A stretch of 46,492 bases of DNA, taken from NCBI GenBank assembly GCA_902826865.1, contig CADEGN010000020.1:1-46492 (forward strand), read 5' to 3'. The notes beneath the pieces are model-generated. The model worked only from the letters and a program-made list of their open reading frames with translations. It was not told the origin of the DNA and made no database searches. Position 1 is the first letter of the stretch, and each line of letters starts with the position of its first letter. Below, piece after piece: positions 1 through 46,492 of this stretch. A program made the position numbers and the translations under genes. The stretch is from an uncultured Myxococcales bacterium. Its GTDB lineage: Bacteria > Myxococcota_A > Polyangia > Nannocystales > Nannocystaceae.

Positions 1-2
1 GC

Positions 3-1067
3 TCGCTGGTGTTTCTGAACGCCTGCGGAGATAGCGGCGCCACGGCCGATCCGACCGCGGGGGATGGTGCGACGACCGGGCCAGACACGACAACTGGATC
101 GAGCAGTTCGGGCGCTCTCGCCGAGAGCGGACAGATGGGTAGTGAAGCGTCGACCGGTTCATCCACCTCATCGGCTGGGTCTGCCTCTTCCACGGACGTC
201 ACGTCTTCCGCCGAGTCCGGTAGCGAGACAGGCCAGCATACGTGTGAGTCTTGCAGCGCGGAGTTACCCGCGGGCTGGCTCGGACCCATCGCCTATGCCC
301 ACGTGACCCCGGGGAGTTCGCCGCCAACGTGCGGCTCGGACATGCTCGAAAGCGGGCCGCACCTCTTCGCCGGCCTCGCCCCGCCGGCACCCGCCGCATG
401 CGAGTGCTCGTGCACGACGGACGAGGACAATGTCTCCTGTAACCGGGCCGTATATACCGGCGCTGCTTCGGGCGAGGCACAGTGCCATGGATCGTACTAC
501 GGGATCTACAACGACGATTGCATGAACGTCAGCGTGGACGGCGAGATTCAATGGTATGCCGCCGCCATCTACGGCTTCTACTACGCTTGCAACCCGCAGA
601 GCAGCCAGACGCTTGCGGAGATCTCGTGGGCCTCGGAAATCGCCACGTGTTACGTGTCTCCGACATCGTCCGGTTGTGACGACGGCAAAGTCTGCATGCC
701 ACCACTGCCGGAGGGGTTTGAGGCGAAATGGTGCCTCTACAAGGACGGCGATCGCGAATGCCCCGCCGGCACGTACTCGGAGAAGACGGTGTTTTGGCGG
801 GGAGTCGACGACACACGCAGGTGCAGTAGCTGCTACTGCGGGCCGGAGTCAGGTGGTTGTGAGGCAACGGAACTGCTGATCTACCCCGAGGCCGACTGTA
901 TGGGAACGCCAGTGGCTGCCCTTTCGCATTCGGAACAGTGCGTCGACGCCACCGGAGGTTCGATCCGGCCCGTCAGCACGCCGCTCGTGTGCGGTGTGAC
1001 CCAGATGACCGAACCACAGGGTGAAGCGGTGCCGACCGATCCAGTCACGCTCTGCTGCAGCGAGTGA
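3..1067 (+). CDS. Cys-rich lipoprotein, 5' partial
   Basis: The reading frame is open to the left edge, so the start and most of the signal peptide lie outside the window. The visible N-terminus reads SLVFLNACGDS, which fits the end of a lipobox (L-N-A-C), so the mature protein would be lipid-anchored. About 70 residues of Ser/Thr/Gly/Ala-rich linker follow. The remaining ~270 residues hold some 30 cysteines, many in close pairs (CESC, CECSC, CSSCYC, final CC). No enzymatic motif is recognisable. Linker-plus-Cys-rich lipoproteins of this build are typical of Nannocystaceae-type myxobacteria. The next gene starts about 200 bp downstream with no clear link. Confidence 0.75.
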   Translation, partial: SLVFLNACGDSGATADPTAGDGATTGPDTTTGSSSSGALAESGQMGSEASTGSSTSSAGSASSTDVTSSAESGSETGQHTCESCSAELPAGWLGPIAYAHVTPGSSPPTCGSDMLESGPHLFAGLAPPAPAACECSCTTDEDNVSCNRAVYTGAASGEAQCHGSYYGIYNDDCMNVSVDGEIQWYAAAIYGFYYACNPQSSQTLAEISWASEIATCYVSPTSSGCDDGKVCMPPLPEGFEAKWCLYKDGDRECPAGTYSEKTVFWRGVDDTRRCSSCYCGPESGGCEATELLIYPEADCMGTPVAALSHSEQCVDATGGSIRPVSTPLVCGVTQMTEPQGEAVPTDPVTLCCSE

Positions 1068-1268
1068 GGAGCGGAGCGGCCGCATCGCCGCCACCAGCAC
1101 GCGGAAGCCCGGCGGCCCTCCGATCCGGCCTGCGCGCGCGAGGCAGCCCCGCCGATGAAATCTGGGTAGCAGGGACGCACCATCGAGCTGCCGAGTGCGG
1201 CCAGCACTCGAACGTCTGCGCCGAGCTTGCGTTCGCCCACGTGCCGGTGTGAACTGCGGGGCGCGGCC

Positions 1269-4229
1269 ATGGAAGTCGGCGGCCAAGCGAGTTCGATGCC
1301 GGGATGTCCCCAGGACGCCGCGCTGGTCGAGCTTGCTTCCGGCACGCTCGCCGTGGCGGAGGCCGCGGCCCTACGTGAACACCTAGAGCGGTGTGACAAT
1401 TGTCGGCTTGCGATCGCCGCCGTGCTTCGTGAAGGGCGCCCACGCGACACCCAAGCGAGGCTCGGGGCGCTGGCGCCCGGCACGGTTGTCGCGGCGCGCT
1501 ATCGAGTGATTCGACCGATCGGCAGCGGTGGGATGGGCGAGGTTCACGAGGCCTGGGACCTCAACCTCGAACGACGAGTCGCCCTCAAGACCCTGCTGCC
1601 ACGCGGGGACGACCTCATCGACGTCGAACGTCGGATGGCTCGGCTCGTGCGCGAGAGCAAGGCCATGGCTCGCCTGCGCCACCCCAATGTTGTGACGGTC
1701 TTCGACGCAGGCCGCTGGGGCGCACAGGCCTACGTGGTGATGGAGCTCGTCGAAGGAGAGACGCTCCGTTCGTGGGAAGCAAGACCGCACACACACGAAG
1801 AGATCGTCGCGATGTTTCTTCAGGCGGCGCGTGGGTTGCAGGCCGCGCACGAGCAGAACGTGATTCACCGCGACTTCAAGCCCGACAACGTGCTCATCGA
1901 CAAACACGGGCGGCTGCAGGTCACCGATTTCGGCCTCGCCCGGATTGTCCATGATGGCGGCAACGTCGACCCGCTCGATTCAGCGTCGCGAGACCAGCCG
2001 GTGCGGGCGGTCACGTCTACCGTCAATGTCAGTGGCTCGTTGACCGAGACGGGCACGGCAGTTGGAACGCCGGCCTACATGGCCCCCGAGCAGTTCCGCA
2101 GCCAAGACGCGGGCATTGCCGCCGATGTGTTCGCGTTTTGCGCGGCGCTCCATGAGGCGCTCGCTGGGCAGCGCCCGTTCGTGGGCGATTCTCCACGGGA
2201 CATTCAGCGCGCGCAGCGAGAAGGGGCGAGTGAGCTCGCGCTGCAGCGTGCCGGAGTATCGGCCTGGTTGCGCGCCGCGATTCTCGCTGGCTTGCAGTAC
2301 GATCCCTCGCTTCGCCCATGCGACGTCGCCTCGCTGATCCGGACGCTTGAGTCGCCGAAGCGTCGGCACGCGCGCCGGTGGCTTGCAGCGGGCGCGGGGA
2401 TCGCGATTGTCGGGGCCGTCGGCGTGTTCGGGAGTCGGACGCAGCCGGAGCTCTGCGCGGTCGGAGATCCCCTGCAGGGTGTGTGGGACGAGCGCGTGCG
2501 GGCCGGGATCACTCAGAGCGTGGACTCGAAGTCGCGCGATTGGGTCCGCGTCGAAAACGCCTTCGACAAGTGGGCCGAGAATTGGTCGGCGGCCTGGTCC
2601 GAGAGTTGTGTCGCCCGCGACGCCGTGCGCCAGGCCTGCCTTGCTGGTCTTCGCCAGCGCGTTGGCGGACTGACCCATGGTATGGCCGCGGGGTCGATCG
2701 CCAGTGACGCGGCCGAGCGCGTGTTGCCAACGGTTTCGAGTTGCGCGGTCGATCGAGAGCTCGCCCTGGCCTCGCCGGAACCCGACGAGCCCCAACTGCG
2801 GGCGCAGGTGCGATCGGTCCGCGAAGCGATCGCGGAGCTCGAGACGCGGATCGAGGCCGGCGATCTCGGAGATCTGGTCGGTGAAGCCGAGGCGATCGAG
2901 GGCCGCGCTCGCAACCTTGGATTTGGCCCGCTGCACGCGGAGACTTTATTCGTTGTTGGTGTCGCCCAATCCGCGGCTGGCCAGCCGCAGCTCGCCCGGG
3001 CAACGCATCTCGCAGCTGCGCAGCGCGCTGGAGCGAGCGGTCACGACGTGTTGGCATCGCAGGCATGGCTGGCCCTCGTCGATCTCGAAGCCCAGGACCC
3101 GAGCGACCCGCCGCGTGGCCTCGAGTACGGCGCCAACGCGATGGCGGCCGCCGACCGAGTTGGAACAGGCGCGCTCGCTCGCGAGATTCGCAGCCGCGCG
3201 CATTACACGCTAGGTGTGTTCGCGCAGGCCGACTTGCGCCCGGGCGATGCGCTGCGGGAATTCACCGCCGCCAAGGAAGCGCCGATCGACTCCGATCCGC
3301 GGTTCCAGCTGTCCGTGCTCGAAGCCATCGCGGTGGCGCAAGCGGACAGCGGGCAATACGAAGACGCTCTGGTGACTCACCTCGCCCTGGCCGATCGGTA
3401 CGCTCAAGAGCTGGGTGGGGAGGATCCGGCCCTCGTCCTGTCCTGGACGAACATTGGCATTGCGAGTGCTGGGCTGGGCCGTTCCAGCGACGCTTTGGTG
3501 GCGTTTCAGCGCGCCACGCATACGGCTCGCGAGTCACTCGGAGTGCATCATCCGGACTACGGGATGGCTCTTCACAACGAAGCGGAGTTGCTGCAATCCA
3601 CGGGTCACTACGGGGAGGCGCTTGGGAAGTTCGTCGAGGCTGAATCCATCGCGATCGAGGCCTTCGGCGCAGATCATTTTCGTGTCGGCGCTGCCGTGGA
3701 GCACCGGGCGGGAACGCTCCAGGCCCTCGGTCGCTATGAGGAAGCGCTCCCGCTCATGCGGCGCGCGCTCGCGATCTACGAGCGTCGCGGACGGCGCGGG
3801 GATGCCGCCACGTGTCGCGCCAATCTCGCCGATCTCTTGCGCGAGTCGGGCCGGCCCCAAGAGGCGCTGGTGGAGGCGGATGCGGCCGTGCTAGAGCTCG
3901 CTGATCTCGCCGAATTCCGGGTGCCGTACGGCTACGCGCTCGCGGTGTACGGAGAGATCCTGGTGGAGCTCGGGCGGGATCACGAGGCGATCGACCCACT
4001 TGAGCGCGCGATCGCACAGTTGCACGCTGCCGGCAATCTCACCCTCTCGGCTGTCGCCGAGTTTGCGCTTGCACGAGCGCTGGCACGCGTTGGCGGCGAC
4101 CGTGCGCGGACACTGGCGCTGGCCGATGCAGCAGAGGCAGTGTGGGCAGCAGAGCCGCTGGCGTGGACGCTGAGGCGGCAGCAGCTGCAGTCGTGGCGCG
4201 CGGCGCTGGAGAACGGGCGAGCGTATTGA
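1269..4229 (+). CDS. Serine/threonine protein kinase with N-terminal zinc-finger-like motif and C-terminal TPRs
   Basis: Hanks-type protein kinase of about 986 aa. Residues 20-50 resemble an anti-sigma-type zinc finger (H38-x3-C42-x2-C45). The kinase domain spans about 78-360: glycine loop GSGGMGEV, Lys107 in VALK, catalytic HRD at 200-202, Asn207, DFG at 220-222, and the APE motif as MAPEQ. One membrane segment follows at about 371-388. The remaining ~600 residues are Ala/Glu-rich helical repeats that read as tetratricopeptide repeats and would sit on the far side of the membrane. I chose the ATG at 1269; an upstream ATG at 1227 and one at 1296 are alternatives. All catalytic residues are present, so it should be active. 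Substrates are unknown. This architecture is common in myxobacteria. Confidence 0.93.
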   Translation: MEVGGQASSMPGCPQDAALVELASGTLAVAEAAALREHLERCDNCRLAIAAVLREGRPRDTQARLGALAPGTVVAARYRVIRPIGSGGMGEVHEAWDLNLERRVALKTLLPRGDDLIDVERRMARLVRESKAMARLRHPNVVTVFDAGRWGAQAYVVMELVEGETLRSWEARPHTHEEIVAMFLQAARGLQAAHEQNVIHRDFKPDNVLIDKHGRLQVTDFGLARIVHDGGNVDPLDSASRDQPVRAVTSTVNVSGSLTETGTAVGTPAYMAPEQFRSQDAGIAADVFAFCAALHEALAGQRPFVGDSPRDIQRAQREGASELALQRAGVSAWLRAAILAGLQYDPSLRPCDVASLIRTLESPKRRHARRWLAAGAGIAIVGAVGVFGSRTQPELCAVGDPLQGVWDERVRAGITQSVDSKSRDWVRVENAFDKWAENWSAAWSESCVARDAVRQACLAGLRQRVGGLTHGMAAGSIASDAAERVLPTVSSCAVDRELALASPEPDEPQLRAQVRSVREAIAELETRIEAGDLGDLVGEAEAIEGRARNLGFGPLHAETLFVVGVAQSAAGQPQLARATHLAAAQRAGASGHDVLASQAWLALVDLEAQDPSDPPRGLEYGANAMAAADRVGTGALAREIRSRAHYTLGVFAQADLRPGDALREFTAAKEAPIDSDPRFQLSVLEAIAVAQADSGQYEDALVTHLALADRYAQELGGEDPALVLSWTNIGIASAGLGRSSDALVAFQRATHTARESLGVHHPDYGMALHNEAELLQSTGHYGEALGKFVEAESIAIEAFGADHFRVGAAVEHRAGTLQALGRYEEALPLMRRALAIYERRGRRGDAATCRANLADLLRESGRPQEALVEADAAVLELADLAEFRVPYGYALAVYGEILVELGRDHEAIDPLERAIAQLHAAGNLTLSAVAEFALARALARVGGDRARTLALADAAEAVWAAEPLAWTLRRQQLQSWRAALENGRAY

Positions 4230-4308
4230 CCGCGGGAAGGGGGGTGCCACGATGATCGGCGCACGTTCCTGGCGGCTTGCCTGCCAACTGCGGTAACCAA
4301 TCTCCGAC

Positions 4309-5451
4309 GTGCGGGCGCGGGTCACCGTCTTCGCAATACTCCTTGGCGGTTGCGGGCACGCGCGCTCGCGGGCGAGCGAGGGCATCGCGTCGGTCCCAAG
4401 GACCGCAGTTCCGACCGAGACCGCCGTCCCGACCGAGACCGCACCGCTGACCCCCGTCGCGCCGCCGCCACGCGCGGACACACGCCCTCGGGTCGCTATC
4501 CTCCCCGAGGATCCGCCACGCGCCGTCGGTGTCGCCGATGTCGTCTCCCTTTCCGAGGAAGAGCGAGCGATCTTCCACAACTCAGTCGAGCATCCTCCGA
4601 CCAAGGCGCGCGGCGGGATCACCAAGGCGCTCGAGGACGTCTCGTACATCATCGGCAACGAGTGGACATTGGACGCATTCGCACCGGCGATCGCTGGTAA
4701 GGGCGGCGGTTACGTAGGGGTCGGGCCCGATCAGGCCTACCTCTTTGTCGGCTGGCAGCGACCGGAGTTTGCCTGGCTTGTCGACTACGACGACAAGGTC
4801 CTGCGCGTGCACACGCTGTACGCGATCTTGCTCGCGCATAGCGAGACTCGGGCCGAGTTTCTCGCCGCGTTCGAACCAGGGGCAAGCGAACGAATCGCCA
4901 AGCTGATCGCAGCCGATGCCACCGATAGTCGGGTACGTCGTTTGTACCGCAACAACCGCGAGATGTTCCGCTTTCGTCTGCGTACGCTCGAACGCGGCCT
5001 GCGCAAGCGCGGTGTGGCGAGCTGGCTAACCGACGATGATACGTATCAATACGTGCGGAGCATGGTGATGGCTGGCCGCGTGCGGCCAATGCGGGTCAAC
5101 CTCCTCGAACCTGACGGCGTCGCCGGCATCGCGCGCGCTGCTGAACGGCTCGGGCTGCCGATCCGCGTGGTCTACCTGTCGAACGCCGAGGAGTACTGGG
5201 ACAGCTACGATCCTCAGTTTATCGCGAACATCGACGCACTGCCGATCGACGACGCGAGCGTGCTGCTTCGTACGACGTTAATCTGGAGCATCAACCGCGA
5301 CTACATTTACAATGTGCAGTCGCTCGCAAACTACCGCAGGTGGCTCAAGGTGGCGCATGACGTCGGCGACATCGTCGGCAAGAAGCCGCGCGGCGACCGT
5401 GGCCGGATCAACGTCGTGCACACCACGCATGAGCCAGCGCCGACCCAATGA
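4309..5451 (+). CDS. Lipoprotein resembling the LIC_10091 family
   Basis: Protein of 380 aa from a GTG start. The N-terminus is a short signal with lipobox LLGGC, followed by a Pro/Thr-rich linker containing a doubled TAVPTE hexapeptide. The body has a distinctive stretch, GGGYVGVGPDQAYLFVGW, then WLVDYDDKVLRVH. This closely resembles the GVGPEQN...VDIRR signature that I associate with LIC_10091-family proteins, which are of unknown function and possibly Rossmann-like. A further segment around residues 260-300 (MRVNLLEPDG, IRVVYLSNAEEYW) fits the same family. The reaction is unknown. The gene lies 79 bp after the kinase and may be cotranscribed with it. It converges on the FGE-like gene at 5494. 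Confidence 0.7.
   Translation: MRARVTVFAILLGGCGHARSRASEGIASVPRTAVPTETAVPTETAPLTPVAPPPRADTRPRVAILPEDPPRAVGVADVVSLSEEERAIFHNSVEHPPTKARGGITKALEDVSYIIGNEWTLDAFAPAIAGKGGGYVGVGPDQAYLFVGWQRPEFAWLVDYDDKVLRVHTLYAILLAHSETRAEFLAAFEPGASERIAKLIAADATDSRVRRLYRNNREMFRFRLRTLERGLRKRGVASWLTDDDTYQYVRSMVMAGRVRPMRVNLLEPDGVAGIARAAERLGLPIRVVYLSNAEEYWDSYDPQFIANIDALPIDDASVLLRTTLIWSINRDYIYNVQSLANYRRWLKVAHDVGDIVGKKPRGDRGRINVVHTTHEPAPTQ
4402..4437 (+). repeat. Two 18-bp tandem units coding TAVPTE
   Basis: Two adjacent 18-bp units (4402-4419 and 4420-4437) differ at two positions. Each encodes Thr-Ala-Val-Pro-Thr-Glu in the linker of the preceding lipoprotein. The unit length preserves the frame. Confidence 0.8.
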
Positions 5452-5493
5452 CATCGATCGGCGGCATTCGCCGTGGCGATTGAGCAGCCCGCG

Positions 5494-6429
5494 TCAACCC
5501 CCCGTGCTGCCACGGGCAGTGTCCGGATTTCTCGCGTCCATTCGCGGTGCCTCGGGCGCGAGCGGCTCATCGCGGATAGCGGCAGCCTGCTCGAGCGTGG
5601 CTGCGCAGCGAAATCCGAAATGGTGAAATGGCCGGTTGTTCGGTGGCTGCGGACGGCGGTACCAGCCCACCGCGTAGGTCCCACTCCAATACCATGATCC
5701 TCCCTTGACCAACTTCTCGCCGTGGCCAGGACACTCATCGACGCCACCGCACGGACCGCGCGGATCGACACCGCTGCAGTCCGCACCACAGGCGGCATAG
5801 TCGGCGCTGTACCAGTCGGAGACGTATTCCCACGCGTTGCCCGCCATGTCGAATAACCCGTAGGCGCCGGGCGGCCGCGATCCGACCACGAATGTGCGGC
5901 CTTTGTTCGGGGTCGAGCTTCGCGCCATGATCGTGCCGCAACTGCGCCCGCGGTGGTCGCGAATCACTGCGTGGCGACACGTTGCCTTCTCGTCGCCCCA
6001 GGGGAACGCGTGGCCATCTGGTCCACGTGCGGCCTTCTCCCATTGCGCCTCCGTGGGCAACTGCTTTCCGTGGGCCTCGCAATAGGCCTTGGCACCGAAC
6101 CATGTCACGCCGACGATCGGTTGGTGCTTGCGCGAAAAGTCGGGGTAGAAAGGTCCGCCCTTGGGACACCTGCCCGCGGCCACACACGCCTTGTACTCGG
6201 CGATCGTGACCTCGAAGAGGTCCATGTAAAACGTCTGGAGCCAGATCGTTGCGGCCGGGCGTGCATTGGCGTCTCCGTCGTCGGTGCCGCGAACAAACGG
6301 TCCACCCGAAATGCAGGCCATGTTCGCCGGCGCTGCATCACAGGCCGCGATCCTCGTGCCGCCGGGCAACGTGTCCGCAGGCGCCGTCGACAGCAGCGCA
6401 AGCGCGAACGTCAAAAAGAGCCCAATCAC
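5494..6429 (-). CDS. Exported formylglycine-generating-enzyme (SUMF1)-like domain protein
   Basis: Protein of 311 aa. The GTG start at 6429 overlaps the stop of the upstream lipoprotein as GTGA, which indicates translational coupling and excludes the longer ATG start at 6513. Residues 1-17 are a hydrophobic signal peptide. The FGE-sulfatase fold runs about 38-277, with typical landmarks: GGPF.RGT, PTEAQWEKAARG, FPWGD, GLFDMAGNAWEYVSDWY, GGSWYW and terminal GFRCA. True formylglycine-generating enzymes carry a catalytic Cys pair in the last ~40 residues, between the GGSW motif and GFRCA. Here that stretch has none, so sulfatase activation is unlikely and a binding or structural role, or another oxidase-type reaction, is more probable. 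It is the last gene of the 11826-5494 unit. Confidence 0.85.
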   Translation of the reverse strand: MIGLFLTFALALLSTAPADTLPGGTRIAACDAAPANMACISGGPFVRGTDDGDANARPAATIWLQTFYMDLFEVTIAEYKACVAAGRCPKGGPFYPDFSRKHQPIVGVTWFGAKAYCEAHGKQLPTEAQWEKAARGPDGHAFPWGDEKATCRHAVIRDHRGRSCGTIMARSSTPNKGRTFVVGSRPPGAYGLFDMAGNAWEYVSDWYSADYAACGADCSGVDPRGPCGGVDECPGHGEKLVKGGSWYWSGTYAVGWYRRPQPPNNRPFHHFGFRCAATLEQAAAIRDEPLAPEAPRMDARNPDTARGSTGG

Positions 6430-7301
6430 AGTCCCCCGTCGGTGGGCAGTGCGCAAGCACCGACCCACTCGTAGAGGGAAGGCCCGGTGCCCACCGGCCA
6501 AATGCGGACGCATTCATGCTCGGGATAACCTGGACAGGCGGCGCCGGCCGCTGGATCGCGGGTGTCGCAGAGCGGCGTGCAACATCCGCTGGTCGGGCAG
6601 TTGGCCACTTCGTCGTTGTTGGCGCACAAAGATACCGGCGGGCAGTCGTTGGTGAACACGCACGGATCGCCGGTTTGGCCGGTGCCAGGCGAGACATCCG
6701 CGAGGCACACGAAGTGTTTGCCGATGCGATAGCAGGCCTGGTCGCCGGGGCAGTCGTTGCCGAACGGATCGCAGTCGCTGCTGCACAGCTGTGGCAGTAC
6801 ATCGGGGCCGCCCACGCAGCGAGCCTCGGGATCGGCACACGTGGTTAGCCGATCTTCGTCTTCGATGCAAAACGCTGCGCACGTCCCGAGAAGCTCGGTG
6901 GTGTCGTACAGCACGCAGAACGCCCCGCGTTCGCAGTCGTCGTGTCCGCTGGCGGGAAACTCCGACACAGTGCACGGATCGCCAACCGTGCCAGGAGATG
7001 GGGCGAGCGGCACACAACGGGTGGCGTCCTGGCGGTTGCCGCCGTCGCTCGCGTAGGGCATGCACTTCTCCCCGGCCGGGCAGCTGTCCGCGTAGAGCGT
7101 GCAGCTCGTGACCGGGCCGCCGTCGGGCTGGGCGATGAAATCCGCGGCCGTGGTCGGACTGGGTGTCCCGGACTCCGTGCTGCCGGTTGTACTCGAGGAC
7201 GTGGTTGCCGCACCGGTTTCGGGCGCGGCCATGCCGTCGACAGTGCCGCCACACGCCAGCCCCAACGTGAACGCGATGCCCGATCTGATTCCCAGCCGCA
7301 C
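6426..7301 (-). CDS. Cys-rich lipoprotein
   Basis: Protein of 291 aa with signal peptide and lipobox LGLAC at about residues 13-17. A Thr/Ser/Gly-rich linker follows (GAATTSSSTTGSTESG). The mature domain holds about 24 cysteines with regular C-x(5-7)-C spacing, consistent with a small disulfide-rich extracellular domain. It starts 27 bp after the KAP NTPase stop and its stop overlaps the start of the SUMF1-like gene by 4 bp, so all three are probably cotranscribed. No function can be read from the sequence. Confidence 0.85.
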   Translation of the reverse strand: MRLGIRSGIAFTLGLACGGTVDGMAAPETGAATTSSSTTGSTESGTPSPTTAADFIAQPDGGPVTSCTLYADSCPAGEKCMPYASDGGNRQDATRCVPLAPSPGTVGDPCTVSEFPASGHDDCERGAFCVLYDTTELLGTCAAFCIEDEDRLTTCADPEARCVGGPDVLPQLCSSDCDPFGNDCPGDQACYRIGKHFVCLADVSPGTGQTGDPCVFTNDCPPVSLCANNDEVANCPTSGCCTPLCDTRDPAAGAACPGYPEHECVRIWPVGTGPSLYEWVGACALPTDGGL

Positions 7302-7328
7302 CGGGCGACTTTACCAGAGCAGCGCCGG

Positions 7329-10307
7329 TCACCACTCGACGAGGGGAGAGCGGCGGCTCGGGCGTTGGTCGCGGACACGTTCTTCGGGGGGTGGTAACGC
7401 CTCGGGATGGAAGTAGCCGGCGTCGCCGGCGTCGCTTGGGTCAAACCCGACGTCGGCCACAAATGAGAACGTCTGAACCAGGGCGAAGGCGGACCGGTCG
7501 AGTTCCTCGAGACGAAGCCCGGAGGGCAAGATCCGCCGGCTGGCCGCTTCCGCGCGCGACCAGAGGCGTTCCTGGTAGGCAGTGCGTTCGACTGTTCGCC
7601 GCAGGGCGCCGACGACGTCGCTCAGGTGCACGCTCGGGCGATGGAGCTCGGGTGTGTCGAGGAAAGCGAATACCTCGCGCATTACCGTTGGCCACGCGCA
7701 CGCCAGCGCGAGCAACCCGACAACCGCGCGGTGGTTTTCATCGTCGCGCGGGGTGCGATCCACCTGACGATGCCAGATGATCTTTATCAGCTTGAATACG
7801 TTGATGAGCCGCTTCGCCGAACGCGGGCTAAGGTTCAGACCGCCGGCGCAGGTCTCGAGCAACACGACTTCATCGGGGGTGAGCCGCATGAGCGTGGTTG
7901 GCAGCTGCTGCCATTGCAGCCGCTGGTCGGGATCCGTCGGCGGGCGCACCGCGGCGTCGCGCAGCGCGCGACCATCCCGGGGCGGACGCGACGGTTCTCG
8001 GCCGGGGTCGATCGGCTGGGGGATCGCAGCATCGGACTCGGCGATGGCGACCTGGCCCCGCAGGTAACGCGAAAATCGTCGGGCATCCACGCTTGGCACG
8101 CGAAACGGGATCTGGATGATCTTCTCGATGTAGTCGAGCCCGGACGGGGCACCGTGCCGCGAGAGTACCCCGTCGTAAACGCGCTCGAGCGCGCGCGAGA
8201 CGTAACGAGCATCGAGCGCCAACACCACGACAAAGAGCTCAGTCTTTAGCAAGAGCTGCGTGGCCTCGAGCACTTCTACGACCCGGGCCGGTGGGCAGCG
8301 ATCGAGATCGTCGATGAACAGGGCCACCCGCGCCGGCCCGCGCGGGAACAGCTGTCGTACTCGGTGCATGTCTAGCTCGAGGCGGCCGGTGATCGTGCGC
8401 GAGAGCTCGCGCAGATCGCCCTGCACGCCCTGCAGTGGACCGAGGCGCGCGTCGTATGGATCTCCGAGAACCCGCGCACGGACGAACTCATGTAGGGATG
8501 CAAATGCGCCAAACGCAAGCTCGCCCTTGGCTTTGCGGACGGTGGCCTCGACCTCGGCGACCCTGCTCTCGAGTTCGCGGAGGTCGTCGTCGCCTTCGAT
8601 GATCTCCTGGCGACGCACCGCTTTCGCCTCGCTATGGGTCGCCGTCACGCGATCGACGACCTTCTGGAACTCCGCATAGTGTTCGAGCAGCTCGCCGACC
8701 AACGCCTTGCCGGCGTGCACGTAGACCCCGACAAGTGAAACAATCGCGGTGACGGTCGCCACGATCCCACGGACCAGCTCCGTCGATGCCACCCACCACA
8801 GTGCTCCACCGATCGCGAGTACGACGCCTACGACGATCGCGAACTCGAGGGGACGGCCGAGGATAAGTTGCGGGATCGCCCGCAGCCGCTCTCCGATGGT
8901 GAAGGCAGGGTCGACCGTGCCGTCGGGCGAGATTTTTGCGCGGATGATCTCCCTGATTCGTTCGTAAAGAGTGCCGGCGCGCGCGCGTAGGAGCGAGCCG
9001 TAGGCGAGCCAGGCCTCTTCTTCGGCGGCCTTGCGCTCGAGTTCGGCACGGCGCTGTTGGGCTTGCAACTTGAGCCGATCGAGGTCGCGGCTCTGTTGTT
9101 CCAGCCGCACCCGCTGCGCCTCGGTCCGCTTGCGAAGCTCGGCCCACAGCGGCCCCGGTCCCTCGGTGGCCAACGTCTCGAACGTCGCGAGCTCCTTGGC
9201 GCTGAGCAGCGAGAGGTACTCACGTCGTCCGGTCGGTTCCATCTCCGACAGCACGCCCCAGAGGGGACCGCCCTTGCGGATCTGCTGACGCCGCTGCTCG
9301 TCGACCACGCTGGGCTCGTCACCGTCGGCCGGGGGAGGGCACAACGCCGCGGCGAGTTGTTGCTCGAGGGTGAGCTGGCGCTCGAGCTCGGTAAAGATGG
9401 TTTGCATGAGCGATGCCCACAGGTCCGCCTTCGCGAACGTCCAGGCGTCGAAGTGGACGGTGTAGACGTGGCCAACATAGGCAAAGCCAGCATCGCGATC
9501 GCTGGGCCACGCCATCTCGGCCTCGACAGGGAGGCAGCGCAGCTGTCGCATGCGCTCGGCGATCAACCGCAACGCGAATGACTTGCCGGAGCCCCAGCCC
9601 CCGAGCACGCCCACCACCAGAGGCGGCTCAAGCTCGCGAAGCATCAGCATCTCGGCCACCGCGCCGCACTCCGTGGCCGTCTCGAGCAAATCGGCCCCGC
9701 TGACGTCATCATTGGCGAACGCTTGCGGCCGGACCGGGCGTCCGCCGGCGTCGACGAATGCGGCGATTCGCTCGGCCACAAGCACGACGCTGCGCAAGCT
9801 AATCGGCGGCGGCAGCGACTCGATGCGCATCATCGCATCCACGACGGCGCTCGCGCGCGCGAAGTCAGGGTCGCAGAAGATCGGCATCGCGAGCGTCGAG
9901 AACCCGAGGTTGTCGGCGCGGATGACGGCCTGACGTGCCGCGTCCTCGACATCCGCGGCCGCGGCGGTGCGCAGATCGATTCGTACCGCGATCACCCGCA
10001 AGCCGAGGATCGGTGGGCGGGCGCCCGGTAAATCGACCTCAAGCACGCGAACTCGCGGCGCATCTTCCTCGATGGCGGCGAACGCGTCGCGGATCCGCTC
10101 GGCTAGACGGTCGCCGGCTGCTGCTGCGAAGGCGTCAAACCACCGCCCGCTTGGGCGTTTGGGATCGGCGCCCACTGGAAGCACTACGGCGTCGCTGCCA
10201 ACCGACCATGGACTCGCCGAGGCGAACGAGGAGATGTGCGCGCGTCCCCATCGGACGAGGTGCCGGCCGCGCGGAAGCTCGCGCTCGTCGCTGTTGTCAG
10301 CGGCCAT
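7329..10307 (-). CDS. KAP-family P-loop NTPase with macro-like N-terminus and membrane segments
   Basis: Protein of 992 aa. Residues ~20-185 alternate strands and helices in a way that recalls a macro domain (DAVVLPVG, VIAVRID, GFSTLAMPIF, LRSVVLVAE); this is a tentative reading. The KAP NTPase follows: Walker A GGWGSGKS at 236-243, the family's FDAW signature at 286-289, Walker B LFIDDLDRCP at 663-672, and IEKIIQIPF at about 727-735. A long insert between Walker A and B contains a charged coiled coil (~385-435) and two membrane helices (~488-508 and 513-531), as in membrane-anchored KAP proteins. Its start overlaps the upstream ATPase gene by 11 bp. KAP NTPases are implicated in membrane-linked and phage-exclusion functions (e.g. 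PifA). The role here is inferred only from family and context. Confidence 0.88.
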   Translation of the reverse strand: MAADNSDERELPRGRHLVRWGRAHISSFASASPWSVGSDAVVLPVGADPKRPSGRWFDAFAAAAGDRLAERIRDAFAAIEEDAPRVRVLEVDLPGARPPILGLRVIAVRIDLRTAAAADVEDAARQAVIRADNLGFSTLAMPIFCDPDFARASAVVDAMMRIESLPPPISLRSVVLVAERIAAFVDAGGRPVRPQAFANDDVSGADLLETATECGAVAEMLMLRELEPPLVVGVLGGWGSGKSFALRLIAERMRQLRCLPVEAEMAWPSDRDAGFAYVGHVYTVHFDAWTFAKADLWASLMQTIFTELERQLTLEQQLAAALCPPPADGDEPSVVDEQRRQQIRKGGPLWGVLSEMEPTGRREYLSLLSAKELATFETLATEGPGPLWAELRKRTEAQRVRLEQQSRDLDRLKLQAQQRRAELERKAAEEEAWLAYGSLLRARAGTLYERIREIIRAKISPDGTVDPAFTIGERLRAIPQLILGRPLEFAIVVGVVLAIGGALWWVASTELVRGIVATVTAIVSLVGVYVHAGKALVGELLEHYAEFQKVVDRVTATHSEAKAVRRQEIIEGDDDLRELESRVAEVEATVRKAKGELAFGAFASLHEFVRARVLGDPYDARLGPLQGVQGDLRELSRTITGRLELDMHRVRQLFPRGPARVALFIDDLDRCPPARVVEVLEATQLLLKTELFVVVLALDARYVSRALERVYDGVLSRHGAPSGLDYIEKIIQIPFRVPSVDARRFSRYLRGQVAIAESDAAIPQPIDPGREPSRPPRDGRALRDAAVRPPTDPDQRLQWQQLPTTLMRLTPDEVVLLETCAGGLNLSPRSAKRLINVFKLIKIIWHRQVDRTPRDDENHRAVVGLLALACAWPTVMREVFAFLDTPELHRPSVHLSDVVGALRRTVERTAYQERLWSRAEAASRRILPSGLRLEELDRSAFALVQTFSFVADVGFDPSDAGDAGYFHPEALPPPEERVRDQRPSRRSPLVEW

Positions 10308-11826
10308 GCTCGAGCTCTCCGAGCTGGACGTGATCGGGGAAGGGATACACGGTCCATTCGTCGTCTTTTGCCACGTGCAGTCGCTTGTAGAACATCGGGT
10401 GAATCACGCAGTCGTCGTCCGACTGTAACTCGAGGCGCCGGCGCGAGAAGTACTCGAAGTCCGCCGAGATCACCCTGCGCTCGTGGTTGATGCGACGCAC
10501 TCGGCCGACCACGCCGAGCTCGGAGACGAGGCGACGGAAAGCGTCAGGCGAGTAGGTACCCGCTGGCCAGCTGCCAGCCGTTCGACGCGCGCGCTTGTCG
10601 AGTGAGCTGCCGGAAAACCGCACCGGTGAGCGCACGAGAGCCCCGATGATCTCGCTCGCGCTTTTGTGGATGCGGCTGTAGGAGTTGAGCACCTCGGTGG
10701 CCAACTCAAGCTCGGCCTGGCCGACGGCGGCGACGATCTGATCGCGCGTGAAACGCGGAAATGTGCCCTCATCGCGGGCCCGGCGGGCGATGGCATTGCA
10801 GATCACAACCAGCTGCCGCGGGCGCATCTGCGTGTGGCGCAGAATATAAGCAAACGTGTTTTCCTCGCCGCCGACGGCGTTGCGAAGGGTGTCACCGAAC
10901 GCCGGGTTCCAGACATGCTGGAGCACGCTCTGAAACTTGTCCCAATCGATCGCGGCGGCCATCGCCTCGGGGTCGACACCGTTGAGGTACGTGTGAAAGC
11001 GCCATGAGACCAGGCGCAGGAGATCCCTGGGCCGCCAGTCGAGAAACACCGGGGCGTGGGAGAACTTCAGCGGGTTGGCCAGTACCTTTTCCTGCAGGTG
11101 TGGGAACACTTCGGCGGTCACGAACGCCTTCATGTGAATCCCGTCGCGTACATGCTGTGTTGAAAAAGTGCTCGCGCACTGGATCAGTCCGGCGATCATC
11201 AGCATGATCGAGTCATCGTAGACATCGTAGTGCTCAAGCGAGTCGACGGAGACGATGATCGGGTGTTTGCGCGTGAACGCGAGCAGCGCTCGACGCCCGC
11301 TGGCAAACCCAGGTTCGTGTAGGCGCGCTCGCACCGCTTCGAGTAATCCGTGATCGGGGACCTCGGCGAGCTCGTCGCCGAGGCGACCAACCGCGTCGAC
11401 TACCAGCTCAGATGGCGTCCGCCGTTGGGCGAACGGACACGCGGCCTCGATGTCGGGGGACTCGTCGCGGTATTCCTGCAGCAAGAGCACCCAGATCGCC
11501 CACTCCCACACGCGCTCGATGACTGCGAGCCCCCGGTCGATCGGTAGCTCCCGGCTGTGGAGCAACCGGCCGAATACGTCCTCATAGATCGTCGGTTCAT
11601 CGACGTCGATGCATCGCGCGCCGCGCAGGCGGTGCTGAAACCCGAAGTAACGGGAAAGCGAGGTCTTCCCGCAACCTCGACGGCCGACGATGAGATAACA
11701 CGACGAGTCGAGGCAGGCCGCGTTGAACGGCGTGTGCTCGAAGTACAGGCGCGCGTAGTCGCGGCCGAGCTGCTCCTTTTCCTGCTCGCAGGAAACCTCT
11801 CCGAACGGGTTCTTTAGCTGGATCAT
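10297..11826 (-). CDS. P-loop ATPase (Sll1717-like), probable STAND/ORC-type
   Basis: Protein of 509 aa from the ATG at 11826, which begins MIQLKNPFGE. The reading frame stays open much further upstream (to 12303), but that region is Ser/Arg/Pro-rich low-complexity sequence and lacks coding character. Walker A is VGRRGCGKT at about 47-55. A Walker B-like strand is IIVSVDSLEHYD. The C-terminal third looks helical with possible winged-helix character (LVVICNAIARRARDEG and after). The NPFG...E N-terminus plus this P-loop resembles the Sll1717-type ATPase family, whose function is undefined. The gene overlaps the KAP NTPase gene by 11 bp and leads the 11826-5494 unit, so the two ATPases likely act together. 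Confidence 0.75.
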   Translation of the reverse strand: MIQLKNPFGEVSCEQEKEQLGRDYARLYFEHTPFNAACLDSSCYLIVGRRGCGKTSLSRYFGFQHRLRGARCIDVDEPTIYEDVFGRLLHSRELPIDRGLAVIERVWEWAIWVLLLQEYRDESPDIEAACPFAQRRTPSELVVDAVGRLGDELAEVPDHGLLEAVRARLHEPGFASGRRALLAFTRKHPIIVSVDSLEHYDVYDDSIMLMIAGLIQCASTFSTQHVRDGIHMKAFVTAEVFPHLQEKVLANPLKFSHAPVFLDWRPRDLLRLVSWRFHTYLNGVDPEAMAAAIDWDKFQSVLQHVWNPAFGDTLRNAVGGEENTFAYILRHTQMRPRQLVVICNAIARRARDEGTFPRFTRDQIVAAVGQAELELATEVLNSYSRIHKSASEIIGALVRSPVRFSGSSLDKRARRTAGSWPAGTYSPDAFRRLVSELGVVGRVRRINHERRVISADFEYFSRRRLELQSDDDCVIHPMFYKRLHVAKDDEWTVYPFPDHVQLGELEHGR

Positions 11827-12178
11827 CCGGGGCTCGGAGTCGGCGCGGCATGATAGGCGGCGGCGTCTGCGGCGAGCAAGGAACGGAACGTACGGGCGCG
11901 CTGACCCGTGTGACGATGCTGGCGGGGCTTGGGATCGTGTCGAGCTGCGGCGACACTTTGAGCTTGGAAGCATGTGGGTCGGGGAGCAAGCCGCTCTTCG
12001 TGAAACGGTAGAACGCGTCGCGGATTGCAACGTTCCCGGCAAACCCGCAAGCAGCGGAGGGAAGCGTCCCATCGCGCGGCGGACGCGGGTCTGGCCGGAT
12101 GGACAGGGGTGTCGCCTCCCAGCAACTAAGTCCGGCCCTGCTTGTGATCGCGGCGCGATCGCAGTACCACGCCTAACG
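11827..12178. other. Divergent intergenic region
   Basis: Gene-free 352-bp spacer between the leftward ATPase/KAP unit and rightward pyrC. Frames running through it are low-complexity extensions of the flanking genes and lack coding character. Promoters for both units must lie here, but I see no convincing -35/-10 pair. The only notable structure is the inverted repeat at 12146-12160. Confidence 0.6.
12146..12160. promoter_or_regulatory. Inverted repeat upstream of pyrC
   Basis: Perfect 6-bp arms GATCGC/GCGATC with a 3-bp centre, 18 bp before the pyrC GTG. It could be an operator or a small hairpin at the translation start. GATCGC is frequent throughout this GC-rich sequence, so chance is quite possible. 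Confidence 0.25.
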
Positions 12179-13216
12179 GTGATTGACGCGATCGAACTGG
12201 CCCGGCCCGACGATTGGCACGTCCATCTCCGCGATGGTGAGCTCCTCCGTGCGGTTGTTGGGCACACCGCGCGACAGTTCGGGCGGGCGATCGTCATGCC
12301 CAACCTGCGTCCCGCGGTGGTGACGGTGGCTGACGCACTCGCGTATCGCGATCGGATTCTCGGTGCCCTTGCGCCAGGAGTCGATTTTCAGCCGCTCATG
12401 ACCCTGTACCTCACCCCGGGCACTACGACCGCGGATGTCGAGGCCGCCGTCCGCGCGCCGCACGTGCACGCGATCAAGTTTTACCCGGCCGGTGCCACAA
12501 CCCACGCTGAAGCCGGCGTCCCCGATGTGCTCGCTTGCAGCCAGGTCTTGCGGGCAATGCAGCACCACGGCCTTCCGCTGCTGTGCCACGGCGAGAGTAT
12601 CGATCCTCACGTCGACGTGTTTGATCGCGAGGCGACATTTGTGCGTGAGACGCTGCCGCGACTCATCGATGCGTACCCAGGCCTGCGAATCGTCCTAGAA
12701 CATGTAACGACCGCCGAGGGTGTGGCCGCGGTTGAAGCGGCGCCCGAGAACGTCGCCGCCACGATCACGGCGCACCACCTCGCCTACGATCGGAATGCCA
12801 TGTTTGCCGGCGGGCTGCGGCCGCACATGTATTGCCTGCCGGTGCTCAAGCGAGCGCACCACCGCGCCGAGCTGGTGCGCGCCGCAACGTCGGGGTCGTC
12901 GAAATTCTTTCTCGGCACCGATAGCGCGCCGCACCTGCGCGGTGCAAAGGAGGCGAGCTGTGGTTGCGCAGGGATCTTCACCGCCCATGCGGCGCTCGAA
13001 TTCTACGCCGGGACATTCGCTTCGGTCGGGGCGCTCGACCGCCTCGAGCAGTTCGCCTCGAGGGCCGGTGCGGAGTTTTATGGTCTACCGGTCGCCAGCG
13101 AGCGCGTGCGTCTGGGCCGCGAGGCCTGGACGGTGCCAGCGAAGTACGATGTGGGTGACGGAGAACTCGTCCCGCTGGGCGCGGGCGAGTCGCTGCCCTG
13201 GCGCCTGCTCGTGTGA
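12179..13216 (+). CDS. pyrC: Dihydroorotase, E. coli PyrC type
   Basis: Converts N-carbamoyl-aspartate to dihydroorotate in pyrimidine synthesis, in the cytoplasm. From the GTG at 12179 the protein is 345 aa, matching the ~348 aa of class II PyrC. The longer frame from 11972 adds a stretch with no family counterpart. Diagnostic features: metal ligands in DDWHVHLRDG (H14, H16), AIVMPNL, carbamylated Lys100 in AIKFYPAGATT, His137 in LLCHGE, His175 in LEHVTT, catalytic Asp248 in FLGTDSAPH, and the PyrC-specific ESSCGCAG-like motif (EASCGCAG). All key residues are intact. The aminotransferase gene follows after 53 bp and may be cotranscribed. No other pyrimidine gene is in the window. Confidence 0.96.
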   Translation: MIDAIELARPDDWHVHLRDGELLRAVVGHTARQFGRAIVMPNLRPAVVTVADALAYRDRILGALAPGVDFQPLMTLYLTPGTTTADVEAAVRAPHVHAIKFYPAGATTHAEAGVPDVLACSQVLRAMQHHGLPLLCHGESIDPHVDVFDREATFVRETLPRLIDAYPGLRIVLEHVTTAEGVAAVEAAPENVAATITAHHLAYDRNAMFAGGLRPHMYCLPVLKRAHHRAELVRAATSGSSKFFLGTDSAPHLRGAKEASCGCAGIFTAHAALEFYAGTFASVGALDRLEQFASRAGAEFYGLPVASERVRLGREAWTVPAKYDVGDGELVPLGAGESLPWRLLV

Positions 13217-13269
13217 TCGCTTCGCGGGTGATGGAAACGAGACCCTCCAACCGGTAGGCTGCGCCGGCG

Positions 13270-14523
13270 ATGAGCGAATCGACCGCGTTCCGCCATGTGC
13301 CGCGCACCGGCGTCATCTACGTCACCCAGGCCGCCACGAAGCGGGGATTCGATCCCAACGATCCGCAGTGGTGCAACCTCGGCCAGGGTCAACCAGAGAC
13401 CGGCGATCTCCCGGGTGCCCCCGCCCGGGTTTTGACCGTCGAGATCGATCCAAACGAACGCGACTACGCTCCGGTCGGCGGGATCGTCGAGCTGCGCGAG
13501 GCCGTGGCCGAGATGTACAACCACTGGTTTCGCCGTGAGCGACGATCAAAGTACACGGCCGAGAACGTGTGCATCTCGGGAGGTGGCCGCGTCGCCCTCA
13601 CGCGCGCGGCCGCCAGCCTAGGTGAGATCAATCTTGGGCACTTTCTGCCCGATTACACGGCCTACGAAGAGTTGCTCGACATTTTTCGTGCGTTCACCGC
13701 GATTCCGATGCTGCTCGAGCCCGAGCGCGGCTATGCAATTGAAGAGGCCGAGCTGCGTCGCGAGGTGCTTGGGCGCGGTCTGTCGGCTCTGTTGCTGAGC
13801 AATCCGAGCAACCCTACGGGCAAGGCAGTCGTGGGCGATGAGTTGGGAGCTTGGGTTGGGCTCGCGCGAGAACTTGACTGCACGCTCCTCGTCGACGAGT
13901 TCTACTCGCACTACCTCTGGACCGGTGCCAAACCCGGGGAGCTGGCGATGGAAAGCGCCGCTCGTCACGTCGACGACGTCGATCTCGATCCGGTGGTGAT
14001 CTTTGATGGCTTGACGAAGAACTGGCGATACCCGGGATGGCGGGTGGCGTGGACTGTTGCCCCGCGCCCGATCATCGAAGCGATCACCAGCGCGGGGTCG
14101 TTTCTTGACGGGGGCGGCACCAGGCCCCTGCAGCGCGCTGCTGTCGGTTTGCTCGCCCCGGAGGCGGTCGCCGCGGAGACGCGCGCGATCACGGAGACCT
14201 TCCGTCACAAACGCTCTCATTTCTTGGCTCGGCTCCGTGACATCGGTATCACCTTCGACCGCGAGCCCGAGGGAACGTTCTACGCCTGGGGCAATCTCGC
14301 TAGACTGCCGGCACCGCTGCGCGACGGCATGGCGCTGTTCGAGCATGCGCTCGAGCGCAAGGTCATCACCGTGCCCGGCGCGTTCTTCGACGTGAATCCG
14401 GGGCAGCGTCGGTCGCGGGCCTCGCGTTTCTCCGGCTACACCCGGTTTTCATTCGGACCCGGGCTCGACGTGCTCGATCGAGCCTGCGACCGCCTGGCGG
14501 AGCTCGTCGCGGCGCACGCTTGA
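13270..14523 (+). CDS. PLP-dependent aminotransferase, class I/II
   Basis: Protein of 417 aa with the fold-type I aminotransferase layout. Visible landmarks: an early Y-x-P-x-G motif (YAPVGG, ~66-71), SGGGRVAL (~103-110), LSNPSNPTGK (176-185), the PLP-ring Asp209 with Tyr212 in VDEFYSHY, Schiff-base Lys250 in DGLTKNWRYPGWR, and Arg258. The C-terminal small domain ends with a substrate-Arg-like motif (YTRFSFG). Transfers an amino group between an amino acid and a 2-oxo acid. The motif pattern suits an aspartate/alanine-type enzyme, but the substrate cannot be read. It lies 53 bp after pyrC on the same strand, which by itself does not imply a pathway link. Confidence 0.9.
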   Translation: MSESTAFRHVPRTGVIYVTQAATKRGFDPNDPQWCNLGQGQPETGDLPGAPARVLTVEIDPNERDYAPVGGIVELREAVAEMYNHWFRRERRSKYTAENVCISGGGRVALTRAAASLGEINLGHFLPDYTAYEELLDIFRAFTAIPMLLEPERGYAIEEAELRREVLGRGLSALLLSNPSNPTGKAVVGDELGAWVGLARELDCTLLVDEFYSHYLWTGAKPGELAMESAARHVDDVDLDPVVIFDGLTKNWRYPGWRVAWTVAPRPIIEAITSAGSFLDGGGTRPLQRAAVGLLAPEAVAAETRAITETFRHKRSHFLARLRDIGITFDREPEGTFYAWGNLARLPAPLRDGMALFEHALERKVITVPGAFFDVNPGQRRSRASRFSGYTRFSFGPGLDVLDRACDRLAELVAAHA

Positions 14524-14533
14524 CGAGAGGGAT

Positions 14534-14560
14534 CCGCAGCTCCGTAGCGGAGCGCCGCGG
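14534..14560. terminator. Imperfect stem-loop between convergent genes
   Basis: A 6-bp perfect stem GCTCCG/CGGAGC with a 3-nt loop (14539-14553) is flanked by outer CCGC/GCGG arms. It sits in the 43-bp gap between the aminotransferase stop and the convergent lipoprotein stop. There is no T-run, so it is at best a bidirectional, Rho-assisted terminator. Confidence 0.45.
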
Positions 14561-14566
14561 GCGAGC

Positions 14567-15163
14567 TCAGGCGCACAACATCTGCCCAACGAGCGTGAGG
14601 CACTCCATGGGGCTCGGGCAGGTCTTCCCGCCGGAGCAATCGAGCGCGCACACCTGCTGAGGATTCCCGCCGATCTGCACCGTCACGCACGCCGGCGTGG
14701 CGGTGCCCCCGGGGCTCGCGTCACAAACGGTTGCGTCGGGGCATCCCGTGTTGGTGCAGAAACCGTCGCCCACCTGCACGACAAAACACGTGATGAGACC
14801 GAAGCACTCCGCGGGGGTTTCGCACGCGGAGTACATGCCATCGGCCGGTTGCCCACCGCCCGAAGTGTTCGCGGTGTCGGCCGCGGCGGTATCCTCGGAC
14901 CCAGTCGTATCCGTCGAGGCGACCGACGTTCCAGCCATTGTAACACCGCTGCTGCTCCCGACGCCTGAGCTGCCAGTGTCCGACTGCAACGCCGACGTCG
15001 AACTGTCGCCGGGCGTCGTCGTCGTCGTCGGTGCCGACGTGGCCGGGAGGTTCCCGAACGTGGCTCCGTCCTCACTGTCGACCGTGCATGCGATTGCGAG
15101 CAGGCACGGGGCCAAGCGGATGAACAGGTCGACCAAGCGAGCGCGGGCGCTGGGCACGTCCAC
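14567..15163 (-). CDS. Small Cys-rich lipoprotein
   Basis: Protein of 198 aa with an N-terminal signal and lipobox LLAIAC (~residues 21-26). About 75 residues of Thr/Ser/Gly/Ala linker follow, including a five-Thr run encoded by repeated GTC on the plus strand. The C-terminal ~85 residues carry 11-12 cysteines (ACETPAECFGLITC, CTNTGCPDATVC, CALDCSGGKTCPSPMEC). No known catalytic motif. It follows the preceding lipoprotein gene by 48 bp on the same strand. Probably a surface or periplasmic protein of lineage-specific type. Confidence 0.82.
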   Translation of the reverse strand: MDVPSARARLVDLFIRLAPCLLAIACTVDSEDGATFGNLPATSAPTTTTTPGDSSTSALQSDTGSSGVGSSSGVTMAGTSVASTDTTGSEDTAAADTANTSGGGQPADGMYSACETPAECFGLITCFVVQVGDGFCTNTGCPDATVCDASPGGTATPACVTVQIGGNPQQVCALDCSGGKTCPSPMECLTLVGQMLCA

Positions 15164-15211
15164 GGATTATGCGGCAGAGCGCGGCGAAGCGCCAAGTTGA
15201 CGCGAGCGCGC

Positions 15212-16096
15212 TCAACCGCCCGTGGACCCAGTACCTCCGCTGGAGCCGGTCTCCGTGCCGCTGGCGGTGCCGGTTGCGGCGGTGCCGCTTTCATCGGCGG
15301 CCGTCGTCCCTTCTGAACCGCCCGAACTGCCGGTGCTGCCGCCGTCGCTGCACGTGATCAGCGCCACCTCGTCCACGAAGAAGTTCGACAATCCCATCCC
15401 CGGAAAATCCGCGGTGAAGGTGATGGTGTGCGAGTTACCGTCCGCGAAGTCGGTCGCGTCGAGGCTCAGCGGCGTATACTGCGGGAAATCTGCCATTTCG
15501 GCGTCGCTGGCGGTAAAGAGGTTGACGCCGTCGATGTCGACTGTGAACACATCATCCCCGGTGCCTGACGAGGCATTGACCTCAAACCAAAACGAGAGGT
15601 ACGCAGAATCGGCGGCGGCAATCGTCAGGGTTTGGGACACCGACGCGTGCTCAGGCATGTCCTCAACGCCACCGAACCACGCCCAAAACGTCCCGGCGTA
15701 AGGCTCGGCCCCGGGTTCGGTGGTGCAGCTCGCGTCACAGATCGGCGAGCCGAACTGCGACGACATCTCTGTCCACGCCTCGCTGGGGGACCCGGCCTCG
15801 AATCCGGGATCGGCGAGGACGTTGGCTGAGCAGTCGCCGCTTGGGCCGGCGGTGCTCTCGCCAAGACCGGTGTCGTCGAGCACGGCGCTGGTTCCGTCGG
15901 ATCCCGAGGTGGTGAACGTCGCGTCAGTGGTCGGGAGCGTGTTGCCGTTGGTGTTGCCGTTGGTGTTGGTGTTGGTGTTGGAAGCACCCGTATCCGTGTC
16001 ACCCGCGTCGTCCTGACCGCCGGCGGAGATGATGCACCCGCCCGCGAGGCTGACAGCAAACGCGAGAACGGGGCGGCTAAGCTTCGTGATGGTCAT
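15212..16096 (-). CDS. Lipoprotein with jelly-roll-like domain and low-complexity ends
   Basis: Protein of 294 aa from the ATG at 16096 (MTITKLSRP). The frame stays open upstream to 16588 but runs across the adjacent gene. Lipobox SLAGGC. The N-terminal linker is Asn-Thr repeats (from a hexanucleotide repeat), Gly and Thr. Residues ~85-250 read like a beta-sandwich of the carbohydrate-binding or concanavalin-like kind: NVLADPGFEAGSPSEAW, WAWFGG, VSQTLTI, AYLSFWFEV, VDIDGVNLF, HTITFTADF and FVDEVALITC. The C-terminus is a 40-residue Gly/Ser/Thr tail. A ligand-binding surface role is likely. No enzyme motif is seen. Confidence 0.82.
   Translation of the reverse strand: MTITKLSRPVLAFAVSLAGGCIISAGGQDDAGDTDTGASNTNTNTNGNTNGNTLPTTDATFTTSGSDGTSAVLDDTGLGESTAGPSGDCSANVLADPGFEAGSPSEAWTEMSSQFGSPICDASCTTEPGAEPYAGTFWAWFGGVEDMPEHASVSQTLTIAAADSAYLSFWFEVNASSGTGDDVFTVDIDGVNLFTASDAEMADFPQYTPLSLDATDFADGNSHTITFTADFPGMGLSNFFVDEVALITCSDGGSTGSSGGSEGTTAADESGTAATGTASGTETGSSGGTGSTGG
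15941..15982. repeat. Hexanucleotide microsatellite, 7 units, coding Asn-Thr/Asn-Gly
   Basis: Seven consecutive units of GTTGNN (GTTGCC, GTTGGT, GTTGCC, then three GTTGGT and GTTGGA) lie inside the preceding lipoprotein gene. On the coding strand they give alternating Asn-Thr and Asn-Gly. Because each unit is two codons, slippage changes linker length without breaking the frame. Confidence 0.9.
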
Positions 16097-16206
16097 GACG
16101 GCCTCTTGGACTCCCGGCGGATGCCAGAGATTCTTAGTTACGTTTGTAGCAAGCTGGGCACGAACGCGCTCGAGCCGCGCCGAAACGGCCCGGCGTGTGC
16201 CGGACG

Positions 16207-17406
16207 TCACCAACCCTCGTACACGCACGCCGCCGGTCCGCGGCTCGGACTCGCCAGACACACGCTTCCGTCGCATCGCGCTCCGACGGCACAAGTGAGC
16301 GTCCCTTGGCAGCTTTCGCCGATCCCGGGCAACTCCGCGCAGCGGCCCGCCGGGCAGTAGCGTGTGTCGCACTGTGCGTGGCCCGTGCAGGGCTCGCCCA
16401 CCGCTGCCGCGGCGCGGCACGTGCCGGTATCGAAGTCGCACACCGCGCCCACCTCGCAACGGCCGTCGATACACGGCGCGTCCACCGGCGGTGGCGCAAC
16501 GCATAGGTTCCTCGCGTAGTCGCACACCGATGCTTCGACGCATGGTCGGCTGGCGCACGACTCGCCCTCGGGCGCGGGTCCCTGGCAAACTCCATCACAA
16601 GATAACCCGTCGTCGCACCGGCGATCGACGCAGGCTTCGCCCAGCTTGGCGTAGGGCTCGCAGCGATCACCCAGCTCGTACGCGCAGTAGAGTCCGGGTT
16701 TGCATTCAGTGAGTCCGCAGGATTCGCCGGCGTCCGCCGCCTCCGCGCAAACGGCGATGTCGCTCGAGTAGTAGTCGCAGAAGTAGCCCTTGGCACAGAA
16801 TCCACATTGCTCACCCGGTCCCGCCGGCGGCTCGCACTGGCCGTTGCAGATCAGATGGTCGGCGCAGCGATCGAGCAGCTGTCCCGAGTTGTCCCAGCAG
16901 ATCTCCCCCTCGGGCAGCCCCGTGAAGACGTGGCACGGATCGCGGCAGATCCCCTCCGAACACGTGAGGCCCTGGGCGCAGTCGCTCACGAGGGCGTCGA
17001 ACCGCGTGCACGTCGCCCCGAGCTCGCGCTCGCCGTGAAACGGGGCGCAGTAGCTGCTGCACAAATGGCTACTGTCGCGTCCGGGGCCGGCGCACCCATG
17101 GGCTGTGATCGCGTCTGCGATTCCGTCGGCGCAGGCAGGGTCGTACGTCAATCCATCGGCGCGCCCGGTCATCAAGCGCGCGAGCCAGGTGTCGTTGAGC
17201 TCGGTGAGGCAGGCGTCCATGTCTTCGCGGCCCGGACATCCGCACTCCGCCGCGAGCTGACAATGGGCGGTCGCGATGGCATCGAAATCGGCCCGCGCGG
17301 GATCGGGGCCGTCGATCGCCGTTGTGCAGCCGACGAGGGCGAGAACCCACGCCACCGCGCCTCGACACACCAACCCACTTGCGACTAACCCAAAACGAGA
17401 ATCCAT
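16207..17406 (-). CDS. Cys-rich lipoprotein with Dickkopf-like repeats
   Basis: Protein of 399 aa from the ATG at 17406 (MDSRFGLVASG). Signal peptide with lipobox ALVGC. Residues ~30-130 contain a small helical Cys-containing region (FDAIATAHCQLAAECGC). The rest is a tandem series of Cys-rich modules of the form G-E-x-C-x(4-8)-C-x(4-6)-C-x(4-6)-C (GESCGLTECKPGLYC, GEACVDRRCDDGLSC, GEPCTGHAQCDTRYC, GESCQGTLTC). These resemble Dickkopf/EGF-like modules common in myxobacterial surface proteins. All cysteines appear paired. It leads a run of three leftward lipoprotein genes and is divergent from the gene at 17498. Confidence 0.85.
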   Translation of the reverse strand: MDSRFGLVASGLVCRGAVAWVLALVGCTTAIDGPDPARADFDAIATAHCQLAAECGCPGREDMDACLTELNDTWLARLMTGRADGLTYDPACADGIADAITAHGCAGPGRDSSHLCSSYCAPFHGERELGATCTRFDALVSDCAQGLTCSEGICRDPCHVFTGLPEGEICWDNSGQLLDRCADHLICNGQCEPPAGPGEQCGFCAKGYFCDYYSSDIAVCAEAADAGESCGLTECKPGLYCAYELGDRCEPYAKLGEACVDRRCDDGLSCDGVCQGPAPEGESCASRPCVEASVCDYARNLCVAPPPVDAPCIDGRCEVGAVCDFDTGTCRAAAAVGEPCTGHAQCDTRYCPAGRCAELPGIGESCQGTLTCAVGARCDGSVCLASPSRGPAACVYEGW

Positions 17407-17497
17407 GTCGAGAATTTGCCAGTTGGCCGTCGGTGTGGCAAGGGCGAGCACGCGCCGGTCATTTCGTCGTCGGCCGTGTCCGTGTTATCGGCAGCTC
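17407..17497. promoter_or_regulatory. Divergent promoter region
   Basis: Short spacer of 91 bp between the leftward lipoprotein run and the rightward beta-rich protein/metallophosphoesterase pair. Both promoters must overlap here. No clear box or operator is visible. Confidence 0.35.
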
Positions 17498-18832
17498 GTG
17501 GGCCGCTGCGCGCGTCGTCGGGGGCAGTTCCGGCGTACCGCGACCTCGCGGATGGGCGGAGTGTCGATTGCCGTGGCGGTCGCGCTCACGAGCATTGGCG
17601 CGCAGGCCCGGCCCGCGCGCGCAAAGGTGGTCGTCGGCGGGACATCAACCCCGCCGCCGCGAGCCGCTCGGAAAGCGCAACCCGTGCCAGCCGGGTGCCC
17701 CCGATTGCGTGCACTTTGTTGCAGTGGTGATGAAGCGTGCGTACGGCCGGGACCTGCGCGCGCGTTATTGCTCTCGCTCGGCGCGCTTGCGGGAGCGGGG
17801 GCGGCCGGGATCCTGTTTGGGTTGGGCGATCGGCTCACCAACGCGGACGCGGCCACGTTGCTCGTCGGCGGCGGTGCGTTGGCCGGCGCCGGGGCGTTGC
17901 TCGGGATCGTGGCCGGGCGAGCGCTCCCTGACTCGTCCGCGCTGCCAGAACGCGTCAGGCGCGAGACGATCGGCGTCGACATCCGCGGCAGCGGTACCTC
18001 GGTTGCAGATGAGCGCAAACCACCGATGATGTCGCTGCGGGCGGCGCCCACCTGGTGGTTCGCTGATGGTCGCTCGCGCTTGCGTTGGTTGCTTGAGATC
18101 GGTGGGTGGGCGGGTACCGCCCAGGACACGGACCCGCGTCCGCAGGCCGCCCCGTCTCGGGCCGGCGCCACCACGCGCCCGGTCACGCTGGAGCAGCGGC
18201 GACTTGCCATGGGGATGGCGTTCGACTTGGCCGTCGCGTTGCCGTATCCGGTGCTTCGTCGCAGCGCGCGGCTCGGTCGTGTGGAGCTGCGGTGGCGTCC
18301 GGAGTTCCAATACCGCCGCGAGTGGCTCGATCTGCACGGGGTCTCCCGGATCGTCGAGCGCACCATGTTGTTGCCGCTGAGCGTGGGTTTGCGTTGGCAC
18401 GTCTCGCCGCGCCAGCGTTTCACGTTCTACGTCGGTCCTCGCTTCGATGTTGTCTCCTTCGCGAGACCGGACGGCCGCGGCATCGCCCGCGGTCGGCCGA
18501 ACGTCGCCCCGCTCTACGGCGAAGCTTGGTACGACATCGACTTCGCGTTCACCGAGCATCCCCGCCGCGACCATCGTCCACGGCGCGCGATGGTCGTTGG
18601 CATGCTGTCCCTTGGTTACGTTCACTCGCGGTTCGACGGGCGCGGGTTCAACTTCGGACCCGTAATTGGGTTTCTCGGGCCAGTCCACATGGAGTGGACC
18701 ACGCGTATTCGTCCGGTCGGCTCGCGCACGGCGTTTCAGGCGGCGGTTGGCGCTGTCGTCGGCAATGGCCTGGCTGTCACCGGCACGCTCGGGGTGAGCT
18801 TGCCCGACCTCCACTCGAAGGGTCGACGATGA
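17498..18832 (+). CDS. Secreted or membrane beta-rich protein, unknown
   Basis: About 444 aa if started at the GTG at 17498, which gives an Arg-rich n-region before the hydrophobic core GGVSIAVAVALTSIGAQA; the ATG at 17552 is an alternative. After the signal come a short CC-containing segment, then two Gly/Ala-rich hydrophobic stretches (~89-110 and ~119-140) that could be a membrane hairpin. The C-terminal ~280 residues alternate short amphipathic strands rich in Trp, Tyr and Arg (RLRWLLEIGGWAG, VELRWRPEFQYRREW, FTFYVGPRFDVVSF), as in an outer-membrane beta-barrel. The stop overlaps the next gene by ATGA, so the two proteins are translationally coupled and probably function together. Confidence 0.72.
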   Translation: MGRCARRRGQFRRTATSRMGGVSIAVAVALTSIGAQARPARAKVVVGGTSTPPPRAARKAQPVPAGCPRLRALCCSGDEACVRPGPARALLLSLGALAGAGAAGILFGLGDRLTNADAATLLVGGGALAGAGALLGIVAGRALPDSSALPERVRRETIGVDIRGSGTSVADERKPPMMSLRAAPTWWFADGRSRLRWLLEIGGWAGTAQDTDPRPQAAPSRAGATTRPVTLEQRRLAMGMAFDLAVALPYPVLRRSARLGRVELRWRPEFQYRREWLDLHGVSRIVERTMLLPLSVGLRWHVSPRQRFTFYVGPRFDVVSFARPDGRGIARGRPNVAPLYGEAWYDIDFAFTEHPRRDHRPRRAMVVGMLSLGYVHSRFDGRGFNFGPVIGFLGPVHMEWTTRIRPVGSRTAFQAAVGAVVGNGLAVTGTLGVSLPDLHSKGRR

Positions 18833-20070
18833 AGCTTCTGCGAAACTCCGCGCTTCTGCTCGCCACAAACCTCGCGCCGGCGGCGTGCCAACAGGCCGAG
18901 TGCAGCAACCCCGACTACGGCAACCCCGACTGCCGCGTGTTGGCCGAGAACGAGCTTGCACGGCTCGGAACGCCCGGGGGTGTGGAATTGCGGTTTCAGC
19001 CGCCGGGCGCCGATCTCACCGGTTCGTGGATCGCGGGCGGGCACTTCCGTCAGATCGCCCCGGATCGCGTGCGCGCCCGGGTCGCAGGACCCGGTTCCTT
19101 TGCCATCTCGATCGAAGCTGGCGGTCCGGGCTCGGCTCCAATTGTCATCGAGCTGGCGAACGTCGATCCCGCGGCCATCGTCAGCGTGGGTCCGCCCGGT
19201 GCCGAACTCGAGTTGCCCGCGCCAACGAGTGGTGCCACCGTCCGCGACATCGCCATCGATTTCGCAGACGGGCCAGTGGTGTGGATCCGGGGCCGACGTC
19301 CCTGTCCGTCTCGATTCAGCCTGGCGTTCACTGCCGACATCCAAACGAACCCCGGTCAATTCGCACGCATCGCCGAGCGCCTGCGCGAGGAGTCGCGCGC
19401 GGCGGCTGCCACGGACGCGCCACTGGTCGGGCTGGTCATCGCCGGAGATCTTGCAGAAGCGGCCCGCGACGATGAGTACGAAGCGGTCGCGGAGATCCTC
19501 CAGGGCTTGCCGATCCCGACGGCCGTGACCGCAGGCAATCACGACATCTTCCGGCCGCTGCACCCTCAGTTCAACCGCAACTTCGGCCCCGGCAACTACA
19601 CGTTCGACGTGTGTGATGCCCATGTGGCGATGTTGGATTCGGGCAGCGGGGCGATCGCGCGGTCGGTGATGGCACGCCTGCCTGAATTTCTCGATCGCGG
19701 GGACGCGCGCTACCTACTGGCGGTAATGCACCATCCACCACATCCAGGCACGACCGGGGCGGGATGGTCACGCGAGGACATGGCGCAGATCCTGCTCGCG
19801 GAGCTCGCCCTGAATCGTGCGGATCTCATCGTTGCGGGCCACAACCACGCCCTCCACGACTTTCCAGGGATTCGCATCGGCGACGTCGGTCTCCATGAGG
19901 TGATCGTCGGGACCGCAGGTGCGCTGCAGGGCACGGGCACGCCGCGCTATGGCTATCTGCGCGTCACGTTCGGCGACGGCGTGTCCGCGTGCTTTGTCGA
20001 GGTCCCCCCCGCGGGCTACGATCGGGCGGCGAACAAACCGTTGCGAACCCTTGACTACTGCGACGACTGA
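18829..20070 (+). CDS. Calcineurin-like metallophosphoesterase lipoprotein
   Basis: Protein of 413 aa from the ATG at 18829, which forms an ATGA overlap with the upstream stop. Hydrophobic N-terminus with a probable lipobox APAAC (Cys ~20). Residues ~30-155 are a beta-rich domain, perhaps Ig-like. The metallophosphoesterase domain follows with its signature metal-binding blocks in order: FTADIQTNPG (D-x-Q in place of the usual D-x-H), GDLAEA, GNHD, HHPPHPG and GHNHALHD. The D-x-Q variation in the first block is noteworthy because the second residue is usually a His ligand. It hydrolyses phosphoesters with two metals, outside the cytoplasm. Related to purple-acid-phosphatase-like exported enzymes; substrate unknown. 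Confidence 0.88.
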   Translation: MKLLRNSALLLATNLAPAACQQAECSNPDYGNPDCRVLAENELARLGTPGGVELRFQPPGADLTGSWIAGGHFRQIAPDRVRARVAGPGSFAISIEAGGPGSAPIVIELANVDPAAIVSVGPPGAELELPAPTSGATVRDIAIDFADGPVVWIRGRRPCPSRFSLAFTADIQTNPGQFARIAERLREESRAAAATDAPLVGLVIAGDLAEAARDDEYEAVAEILQGLPIPTAVTAGNHDIFRPLHPQFNRNFGPGNYTFDVCDAHVAMLDSGSGAIARSVMARLPEFLDRGDARYLLAVMHHPPHPGTTGAGWSREDMAQILLAELALNRADLIVAGHNHALHDFPGIRIGDVGLHEVIVGTAGALQGTGTPRYGYLRVTFGDGVSACFVEVPPAGYDRAANKPLRTLDYCDD

Positions 20071-20076
20071 TCCCGC

Positions 20077-21249
20077 TCAGGGCGGCGTGAGCAGTCCTTC
20101 GACGACGGCGGCCAGCTCGTCGGGCGAAAGCACACCCGTCCAGCGCCGACCATTAATGAAGAAGGTTGGTGTCCCCGTGATGTTGAGCGCCGCACCCCGG
20201 GTGACGTCCGCACGCACTCGCGCGATCGCGGTGGGGTCGTCGAGGCAGGTCGTGAACGCGGATCGATCGAGTCCAACGGCCTCGGCGTAGGCAAGCAGAT
20301 CATCACGGTCGAGATCAGCTTGGTGATCGAACATCTGCTGACCGTACTCGAAGAACTTGCCCTGGCGGCGCGCACACTCGCCGGCAACGGCGGCGGCGCA
20401 AGCGTTGGGGTGGAGCTTGTCGACATCAGGGTTGCAGCTCGAGTCGAGAGGGTAGTGGGCGAAGGCCACGCGTACCCGACGACCGCTCGTCTCGGCGTAG
20501 TGCTCGACGCTCGCCCACAGTCTGCGGCAGTACGGACATTCGAAGTCGCCATACTCGATGATCGTTACCTCAGCGTCGGCCGGTCCGCGGCTTGCGGCAT
20601 CATCGGCGATCACGATCAGCACCGCGGGTTTCGCCTGAAACTCCCGGACGAGCGCTGGGACAAGCGCGTCGAAGCGCTGCTGCTCGAGTACAGTGCGTCG
20701 ATGATCGTAGTACTTCATGGTCGAAAACAGCACAGCACCGAAGATCCCAGCGGCGACGAGCGCCGGAGTTCCGAGGGCGTCGTCGAGCATGTCGCGGATG
20801 CCGAGATGCGCGTCTCGGCTGCGCCACGCGGCCCAGCCGAGCGCGGCGTTGATCCCATACCAAAGCAGGCAAAACGGGCAGTATGCGCCCTCGACAAAGG
20901 ACAGGACCGCCATCGCGATCGATGCGAGCACGCTGACGTACGCCAGCAGCACAGCCGCGGAGCGATAAGGATCGTCCCAGCGATCGCGTCGGCGCCAGGC
21001 GACCGTTGCGACCACGGCAGTCACCAGGGCGCCGGCAAAACCGATCGTCGCCACCGGAATCCCGGCGACATCGCCGAAACGTCCAGCTGTCACCGCGCAG
21101 CCGGTCGAAGAGAATTTGTGGCACGCCGCCGCTAGTCCGACGGCGCCGACCTCGTAGTCGAGGTGCACGAGCGTGAGATACAGGCCGTCGATCGCCCCGA
21201 GCAGGGCAAGTACGGCCAGAAGAAGCAGCGGCCGACGGGGGGCGCTCAC
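20077..21249 (-). CDS. VKOR-DsbA fusion, disulfide bond formation
   Basis: Protein of 390 aa joining two oxidative-folding modules. Residues 1-185 are a bacterial vitamin K epoxide reductase domain with several membrane helices, the loop cysteine pair C43/C51 and the quinone-proximal CPFC (124-127). Residues ~225-390 are a DsbA/thioredoxin-like domain with FECPYC (C238/C241) and the cis-Pro motif TGTPTFFING. Known fusions use quinone to reoxidise the thioredoxin domain, which then makes disulfides in exported proteins. Every key cysteine is present. The many Cys-rich lipoproteins nearby are plausible clients (inference). It lies 82 bp downstream of the AAA+ operon on the same strand and may be read from it. 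Confidence 0.93.
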   Translation of the reverse strand: MSAPRRPLLLLAVLALLGAIDGLYLTLVHLDYEVGAVGLAAACHKFSSTGCAVTAGRFGDVAGIPVATIGFAGALVTAVVATVAWRRRDRWDDPYRSAAVLLAYVSVLASIAMAVLSFVEGAYCPFCLLWYGINAALGWAAWRSRDAHLGIRDMLDDALGTPALVAAGIFGAVLFSTMKYYDHRRTVLEQQRFDALVPALVREFQAKPAVLIVIADDAASRGPADAEVTIIEYGDFECPYCRRLWASVEHYAETSGRRVRVAFAHYPLDSSCNPDVDKLHPNACAAAVAGECARRQGKFFEYGQQMFDHQADLDRDDLLAYAEAVGLDRSAFTTCLDDPTAIARVRADVTRGAALNITGTPTFFINGRRWTGVLSPDELAAVVEGLLTPP

Positions 21250-21331
21250 AGCGGAAACAGGCTAACAGGCGCAGGGCAGCGTCGGCAACGGCCCAGCGTG
21301 GTTGCGCCGCTTCGTCGCGTTCGGAACGCCC

Positions 21332-23677
21332 TTAGATCCCGAGGATGATGCGTCCGCTCCGCGCCGGTGTTCCTGCGGCCTCGTCGTGGGTGAGCACACG
21401 AAGCTCGACGTCAACGAGGGTAGGATCCTCGGCGAGCAAGCCAGCGATCGGCGCAACCAGTCGCTCCTCGATGACGCGCTTCAGCGGCCGCGCGCCCCGG
21501 GTAGGGTGCCAGCCCGCGCGGGCGACCACATCTCGGACCTCGTTGGACACGTGCAGCCGGATCCGGCGGCGACCGAAACCGGTGCGCGCAGCGAGCTTGT
21601 CGAGTTCGAGCTCAACGATCCTGCGGATGTCGGCGTGATCGAGGGTACGAAACGGGATCACGTGGTCGATGCGATTGAAAAACTCCGGGCGGAAGTGGGC
21701 CCGGACCGCGGTGGCAAGATCGCGTCCGTCACCGTCGTCGTCCGCGAAGCCAGGGCGCGCGGTCGTGCGAATCCCGATATTGCTCGTCATCACGACGAGC
21801 GTCATGCGGCCGTCCACGAGCCGTCCGTCCACATCGGTGAGCCGACCCTCACCGAGCAGGCCGAGCAGAAGGTCGAACACCTCCGGGTGGGCCTTTTCGA
21901 TCTCGTCGAATAGGAGAAGGGACAGGGGGCGCTCGCGCAGGCGCTCGACCAGGCTCCGCACGCCGCGACCGGTGGCGAGCAAACGCTGAGCAGCGCCAGA
22001 AAGCATGTACTCGCTCATGTCGAAGCGAAGCATCCGATCGGCGTCGCCGAACATGTAGCGGGCGAGTTGCTTGGCGAGCTCGGTCTTGCCGACGCCCGTG
22101 GGGCCGACGAAAAACAGGCTGCCGATCGGACGCTCCGGGTCGTTGAGGCCAGACTTGAGGCGCGTGAGCACCCGCGCTGCGACGGAGCACGCGGCGTCCT
22201 GGCCGATCACGCCGGCGCACAGCGCCCGGGTGATGTCCTCACGACTGGCGACGTGGTTATCCGACACGAGTTCGAGCGGCAGGCCGGTGCTCTCGGCGAA
22301 CGCCTCCGAGATCGCCGCAGCGTCGAGCACCAGCGCGTCGCCTTCGCGCGTGCCCGATGGGATCGCCTCGTCACTCTGATTTGCGGCAGGATCGGCGACA
22401 GCGCCTGTTGTCGCTGTCCGTTCGCCGGCGCCGTACATGCGGCCGAGTGTGTCGAGGAAGCGGAAACCCTTGCCCGGAAATGCGATGTCGCGCTGAAAGA
22501 ACTCCAAGTGAGACACGAGCCGTCGCAGTCCCGCCCCATCGATCCGCAGCTCGGGAGCCTCGCGGGTCTGGTAGATGGCCAAGATCGCCGGCATTGCGGC
22601 GGCCGCCAATGGTTCGACGCGAATGACCTCGAAATGCGCGAGCAAAGCCGGGGCACGCTGGCTCAGGCGTTGAAGCTCTTCGACGGTACACTCCGAGATG
22701 ATCGCGACTTCGTCGGCCAACACCGCGGGCGCGAGCAGGTCGGCGATGGACGAGCGACCGCTCTGCGGGGCGAGGAGCGGGGCGAGGCGGTCGAAATATA
22801 ATAGATCGCGCTCGCCCGAGAGTTCCGCCACCAGTTCGAGGCAGCGTTTTTCCCACATGCCCAGGTAGGTCATGCCGGCCACGATGCGATCGGCGGAGCT
22901 CGCCCAGAGCCTGCGACGCTCGTCACCCTCGCGACGCCCGAGCTCGCGCGCGAGCACGCGAACGCGCGTGGTTTTGCCTGCGCCCGCAGGACCCACGAGG
23001 AGCAGCGACCGAGGACGTTCTCCGCCGACGGCCTCGAGTTCGGCGCGGACGTCGACGGTTCCGACGATTCGGCGCCCCGCACGGCGTCGCTCGCGGTCCA
23101 CCAGGTCCTCCGCGATCTGGTGGAGGACTGGTGTTCGGTCGGTGCCGGCATCGAATCGCGAGGACGTCTTGGCCCGGGACAGCGTCGGCATCCATGCAAC
23201 GACGCGCTCGTGGGCGGCGTCGCGGAGGGCGTACACGCTGGCAGCACGTTCTCCGAGCAGCGCCGAGAAGATCGTCTGCCGCAGCACGTTTGGCGCGATC
23301 TCGAGATCCTCGATCATCAGCATCCAGTCGAGGGCCGGTACCAAGACGTGATACCCACCACTGGCGATCGGAGCCCACGCGTAGTGGACCTGTAACCCAA
23401 GCGGTTCTCGACCGATCACCACGCGCTTGCGGAAGACGGTTTGCGGGTGAACAAAGACCTCGAGCTTGCGGACGGAAAGCTCTTCGGTCCAAAGAAAAGG
23501 CCCGCGGTCGCGAACGTTTTCCTCGATGCCGAGGGCGAGCTGCGACAAGACCTCGTCGTCGGTCCGGCCGTAGGCGGTGGGCGGCGCCATCTCGGTGCCG
23601 ATCTTGGCCAGGAGCCGACCGGTGATCCGGCCGTCGTGGTGGGTCGTGAGGTGCACGCGATAGGTTGGGCGGGTCAT
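21332..23677 (-). CDS. Clp-like tandem AAA+ ATPase (gene D of the AAA+ operon)
   Basis: Protein of 781 aa. The ATG at 23677 overlaps gene C's stop as ATGA. Residues ~1-190 form the beta-rich N-terminal region shared with genes A and B. AAA module 1: Walker A GPAGAGKT (229-236), pore-loop-1-like AGMTYLGMWEKR (267-278), and Walker B LLYFDR, where the usual Glu is Arg. AAA module 2: Walker A GPTGVGKT (525-532), Walker B LLLFDEIEKAHP (588-599), sensor 1 TSN (631-633), arginine finger in FFNRID (R669), and sensor 2 GARPLKR (728-734). The region between Walker A and B of module 2 lacks the GYVG loop of ClpB/ClpA. There is no Clp_N repeat, no ClpB M-domain and no ClpP-docking loop. It is therefore a Clp relative but not a standard unfoldase. 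Confidence 0.9.
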   Translation of the reverse strand: MTRPTYRVHLTTHHDGRITGRLLAKIGTEMAPPTAYGRTDDEVLSQLALGIEENVRDRGPFLWTEELSVRKLEVFVHPQTVFRKRVVIGREPLGLQVHYAWAPIASGGYHVLVPALDWMLMIEDLEIAPNVLRQTIFSALLGERAASVYALRDAAHERVVAWMPTLSRAKTSSRFDAGTDRTPVLHQIAEDLVDRERRRAGRRIVGTVDVRAELEAVGGERPRSLLLVGPAGAGKTTRVRVLARELGRREGDERRRLWASSADRIVAGMTYLGMWEKRCLELVAELSGERDLLYFDRLAPLLAPQSGRSSIADLLAPAVLADEVAIISECTVEELQRLSQRAPALLAHFEVIRVEPLAAAAMPAILAIYQTREAPELRIDGAGLRRLVSHLEFFQRDIAFPGKGFRFLDTLGRMYGAGERTATTGAVADPAANQSDEAIPSGTREGDALVLDAAAISEAFAESTGLPLELVSDNHVASREDITRALCAGVIGQDAACSVAARVLTRLKSGLNDPERPIGSLFFVGPTGVGKTELAKQLARYMFGDADRMLRFDMSEYMLSGAAQRLLATGRGVRSLVERLRERPLSLLLFDEIEKAHPEVFDLLLGLLGEGRLTDVDGRLVDGRMTLVVMTSNIGIRTTARPGFADDDGDGRDLATAVRAHFRPEFFNRIDHVIPFRTLDHADIRRIVELELDKLAARTGFGRRRIRLHVSNEVRDVVARAGWHPTRGARPLKRVIEERLVAPIAGLLAEDPTLVDVELRVLTHDEAAGTPARSGRIILGI

Positions 23678-24408
23678 TTCGGCGCCTCAACGCGATCGCG
23701 ATCGAGCGCGAGCATCCACATGGTTGGCAGCGCATCGCGTAGGTTGCCGACGTGCCGCTGCAGCGTGTGCGCGAGACTATGGTCTGTGATCGTGATGGGC
23801 ACCGGGCCGTCTTGGTGGGGACCGTCAAAGTGGTAGGTGCGTACGATCGGCGGGACCGAGTCTGGGTTGTCGGGCAAGCTCGGATCTCCACGTTCGAGGG
23901 CTTCGATGAATCTATGGCGGGCGTGCGCGAGCCGGGCGATATGTTCAGCTGGGGCGAGGGAGAGCCCGCGATAGACACGGACACGCACCACCTCCGTCGA
24001 TCCGGACATCGCGTGTCGCACGTGGCAGCCGTGCTCCCCCGCGAGGAAGGTCGAGATCGCCGGGCCGGCGATACGCAGCGCGGCGATCGCAACCGCGCAC
24101 GGCAGCGGGCCCGCGTGGGGTACGGGTTCGGGCGTCTCGTCACCCTCGCGAACGATCGCCATCGCCTCAACCAGACCGCGTCCTGTGGCGTATGCGTCCG
24201 CGAGCCACTCGAGCAACCCCGGTGCGGCCGCCGCAAATCGGCTGCAGTTGGCGCGACTGATCCGCGTGAGCTCGAGCAGGACTGTATGCTCGTCCGGATC
24301 ATCGGCGCGGCCGATCGCCAACTCGAGCAGGCGAAGCTCCGTCAGTTGGGCGACGACGTCGTGGGCGGTGCGCAGCGGAAGTACGGGCACCATTGCTCGG
24401 GCATCCAT
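23674..24408 (-). CDS. Release-factor-like protein lacking the GGQ domain (gene C)
   Basis: Protein of 244 aa from the ATG at 24408. An upstream in-frame ATG at 24624 lies inside gene B and is rejected. Residues 1-85 are helical. Residues 108-146 (LRIAGPAIST, FLAGEHGCHV, VVRVRVY) align by eye with the strand pair and EAGVHRL segment of the RF1/RF2 PCRF region. Residues 188-230 (IVRTYHFDG, ITDHSLAHTL) match the conserved IRTYNF...VTDHR...TL segment that follows the GGQ domain in release factors. The ~110-residue block that normally bears GGQ is reduced to about 40 residues with no GGQ, so peptidyl-tRNA hydrolysis is not expected. Decoding or ribosome-docking mimicry is inferred. The gene lies 31 bp after gene B and overlaps gene D by ATGA. 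Confidence 0.65.
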   Translation of the reverse strand: MDARAMVPVLPLRTAHDVVAQLTELRLLELAIGRADDPDEHTVLLELTRISRANCSRFAAAAPGLLEWLADAYATGRGLVEAMAIVREGDETPEPVPHAGPLPCAVAIAALRIAGPAISTFLAGEHGCHVRHAMSGSTEVVRVRVYRGLSLAPAEHIARLAHARHRFIEALERGDPSLPDNPDSVPPIVRTYHFDGPHQDGPVPITITDHSLAHTLQRHVGNLRDALPTMWMLALDRDRVEAPK

Positions 24409-24439
24409 CGTACGGAGGTGGCTGCGCCGGCCGAAACTC

Positions 24440-27364
24440 TCACCCCCCAGCCGGGCGTTCCACGCTACCAGCAACTTCGGCTTCGCGGAGTTCGTCTTCG
24501 ATCGGGTCCTCGCCCGGCTCAAGTACCGGATCATAGCTGCGCTGAAGTTCCAAGCGTTCGCGCAGGGCGCCGAGCTCAGCGCGGATGCTGTCGATGTCGA
24601 AGGCAAGCTGGCCCGCGTTGGCATCGCCAGCGCTGGACGGGCGCAGGAGACTCGCGAGTGTCAGCGACAGCCTGCTCACGTCTGCTCCAGCAAGCAGGGC
24701 CTCGACGCGGTCGAGCGCGGCCGGGATCTCGTGTCGGAGCTCGCGGGCACTGCGATCGAGCAGCCCGCCGAGTCGGCCGGGACGGCCGCCGATGGTTGCC
24801 TCACGCAGATGTTCGGCGTGAAGATGCAGACGTCCATCGCGGACGAACAACCAAAACACCCGCAGCGCCGAAGCGCGCTCCGCCGCGATCGAGTCAGCAA
24901 GCCAGGCACCGATCGCATCTTCAAGCCATCGTTTGAGCGAACGCGCGCCGTCGCGGTGCGCAAAGCCGTGGCGAACGACAAAGGCGATCACCCCGGGACT
25001 GTGGCGCACAAACACGTTGCGCTCGACCAGGCCCGCGCGCGAGAGCATCCGAGTGAGCTCGCGCTCGGCGATTCGAAGCGCCACCTCGCTGGTCAGGGCG
25101 GCGAACGGGACGATGCGGTCGATGCGATTGAACAACTCGGGCGGGAAAAACTGGCGCACCGCCGCGTCAACGTCGGCGCGTGAGGCTACCGGTGCGTCGC
25201 CGAACCCCGGCGCCGGCGCGCGCGCGGCCCCAAGGTTCGATGTCATGAGCACCACGGTGTGGCTGAAGTCGATGGTCTGTCCGTTTGCGTCCGTCAGGCG
25301 AGCGTCGTCGAAGAGCTGCAACATCAGCGCAAGCACCGACGGATCGGCCTTGTCGATCTCGTCGAGTAGCACCACACAGAACGGCTGGGCCCGTACGGCG
25401 CTGGTCAAGGTGCCGGTCGGGCGCGAGCGATCGCCCAACAGACGAGCCGGCGCGTCCGGGCCCGCGTACTCGCTCATGTCGAGCCGGACGAGGCGGCCGG
25501 CATCGCCGTAGAGATACTCGGCCAGGCACTTGGCGATTTCAGTCTTTCCGGTGCCGGTCGGTCCGCAAAGCAACAGCACGCCGTAGGGCCGCCCGGGATC
25601 CGCGAGCTGTGTGCGCATTCGCAGGATAAGATCGACAATGGCGGCCACAGCTGGCGACTGGCCAACGATCTGCGAACTGAACGCAGCCTCGACCGCCTCG
25701 CCCGCAAGACGCGTGTCGGGCACGAGCAGCGCCGAAGGCACGCCGGTGCGCGTGGTCAACATGCGCACGAGCGCGTCTGGGCCGAGGGTCAGGGCGCCAT
25801 CGTCGTCGTCGAAACGAGCGTCAAGCGTGCCCCGCACCACGGCGTACGGCGGGCTTTCGCGGCTGTGCGCACGCGTCCAGCGGCCGGCGGAGGCGAAACG
25901 CTCGACGGCGTCCTTGGAGTCCCGCAGGCCTGCACCCGTGATCTCGCGATAACGCATGATCGCACCGATCTTGTTGCCGCGCGCGAGCTCGGCTTCGACC
26001 CCGGCGAACTCGGCTGCTGTGTTGCGGCTGCGGACGAGCTCGCTGATCAGTCCAAGGGAGCGCCCAGGTTCAACGATGCCGCTCGTGAGGGCCGGCCCGA
26101 GTTCGGTCAGCGTGCGAAAGGTACGCGGATCCAACGCGCCGCCGTGATCGAGCTCGAGCGCGCGCGTGAGGTCGAGGACGAGGCGCTGGGTAGTGGCCGT
26201 GTCGGTCGGGTCGATCCACAGGATCGTGAACGCGGCCACGAAAGCGGGGGCGTCATCTTGGAGGATCTGCAGCTGCTCTGCGGTACACTCGGCGACGACG
26301 ACGAGCTCCCCCCGGGCGATCGGACCGCGGAAAAACGTCGCCAAGGAGCGGTCGGCCTCGCGACTCTCGCCGATCCGCCCCCACGCGTGGAGATCGTCGA
26401 CCCAGAGGATCGCTCTTTGGTCACGACAAGCATCGAGCAGGTCGACGCAACGCTGCTCCCACTGACCGAGATACGACATGCCGGCGATGATGCGGTTGCC
26501 GCGGATCTTCCAGACCGCATGTGTGCGGTCGAGGTTGCGATGGGCGTCGAAGCCGTCGGCTGCCAAGAGGTCGTGGATCATCCGATTTAGCAGCGCGCTC
26601 TTGCCTGCGCCGCTCGGACCCACGAGCAACACCGAGGCCTTGCGCTCGCCGCAAACAAGGTGCTGCAGCTGCTCGCGCCAGGGTGAGCGCGGTGAGCAGG
26701 AGGGCAGACGATCGTCGGCAGCGCGCTCGGTCTGGTCGCTGCCGAGCTCGCTGAGCAGGGCCGCGCCGCGCTTGCCCGCGCCCTCGCCGAGCACGTTGAA
26801 TCGCTCGCGGTCTTCGCGTTTCTCCAGGTGGTCGAACACGCTCCGACAACGGACCGAAAACGCGACCAGCAGCAGGCGATTGCGTTCGCGGCTCTCGCAG
26901 CGCAGTTGGTCGAAGTCAGCCTTGTCGAGCTCGGCCCAGGCGGTGCGAAAGTAGGCGCTCGCTTCATCCGCGAGCTCGCGGTGGAGGTCGTGTGCGAACC
27001 ACTCTTCGCTGCGCAACGGGTGATAGGCGATCCACTGCGGTTCACCGTCATCGTTGTCGATGACGCCGCGGGCACGCGGCTCGAGGACCAGGGGGATCCT
27101 GGCGCGAAGCACGGTTTTGCGGTGCTCGATCGCGACCTCGAGCGTCACGAACTCGAGGCGCCGGCCGGGGATCGGTTCGAGTTCTTCGAGCTCGTGGGGC
27201 CACAGCCGCGCCACCGCGACGCGTAGATGTGCGATCAGTTTGCTGCGCAGTTTTCCGGCGTGCACCCCTCGCTCTTGCCGATCGTGTCGACCGAGCCCAA
27301 CCGTGGTCCACACCAACCGCGGGCCGATCTTGCGCTCAAACACCGTGACCGCGAGATCAGTCAC
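24440..27364 (-). CDS. Clp-like tandem AAA+ ATPase with bL12-CTD-like insert (gene B)
   Basis: Protein of 974 aa. Its ATG overlaps gene A's stop as ATGA. The N-terminal ~230 residues include the beta-rich region shared with A and D. AAA module 1: Walker A GPSGAGKS (249-256), pore-loop-like AGMSYLGQWEQR (294-305), and Walker B ILWVDDLHAW, where Asp replaces the usual Glu. Between modules, residues ~460-490 (GNKIGAIMRYREITG, LRDSKDAVERF) strongly resemble the ribosomal L7/L12 C-terminal helix-turn-helix. AAA module 2: Walker A GPTGTGKT (601-608), Walker B VLLDEIDKADP, TSN (708-710), FNRIDR (R747), and sensor 2 GARSLKR (806-812). The D2 GYVG loop is absent. A ~150-residue helical, charged tail follows. 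Probably acts in complex with A, C and D. Confidence 0.9.
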   Translation of the reverse strand: MTDLAVTVFERKIGPRLVWTTVGLGRHDRQERGVHAGKLRSKLIAHLRVAVARLWPHELEELEPIPGRRLEFVTLEVAIEHRKTVLRARIPLVLEPRARGVIDNDDGEPQWIAYHPLRSEEWFAHDLHRELADEASAYFRTAWAELDKADFDQLRCESRERNRLLLVAFSVRCRSVFDHLEKREDRERFNVLGEGAGKRGAALLSELGSDQTERAADDRLPSCSPRSPWREQLQHLVCGERKASVLLVGPSGAGKSALLNRMIHDLLAADGFDAHRNLDRTHAVWKIRGNRIIAGMSYLGQWEQRCVDLLDACRDQRAILWVDDLHAWGRIGESREADRSLATFFRGPIARGELVVVAECTAEQLQILQDDAPAFVAAFTILWIDPTDTATTQRLVLDLTRALELDHGGALDPRTFRTLTELGPALTSGIVEPGRSLGLISELVRSRNTAAEFAGVEAELARGNKIGAIMRYREITGAGLRDSKDAVERFASAGRWTRAHSRESPPYAVVRGTLDARFDDDDGALTLGPDALVRMLTTRTGVPSALLVPDTRLAGEAVEAAFSSQIVGQSPAVAAIVDLILRMRTQLADPGRPYGVLLLCGPTGTGKTEIAKCLAEYLYGDAGRLVRLDMSEYAGPDAPARLLGDRSRPTGTLTSAVRAQPFCVVLLDEIDKADPSVLALMLQLFDDARLTDANGQTIDFSHTVVLMTSNLGAARAPAPGFGDAPVASRADVDAAVRQFFPPELFNRIDRIVPFAALTSEVALRIAERELTRMLSRAGLVERNVFVRHSPGVIAFVVRHGFAHRDGARSLKRWLEDAIGAWLADSIAAERASALRVFWLFVRDGRLHLHAEHLREATIGGRPGRLGGLLDRSARELRHEIPAALDRVEALLAGADVSRLSLTLASLLRPSSAGDANAGQLAFDIDSIRAELGALRERLELQRSYDPVLEPGEDPIEDELREAEVAGSVERPAGG

Positions 27365-30300
27365 GCCCCGTCCTCCATGAGCGGATCGCGACCGTCCGCG
27401 ACCCGCGCGACAATTGCCCCAAACAGCAGGCGCTCAAGCAATCCAGGGCTCTCGAGATCTAGGTTGGGTGTGGACACGATCCCGTCGCGCGCGAGCGAGA
27501 TGCTGCCATCGGCAAACACCTCGCGCGCAGCGACGAGCTTGGGCAGCTGCTCTTGTGGTGTCGCTTGCGAGAGGCCGTAGCGGTCGCTGCTAAGGTCGTC
27601 TTTGCTCGGATGTGCGCTCCAGGCGAGCACTCGCACGCCTGTGTGATCGGGGCGGGCACGATCGACATACCAGCGGCGGTGAAGCCCTGCATCGCAGCCG
27701 AGTAGACCTCCGGCGCAGGTTCCGGACGCGCGAATGAGCAGCGCCTGGCAGGCGCTCCACGTCGGATCGTCGTGGGCAAGCAGCTGATCGCGTAGCTCGG
27801 ATGCCTTGCGTGGCGGCCCCCACGCGACGTCGTGTGGCCAATCGCCGCCGCGCTTGGGATCGAGGTGACGGTGGACGGTCATCTGCCAGCCGCGCTGTTC
27901 ACCGATTCGCACGACTTCGTCGAAGTGTTGCAGCAACCTCTCGGGGCTGCCGAGCCGACGGAGCTCGAGCGTGATCGCATCCGCAGCACGAACAGAGAAG
28001 ATCGTGATGACAAACTCGCGCTCAAACGTGGCATGGGCGGCGCGGGCCTCCTCGACTCGTTCATCGACGAACAGTCCTTCGCCAGCTGCGGCGAGCGCGA
28101 GCTCTTCGATGGTGGCGAGCGTGCTAGCGCATGCATCGAGGCGGGCGAGGGCCTCACGAATTCGCTCGTGTTCGCGTAGCGAACCCAGCATGTTTGCTTT
28201 GGCGTGGGGGCCCGCGCTCCGCTGTCCTCGGGCGAGGTCAGCGGTTAGATAGGCGATGCGGGCGCGCGTCTCCACGATGGGCTCGAGCTGCATGCATGCG
28301 TCGACGTTCCGGCGCAACCGGGCAATTTGTGCGAGAGGAGCGAGGTGTGGAGTGAGACGATGACGGGCTCGGCGGACGATCGCCAAGGCGATCGCGGCAG
28401 TGCTGCGTCGGCCGATCACCTGGCCGCTTTCCGCAGCAAGGGATCGATCGACGTCCGCCGCGTCGACGCCAGCGACGACAAGCGCGCCATCGGCATCTCC
28501 CCCGGCGTTTGAAAGCAGTCGGGCGATCGGGGCGACGAGCTCGTCTTCGAGGCCCCGCCGCAGAGCACGTGCGCCGTACGCCGGCGAGTAGGCGACAGTG
28601 GCGATCCGTGCGAGGGCGTCGGGCGTTACCCGCAGCTCGATGCTCCGATTCACGAGCCCGCTGCGCTCGCGAAATCGCTTCAAGGAGACCTCGGCGACGG
28701 CGGCGATTTCCTCCTCTCTCAGACTCGAGAACGGGATCACCCGATCGATGCGGTTGACAAACTCGGGTCGGAAATGGCGGTCGACTTGCTCGACGTAGTG
28801 GCGGCGCTCGGCCTCGGCATCGAATGCATCCGCGCGGCCACCGAAGCCTGAGTGCGAGCGTCCGCGATGGCTCGCACCGAGGTTGCTGGTCATGATGACG
28901 ATCGCGTTGTGAAACCACGTGGTTTGACCGCGAGCATCGGTGAGGCGTCCCTCGCCAAGAACCTGAAGAAGCAGGTCGAAGACCGCCGGGTGAGCCTTCT
29001 CGATCTCGTCGAGAAGCAAGACGCAAAACGGTTGCTGGCGCACGCGGCGGGTTAGCTCGCCGTCGTCGCGGTCAGTGCCTCGGATGAGCCGCTCGGCTGC
29101 GTACGGGTCGGCGTACTCGCTCATGTCGAAGCGAACCAGGCGATCGCTGGCACCGAACAAGATATGCGCGAGTGTCTTGGCGACTTCGGTCTTACCGACG
29201 CCGGTCGGCCCGACGAACAGGAAATTCGCGAGCGGCTTGCCCGGGGGTTGCAGCCGAGCCTTAATGGCGCACAAGGTGTCGATCACGCGAGCGACGGCCT
29301 CGTGCTGGCCGATGACGCGCCGGCGGAACTCGTCGTCTAGCGTCGCGCGACGCAGGCGTTGGTCCTCGCGCAGCAAAAACATCGGGATACCGGTGCGCCG
29401 GCCGAACGCGCGGTGTACGTCGTGGACGCCGATGGTGTAGGGGCTTCCGTCGGGCGTTACGTCGTGCTCGTGCACAGCGCGGAGCTCGTCGAAGAGGCGC
29501 ACTGCCTTGCCTGGCTGGGCTTGCTCAGGGAAGTAACGCTCGCACAGCTCGAGAAGTGGTTCGATGGCCTCGGCGGCGAGGGCCGGGCGGTCGGGGTGGC
29601 GGCGGCGCATATGATCGTTGCGAGCGCGTAGCAGCGTCCGGGTTGCGTCCAACGACAGTGGCTCGATCGCCAGTCGCTGAAACGCGGCCATCAGCGCGCC
29701 GTGGTGTTTCTCGTGCTGTTCGAAGGCCTCGGGCGTGCTCTCACCAACAATGCGCACGCGACCGGCCGAGATCCACGGTCGCATCGTGGCGGTCAGGTCC
29801 TCCATCCCCCCCGGACGACCCGCGAAGAGGTCGGCGAAGCTATCGAAGTACAAAATCGCGTCGACTTCCTCGGCGGCCGCCATCACCTTGGTAACGCGAT
29901 CCTGCAGCTGACCGAAGCCGGACTGACCTGCGACAAGGCGCGCGCCGGAGGTCGCGAACACAGGCCGGGTGCGGAACTCGACGATCCGCTGGGAGAGGAG
30001 TTCCTCGATCACGCTGGTCTTCCCGCAACCCGAGGGACCGACGAGCGCGACGCATCCTGCCCGGTCGCTGCCGAGCAGGGCGGCGAGCCGACGAATTTCG
30101 CGATCGCGACCGATCCGCGGCGGGAGGTGACTGCGCAGCGAGGGACGAAGCATGTCGTCCCCGATCTCAGCTAGGAGCTTGCGCGACTGCTCGCGTGAGC
30201 GTTGCCCATGCTTGGCGCGGCGGGCCGCCGTCCGCTGACCCAGGTCGGAGAGGTCGCTGCGTTCGACGACAAGATCGACCGCGAGTAGATGGATCTCGTC

Positions 30301-30801
30301 GGCAGGAAATAGCTCGAGGAACTGCAGCGGGGTGGGCTCGCGGGCCGCGACGATGCGTCGGACTTCGTCGCCGACACGGGTGCAAAGGTCCGCACCGGGC
30401 GCTACGTGGATGATGTGCCGTAGGGGCAGGATGTGAACCCATGGCGGCGACGGTTCGGCGCTGTCGGCCGCTGGGCCGTGGCGCGTCAGTACGTCAGGCA
30501 CGAGCACGCATGGGATCGCGATCGGACGATCGATCGCAAACCGCCGGGGCAAGTCCGGACGGTTCACGCGCACGGGGATTTCGACAAGCGAAGTGTCCTT
30601 GGGGAACACGAACCGCGCGAGCTGATCCGCCGGTAGTTTGGCGAGGTAGTCCGCGAGAAACGTGGCCTGCGTGGTCAGGGCCTCGTCGAGCGTTGCGGTG
30701 ACGCAAACCAGGCGAGGATCCGCGAGCGGATGGGCATAGAAGCTCGCCGGGCCGCGGCGTCGGACGACGACCAAGGGGCTCAGATCGATGCGACTGCCCA
30801 C
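27361..30801 (-). CDS. Clp-like tandem AAA+ ATPase with C-terminal PCRF-like domain (gene A)
   Basis: Protein of 1146 aa if started at the GTG at 30801 (VGSRIDLSPL); the open frame runs on to 30993 with no coding character. N-terminal region shared with B and D (~60-180). AAA module 1: Walker A GPSGCGKT (255-262), Walker B ILYFDS without Glu. AAA module 2: Walker A GPTGVGKT (531-538), Walker B LLLDEIEKAHP (595-605), TSN (638-640), FVNRIDR (R684), sensor 2 GARALRR (743-749). Again no GYVG loop. Residues ~817-1065 resemble the first two domains of RF2: long helices (REHERIREALARLD), then AADAITLELRRL, EQRGWQMTVHR, LLIRASG and DAGLHRRW, parallel to RF2's AESRGFKTEI and ETGVHRLV. No GGQ follows. 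First gene of the operon. Confidence 0.88.
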   Translation of the reverse strand: MGSRIDLSPLVVVRRRGPASFYAHPLADPRLVCVTATLDEALTTQATFLADYLAKLPADQLARFVFPKDTSLVEIPVRVNRPDLPRRFAIDRPIAIPCVLVPDVLTRHGPAADSAEPSPPWVHILPLRHIIHVAPGADLCTRVGDEVRRIVAAREPTPLQFLELFPADEIHLLAVDLVVERSDLSDLGQRTAARRAKHGQRSREQSRKLLAEIGDDMLRPSLRSHLPPRIGRDREIRRLAALLGSDRAGCVALVGPSGCGKTSVIEELLSQRIVEFRTRPVFATSGARLVAGQSGFGQLQDRVTKVMAAAEEVDAILYFDSFADLFAGRPGGMEDLTATMRPWISAGRVRIVGESTPEAFEQHEKHHGALMAAFQRLAIEPLSLDATRTLLRARNDHMRRRHPDRPALAAEAIEPLLELCERYFPEQAQPGKAVRLFDELRAVHEHDVTPDGSPYTIGVHDVHRAFGRRTGIPMFLLREDQRLRRATLDDEFRRRVIGQHEAVARVIDTLCAIKARLQPPGKPLANFLFVGPTGVGKTEVAKTLAHILFGASDRLVRFDMSEYADPYAAERLIRGTDRDDGELTRRVRQQPFCVLLLDEIEKAHPAVFDLLLQVLGEGRLTDARGQTTWFHNAIVIMTSNLGASHRGRSHSGFGGRADAFDAEAERRHYVEQVDRHFRPEFVNRIDRVIPFSSLREEEIAAVAEVSLKRFRERSGLVNRSIELRVTPDALARIATVAYSPAYGARALRRGLEDELVAPIARLLSNAGGDADGALVVAGVDAADVDRSLAAESGQVIGRRSTAAIALAIVRRARHRLTPHLAPLAQIARLRRNVDACMQLEPIVETRARIAYLTADLARGQRSAGPHAKANMLGSLREHERIREALARLDACASTLATIEELALAAAGEGLFVDERVEEARAAHATFEREFVITIFSVRAADAITLELRRLGSPERLLQHFDEVVRIGEQRGWQMTVHRHLDPKRGGDWPHDVAWGPPRKASELRDQLLAHDDPTWSACQALLIRASGTCAGGLLGCDAGLHRRWYVDRARPDHTGVRVLAWSAHPSKDDLSSDRYGLSQATPQEQLPKLVAAREVFADGSISLARDGIVSTPNLDLESPGLLERLLFGAIVARVADGRDPLMEDGA

Positions 30802-30991
30802 GCGGGTGGAGCATACCCGCGGCGATCGGAGTGCCGCTCGCGCTGGCCGACGGCCCGTTCGTGGGCCAGGGGCGGCCAGCCGGTTGGCCGGGTTGGGGCG
30901 CTGGCACGCCGACCTCCGCGGAACATCGAGGGCTGCGACCTGGCACGGGGCTCGCACGACGAAACACCCCGTGGCCCAATCTCCGATCGAC
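30802..30991. promoter_or_regulatory. Divergent region between AAA+ operon and transposase
   Basis: Spacer of 190 bp between the leftward gene A start and the rightward transposase ATG. It must contain the operon promoter. I see no clear promoter boxes, terminal inverted repeat or target duplication here. Confidence 0.35.
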
Positions 30992-32371
30992 ATGGATCAT
31001 CCGACTCCTCCGACCATCCCGTTTGAGCAGCTCGAGCTACTCGGGGTTCGGCCCAGGCGGGTGGGAGACGGACTCGCCGGGTCTCTGACACGCGCGCAGT
31101 TACGCTGGACAGGCGCACGGCTGCCCTGTGCCGGGGCCATCGAGTTGCATTGTCCGAGCTGCGGCGCGCGCGGCCAGTTTCACTTCCGTTGCGCAGGGCA
31201 ATGCCACGATCGCTGCACGCACGGCGAGCAGGCCGCGTCGTCGCTCATGCGCGTGATTCCACGGGTCCCGGTGCGGCATTGGGTGCTGACGGTTCCCGCA
31301 GGTCTTCGCCGTGCTGCCGCGACGGATCAGAAACTTGCCGCGCTGCTGTGCCGAACCTTGGTCAGCGAAGTTGGCCGCCACCTCCGTGCGGCATGTGCCG
31401 CGCCCGATCAGCCTGCGGAGGCAGGCGCGGCGAGCTTGATCCATCGCGCCGGATCATCGCTGGATCTCAACGTGCACGTGCATGCGCTCGTTCTCGACGG
31501 CGTGTATGTTCAGTCTCCCGGGGATGCGGCGCAGTTCGTTCCCCTTCCCGACGAGCCGAGCGAGGCGCAGTTGCAAGCGATCACGCGCGGAATCCGGGCC
31601 CGACTGCGGGAGAAGGGCGCGCGCGTGGCCGCACTCGCGGATTGGAGTTTGTCGCAGGCGAGCAGCGACGGACCGATGGCCGCGACGGCCATCCGAAAGA
31701 TCCGCGCCGATGGTCCTATCGCCGCACGGCGTAGCAAGGTCGCCGCGGGGTCGGCGGCCGATGGCTTTGGTGTGCACGCGATGGAGCGGGTCGACGCGTC
31801 GGCCCGTGGCGCGTTGCGTCGACTGGCGAACTACCTGGTGCGCGCGAAGGTTGTCTTGGCCGATCTTCGCGCCGGCGCGGGTGATCGCGTGATTCAGCAA
31901 CTCGCGGTGCCCTGGTCGGATGGAACGACACATGTCGAGTTTTCCTCGCGCGAGCTCGCCCGCCGCCTCGTCGCCCTCACGCCGAGCGAACGGATCCATC
32001 GCGTGTCGTATCACGGCGTGCTTGCGCCTCGGGCCGCGGCCCGCTGGCGGTTGCACGCGCAGCAACTTCCGCTCGTGCCCGATGTGCCGATCCGACAGCC
32101 CCTTGTCGCAGGCGAGCCGTCGGCGACTCCTCCTCCGAGCCGCGCCGCGCGGCGCTTCCACCCCTCGACGTGCGGTCGCTGCGGGGGCCGCCTGCGCGTC
32201 GTCGCCGTGGAGGAGCGGGCTGATCCGGCCCTCTTCGCGTGTGAACACCGCAAAGGGCCTGCCCACGCCGCCGCGGCCGCCCGTGCCCCGCACGTAACCG
32301 CCGTCTTCCCCCCAGCTAGTCCAGGCGACCGCGCGCGTACACGCTCGTCAGGGGCACGCCGTGGAGCGTGA
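30992..32371 (+). CDS. IS91-like (HUH) transposase, divergent, probably immobile
   Basis: Protein of 459 aa from the ATG at 30992. An N-terminal zinc-binding segment (C54-x2-C57 ... C67, C71, C75) is followed by the family's VPVRHWVLTVP, the HRAGSSLDLNVHVHAL block bearing the HUH pair (HVH, 162-164), LANYL with the candidate catalytic Tyr, PWSDGTTHVEF, and RVSYHGVLAPRA. A terminal zinc-ribbon-like CGRCGGRLRVVAV follows. These are landmarks of IS91-type rolling-circle transposases, though the N-terminal GRGFCPSC motif has diverged and the C-terminus is an Arg/Ser/Ala-rich extension. That extension overlaps the convergent glycosyltransferase gene by 56 bp, so no intact element end is evident. 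Either a remnant or a domesticated copy. Confidence 0.8.
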   Translation: MDHPTPPTIPFEQLELLGVRPRRVGDGLAGSLTRAQLRWTGARLPCAGAIELHCPSCGARGQFHFRCAGQCHDRCTHGEQAASSLMRVIPRVPVRHWVLTVPAGLRRAAATDQKLAALLCRTLVSEVGRHLRAACAAPDQPAEAGAASLIHRAGSSLDLNVHVHALVLDGVYVQSPGDAAQFVPLPDEPSEAQLQAITRGIRARLREKGARVAALADWSLSQASSDGPMAATAIRKIRADGPIAARRSKVAAGSAADGFGVHAMERVDASARGALRRLANYLVRAKVVLADLRAGAGDRVIQQLAVPWSDGTTHVEFSSRELARRLVALTPSERIHRVSYHGVLAPRAAARWRLHAQQLPLVPDVPIRQPLVAGEPSATPPPSRAARRFHPSTCGRCGGRLRVVAVEERADPALFACEHRKGPAHAAAAARAPHVTAVFPPASPGDRARTRSSGARRGA

Positions 32372-34034
32372 CCACCTCGGTGGGTGCGGTGGTGCCGAGA
32401 TGATTCCACAACTCGACCTCGTGGGTCACCGTGTGCAGTTCGTGGAAGTGCAGGGCAGCGTCTGCCCGAGTCGCGGGGGCGCTCTGGAGGCCGAAGGGCC
32501 ACCGGCCCTCGCGGGTGTATTGCTCCCGGGCAAGGTCGTGCACATCGTGGATATCGATGAGCTGATGACGCGGGCCAAGGCGCGGGTTCAAACCTGGCAG
32601 ATCGTCGGGCATCGCACAGCCCCAGAACCCGCGGCCGAGGCCAAGATCTGCGGCGCCCCGCGCCCCACCCACAAGCGGTGCGTATTGCGAGAGCCCGTGG
32701 GGGTGACCACTTCGGGTTGCGAGGACTGCCGGAGCGAGCACCGCCGCGACAAGCGCAGCCTGCAGCCCTGGACGCCCGCGCCAGCCCGAGCGCGCCACCA
32801 GCTCGGCGCACGCGTGCCCGGCGGCCAGGGCGAGGAACGGATACGACGTGATCCAGTGTTTGGTGCCCCCAAAGATCGGTGTGGAGGGGAGGCTGATAAG
32901 GACGAGCGGGAACAAGGCGAAACCAAGCAGCAGCGCACCGTCGTGGCGGTTCCAACCGTCGGGGATCGGGGTCGCGAAGCCGGGGGTTTGGCTGACGGCG
33001 GCGTCGCGCGCACCGAGATCTCGGCGCAGCATGAAGGCGAATCCGATCACTCCGGCGGTGAGCAGGACGAGCGGCACCGTTGCGAACGTCAACACCCAGG
33101 GATAGGCGATGGGCATCGGCGGTTGGTTGTAGTTTTGCCCGAGAAATTCCATGTTGTAGTAGGCGTGGCTGCCATGGAACGCGAAGTACTCCAAGAGCCG
33201 TGGCCAGGGATCGCCCCACAACCACGGCCACAACGCGAACGCGACCGGTGCGGCAAGTAGGGCCATACTCACGAGCGGAAGCGGAAGGAGTTGCCCGCGG
33301 ACGATCGTTCGGTGCTCGCGTGCCCGGGCCCAGGTGAGGGCGCCGTAGTAGTGGAACGCCAGGAGTGGCCCGACGAACAGGGCGTTGTGCTTCACCGCGA
33401 TCGCGAGTCCGAGGATCGGCCCGAGGGCGATCGCCCATCGTCGGCTGCTGAGCGCACGCCGATACGCGAGAACGACGGCGAGGATCGCCACCGCCACCGG
33501 TACGTCAAACGCGTGCAGTCCGGCGTGGAACGCCACGTGCGGCAGCGTGATAAACCCAAGTGAGGCGACGAGCCCGGCCACGACGCCACCGCTCGCGGCG
33601 GCCGCGAGGTAAAGCAGCGCAACGGCGAGCGCGGCGAGGATTTGGGCAGGCAGCCGCATGGCTGCGCCCTCCTGCATCAGCGAAAATGTGCCGCCTTGGT
33701 CGACGGGACCCTGGGGCTGCCTACCCTCCGCCGGGGGGATCGCGAGCAAAGACGCCGACAATCCCGCCAGCGTCTTGAGCAACGCGGGGTGCTCGTGATT
33801 GACGGTGAACCTCGTGTCGATCCGTTTGCGCGAGAGCGCTGCCGCTCCTTCACGGCGAATCTCCGAAAACCATGCCGCGTAACTGCGGCTCGCCGCGAAG
33901 TAGATGCCTTCGTCGCGGGCATATCCGACCTCGCGGTGACCCAAGGCGAGGATCGCGAACGTCCCACACGCGAGCACCGCGGCGATCGCTTTGTGCCACT
34001 GCCGACCGAGCGCCTGCACCGGGCCTGGTTTCAC
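32316..34034 (-). CDS. GT-C family membrane glycosyltransferase (GT39/ArnT-like)
   Basis: About 572 aa from the GTG at 34034; the ATG at 34106 would add 24 residues and overlap the small upstream gene. Multi-pass protein: N-terminal helix AIAAVLACGTFAILALG, then the GT-C acidic motif in ARDEGIYF at the start of the first large periplasmic loop, then about ten further hydrophobic segments. GT-C enzymes transfer sugars from polyprenyl-phosphate donors on the outer face of the membrane. The C-terminal ~130 residues are soluble and carry WNHLG and VTLHGVPLTSVYARG, probably a periplasmic domain. It is the last gene of the 39474-32316 cluster. The acceptor is unknown. Confidence 0.82.
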   Translation of the reverse strand: MKPGPVQALGRQWHKAIAAVLACGTFAILALGHREVGYARDEGIYFAASRSYAAWFSEIRREGAAALSRKRIDTRFTVNHEHPALLKTLAGLSASLLAIPPAEGRQPQGPVDQGGTFSLMQEGAAMRLPAQILAALAVALLYLAAAASGGVVAGLVASLGFITLPHVAFHAGLHAFDVPVAVAILAVVLAYRRALSSRRWAIALGPILGLAIAVKHNALFVGPLLAFHYYGALTWARAREHRTIVRGQLLPLPLVSMALLAAPVAFALWPWLWGDPWPRLLEYFAFHGSHAYYNMEFLGQNYNQPPMPIAYPWVLTFATVPLVLLTAGVIGFAFMLRRDLGARDAAVSQTPGFATPIPDGWNRHDGALLLGFALFPLVLISLPSTPIFGGTKHWITSYPFLALAAGHACAELVARSGWRGRPGLQAALVAAVLAPAVLATRSGHPHGLSQYAPLVGGARGAADLGLGRGFWGCAMPDDLPGLNPRLGPRHQLIDIHDVHDLAREQYTREGRWPFGLQSAPATRADAALHFHELHTVTHEVELWNHLGTTAPTEVVTLHGVPLTSVYARGRLD

Positions 34035-34083
34035 GCAACCAGGAGAATACGCCTTCTGAGTTGCGGATGAACGCGCAGACCGT

Positions 34084-34293
34084 CTAGCGGCGCCGCGCCG
34101 GCTCAACTACCCGAAAGCTGATGCGGACCTTGCCGCGGCCGAGCTCGCGGCGCGCGTGCATGGCCAGGCGTTCACCATGGCGCTGCTCGTGTTCGGACCG
34201 AAATGCGGTGATCATCGCGTCGAGGGCTCGATCATCGGCGTAAACAAAGTCGCGATGGACGAGCTGATCTTCGTCTTTCTTCCCCACGCTCAT
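34084..34293 (-). CDS. Small hypothetical protein
   Basis: Protein of 69 aa, highly charged, with no signal or membrane segment (MSVGKKDEDQLVHRDFVYADD...). The codons show mostly G or C at third positions, like the neighbours, and the gene fits cleanly between two genes of the same strand (28 bp after the preceding stop, 49 bp before the next start). This supports a real gene. It resembles no family I recognise. Confidence 0.5.
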   Translation of the reverse strand: MSVGKKDEDQLVHRDFVYADDRALDAMITAFRSEHEQRHGERLAMHARRELGRGKVRISFRVVEPARRR

Positions 34294-34321
34294 GGACGGT
34301 AGCAGCGGCCGTTGAAATCAT

Positions 34322-35203
34322 CTACTCGGAGAGGGTCCGCCACTCGAGGCACACGCTGCGCGTAGGTGTGGAATCGTAGTTCGTGCCTTGCCAGGTCCCC
34401 GACAGCGGCAGAAACACGCGGGTCGTTACGCGGTGACGACCTGGGGTTGTCGTCACCGCGAACGGCCACCAGCCCTGGGCATCGGCGACGGTCCAACGCG
34501 CGAGCTGCTCCCCGTCCACTGCGATCTCCACGCGAATGGGGGCGTCCTGGCGCAGACGTGCATTGAAGTCGCCGAATCCCACGTGGCCACGAAGGACCGT
34601 GCCGGTCGTCACGTCGTCGAGCTCGAGCTCGAGCCGAGCGCCGTCGCGCAAATTGAGGGCAAGGCAACGCCGCGGGCGGTAGTCGACCTCGACGGTACGT
34701 GCCGCGATGTTGCCCTCGGGGCAGCGGAACTCGCCGCGGCCCCGGCAAGCCCCTTCATCGGTGCGTGCCCGCATGGTGCTGGTGCGGGCGATGAGTCCAT
34801 CGTGCAGGGTCGAGGGACGGGCGTGCTCCCATGTCGCGACGCGAAACGGCCCAACTTTCTCGCTCGCGATTCGGCGCGGCGGCGGCATGTCCTCGAGTTC
34901 GCGCGCGAGTGGCTCCGTCCAGTCGTCGCTGAGTCCCACGACCGTCACGCGCGTCACGCCCCGGAGATCGGGGCGCGCAGCGGATCGGAGATCTGCGAGC
35001 GCCGGCACGTGCATACGCGCGAGCGGCCCAAGCCAGTCATCCGCGAGCACGACCAGCTCGGGGGCGGGTGCGCTGGCGAAATGGGCCGCGAGCGCTGCGA
35101 AATCCTCGGAGTTGGGGCGATCGCGGTAGGCGAACAACCCAATTGCGAACTCGAGTGCGCCGACGGCCGCGAGCACAGCAAGACCGCGCCGCGCCCAACT
35201 CAT
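34322..35203 (-). CDS. Membrane-anchored accessory protein of the glycosylation cluster
   Basis: Protein of 293 aa. One N-terminal membrane helix (RRGLAVLAAVGALEFAIGLFAY) anchors it, with the rest probably periplasmic. Residues ~45-110 contain short strand-helix units (LVVLADDWLG, VTRVTVVGLSDDW). Residues ~155-290 are beta-rich with a Cys-containing loop (ACRGRGEFRCPEG) and a sandwich-like region (LELELDDVTTGTVLRGHVGF, PGRHRVTTRVFLP). The start overlaps the stop of the large membrane protein gene as ATGA, so the pair is translationally coupled. I do not recognise the family; a sugar-binding or partner role for the GT-C proteins is inferred from context. Confidence 0.72.
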   Translation of the reverse strand: MSWARRGLAVLAAVGALEFAIGLFAYRDRPNSEDFAALAAHFASAPAPELVVLADDWLGPLARMHVPALADLRSAARPDLRGVTRVTVVGLSDDWTEPLARELEDMPPPRRIASEKVGPFRVATWEHARPSTLHDGLIARTSTMRARTDEGACRGRGEFRCPEGNIAARTVEVDYRPRRCLALNLRDGARLELELDDVTTGTVLRGHVGFGDFNARLRQDAPIRVEIAVDGEQLARWTVADAQGWWPFAVTTTPGRHRVTTRVFLPLSGTWQGTNYDSTPTRSVCLEWRTLSE

Positions 35204-37794
35204 GGTTCACCTCCGGCGAGCTCGAGATCGAAACCGAGTGGCGGTGCGTCACCCTCGGAGAACACGCTTACCCGGAGGTCGAAGCTCTCATCCGGAATAC
35301 GGTCGAGGACGAGCATGCGGCGACCAGCCCGATGCGGGATCGGTTCTTCGAAGGCAACGGTCCACTCTTGGTCGCTAGCGCGGGTGCGGACCTCGATGCG
35401 GAGCCGATGACGCCCCTCACGGGGCATTCGTGCGGCGTCGTCGTCGAGCGCGACCCAGCCCCGCAAATCGCCGGTCGCTCGGATGTCTTCGAACACGACG
35501 ATCGCCGGTTGGGCTGGATCGGCGTTGCGACGGCGCGGAGCGATCACCGCGGCGCGCACGAGCATGTCCGTCTTGAGCGGACCTGCGGAGAGTCCGTAGG
35601 CGTCCGCGCGGCCATCCGCGACCCAGGCGCTGGCACGACCGCGTTCCATCGCTGCGCCCCGCAACCACCGTACACAGGCCAACGCGAGCACGAGCGCTGC
35701 GAACCCCACAACCATCCACGGGCGCAGCCTTGTCGCGGCCCCGGTGAGCCCAGACAGCCACCGCGGTGCTCGTTCGCGCCGCAGGCCGAGGAGGGCGAGG
35801 GCGGATCCAGCAGCCGCGAACACACTCACCAGCAGGGCCGCTACGTCGCGCGGCAGCCAGCGACGAAATCGCAACTCATACACGCCATCTGTGGCGTCTG
35901 CGGCGATGAGCGTCGGTTCGCTGCCGTCGTCGCCGTCGGCTTTTCCCCCGCGCAGTTCCCCGTCCATACGCATTTGCAGGGTAGCGATCGGTCCGTCCCC
36001 GATCGCGGGGACCTCGTACCAATCGACCGCGATTCCGTCGCGGACGAGCTCCCAACGCGGGTACCCGGCGACATCAAACACCAGGCGGTCGCCTGCCCCA
36101 CTGCCATGGACGCGCACGCGCACGTCCGTGGTCGTGCGATCGTCGGCGATCACCTCGAGCGCACCGATCCCCTCTAGCCGAGCACGAGGCTGCGGCCGCC
36201 AACTGTCGCGTTCCCATAGCCGGAGCGCGCCAAAGCTAGCCACGAGTTCGGCGTTCCGCACCGCGCCGCGTCCGCGCGTGACGACGAATCGAACCCCGAG
36301 GCGATCGAGCAGCGCGGGCGTATTGGCCTCGGGCTTGTGCACGAAGTTGTCCGCGGGAGTGAAGCCCTGTTTGTACAGGGGAATCCCCGTGGTCAGGGGC
36401 GCATCCATGAACCAATGCAGATTGCGTGGCGCCGCGACGGTCATGCGCCAATTGTCCTTGTCGTCGAGCTCGCGCAGGTGCGCCAACAGTGCGGCATAGT
36501 CATGGTCGAGGCTCGGGTCATCGGGGTCGCGAGCGCGTTGGACAACACCCACACCGTGGCGGCGCATCGAGTCGAGTTGCGCACGCGCCGTGAGAGCGAT
36601 CGCGGCGGTGGTCAGAGTGGCCAAAGCGATCGCCAACGGACGGCCGGGCCGCCGGCCAGATCGCCAAAGCCCGCGTGTGAGGGCGATGGCCAAGCCGACA
36701 GCGGTGCCCGCCGCCAGCATCAGGCCGGGCTTGGCCGCGATCAGAAACCGCTGCCACTGCACCTGGGCGAAGCCCGCGGAAAGGTGGTCGAGTCGAAGGG
36801 TCCAAAAAACGTCTTCGCTGGCGGCGATCCACAGGGCGACGCCGATCGCGGCGGCCATCCGCGCGGCGCGGTTGGTCGTTACCACGCTCGTCGCGAGCCC
36901 GACGGCAACCAGCAGCGATACCCAGGCGGGCATCGCCTGGGTGATGTGACCGCGCCAGGCCTCTTGCAGCATGCGTGACAGTGGCATCCACAGCCAGCCG
37001 TAGCTCGCTGCCCAGCCGCGCATGCTTGCGGCCGGTACGAGCCACCAGGCACTTAGCGCGACGCCGATCGCAGCCGCCCCGGCCACGATGGCCGTGGTGC
37101 GTCCTAGCTCGCGCCAGCGCCCGCGGGCCAATACGGCGATCGCGATCGGGAGCTCGATCACGAGCACGGGTGCGCTGACCGGGTGGGCGAGCAAAGCACC
37201 AGCGATGGCAATCGCACCGCGAACAATCGCCCGGGCGCGGGGTAGGGGCGCGGTGGCATCGACGGCGAGAACGAGCTCGGCGAGGGCGAACCAGTTGAGC
37301 GCGTTGGCCAGCGCCTGCGGCCACACGCCATAGCCGATCGTGTAGGTCCACCCTCCTTCGCGGTAGGCCCCGACGTCGCACAGGACGAGCAGTGCAGCGA
37401 TCGTTCCTGGCGCGACCCCCATGCCGAGGACACGACCGAAGCGCATGAGTGCCCACGCTTGGGCTAGGAGCACTAAGGTGATGCCGAGCGCATACGCTTG
37501 CGGCCAATCGAGCAGGCCGAGTGACATCGCGCGAAAGCCCACCACCAGCGCATCGCCGAGCACCGGGTAGAGCTCTCCGACCGGGGTGCCGAAGAACCAG
37601 ATGTCGCTCCACCCGCGCAGCTCGCCGCGCGTCAGGCCCTCGGCCCACATCCAGATGCGCGTCAAATGCACGGTGTGATCGGCGGACAGCGGCATGCCTC
37701 CGATGGGCATCGGCCAGGCCAGCCATAGGCCGAACAGGGTCACGAGCGCACCGGCAAGCCAGTGCGCTCGTCGTTCAACGGGCGAGCGGTTCAC
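35200..37794 (-). CDS. Large multi-pass membrane protein, GT-C-like (YfhO-type layout)
   Basis: About 864 aa from the GTG at 37794, which overlaps the methyltransferase stop by 20 bp; the longer frame to 37911 is rejected. The N-terminal ~460 residues contain 11-13 membrane helices. The first loop has a charged motif (ADHTVHLTRIWMWAEG) at the position of the acidic GT-C motif. A large soluble domain follows at ~490-700 (LDHDYAALLAHLRELDD, VRFVVTRGRG, NAELVASFGALRLWERD), then two helices and a C-terminal beta-rich periplasmic domain of ~130 residues. The layout recalls YfhO or uncharacterised 6-pyruvoyl-PTPS-related membrane glycosyltransferases. Activity is inferred from layout and context only. 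Confidence 0.78.
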   Translation of the reverse strand: MNRSPVERRAHWLAGALVTLFGLWLAWPMPIGGMPLSADHTVHLTRIWMWAEGLTRGELRGWSDIWFFGTPVGELYPVLGDALVVGFRAMSLGLLDWPQAYALGITLVLLAQAWALMRFGRVLGMGVAPGTIAALLVLCDVGAYREGGWTYTIGYGVWPQALANALNWFALAELVLAVDATAPLPRARAIVRGAIAIAGALLAHPVSAPVLVIELPIAIAVLARGRWRELGRTTAIVAGAAAIGVALSAWWLVPAASMRGWAASYGWLWMPLSRMLQEAWRGHITQAMPAWVSLLVAVGLATSVVTTNRAARMAAAIGVALWIAASEDVFWTLRLDHLSAGFAQVQWQRFLIAAKPGLMLAAGTAVGLAIALTRGLWRSGRRPGRPLAIALATLTTAAIALTARAQLDSMRRHGVGVVQRARDPDDPSLDHDYAALLAHLRELDDKDNWRMTVAAPRNLHWFMDAPLTTGIPLYKQGFTPADNFVHKPEANTPALLDRLGVRFVVTRGRGAVRNAELVASFGALRLWERDSWRPQPRARLEGIGALEVIADDRTTTDVRVRVHGSGAGDRLVFDVAGYPRWELVRDGIAVDWYEVPAIGDGPIATLQMRMDGELRGGKADGDDGSEPTLIAADATDGVYELRFRRWLPRDVAALLVSVFAAAGSALALLGLRRERAPRWLSGLTGAATRLRPWMVVGFAALVLALACVRWLRGAAMERGRASAWVADGRADAYGLSAGPLKTDMLVRAAVIAPRRRNADPAQPAIVVFEDIRATGDLRGWVALDDDAARMPREGRHRLRIEVRTRASDQEWTVAFEEPIPHRAGRRMLVLDRIPDESFDLRVSVFSEGDAPPLGFDLELAGGEP

Positions 37795-38395
37795 CGAGCA
37801 ACACCGTCCAGGGCAGCGGCGTGCGCCGCTCGAGTAGGCGAAGTCGCGTGCGGGCGAGACGCTCGAGGCCGCCGCGCGTGAAGTGCTGCACATGACCGGG
37901 CGTATTGCCAAGGCGCGTCAAGTAGCGGCCGCGTAGCATGTTGAGTGTGCGCCACACCGGATCCCACGGCGTACTGATGAGCACCCGACGCTGCGCCACC
38001 CTGGCTAGCTCGGCCAGGCCCGCACGCGGATCGTCGAGGTGCTCGAGCACTTCACAGCACACGACCAGCTCAAAGCTATCATCGGCGAACGGGAGCTCGT
38101 AGATCGAGGCGCGGCGCGTTTCGATGGCTGGATTGAGATCGGCGATGACCCGATCGATCTCGAGATCGCAGATCGCAAATCGGTCGGGCCGCGGTCCCTG
38201 CTGCCACAGGTGGTGAGCGAGCCTCCCTTCGCCGCAACCAACCTCGAGGACCGAGCGCGGCGCGGACGAGCGGTAGAGCTCGGAAACCGCCCCGAGAAAG
38301 CCACGCATCAGGGCGCGAGCGATCGGGTTGCTCGTGCCGTACTTGTCGTAGACGTTGCCGACGATGTTGCCTTCGGCTGAAACCGGCGGTCTCAC
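37775..38395 (-). CDS. Class I SAM-dependent methyltransferase
   Basis: Protein of 206 aa from the GTG at 38395, which overlaps the GT2 stop as GTGA. Rossmann methyltransferase motifs: VLEVGCGEGRLAHHL (motif I, SAM binding), ICDLE (motif II acidic), YELPFADDSFELVVCCEVLEHLDD (motifs III-IV, as in the Methyltransf_11 type), and RRVLISTP. It is soluble and cytoplasmic. Its position between a GT2 and GT-C-like genes suggests it methylates a sugar or lipid-linked intermediate, but the substrate cannot be read. Confidence 0.9.
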   Translation of the reverse strand: MRPPVSAEGNIVGNVYDKYGTSNPIARALMRGFLGAVSELYRSSAPRSVLEVGCGEGRLAHHLWQQGPRPDRFAICDLEIDRVIADLNPAIETRRASIYELPFADDSFELVVCCEVLEHLDDPRAGLAELARVAQRRVLISTPWDPVWRTLNMLRGRYLTRLGNTPGHVQHFTRGGLERLARTRLRLLERRTPLPWTVLLGEPLAR

Positions 38396-39474
38396 GGGGC
38401 GACCTCCGTTCGATCGTCGCGCCCCTGCACGAGGCTGACGCCCGAAGAAGTGGACCAAGGTGGCGCGCCAGTGCTCTCGACACCGTCGATCACCGCGCCC
38501 GCGGTGCCGGCGAGCTGAGCATCGAGCCGGCGCACCCGTACCAGTACCTCCTCGGTCAGCCGACGGTTGGTCGCAAGCAAATCGCCCAGCAAGGCCATGA
38601 GCGCGACGATGAGTCCAAGCACCACGGCACCGACGCCGACGAGGAGCGACTGGATGTGACCGCTGTAGTCAGGGTCCTGCGCGTAGTAATAGAGGAACCG
38701 AATGCCCAGCGCCGAGCCGAATGCGAACAACAAGACGGCGAAAAACCCGAAAGTTTGGACCGGCCAATAGAGGTTGTAGGCGCGGAGAATCACCGCGCCA
38801 TTACGGCGGACATACTGCGGGACGGAGCGGAAGAGCCGTGACTCGCGGGCCTTCGGGTTGGTCTGAATGCGCACGTTTTCGATGGCGAGCCCGAGGTGAC
38901 CGGCTTGAATGATCGTCTCGAGGGTGTAGGTGAAGCGGTTGTGCACAAACAACCCGTAGATCGCGCGCCGGCTGAGGGCCCGGAAGCCGCTCGTGGAATC
39001 CGCCACTGCCGTGCCCGAGGCCCGTCGAACGACGCGCGAACCCCAGCGCTGCAAGATCCGCTTCGGCCACGAGAAGTGCTCGATCGTGTCGGTCTGGCGA
39101 TCGCCGATGACGACATCGGCGCGGCCGCCGAGGATCGGCGCGACCAGGCGCGGGATGTCCTCGCCGCGGTATTGGTTGTCGGCGTCGGTGTTGACGACGA
39201 GATCGGCGCCGAGTCGAAGGCAAGCGTCCAGCCCGGCCATGTGCGCGGCCGCCAGGCCACGATTGCGCGAAAACCGGACGATGTGGTGCACGCCCACCTC
39301 GCGGGCCAGCTCCGCAGTCTTGTCGGTGCTGCCGTCGTCGATGACCAGGACCTCGATGCTAGAGATCCCCGGGATCGAGCGCGGGAGATCGGCAATGGTC
39401 TGCCCCAGCCATTGCCGCTCGTTGAGGCAAGGGATCTGGATGAACAGCCGCACGTTCGCCTTTGGTTGTACCAC
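38392..39474 (-). CDS. GT2 glycosyltransferase, polyprenyl-phosphate-sugar-synthase-like
   Basis: Protein of 360 aa from the GTG at 39474; a GTG at 39453 is an alternative. The GT2 catalytic domain (~1-235) shows IQIPCLNER, VLVIDDGSTDKT, FSRNRGLAAAHMAG, the metal-binding NTDADNQY and GDRQTD. Two membrane helices follow (FGFFAVLLFAFGSALGI and LLVGVGAVVLGLIVALMALLG). This is the layout of DPM1/GtrB-type enzymes that make polyprenyl-phosphate-linked sugars on the cytoplasmic face. Such products are donors for GT-C transferases, several of which flank it. First gene of the leftward 39474-32316 run. Confidence 0.9.
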   Translation of the reverse strand: MVQPKANVRLFIQIPCLNERQWLGQTIADLPRSIPGISSIEVLVIDDGSTDKTAELAREVGVHHIVRFSRNRGLAAAHMAGLDACLRLGADLVVNTDADNQYRGEDIPRLVAPILGGRADVVIGDRQTDTIEHFSWPKRILQRWGSRVVRRASGTAVADSTSGFRALSRRAIYGLFVHNRFTYTLETIIQAGHLGLAIENVRIQTNPKARESRLFRSVPQYVRRNGAVILRAYNLYWPVQTFGFFAVLLFAFGSALGIRFLYYYAQDPDYSGHIQSLLVGVGAVVLGLIVALMALLGDLLATNRRLTEEVLVRVRRLDAQLAGTAGAVIDGVESTGAPPWSTSSGVSLVQGRDDRTEVAP

Positions 39475-39609
39475 GCCGCCGCCCCGGTCGCGGTAGCATG
39501 ACCCATCGATTCCTCGGCACCGCAATCGATCACAGCCGCCGCGAGCGCCCGGGCCCCCGTTGCCGGCCCGCAGGCGCCGTGGCCGACCTTCGCCCGCGTC
39601 GCCATCGTC
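39475..39609. promoter_or_regulatory. Divergent region between the two glycosylation runs
   Basis: Spacer of 135 bp between the leftward GT2 gene and the rightward GT-C gene. The rightward frame is open from 39502 but contains no ATG, GTG or TTG before 39610. No promoter box is obvious. Confidence 0.35.
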
Positions 39610-41187
39610 GTGATTGCGTTCGCCGCCCTCATCCATGCCGACGGCTGGTCGTTCGTTTGCGACGACGCGTTCATTTCGTTTCGCTACGCCCGCAACTTGG
39701 TCGAATATGGTGAGCTCGCCTTCAATACGGCGCCGCTCGAGCGCGTTGAGGGATACACCAACTTTGCCTGGGTCCTCGTCGTGGCGTTGGGCCTCGCCAT
39801 CGGTGTGGCGCCCGACGTGTGGACGCTGGCGATCTCGCGCGGGGCCTTGATCGCGCTGCTCGTCCTTGCAGTCCTGTGGGCCGACCGACTCGGCCGCGAT
39901 CGAGGGGTCCCGCGCGACGGTTGGACCGCGGCAGCGGCGATGACGGGTGCGGCGTGGCTGGCAGCGAGCCCGGAATTTGTGGTGTGGGGTGGAAGCGGCC
40001 TCGAGACCGCGTTCGCCACCGCTTGGGTTGTGGCGGCGATGTACGCCCTCGATGGCGAGCGCTTGGAGATCGCGGCCGGATGCGCTGCGCTCGCGGTGCT
40101 TACGCGGCCGGACGCCATCATCCCGCTCGGTGCATTCGCCGCGGTCTGGCTCGCGCTGCAGGGTCCCACGGCGTGGCGCGACGCCAAGACCCGCGCTGAT
40201 TCGCCCGGGCGTCGCGTCGCAGTCGCGCTCGCGATCGCGATCTTGCCCGTGCTGGGCCACCTGTTGTGGCGCCGGGCGTACTACGGGACGTGGTTGCCCA
40301 ACACCTGGACCGTCAAGGCCCACGGCGCACGCTTGCGCGATACCTGGGGGATCGCCTACGTGCAAGCTTGGATGTCGGCGGTGTGGTTGCCTGCGTTCGT
40401 GCCGGCGCTCGCGTTGGTGCGCAAGCGTCAGCTGCCCCTGCTTGCGGCTGCGCTCGCGACAGTCGCCTACGGTGGCTGGGTGGGCGGTGACTTCATGGCC
40501 TACTCGCGGTTCTACCTGGGGGCCACGGTTGCGATTTCGGTGGTGCTCGGTGCGGCCGTGGTGCGTGCGACGGCTGCGCTCGCGCGGCGTCGGCCACCGG
40601 TACGGCTCGTCCCTGCGATCCTTGCGGCCGGTTTCGTTCTCACCGTGGCGAGTATCGCCGCCGGTCGACGTCGCAGCGATCGCGAACAGCCCGAGGGTTG
40701 GCTCGACGGCCGCTGGGAGGGTGTGACCGCGATGGACCGCTTTGCCCGCGTGGGGCTCGCGGCGGGCGCGGCCCTGCGTGAACGCGTACCGCCCGACACG
40801 CTCATCAGTGTTGGCGCTGCCGGGGCCGTGCCTTGGGCGTCCGGCCTGGCGGTCGTCGACGCCTACGGCCTCGTCGATCCCGAGCTCGCGCGCTTACCGG
40901 AAGCTCCGCTCGTGCCCGATCGTCAAGCCCGCCCAGGCCACCAGTTGTACGCGCCCGCGGCCTATATCCGCCGCCGCGACCCCGATCTTCTGTGCCATGT
41001 CGGGTTTCGGGGTCGGCAGCGCCCGAGCGAAGCCCAGGCTGCCGGGCCGTTTCGCGCCGGCTATGTTTGGGCCTGCGTGCGTCCGGCGATCGCTGCCGAC
41101 GGCTTCGATCCAGGCATCTACTGCTGTCGGCGCCCGCGCGATCGCATCGTCGGAGTGTTTGGCACGGACGCCGAGGAGCGCGGATGA
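39610..41187 (+). CDS. GT-C family membrane glycosyltransferase
   Basis: Protein of 525 aa from the GTG at 39610. The family motif CDDAFISFRYARNLVEYGE...VEGYTNFAW appears at residues ~17-53, as in many GT39/RgtA-D-type proteins, with the DD pair as catalytic base. Eight to ten membrane helices follow, then a soluble C-terminal domain of ~170 residues (PDTLISVGAAGAVPWASGLAVVDAYGLVDPELARLP), a region common in this subfamily. The first helix seems clipped: hydrophobic residues continue in frame upstream of the GTG. The stop overlaps the next gene by ATGA. Donor probably polyprenyl-phosphate-linked. Confidence 0.85.
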   Translation: MIAFAALIHADGWSFVCDDAFISFRYARNLVEYGELAFNTAPLERVEGYTNFAWVLVVALGLAIGVAPDVWTLAISRGALIALLVLAVLWADRLGRDRGVPRDGWTAAAAMTGAAWLAASPEFVVWGGSGLETAFATAWVVAAMYALDGERLEIAAGCAALAVLTRPDAIIPLGAFAAVWLALQGPTAWRDAKTRADSPGRRVAVALAIAILPVLGHLLWRRAYYGTWLPNTWTVKAHGARLRDTWGIAYVQAWMSAVWLPAFVPALALVRKRQLPLLAAALATVAYGGWVGGDFMAYSRFYLGATVAISVVLGAAVVRATAALARRRPPVRLVPAILAAGFVLTVASIAAGRRRSDREQPEGWLDGRWEGVTAMDRFARVGLAAGAALRERVPPDTLISVGAAGAVPWASGLAVVDAYGLVDPELARLPEAPLVPDRQARPGHQLYAPAAYIRRRDPDLLCHVGFRGRQRPSEAQAAGPFRAGYVWACVRPAIAADGFDPGIYCCRRPRDRIVGVFGTDAEERG

Positions 41188-43238
41188 ACGAAACACGCGC
41201 GCTGGTCGTGATCAGCCGGGTCGTGATTGGGCTGGCCGGCGCGTGGTTTGCCACCATGTTGGTGGTATTCGCCTTGCGGATCACCTTTCCGCTCGAACTC
41301 GAGTGGATGGAGGGCGGCGTCGTCCACCAGGCGATGCGATTTCAACGCGGTGAGCCGCTCTATCCGGCGCCGTCGTCGGCGTTTGTGCCGTTCCTGTACA
41401 CGCCGGTATATCCGATCGTGCTCGGCACGCTCGGGTTCGTCTTCCCGCTCGGGCTCGCGCTCGGTCGCGTCGTCAGCGTACTCGCTTGGCTTGCGATCGG
41501 TGCCGGTCTGTGGCGGGCAGTCGCGCGCGAGATGAAGCCAACGAGCCACCGAGCCGCCGCCGCGGGTTTGTGGTGTGCGGGTTATGTCTTTGGCTTTCGC
41601 TGGATCGATTTGGCCCGGCCGGACGCCCTGTTCATCGCTTTGACGCTGTGGGCATTGGTGTTGCTCCGCGAGTCGTGGGGTCATTGGCGACGCGCAGCGG
41701 TCGCAGGATTGCTCATGGCGCTGGCGTTTTGGACCAAGCAAACCGCGGCTCCGTTTGTGCTTGCGAGCGCGATCGCGGGGTTACTGGTGGCTCCGCGGCA
41801 GTTGTGGGCTTACGTGGCCGCGATTGCCGTGGTGGATGGGGGCGGCCTTCTCCTCGGAAACGTCGCCAGCGATGGATGGTTGTGGACGTACATCTTCGAG
41901 TTGCATCAGAGCCACGCGTTCAACAGCGAGCGGTTCTATCGCAAGATGTGGGGCATGTTCGTGCATGCCGCGCCGATGCTGACAGCGCTCGTGGCCGTCG
42001 TCGGCGTTGCGTTTCTCTCGCCGTGGTTGATGCGCAGCCGCAAGCTCGACCGAGCGGATGATCGCCGGGCGAGTGCGCGGTTGTCTGCCCACCGCGGGCT
42101 CCTCTTCTGGGGGATTATCGCCGCTGCTGCCGCGCTCGTGAGTGCCCTGGGGTACAGCACGCAATGGGCGGAGCCGAACGCGTTTTTGCCGGGGATTTGC
42201 TTCGGAGCGTTGTGGCTCGCCGTTGCCCTGCCAGAGCGCGGCTGGCTCGCCGTTGTTGGCCACGGGCTGATCGCCGCCCAGCTCCTCTTTTCCCTCGCCA
42301 TCGAGCCGCTGTATCAACCCATTCAAAGCCGCGGGTTCGCGGGTGTGGGGGCGAGCTATCGCTGGCAGGACGTCGCTCGCACGATCCCGAGCGAGCGACT
42401 GCGTACGAACGCAGAAGCGATGCGCGAGCGACTCGCCAGCTCGCGTGCAGAAGTGTTCGCGTTGCAGCGCCCGTGGTGGGGTATCGTCTCTGGTGGCGAA
42501 GGTCACGTTGGCTCGATGGGGTTGGCCGACGTAGCGCCCACCGACCGCCAGAAGATCGAGCAAGAGATCGCCGCGGCGGTGCGAACGCTGGCCTACGATG
42601 AGATCTGGTTCGAGGGCGAACCGCCGCCGTGGATTCGGCCGGCATTGCGGGGGCGCTATTCGGCATCGGTGCGACTGCAGGGCAATGATCGCGTGCGGCC
42701 GATGTCGGGTTACCTCTCGGAGGCGGGGATGGTTGCGCCTCATCAGGCCGACCAGGTGCAGTTCATCCCGATTCGCGCCCCAGTGCTTCCCCACGGCACG
42801 CAGGTGTACGTGGATTTCGAGGATGGGACGCTTCAGGGTGTAACGACCCACGGTGGTTTCGGGCGCCGACCGGTGTCCGGTTTCACCGGCGAACTCCCGC
42901 AGCCTGCGGGCACAGGCGGCGAGTTCTGGCTGTCGAGCGCCGGTCCGAACGGTCGACTGGAGGAGCGCGGCGTTGCCGACTCGCCGCCGATCGCGTTGGC
43001 CGCCGGTCAGCGTCTCGAGGCCAGTGTCGCGGTGCTCGGCGATTCGGCCGACCTCGCAGTCACGGTGGTCGACGATCGGGGCGAGAGCTTGGCCGACCTC
43101 GCAGTGCCCGTCGCCGTCGCCGTGATGGAGACGGCCTCGTGGAGCGCCGACATTCCGCGGATCGTCAGGATCCGAGTTCGTGACAACGCGACCGCAGGTG
43201 CGATCGCGCTCGATGATCTGCACGTCCGCGCGCCGTAG
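41184..43238 (+). CDS. GT-C family membrane protein with C-terminal jelly-roll-like domain
   Basis: Protein of 684 aa from the ATG at 41184 (ATGA overlap with the preceding GT-C gene); the open frame back to 40833 is a shadow. The N-terminal ~400 residues are multi-pass with the first-loop motif ELEWMEGGVVHQAMRFQRGEPLY, typical of RgtA/B/C/D-like GT-C proteins, and ARPDALFIAL in a later loop. Residues ~400-525 are soluble. The last ~150 residues read as a separate beta-sandwich (VDFEDGTLQGVTTHGGFG, EFWLSSAG, RLEASVAVLGD, IRVRDNATAGAIALDDLHV), resembling carbohydrate-binding jelly rolls. It may hold the acceptor glycan. Translationally coupled to its paralogue upstream. Confidence 0.83.
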   Translation: MNETRALVVISRVVIGLAGAWFATMLVVFALRITFPLELEWMEGGVVHQAMRFQRGEPLYPAPSSAFVPFLYTPVYPIVLGTLGFVFPLGLALGRVVSVLAWLAIGAGLWRAVAREMKPTSHRAAAAGLWCAGYVFGFRWIDLARPDALFIALTLWALVLLRESWGHWRRAAVAGLLMALAFWTKQTAAPFVLASAIAGLLVAPRQLWAYVAAIAVVDGGGLLLGNVASDGWLWTYIFELHQSHAFNSERFYRKMWGMFVHAAPMLTALVAVVGVAFLSPWLMRSRKLDRADDRRASARLSAHRGLLFWGIIAAAAALVSALGYSTQWAEPNAFLPGICFGALWLAVALPERGWLAVVGHGLIAAQLLFSLAIEPLYQPIQSRGFAGVGASYRWQDVARTIPSERLRTNAEAMRERLASSRAEVFALQRPWWGIVSGGEGHVGSMGLADVAPTDRQKIEQEIAAAVRTLAYDEIWFEGEPPPWIRPALRGRYSASVRLQGNDRVRPMSGYLSEAGMVAPHQADQVQFIPIRAPVLPHGTQVYVDFEDGTLQGVTTHGGFGRRPVSGFTGELPQPAGTGGEFWLSSAGPNGRLEERGVADSPPIALAAGQRLEASVAVLGDSADLAVTVVDDRGESLADLAVPVAVAVMETASWSADIPRIVRIRVRDNATAGAIALDDLHVRAP

Positions 43239-43265
43239 GTCCGTCGCGTGGTCCGTGGAGGCGCT

Positions 43266-43706
43266 CTAGAACCCGCGCCCGCGGCCGTGCATGCGGATGA
43301 CGTCGCGCTCGAGAACAACGGTGCTCTCGCCGCCACATGGGTAGGCCAGCTGCAACTCGACGCGGGTACCGGGCGCCCCACGGATCGCGGGCGCCCAGCC
43401 GTCGGGAGTGCTCGGGACCTGGCCGTCGACACTCACCAGTCGCGCTCCGACAGGCAGCTTGCCCATTGCAGGTGTGCCTGGAAAGACGTCGCGGATGACG
43501 ACATCGTCGCCATCAGGCACGAGCAGAATGCCAACACCGCCGTAGGTGTACGAGTGCCCAATCACATGGCCGTCACAGCGAACGGCGGTCGCCTGCCGAA
43601 CGAGGGCGGCCGAGCTCGCCACAGTTCCGGCAAGAACGAGGGAGCCGAGCACGGCACGACGGGCGGTGCGCCAACGAGCGAGGATGGTGGAGGACGGTTC
43701 ACGCAT
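43266..43706 (-). CDS. Exported single-PDZ-domain protein
   Basis: Protein of 146 aa from the ATG at 43706. N-terminal membrane helix or signal (RRAVLGSLVLAGTVASSAALV), a Cys pair (CDGHVIG and YPCGGE), and one PDZ domain at ~57-120 with carboxylate-loop-like GGVGILLV and DVFPGTPAMGKLPVGARLVSVDG. No protease domain is attached. It could bind C-termini of periplasmic proteins or scaffold a partner. It converges on the GT-C gene with a 27-bp gap and diverges from the DUF459 gene. Confidence 0.82.
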   Translation of the reverse strand: MREPSSTILARWRTARRAVLGSLVLAGTVASSAALVRQATAVRCDGHVIGHSYTYGGVGILLVPDGDDVVIRDVFPGTPAMGKLPVGARLVSVDGQVPSTPDGWAPAIRGAPGTRVELQLAYPCGGESTVVLERDVIRMHGRGRGF

Positions 43707-44064
43707 GGGACGCCTGACACTCCGGAGACAGGGGACGCGACGAGTTTCCCATAGAAGGATGGCGTTCGCAGCTGCGCAGTTGCCGGCACATGGCGGAACC
43801 CCGCGCGTTTGGCACCAACTTGGGCCGCGGGCACCAGGGGGTTCGCCCAGGTTGGGCGCCAGGTTGGGCGGGTTGAGTTGGCCGCGTTTGCATCGCGATC
43901 CTCGGGCCGTCGTCCCGTTCCGGGTGCGGGGGATTTCTCGGGTTATTTCGCGGTCGTTGGGGCCGTCGGTAGTGTCGCGCCTGGGGTCGGTCGCCGCGAT
44001 TGCGCCCGCACCTTGTAATGTTCGGCCCGCCAACCGTCGGTCGTGGGCCGGCCTCGTGAAGACG
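43707..44064. other. Divergent intergenic region with short direct repeats
   Basis: Gene-free 358-bp spacer between the PDZ gene and the DUF459 lipoprotein gene. Frames through it lack coding character. It contains two 11-bp direct repeats at 43848-43870 and G-rich runs nearby. Both genes must have promoters here; no convincing boxes are visible. Confidence 0.55.
43848..43870. repeat. Two 11-bp direct repeats, 12-bp period
   Basis: CAGGTTGGGCG occurs at 43848-43858 and again at 43860-43870, one base apart, with further GGTTG words just downstream. A period near one helical turn would suit a regulator-binding site. Confidence 0.5.
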
Positions 44065-45075
44065 ATGAAGACGCTCTCCCTCAACGCCCCTCACCTTCCC
44101 ACCGTCCGCCGCCGCGCGGCGGGGGTTACCGCGTTCATGCTCGTCGCGCTCGCGGCGTGCCGAGCCGAGAATGCACCCGCCAACGCTGCGACAGCTCCGT
44201 CGTCCGCCTCCCCGTCGGATGTTTCCGAGCCTGCCGAAGAGCCGACCGCACTCCCGGACGCACCTGCGACTGCAGACGCCAAGGGCGGCGTCACCGCTGA
44301 ACCGGGAAAGGACGCGACGTTGGCCCAGGCGAAGCCGACGACCGCTGAGCCTGCGGTCGCGCCCGCGGGCGCTGCCGAAGATCCCGCGGGGCCGCCCGCG
44401 GACGCCCCGCCCACCGAACACAAGGTGCTCATCCTCGGCGACTCGCTTGCGGCCACGGGCTTCGGCGCTTTGCTTGAGCGCAAGCTCGACGCGCATCCGC
44501 AGATCGTCTGCTACCGCAAGGGCAAGAGCGCGTCTGGCCTCGCCCGCCCAGATTTCTTCGACTGGCCCGCCGAGGCCAAGAAACAGATCGAATTCCGCAA
44601 ACCGGATCTCGTCATCGTGATCATGGGGGGCAACGACGGCCAGGACTTGACGCGGAAGAAGGGCAAGCGGGTCGCGTGGTCGGACGCCGAGGCGTGGAAG
44701 GCCGACTACCGCGTGCGCATGGACGAGTTGCTTGCCGGGCTCGTGGCCGACAATCGCGAGGTTCTCTGGTTGGGCCTGCCGAAGATGGGATTGCGAAGCC
44801 TGGAGGCGAAGCTGGAGATCATCCGCGCGGTTCAGACGGAAGCGATCGCGGCGCAGGGAGATCGCGCGCTGTACGTTGATACGATTCCGATGGTGACCGA
44901 CGACGGTGGCGAGTTGCTCGCTGAGGCGAAGGTGGGCAAGTCCCGTAAACCGCAGCCCATCCGTGCCGACGATCGCATTCATTTCACGATGTCGGGCTCT
45001 GAGTACTTCGCGGATCAGGTGTACCCGAAGGTACTCGACGCTCTCCAGGTCGCCGATACATCACCAGCTGACTAA
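44065..45075 (+). CDS. DUF459/SGNH-hydrolase-like lipoprotein
   Basis: Protein of 336 aa from the ATG at 44065; a GTG nine bases earlier is an alternative. Lipobox VALAAC (Cys32), then an ~85-residue Ala/Pro/Glu linker. The catalytic domain shows the SGNH blocks: ILGDSLAATG (nucleophile Ser127), SASGLARPDFFDWP (DUF459 signature), IVIMGGNDGQ (Asn190), and DDRIHFTMSG with the Asp-His pair. All catalytic residues are present, so an esterase/acetylhydrolase acting on cell-envelope glycans is likely. The neighbouring murein endopeptidase fits an envelope role. Confidence 0.9.
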   Translation: MKTLSLNAPHLPTVRRRAAGVTAFMLVALAACRAENAPANAATAPSSASPSDVSEPAEEPTALPDAPATADAKGGVTAEPGKDATLAQAKPTTAEPAVAPAGAAEDPAGPPADAPPTEHKVLILGDSLAATGFGALLERKLDAHPQIVCYRKGKSASGLARPDFFDWPAEAKKQIEFRKPDLVIVIMGGNDGQDLTRKKGKRVAWSDAEAWKADYRVRMDELLAGLVADNREVLWLGLPKMGLRSLEAKLEIIRAVQTEAIAAQGDRALYVDTIPMVTDDGGELLAEAKVGKSRKPQPIRADDRIHFTMSGSEYFADQVYPKVLDALQVADTSPAD

Positions 45076-45259
45076 TCGGCGTTGTCCTCGCCGAAGATTT
45101 CCCTGCGATTGCGGCTCGGCGGCCGCTGGCATGATCTGTGATACGCCGAGCGGCGTTGGAAAACGCGGTTTTTTGCCCAGGGGCGGGTTGCCTCCCGGCC
45201 GAAGCCGCGGTTAGGCTGGCGCCTCCGATCGACCCCAGTGATCGGAAGCTCTTGCCACG

Positions 45260-46441
45260 ATGCCGACGCGCAACGCAACTCGCGCCGCCCTCCTTCGAGC
45301 TACGGTCGGATGCGGCGTGATGTTCGGCGTGTGGACGACGGGGGTGGACGCCGAAGCCCGGGACCGGGCCGGGACCGCCCAGGCGAACGCGGCCAATGAC
45401 GCCGCGGCGCCGCAGCCGGGCCGTGCCGGCCCGCGGGTCACGCTTCTGCAGCACCGCGTGGTCCCCTACGAGAGCCTGGAAGACATCGCGAAGCGCTACG
45501 GCGTGACCGTCGAGGAGCTCAAGGCCTGGAACCGCATCCTCAAGGGCAAGGTGCTCAAGGCCGGGTGGAATCTCAAGATTCGGGCGCGCATCGTCGCGCC
45601 GCCCCGCAAGAAGACCACGTACACGGTTGCCTACGGCGACACGTGGGGCGAGATCGCCACCCGATTCAATGTCCCCGAGGGTGACCTCCATCGGTGGAAC
45701 CCGAAGGTCGCGCGGCAGTTCCGCGCCGGTCAGCGCCTCACCGTCTACACGAACCCGAAGCCGCGCAACATCATCGCCGTCTCGGCCAAGGGCGAGCCGA
45801 AGGCGCCGGAGGAGGAATTCGCGGAGAACGACGAGCCTCTCCCGAAGTTCGACGTCCCAGGGGGGGGTGTCTCGATCGGCTCACCGAATCGCGGGCGACT
45901 GTCCGGTGGGGTGCAGCTCCCCGACAGCGATCTGTACACCGTCCGGCGGCCTGAGGAATCCTGGGGAAGCAGTCACACGATTCTCCAGCTGCAGACCGCG
46001 ATCGCCGATTTCCGCCGCGATTCTGGCTACGCAGGGGAGTTGCTGATCGGCGCGATCAGCCTCGAGCACGGCGGTCGCTTTCGGCCGCACCGGTCGCATC
46101 AGTCGGGTCGTGACGTCGATATCCGGCTCCCCAAGCGATCGGGTGCGTCCCGCAAGAGCGACTCCCAGAACGATATCGATTGGGGCGCGAGCTGGCAGCT
46201 GATCCAGAGCTTCGCGGAAACGGGCGAAGTTGAGTACATCTTCCTCGACTACAACCGACAGAAGCGTCTCCTCGAAGCCGCCAAAGACGCCGGTGCGACG
46301 CGATCTGAAATCGAGAAGATGATCCAGTACCCGCGCGGCCGCTCTAAGAACGCCGGCATCGTCCGCCATGCCGAGGGCCACCTCATCCACATCCACGTGC
46401 GGATCAAGTGCCCGCAAACGCAGGCGCGCTGCGAGACCTAG
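45260..46441 (+). CDS. LysM-containing murein endopeptidase, M74 (MepA)-like
   Basis: Protein of 393 aa. N-terminal signal region, then two LysM peptidoglycan-binding repeats (~64-107 and ~119-163). The C-terminal ~180 residues match penicillin-insensitive murein endopeptidase: SLEHGGRFRPHRSHQSGRDVD (His277, His280, Asp285/287 as zinc ligands) and the terminal HLIHIHVRIKCP (His374, His377, His379). MepA-type enzymes cut peptide cross-links in murein. LysM fusions presumably target the enzyme to the wall. The gene is 184 bp after the SGNH gene and ends at a strong hairpin. Confidence 0.92.
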   Translation: MPTRNATRAALLRATVGCGVMFGVWTTGVDAEARDRAGTAQANAANDAAAPQPGRAGPRVTLLQHRVVPYESLEDIAKRYGVTVEELKAWNRILKGKVLKAGWNLKIRARIVAPPRKKTTYTVAYGDTWGEIATRFNVPEGDLHRWNPKVARQFRAGQRLTVYTNPKPRNIIAVSAKGEPKAPEEEFAENDEPLPKFDVPGGGVSIGSPNRGRLSGGVQLPDSDLYTVRRPEESWGSSHTILQLQTAIADFRRDSGYAGELLIGAISLEHGGRFRPHRSHQSGRDVDIRLPKRSGASRKSDSQNDIDWGASWQLIQSFAETGEVEYIFLDYNRQKRLLEAAKDAGATRSEIEKMIQYPRGRSKNAGIVRHAEGHLIHIHVRIKCPQTQARCET

Positions 46442-46470
46442 GAGCGTGACCCCGTAAGGGGTCACGCTCC
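46441..46470 (+). terminator. Perfect 13-bp hairpin after the murein endopeptidase gene
   Basis: GGAGCGTGACCCC and its exact complement flank a GTAA tetraloop, starting at the last base of the stop codon. No T-run follows, so a Rho-independent terminator is not certain, but the position and perfect stem strongly suggest a transcript end. Confidence 0.75.
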
Positions 46471-46492
46471 TCCGTGCCCGACTATGAAGTGG

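Follow-up and report, generated by a model that had tools for sequence, protein, structure and literature searches.

A three-subunit Clp-like AAA+ unit with release-factor bodies lacking GGQ, and its possible action on the ribosome

In the window, by which we mean the whole 46,492-nucleotide stretch of an uncultured Myxococcales contig (CADEGN010000020.1) that was analysed, three genes for tandem-AAA+ (Clp-like) proteins, here called A, B and D, form a single leftward unit on the minus strand (Table 1). The open reading frames, their strand, the 4-bp overlaps at 27361-27364 and 23674-23677 and the 31-bp gap at 24409-24439 are all as the earlier note described them, as is the presence of two AAA+ domains related to ClpA/ClpB in each of the three proteins. 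Its count of four genes has to be reduced to three, as in the 14 aligned relatives the small open reading frame between B and D (s) matches the final ~245 residues of B. A separate fourth protein is ruled out, with s corresponding to the B C-terminus in every relative checked, and in this MAG contig the B/s reading frame is interrupted at a homopolymer of six C/G. Decay of s was also considered and rejected: it bears no sign of pseudogene drift, and its 44% identity to the relative L033 equals that between L031 and L033, as expected for the region. At the other end of the unit, homology with relatives sets in close to the GTG start of A.

Table 1. Features of the A/B/D unit, in positions of the window
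Feature	Position	Strand	Description
Gene A	27361..30801	(-)	~1146 aa from GTG at 30801; novel N-terminal domain, D1, D2, C-terminal release-factor-like domain
A D1 AAA+ module	29614..30117	(-)	Walker A kept; Walker B catalytic Glu lost (FDS); hydrophobic pore loop SGFG
A D2 AAA+ module	28507..29238	(-)	Walker A GPTGVGKTE, Walker B LLDEIEKAH, Arg finger kept; GYVG pore loop replaced by IRGTDRDDG
A release-factor-like domain	27385..28347	(-)	RF domains 1, 2 and 4; no domain 3/GGQ
Gene B as in contig	24440..27364	(-)	974 aa; shorter than B of relatives
B D1 AAA+ module	26165..26647	(-)	Walker A GPSGAGKSA, pore loop AGMSYLGQWEQR, Walker B region ILWVDDLH (catalytic Glu lost)
B bL12-CTD-like helical hairpin	25895..25984	(-)	30 residues between D1 and D2 (KIGAIMRYREITGAGLRDSKDAVERF); lineage-specific
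B D2 AAA+ module	24875..25591	(-)	Walker A GPTGTGKTE, Walker B LLDEIDKAD, FPPELFNRID; GYVG pore loop lost
B helical region (RF domain 1 match)	24500..24787	(-)	Predicted from model of L077 homologue
Six-C run	24443..24448	(-)	CCCCCC (GGGGGG in gene); B/s frame-break site, directly before B stop codon
Small ORF s	23674..24408	(-)	B C-terminal part in relatives checked; RF domains 2 and 4
Gene D	21332..23677	(-)	781 aa; N-terminal domain, D1, D2; no RF-like C-terminus
D D1 AAA+ module	22658..23020	(-)	Pore loop AGMTYLGMWEKR; catalytic Glu replaced by Arg (YFDRL)
D D2 AAA+ module	21428..22132	(-)	Walker A/B and Arg finger kept; GYVG pore loop lost

Judged by their motifs, A, B and D are tandem AAA+ proteins with an active D2, as in HSP100/Clp, and they resemble ClpA and ClpB in their two AAA+ modules and in a D2 that combines a ClpB_D2-small domain with Walker A, Walker B and an arginine finger. 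Comparison of motifs across A, B, D and the distant proteins found the D2 Walker motifs and arginine finger retained throughout, and a shorter, non-aromatic loop throughout in place of GYVG. The catalytic glutamate of D1 has gone, with FDD/FDN/FEN, xDDL/xEDL or DRL where IDEL is expected (in A, FDS in the window and FDD, FDN or FEN in relatives), and the D1 pore loop is mostly hydrophobic. Besides lacking the D1 glutamate and the D2 GYVG loop, the three proteins are unlike ClpA and ClpB in being fixed paralogues in a clade of their own, in the release-factor C-termini of A and B, and in the want of a Clp N-domain match: Pfam returned no Clp_N for the N-terminal regions of the three proteins or for 30 D N-termini, and the N-terminal domain of D had no convincing match in the PDB or Pfam.

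The release-factor body lacking GGQ, which the earlier note had recognised partly through its PCRF segment, was confirmed and STRENGTHENED; by profiles, AlphaFold and Foldseek/VIA it is present both in A and in the C-terminus made up of B and s. Profiles were needed because Pfam on the window proteins alone would wrongly reject the claim: the Pfam, NCBIfam and PADLOC matches listed for them are to AAA+ only, with no PCRF among them, and the C-terminal stretches searched separately gave no match. PCRF was the commonest Pfam family when homologous C-termini were searched singly (13 of 44, best 6.3e-5), and a profile search with the A C-terminal alignment against all PDB chains placed RF2 first (E 2.1e-7), the top 26 all being class-I release factors. 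Sequence profiles of the B C-terminus found no release factor in the PDB; it reaches them only by structure and by chaining through A and distant families. AlphaFold models of the C-termini had a pLDDT of 91.9 for A and 87.8 for the B homologue L077, and release factors made up the top 38 (A) and top 42 (B) Foldseek matches. In VIA, the A model aligned to RF1 (1rq0_B) with Z 13.7 over 234 residues at 4.3 Å (best unrelated row 10.4), and the B-homologue model to RF2 (1gqe) with Z 14.0 over 257 residues at 5.1 Å (best unrelated row 8.8); domain 2/4 by itself superposed at ~3 Å across 135-146 residues in both models. The signature G-x2-A-x4-L-x2-E-x-G-x-H is common to RF1/RF2 and the A and B bodies, and s carries LRIAGP..F.AGEHGCHV and IVRTYHFD...ITITDHSLA over domains 2 and 4. 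Compared with release factors by hhalign, distant C-termini scored 94-96% for first subunits and 89% for most second subunits (reversed-RF control ~0.3%). The predicted structures confirm the C-termini of A and B as release-factor bodies of domains 1, 2 and 4 without GGQ. With the fold present in the models and the modules retained in homologous loci, the release-factor part of the original proposal survived its preset check and holds across phyla. Second subunits of a second myxobacterial type scored <1% against release factors directly and were reached only via B (96.9%), a result that we count against action on the ribosome.

These bodies share with class-I RF1 and RF2 the fold of domains 1, 2 and 4. 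GGQ occurs in only 6 of 122 C-termini, at scattered, non-equivalent positions; the structural alignments run over RF residues 105-353 but align only ~140 residues, domain 3 being absent; and alignment inspection found neither the codon-reading PxT/SPF tripeptide nor the GG-E/D helix tip. Unlike RF1 and RF2, moreover, the A and B bodies are fused to an AAA+ motor. PrfH (RF-H), a rescue factor for damaged ribosomes, is likewise a specialised relative of the release factors and is among the structure matches (9mor/9mq4, Z 6.8-8.5), but it keeps GGQ and pairs with RtcB, whereas A and B lack GGQ and come with an AAA+ ring. Mimicry of an A-site ligand, as first proposed, would have to be inferred from the fold alone, because the codon-reading elements have gone as well as GGQ. 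Since the parts that touch the codon and the part that reaches the peptidyl-transferase centre are all missing, the fold may have been kept for some other purpose: the bodies could be exapted scaffolds or substrate adaptors working off the ribosome, in an ordinary Clp-type remodeller of some other protein that possibly docks ClpP. The loss of every catalytic and codon-reading motif suits such a role, as does the quick divergence of the C-termini (mean column identity 31% and 30%). At the ClpP-loop position, most A, B, D and distant proteins have an xGF that the ClpB of this genome lacks, and the genome has two clear ClpP genes. The xGF motif is by itself no proof of ClpP binding, however; D2 lacks the GYVG pore loop typical of threading unfoldases; and the same body of domains 1, 2 and 4 has been kept in two subunits over a phylum-level split, which suggests that the release-factor-shaped surface matters. 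On this evidence we think the scaffold explanation unlikely, if the strongest of the alternatives.

Of the bL12 C-terminal domain reported in B, a match of 30 residues stands (of 67 model positions, E 4e-4 in the window) and the full domain does not: only positions 8-37 of the alpha/beta domain (PF00542) match, below the gathering score. Five close relatives have the hairpin in the equivalent position (E 1e-5 to 6e-3, each under the Pfam cut-off), whereas the remaining B proteins of the alignment lack it; it is limited to some Nannocystaceae relatives. These B proteins have in common with bL12 a stretch of 26-30 residues from its factor-binding helical hairpin, which is under half the domain and which most members lack; being partial and lineage-specific, it does not support stalk mimicry as a core feature. 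It does bear on a role in hibernation or protection, in which the release-factor bodies, loaded or removed by the AAA+ ring, would sit in the A site of ribosomes that are idle or under attack and keep other factors out. The hairpin could contact translational GTPases, binding without catalysis is what a non-decoding factor devoid of GGQ would be expected to do, and, according to PMC6514570, hibernation factors are found in operons beside baeRF-1 families that lack the catalytic Gln. Yet most members have no hairpin, a big ATP-driven ring is costly for passive protection, and no hibernation gene is found among the conserved neighbours; we hold this role to be improbable.

Three-subunit sets with release-factor modules in both long subunits occur in Myxococcota, Planctomycetota, Verrucomicrobiota and Acidobacteriota. 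A, B and D are an ancient unit, separate from the genome's own Clp proteins: each forms a single clade (support 100/100, 100/100 and 100/99), D joins the distant third subunits (99/94), and all three with the distant proteins stand apart from four Clp proteins of the same genome (100/98). The subunits are inherited jointly, the B C-terminus and D being found in the same 10 of 29 family genomes. Since presence among these genomes is patchy and all-or-none, and most of them have a full tmRNA, an accessory stress or conflict role fits; replacement of the release factors does not, because genuine RF1 and RF2 are also encoded. The same patchiness, over several phyla, would agree with a conflict or defence system in which phage or toxin damage to ribosomes triggers the ring, and translation is then disabled or rescued. 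Release-factor variants are described as known rescue responses to ribosome-targeting effectors in PMC6514570, and the AAA+ part matches DolB/PDC-M37B. Those PADLOC matches, however, are weak, generic and confined to the AAA+ cores, no known anti-phage system in PADLOC matching the whole gene set; no conserved effector, sensor or defence-island context accompanies the unit; and clades of gene order suggest long shared descent, so that defence, too, has a small chance of being right. Among neighbouring genes, of which only close relatives share any, none is conserved that links the unit to translation; like the fast C-terminal divergence, this was counted against a ribosomal role.

Among the known agents of bacterial ribosome rescue are tmRNA, ArfA/ArfB, PrfH, RqcH and similar factors, and in eukaryotes Cdc48 is coupled to the release-factor-like Vms1. 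We judge the A/B/D unit to be, with a probability of a little under one half (about 0.48), an ancient accessory Clp-like machine of three subunits whose release-factor bodies dock at the ribosome, where the ring may do its work. A, B and D would assemble into one mixed ring, in which D2 would be the ATP-burning motor and D1 would bind nucleotide without hydrolysis and line the pore. The bodies of A and B, incapable of peptide release, would dock at the factor-binding/A-site region or at a ribosome-bound factor, after which the ring would perform mechanical work there: it would displace a bound factor, a tRNA or the nascent chain, or split a ribosome that is stalled or damaged. Its working logic may be likened to that of Pelota/Dom34 with ABCE1, or of Vms1 with Cdc48. 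Stated more specifically, that an undescribed remodeller in at least four phyla engages stalled or damaged ribosomes through two catalytically dead release-factor bodies of a mixed A-B-D ring and clears them by D2 force, the proposal is a tentative one, to which we would give somewhat less than even odds. Vms1/ANKZF1 with Cdc48, and Pelota/Dom34, are functional analogues in that they bring a release-factor-type protein and an ATPase to stalled ribosomes, but their archaeo-eukaryotic release-factor fold is unrelated and the ATPase is another, so the likeness is one of analogy only; Dom34 also does without the catalytic Gln, according to PMC6514570.

The earlier note knew of no described system with this combination, and none was found in the literature searched (subscription papers and preprints lay outside its scope), which likewise held no description of a bacterial AAA+ ring with a release-factor body. 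Should the machine turn out to act on ribosomes, bacteria would have a counterpart of Cdc48-Vms1 in which motor and release factor are covalently linked; failing that, it is still an unexpected exaptation that a motor of three paralogues has kept, across a phylum-level split, two release-factor bodies that have lost catalysis and decoding. The machine is testable because cultured hosts exist, namely Plesiocystis, Enhygromyxa, Sorangium, Archangium, Verrucomicrobium, Acanthopleuribacter and Zavarzinella.

The leftward unit described in the earlier note, with its overlaps and gap, stands at the coordinates first assigned to it. Its three tandem-AAA+ proteins (A, B and D) lie closest to ClpA and ClpB among curated models, with scores far under the equivalog cut-offs. 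The count of four genes, however, has to be reduced to three, as the small open reading frame s is the C-terminal part of B in relatives. In regions fetched from 17 related genomes, B is mostly ~1150-1280 aa long and its last ~245 residues align with s; in the window, B stops at a run of six G, and upstream of s the same frame runs on into sequence alignable with relatives' B. Because s is as conserved as expected (44% identical to its counterpart in homologous locus L033, equal to L031 against L033), the break is one of three things: a frameshift of recent origin, an error of sequencing or assembly (the assembly comprises 628 contigs) or a programmed frameshift.

Features of the AAA+ unit and elsewhere in the window
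Feature	Position	Strand	Description
A	27361-30801	-	tandem AAA+ protein
A C-terminal domain	27364-28434	-	carries W-P-x2-R-x-W-G-P-P-R motif
B	24440-27364	-	tandem AAA+ protein
CCCCCC	24443-24448	+	run at which B stops
s	23674-24408	-	small ORF
D	21332-23677	-	tandem AAA+ protein
VKOR-DsbA-type thioredoxin fusion	20077-21249	-	immediately downstream of D
Y2_Tnp putative transposase ORF	30788-32371	+	PF04986, E 2.7e-16; divergent from A, overlaps its start
KAP NTPase and 668-aa ORF	7329-12303	-	overlap by 11 bp

The proposed release-factor (RF) modules proved real in A, by profile searches of the PDB, hhalign and structure prediction, and in the C-terminus of B, by structure prediction. Searched alone, the ~350 C-terminal residues of A matched no Pfam family, while 13 of 44 homologous C-termini individually matched PCRF. 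When a profile built from 17 homologues was run against all PDB sequences, its twelve best matches were RF2 (E 9e-4); enlarging it to 44 homologues brought RF2 to E 2.1e-7, and every one of the best 26 matches was then RF1 or RF2. Against RF profiles, hhalign of the A C-terminus gave 97% (E 2.3e-10, 234 columns), compared with 0.3% for a reversed-RF control. AlphaFold models of the A C-terminus (pLDDT 91.9, pTM 0.86) and of the B C-terminus from L077, a same-genus homologue used because the window's own B is split (87.8, 0.84), drew class-I release factors as their top 38 and 42 Foldseek matches, respectively. VIA-align superposed A on RF1 1rq0_B (Z 13.7, 234 residues, 4.3 Å) and L077 B on RF2 1gqe (Z 14.0, 257 residues, 5.1 Å), with the domain 2/4 core alone at ~3 Å over 135-146 residues; the best unrelated structures (Z 10.4 and 8.8) covered the helical part alone. 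Between two domain-2 strands, A also carries the strongly conserved motif listed in the table, with no evident counterpart in RF1 or RF2.

Of the bL12 module attributed to B, a genuine local resemblance survives: a hairpin of 26-30 residues between the first and second AAA+ modules (D1 and D2) corresponds to positions 8-37 of PF00542, at E 4e-4 in the window and E 1e-5 to 6e-3 in five close relatives, under the gathering score in every case. It is no core part: B of L036 and L038, which belong to another genus of the same family, lacks it, as does B of the other families aligned.

The commonest motor-motif variants were inspected in A (43 sequences), B (46), D (39) and 78 distant proteins. Throughout, D2 retains Walker A, the DE of Walker B and the Arg finger, its ClpB-type GYVG pore loop replaced by a shorter non-aromatic one; in D1, Walker A is kept and the pore loop is mostly hydrophobic (SGFG/SGLG, SYLGQW, YLGMW), but the catalytic Glu is gone. 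An xGF motif occupies the position of IGF/L in ClpP-binding Clp proteins, which is only suggestive of such binding.

A scan of genome contigs, some loci being cut by contig ends, found the strict A-B-D unit at ~46 loci, almost all in Myxococcota, with Plesiocystis, Enhygromyxa, Sorangium, Archangium and Hyalangium among the hosts. More distantly related is a set of three AAA+ genes, two of ~1100 aa and one of ~780 aa, which occurs in Planctomycetota, Verrucomicrobiota, Acidobacteriota, a second and divergent myxobacterial type (L125-L128, L130 and L134; Myxococcaceae/Archangiaceae, in clades of their own) and a few MAGs labelled Sericytochromatia or Lysobacterales; the two Lysobacterales (Gammaproteobacteria) contigs, L133 and L156, could reflect horizontal transfer or mis-binning. 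The D2 tree sets all 122 proteins apart from four Clp proteins belonging to the genome itself (100/98). Each of A, B and D forms a single clade; D joins the third subunits of the distant set (99/94), whose first and second subunits mostly form separate clades. RF similarity by hhalign extends to distant first (94%) and second (89%) subunits and to first subunits of the second myxobacterial type (96%), whose second subunits, with no direct RF match, are linked solely via B (97%). Within the window's family, the B C-terminus and D occur in the same 10 of 29 genomes and neither in the remainder, full-length tmRNA is present in most with or without the unit, and the window's genome has RF1- and RF2-type genes. 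This marks the unit as an accessory one that is passed on in its entirety.

RF domain 3, the GGQ domain, is missing from both modules (GGQ occurs in six of 122 C-termini, at scattered, non-equivalent positions), and neither the codon-reading tripeptide nor the GG-E/D helix tip is conserved in them. To judge from sequence, therefore, stop-codon decoding and peptidyl-tRNA hydrolysis cannot be expected. Three paralogues with distinct ends, inherited jointly, point to a mixed ring, and the motor motifs suggest that ATP hydrolysis by D2 would drive conformational work, with D1 a static gripping ring. Both RF bodies are the obvious candidates for a targeting device; the most economical reading, held tentatively at a probability of about 0.48, is that they dock at the factor site of the ribosome, or on a partner bound to it, and do not release the peptide. 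Its main rival, that an RF body stripped of these elements has been reused away from the ribosome, is less probable.

As the earlier note supposed, targeted full-text searches of a literature with few subscription papers or preprints turned up no fusion of an AAA+ protein to a class-I RF body, and a survey of release-factor evolution contains no such fusion and does not mention Clp (PMC6514570). Since the unit lacks defining features of both parent families, it would, against that literature, be new as a category.

Elsewhere in the window, a 992-aa KAP-family P-loop NTPase (PF07693, E 1.8e-30) and an overlapping 668-aa ORF, which has a P-loop-like GRRGCGKTS motif and no Pfam match, look like a two-gene KAP NTPase unit.
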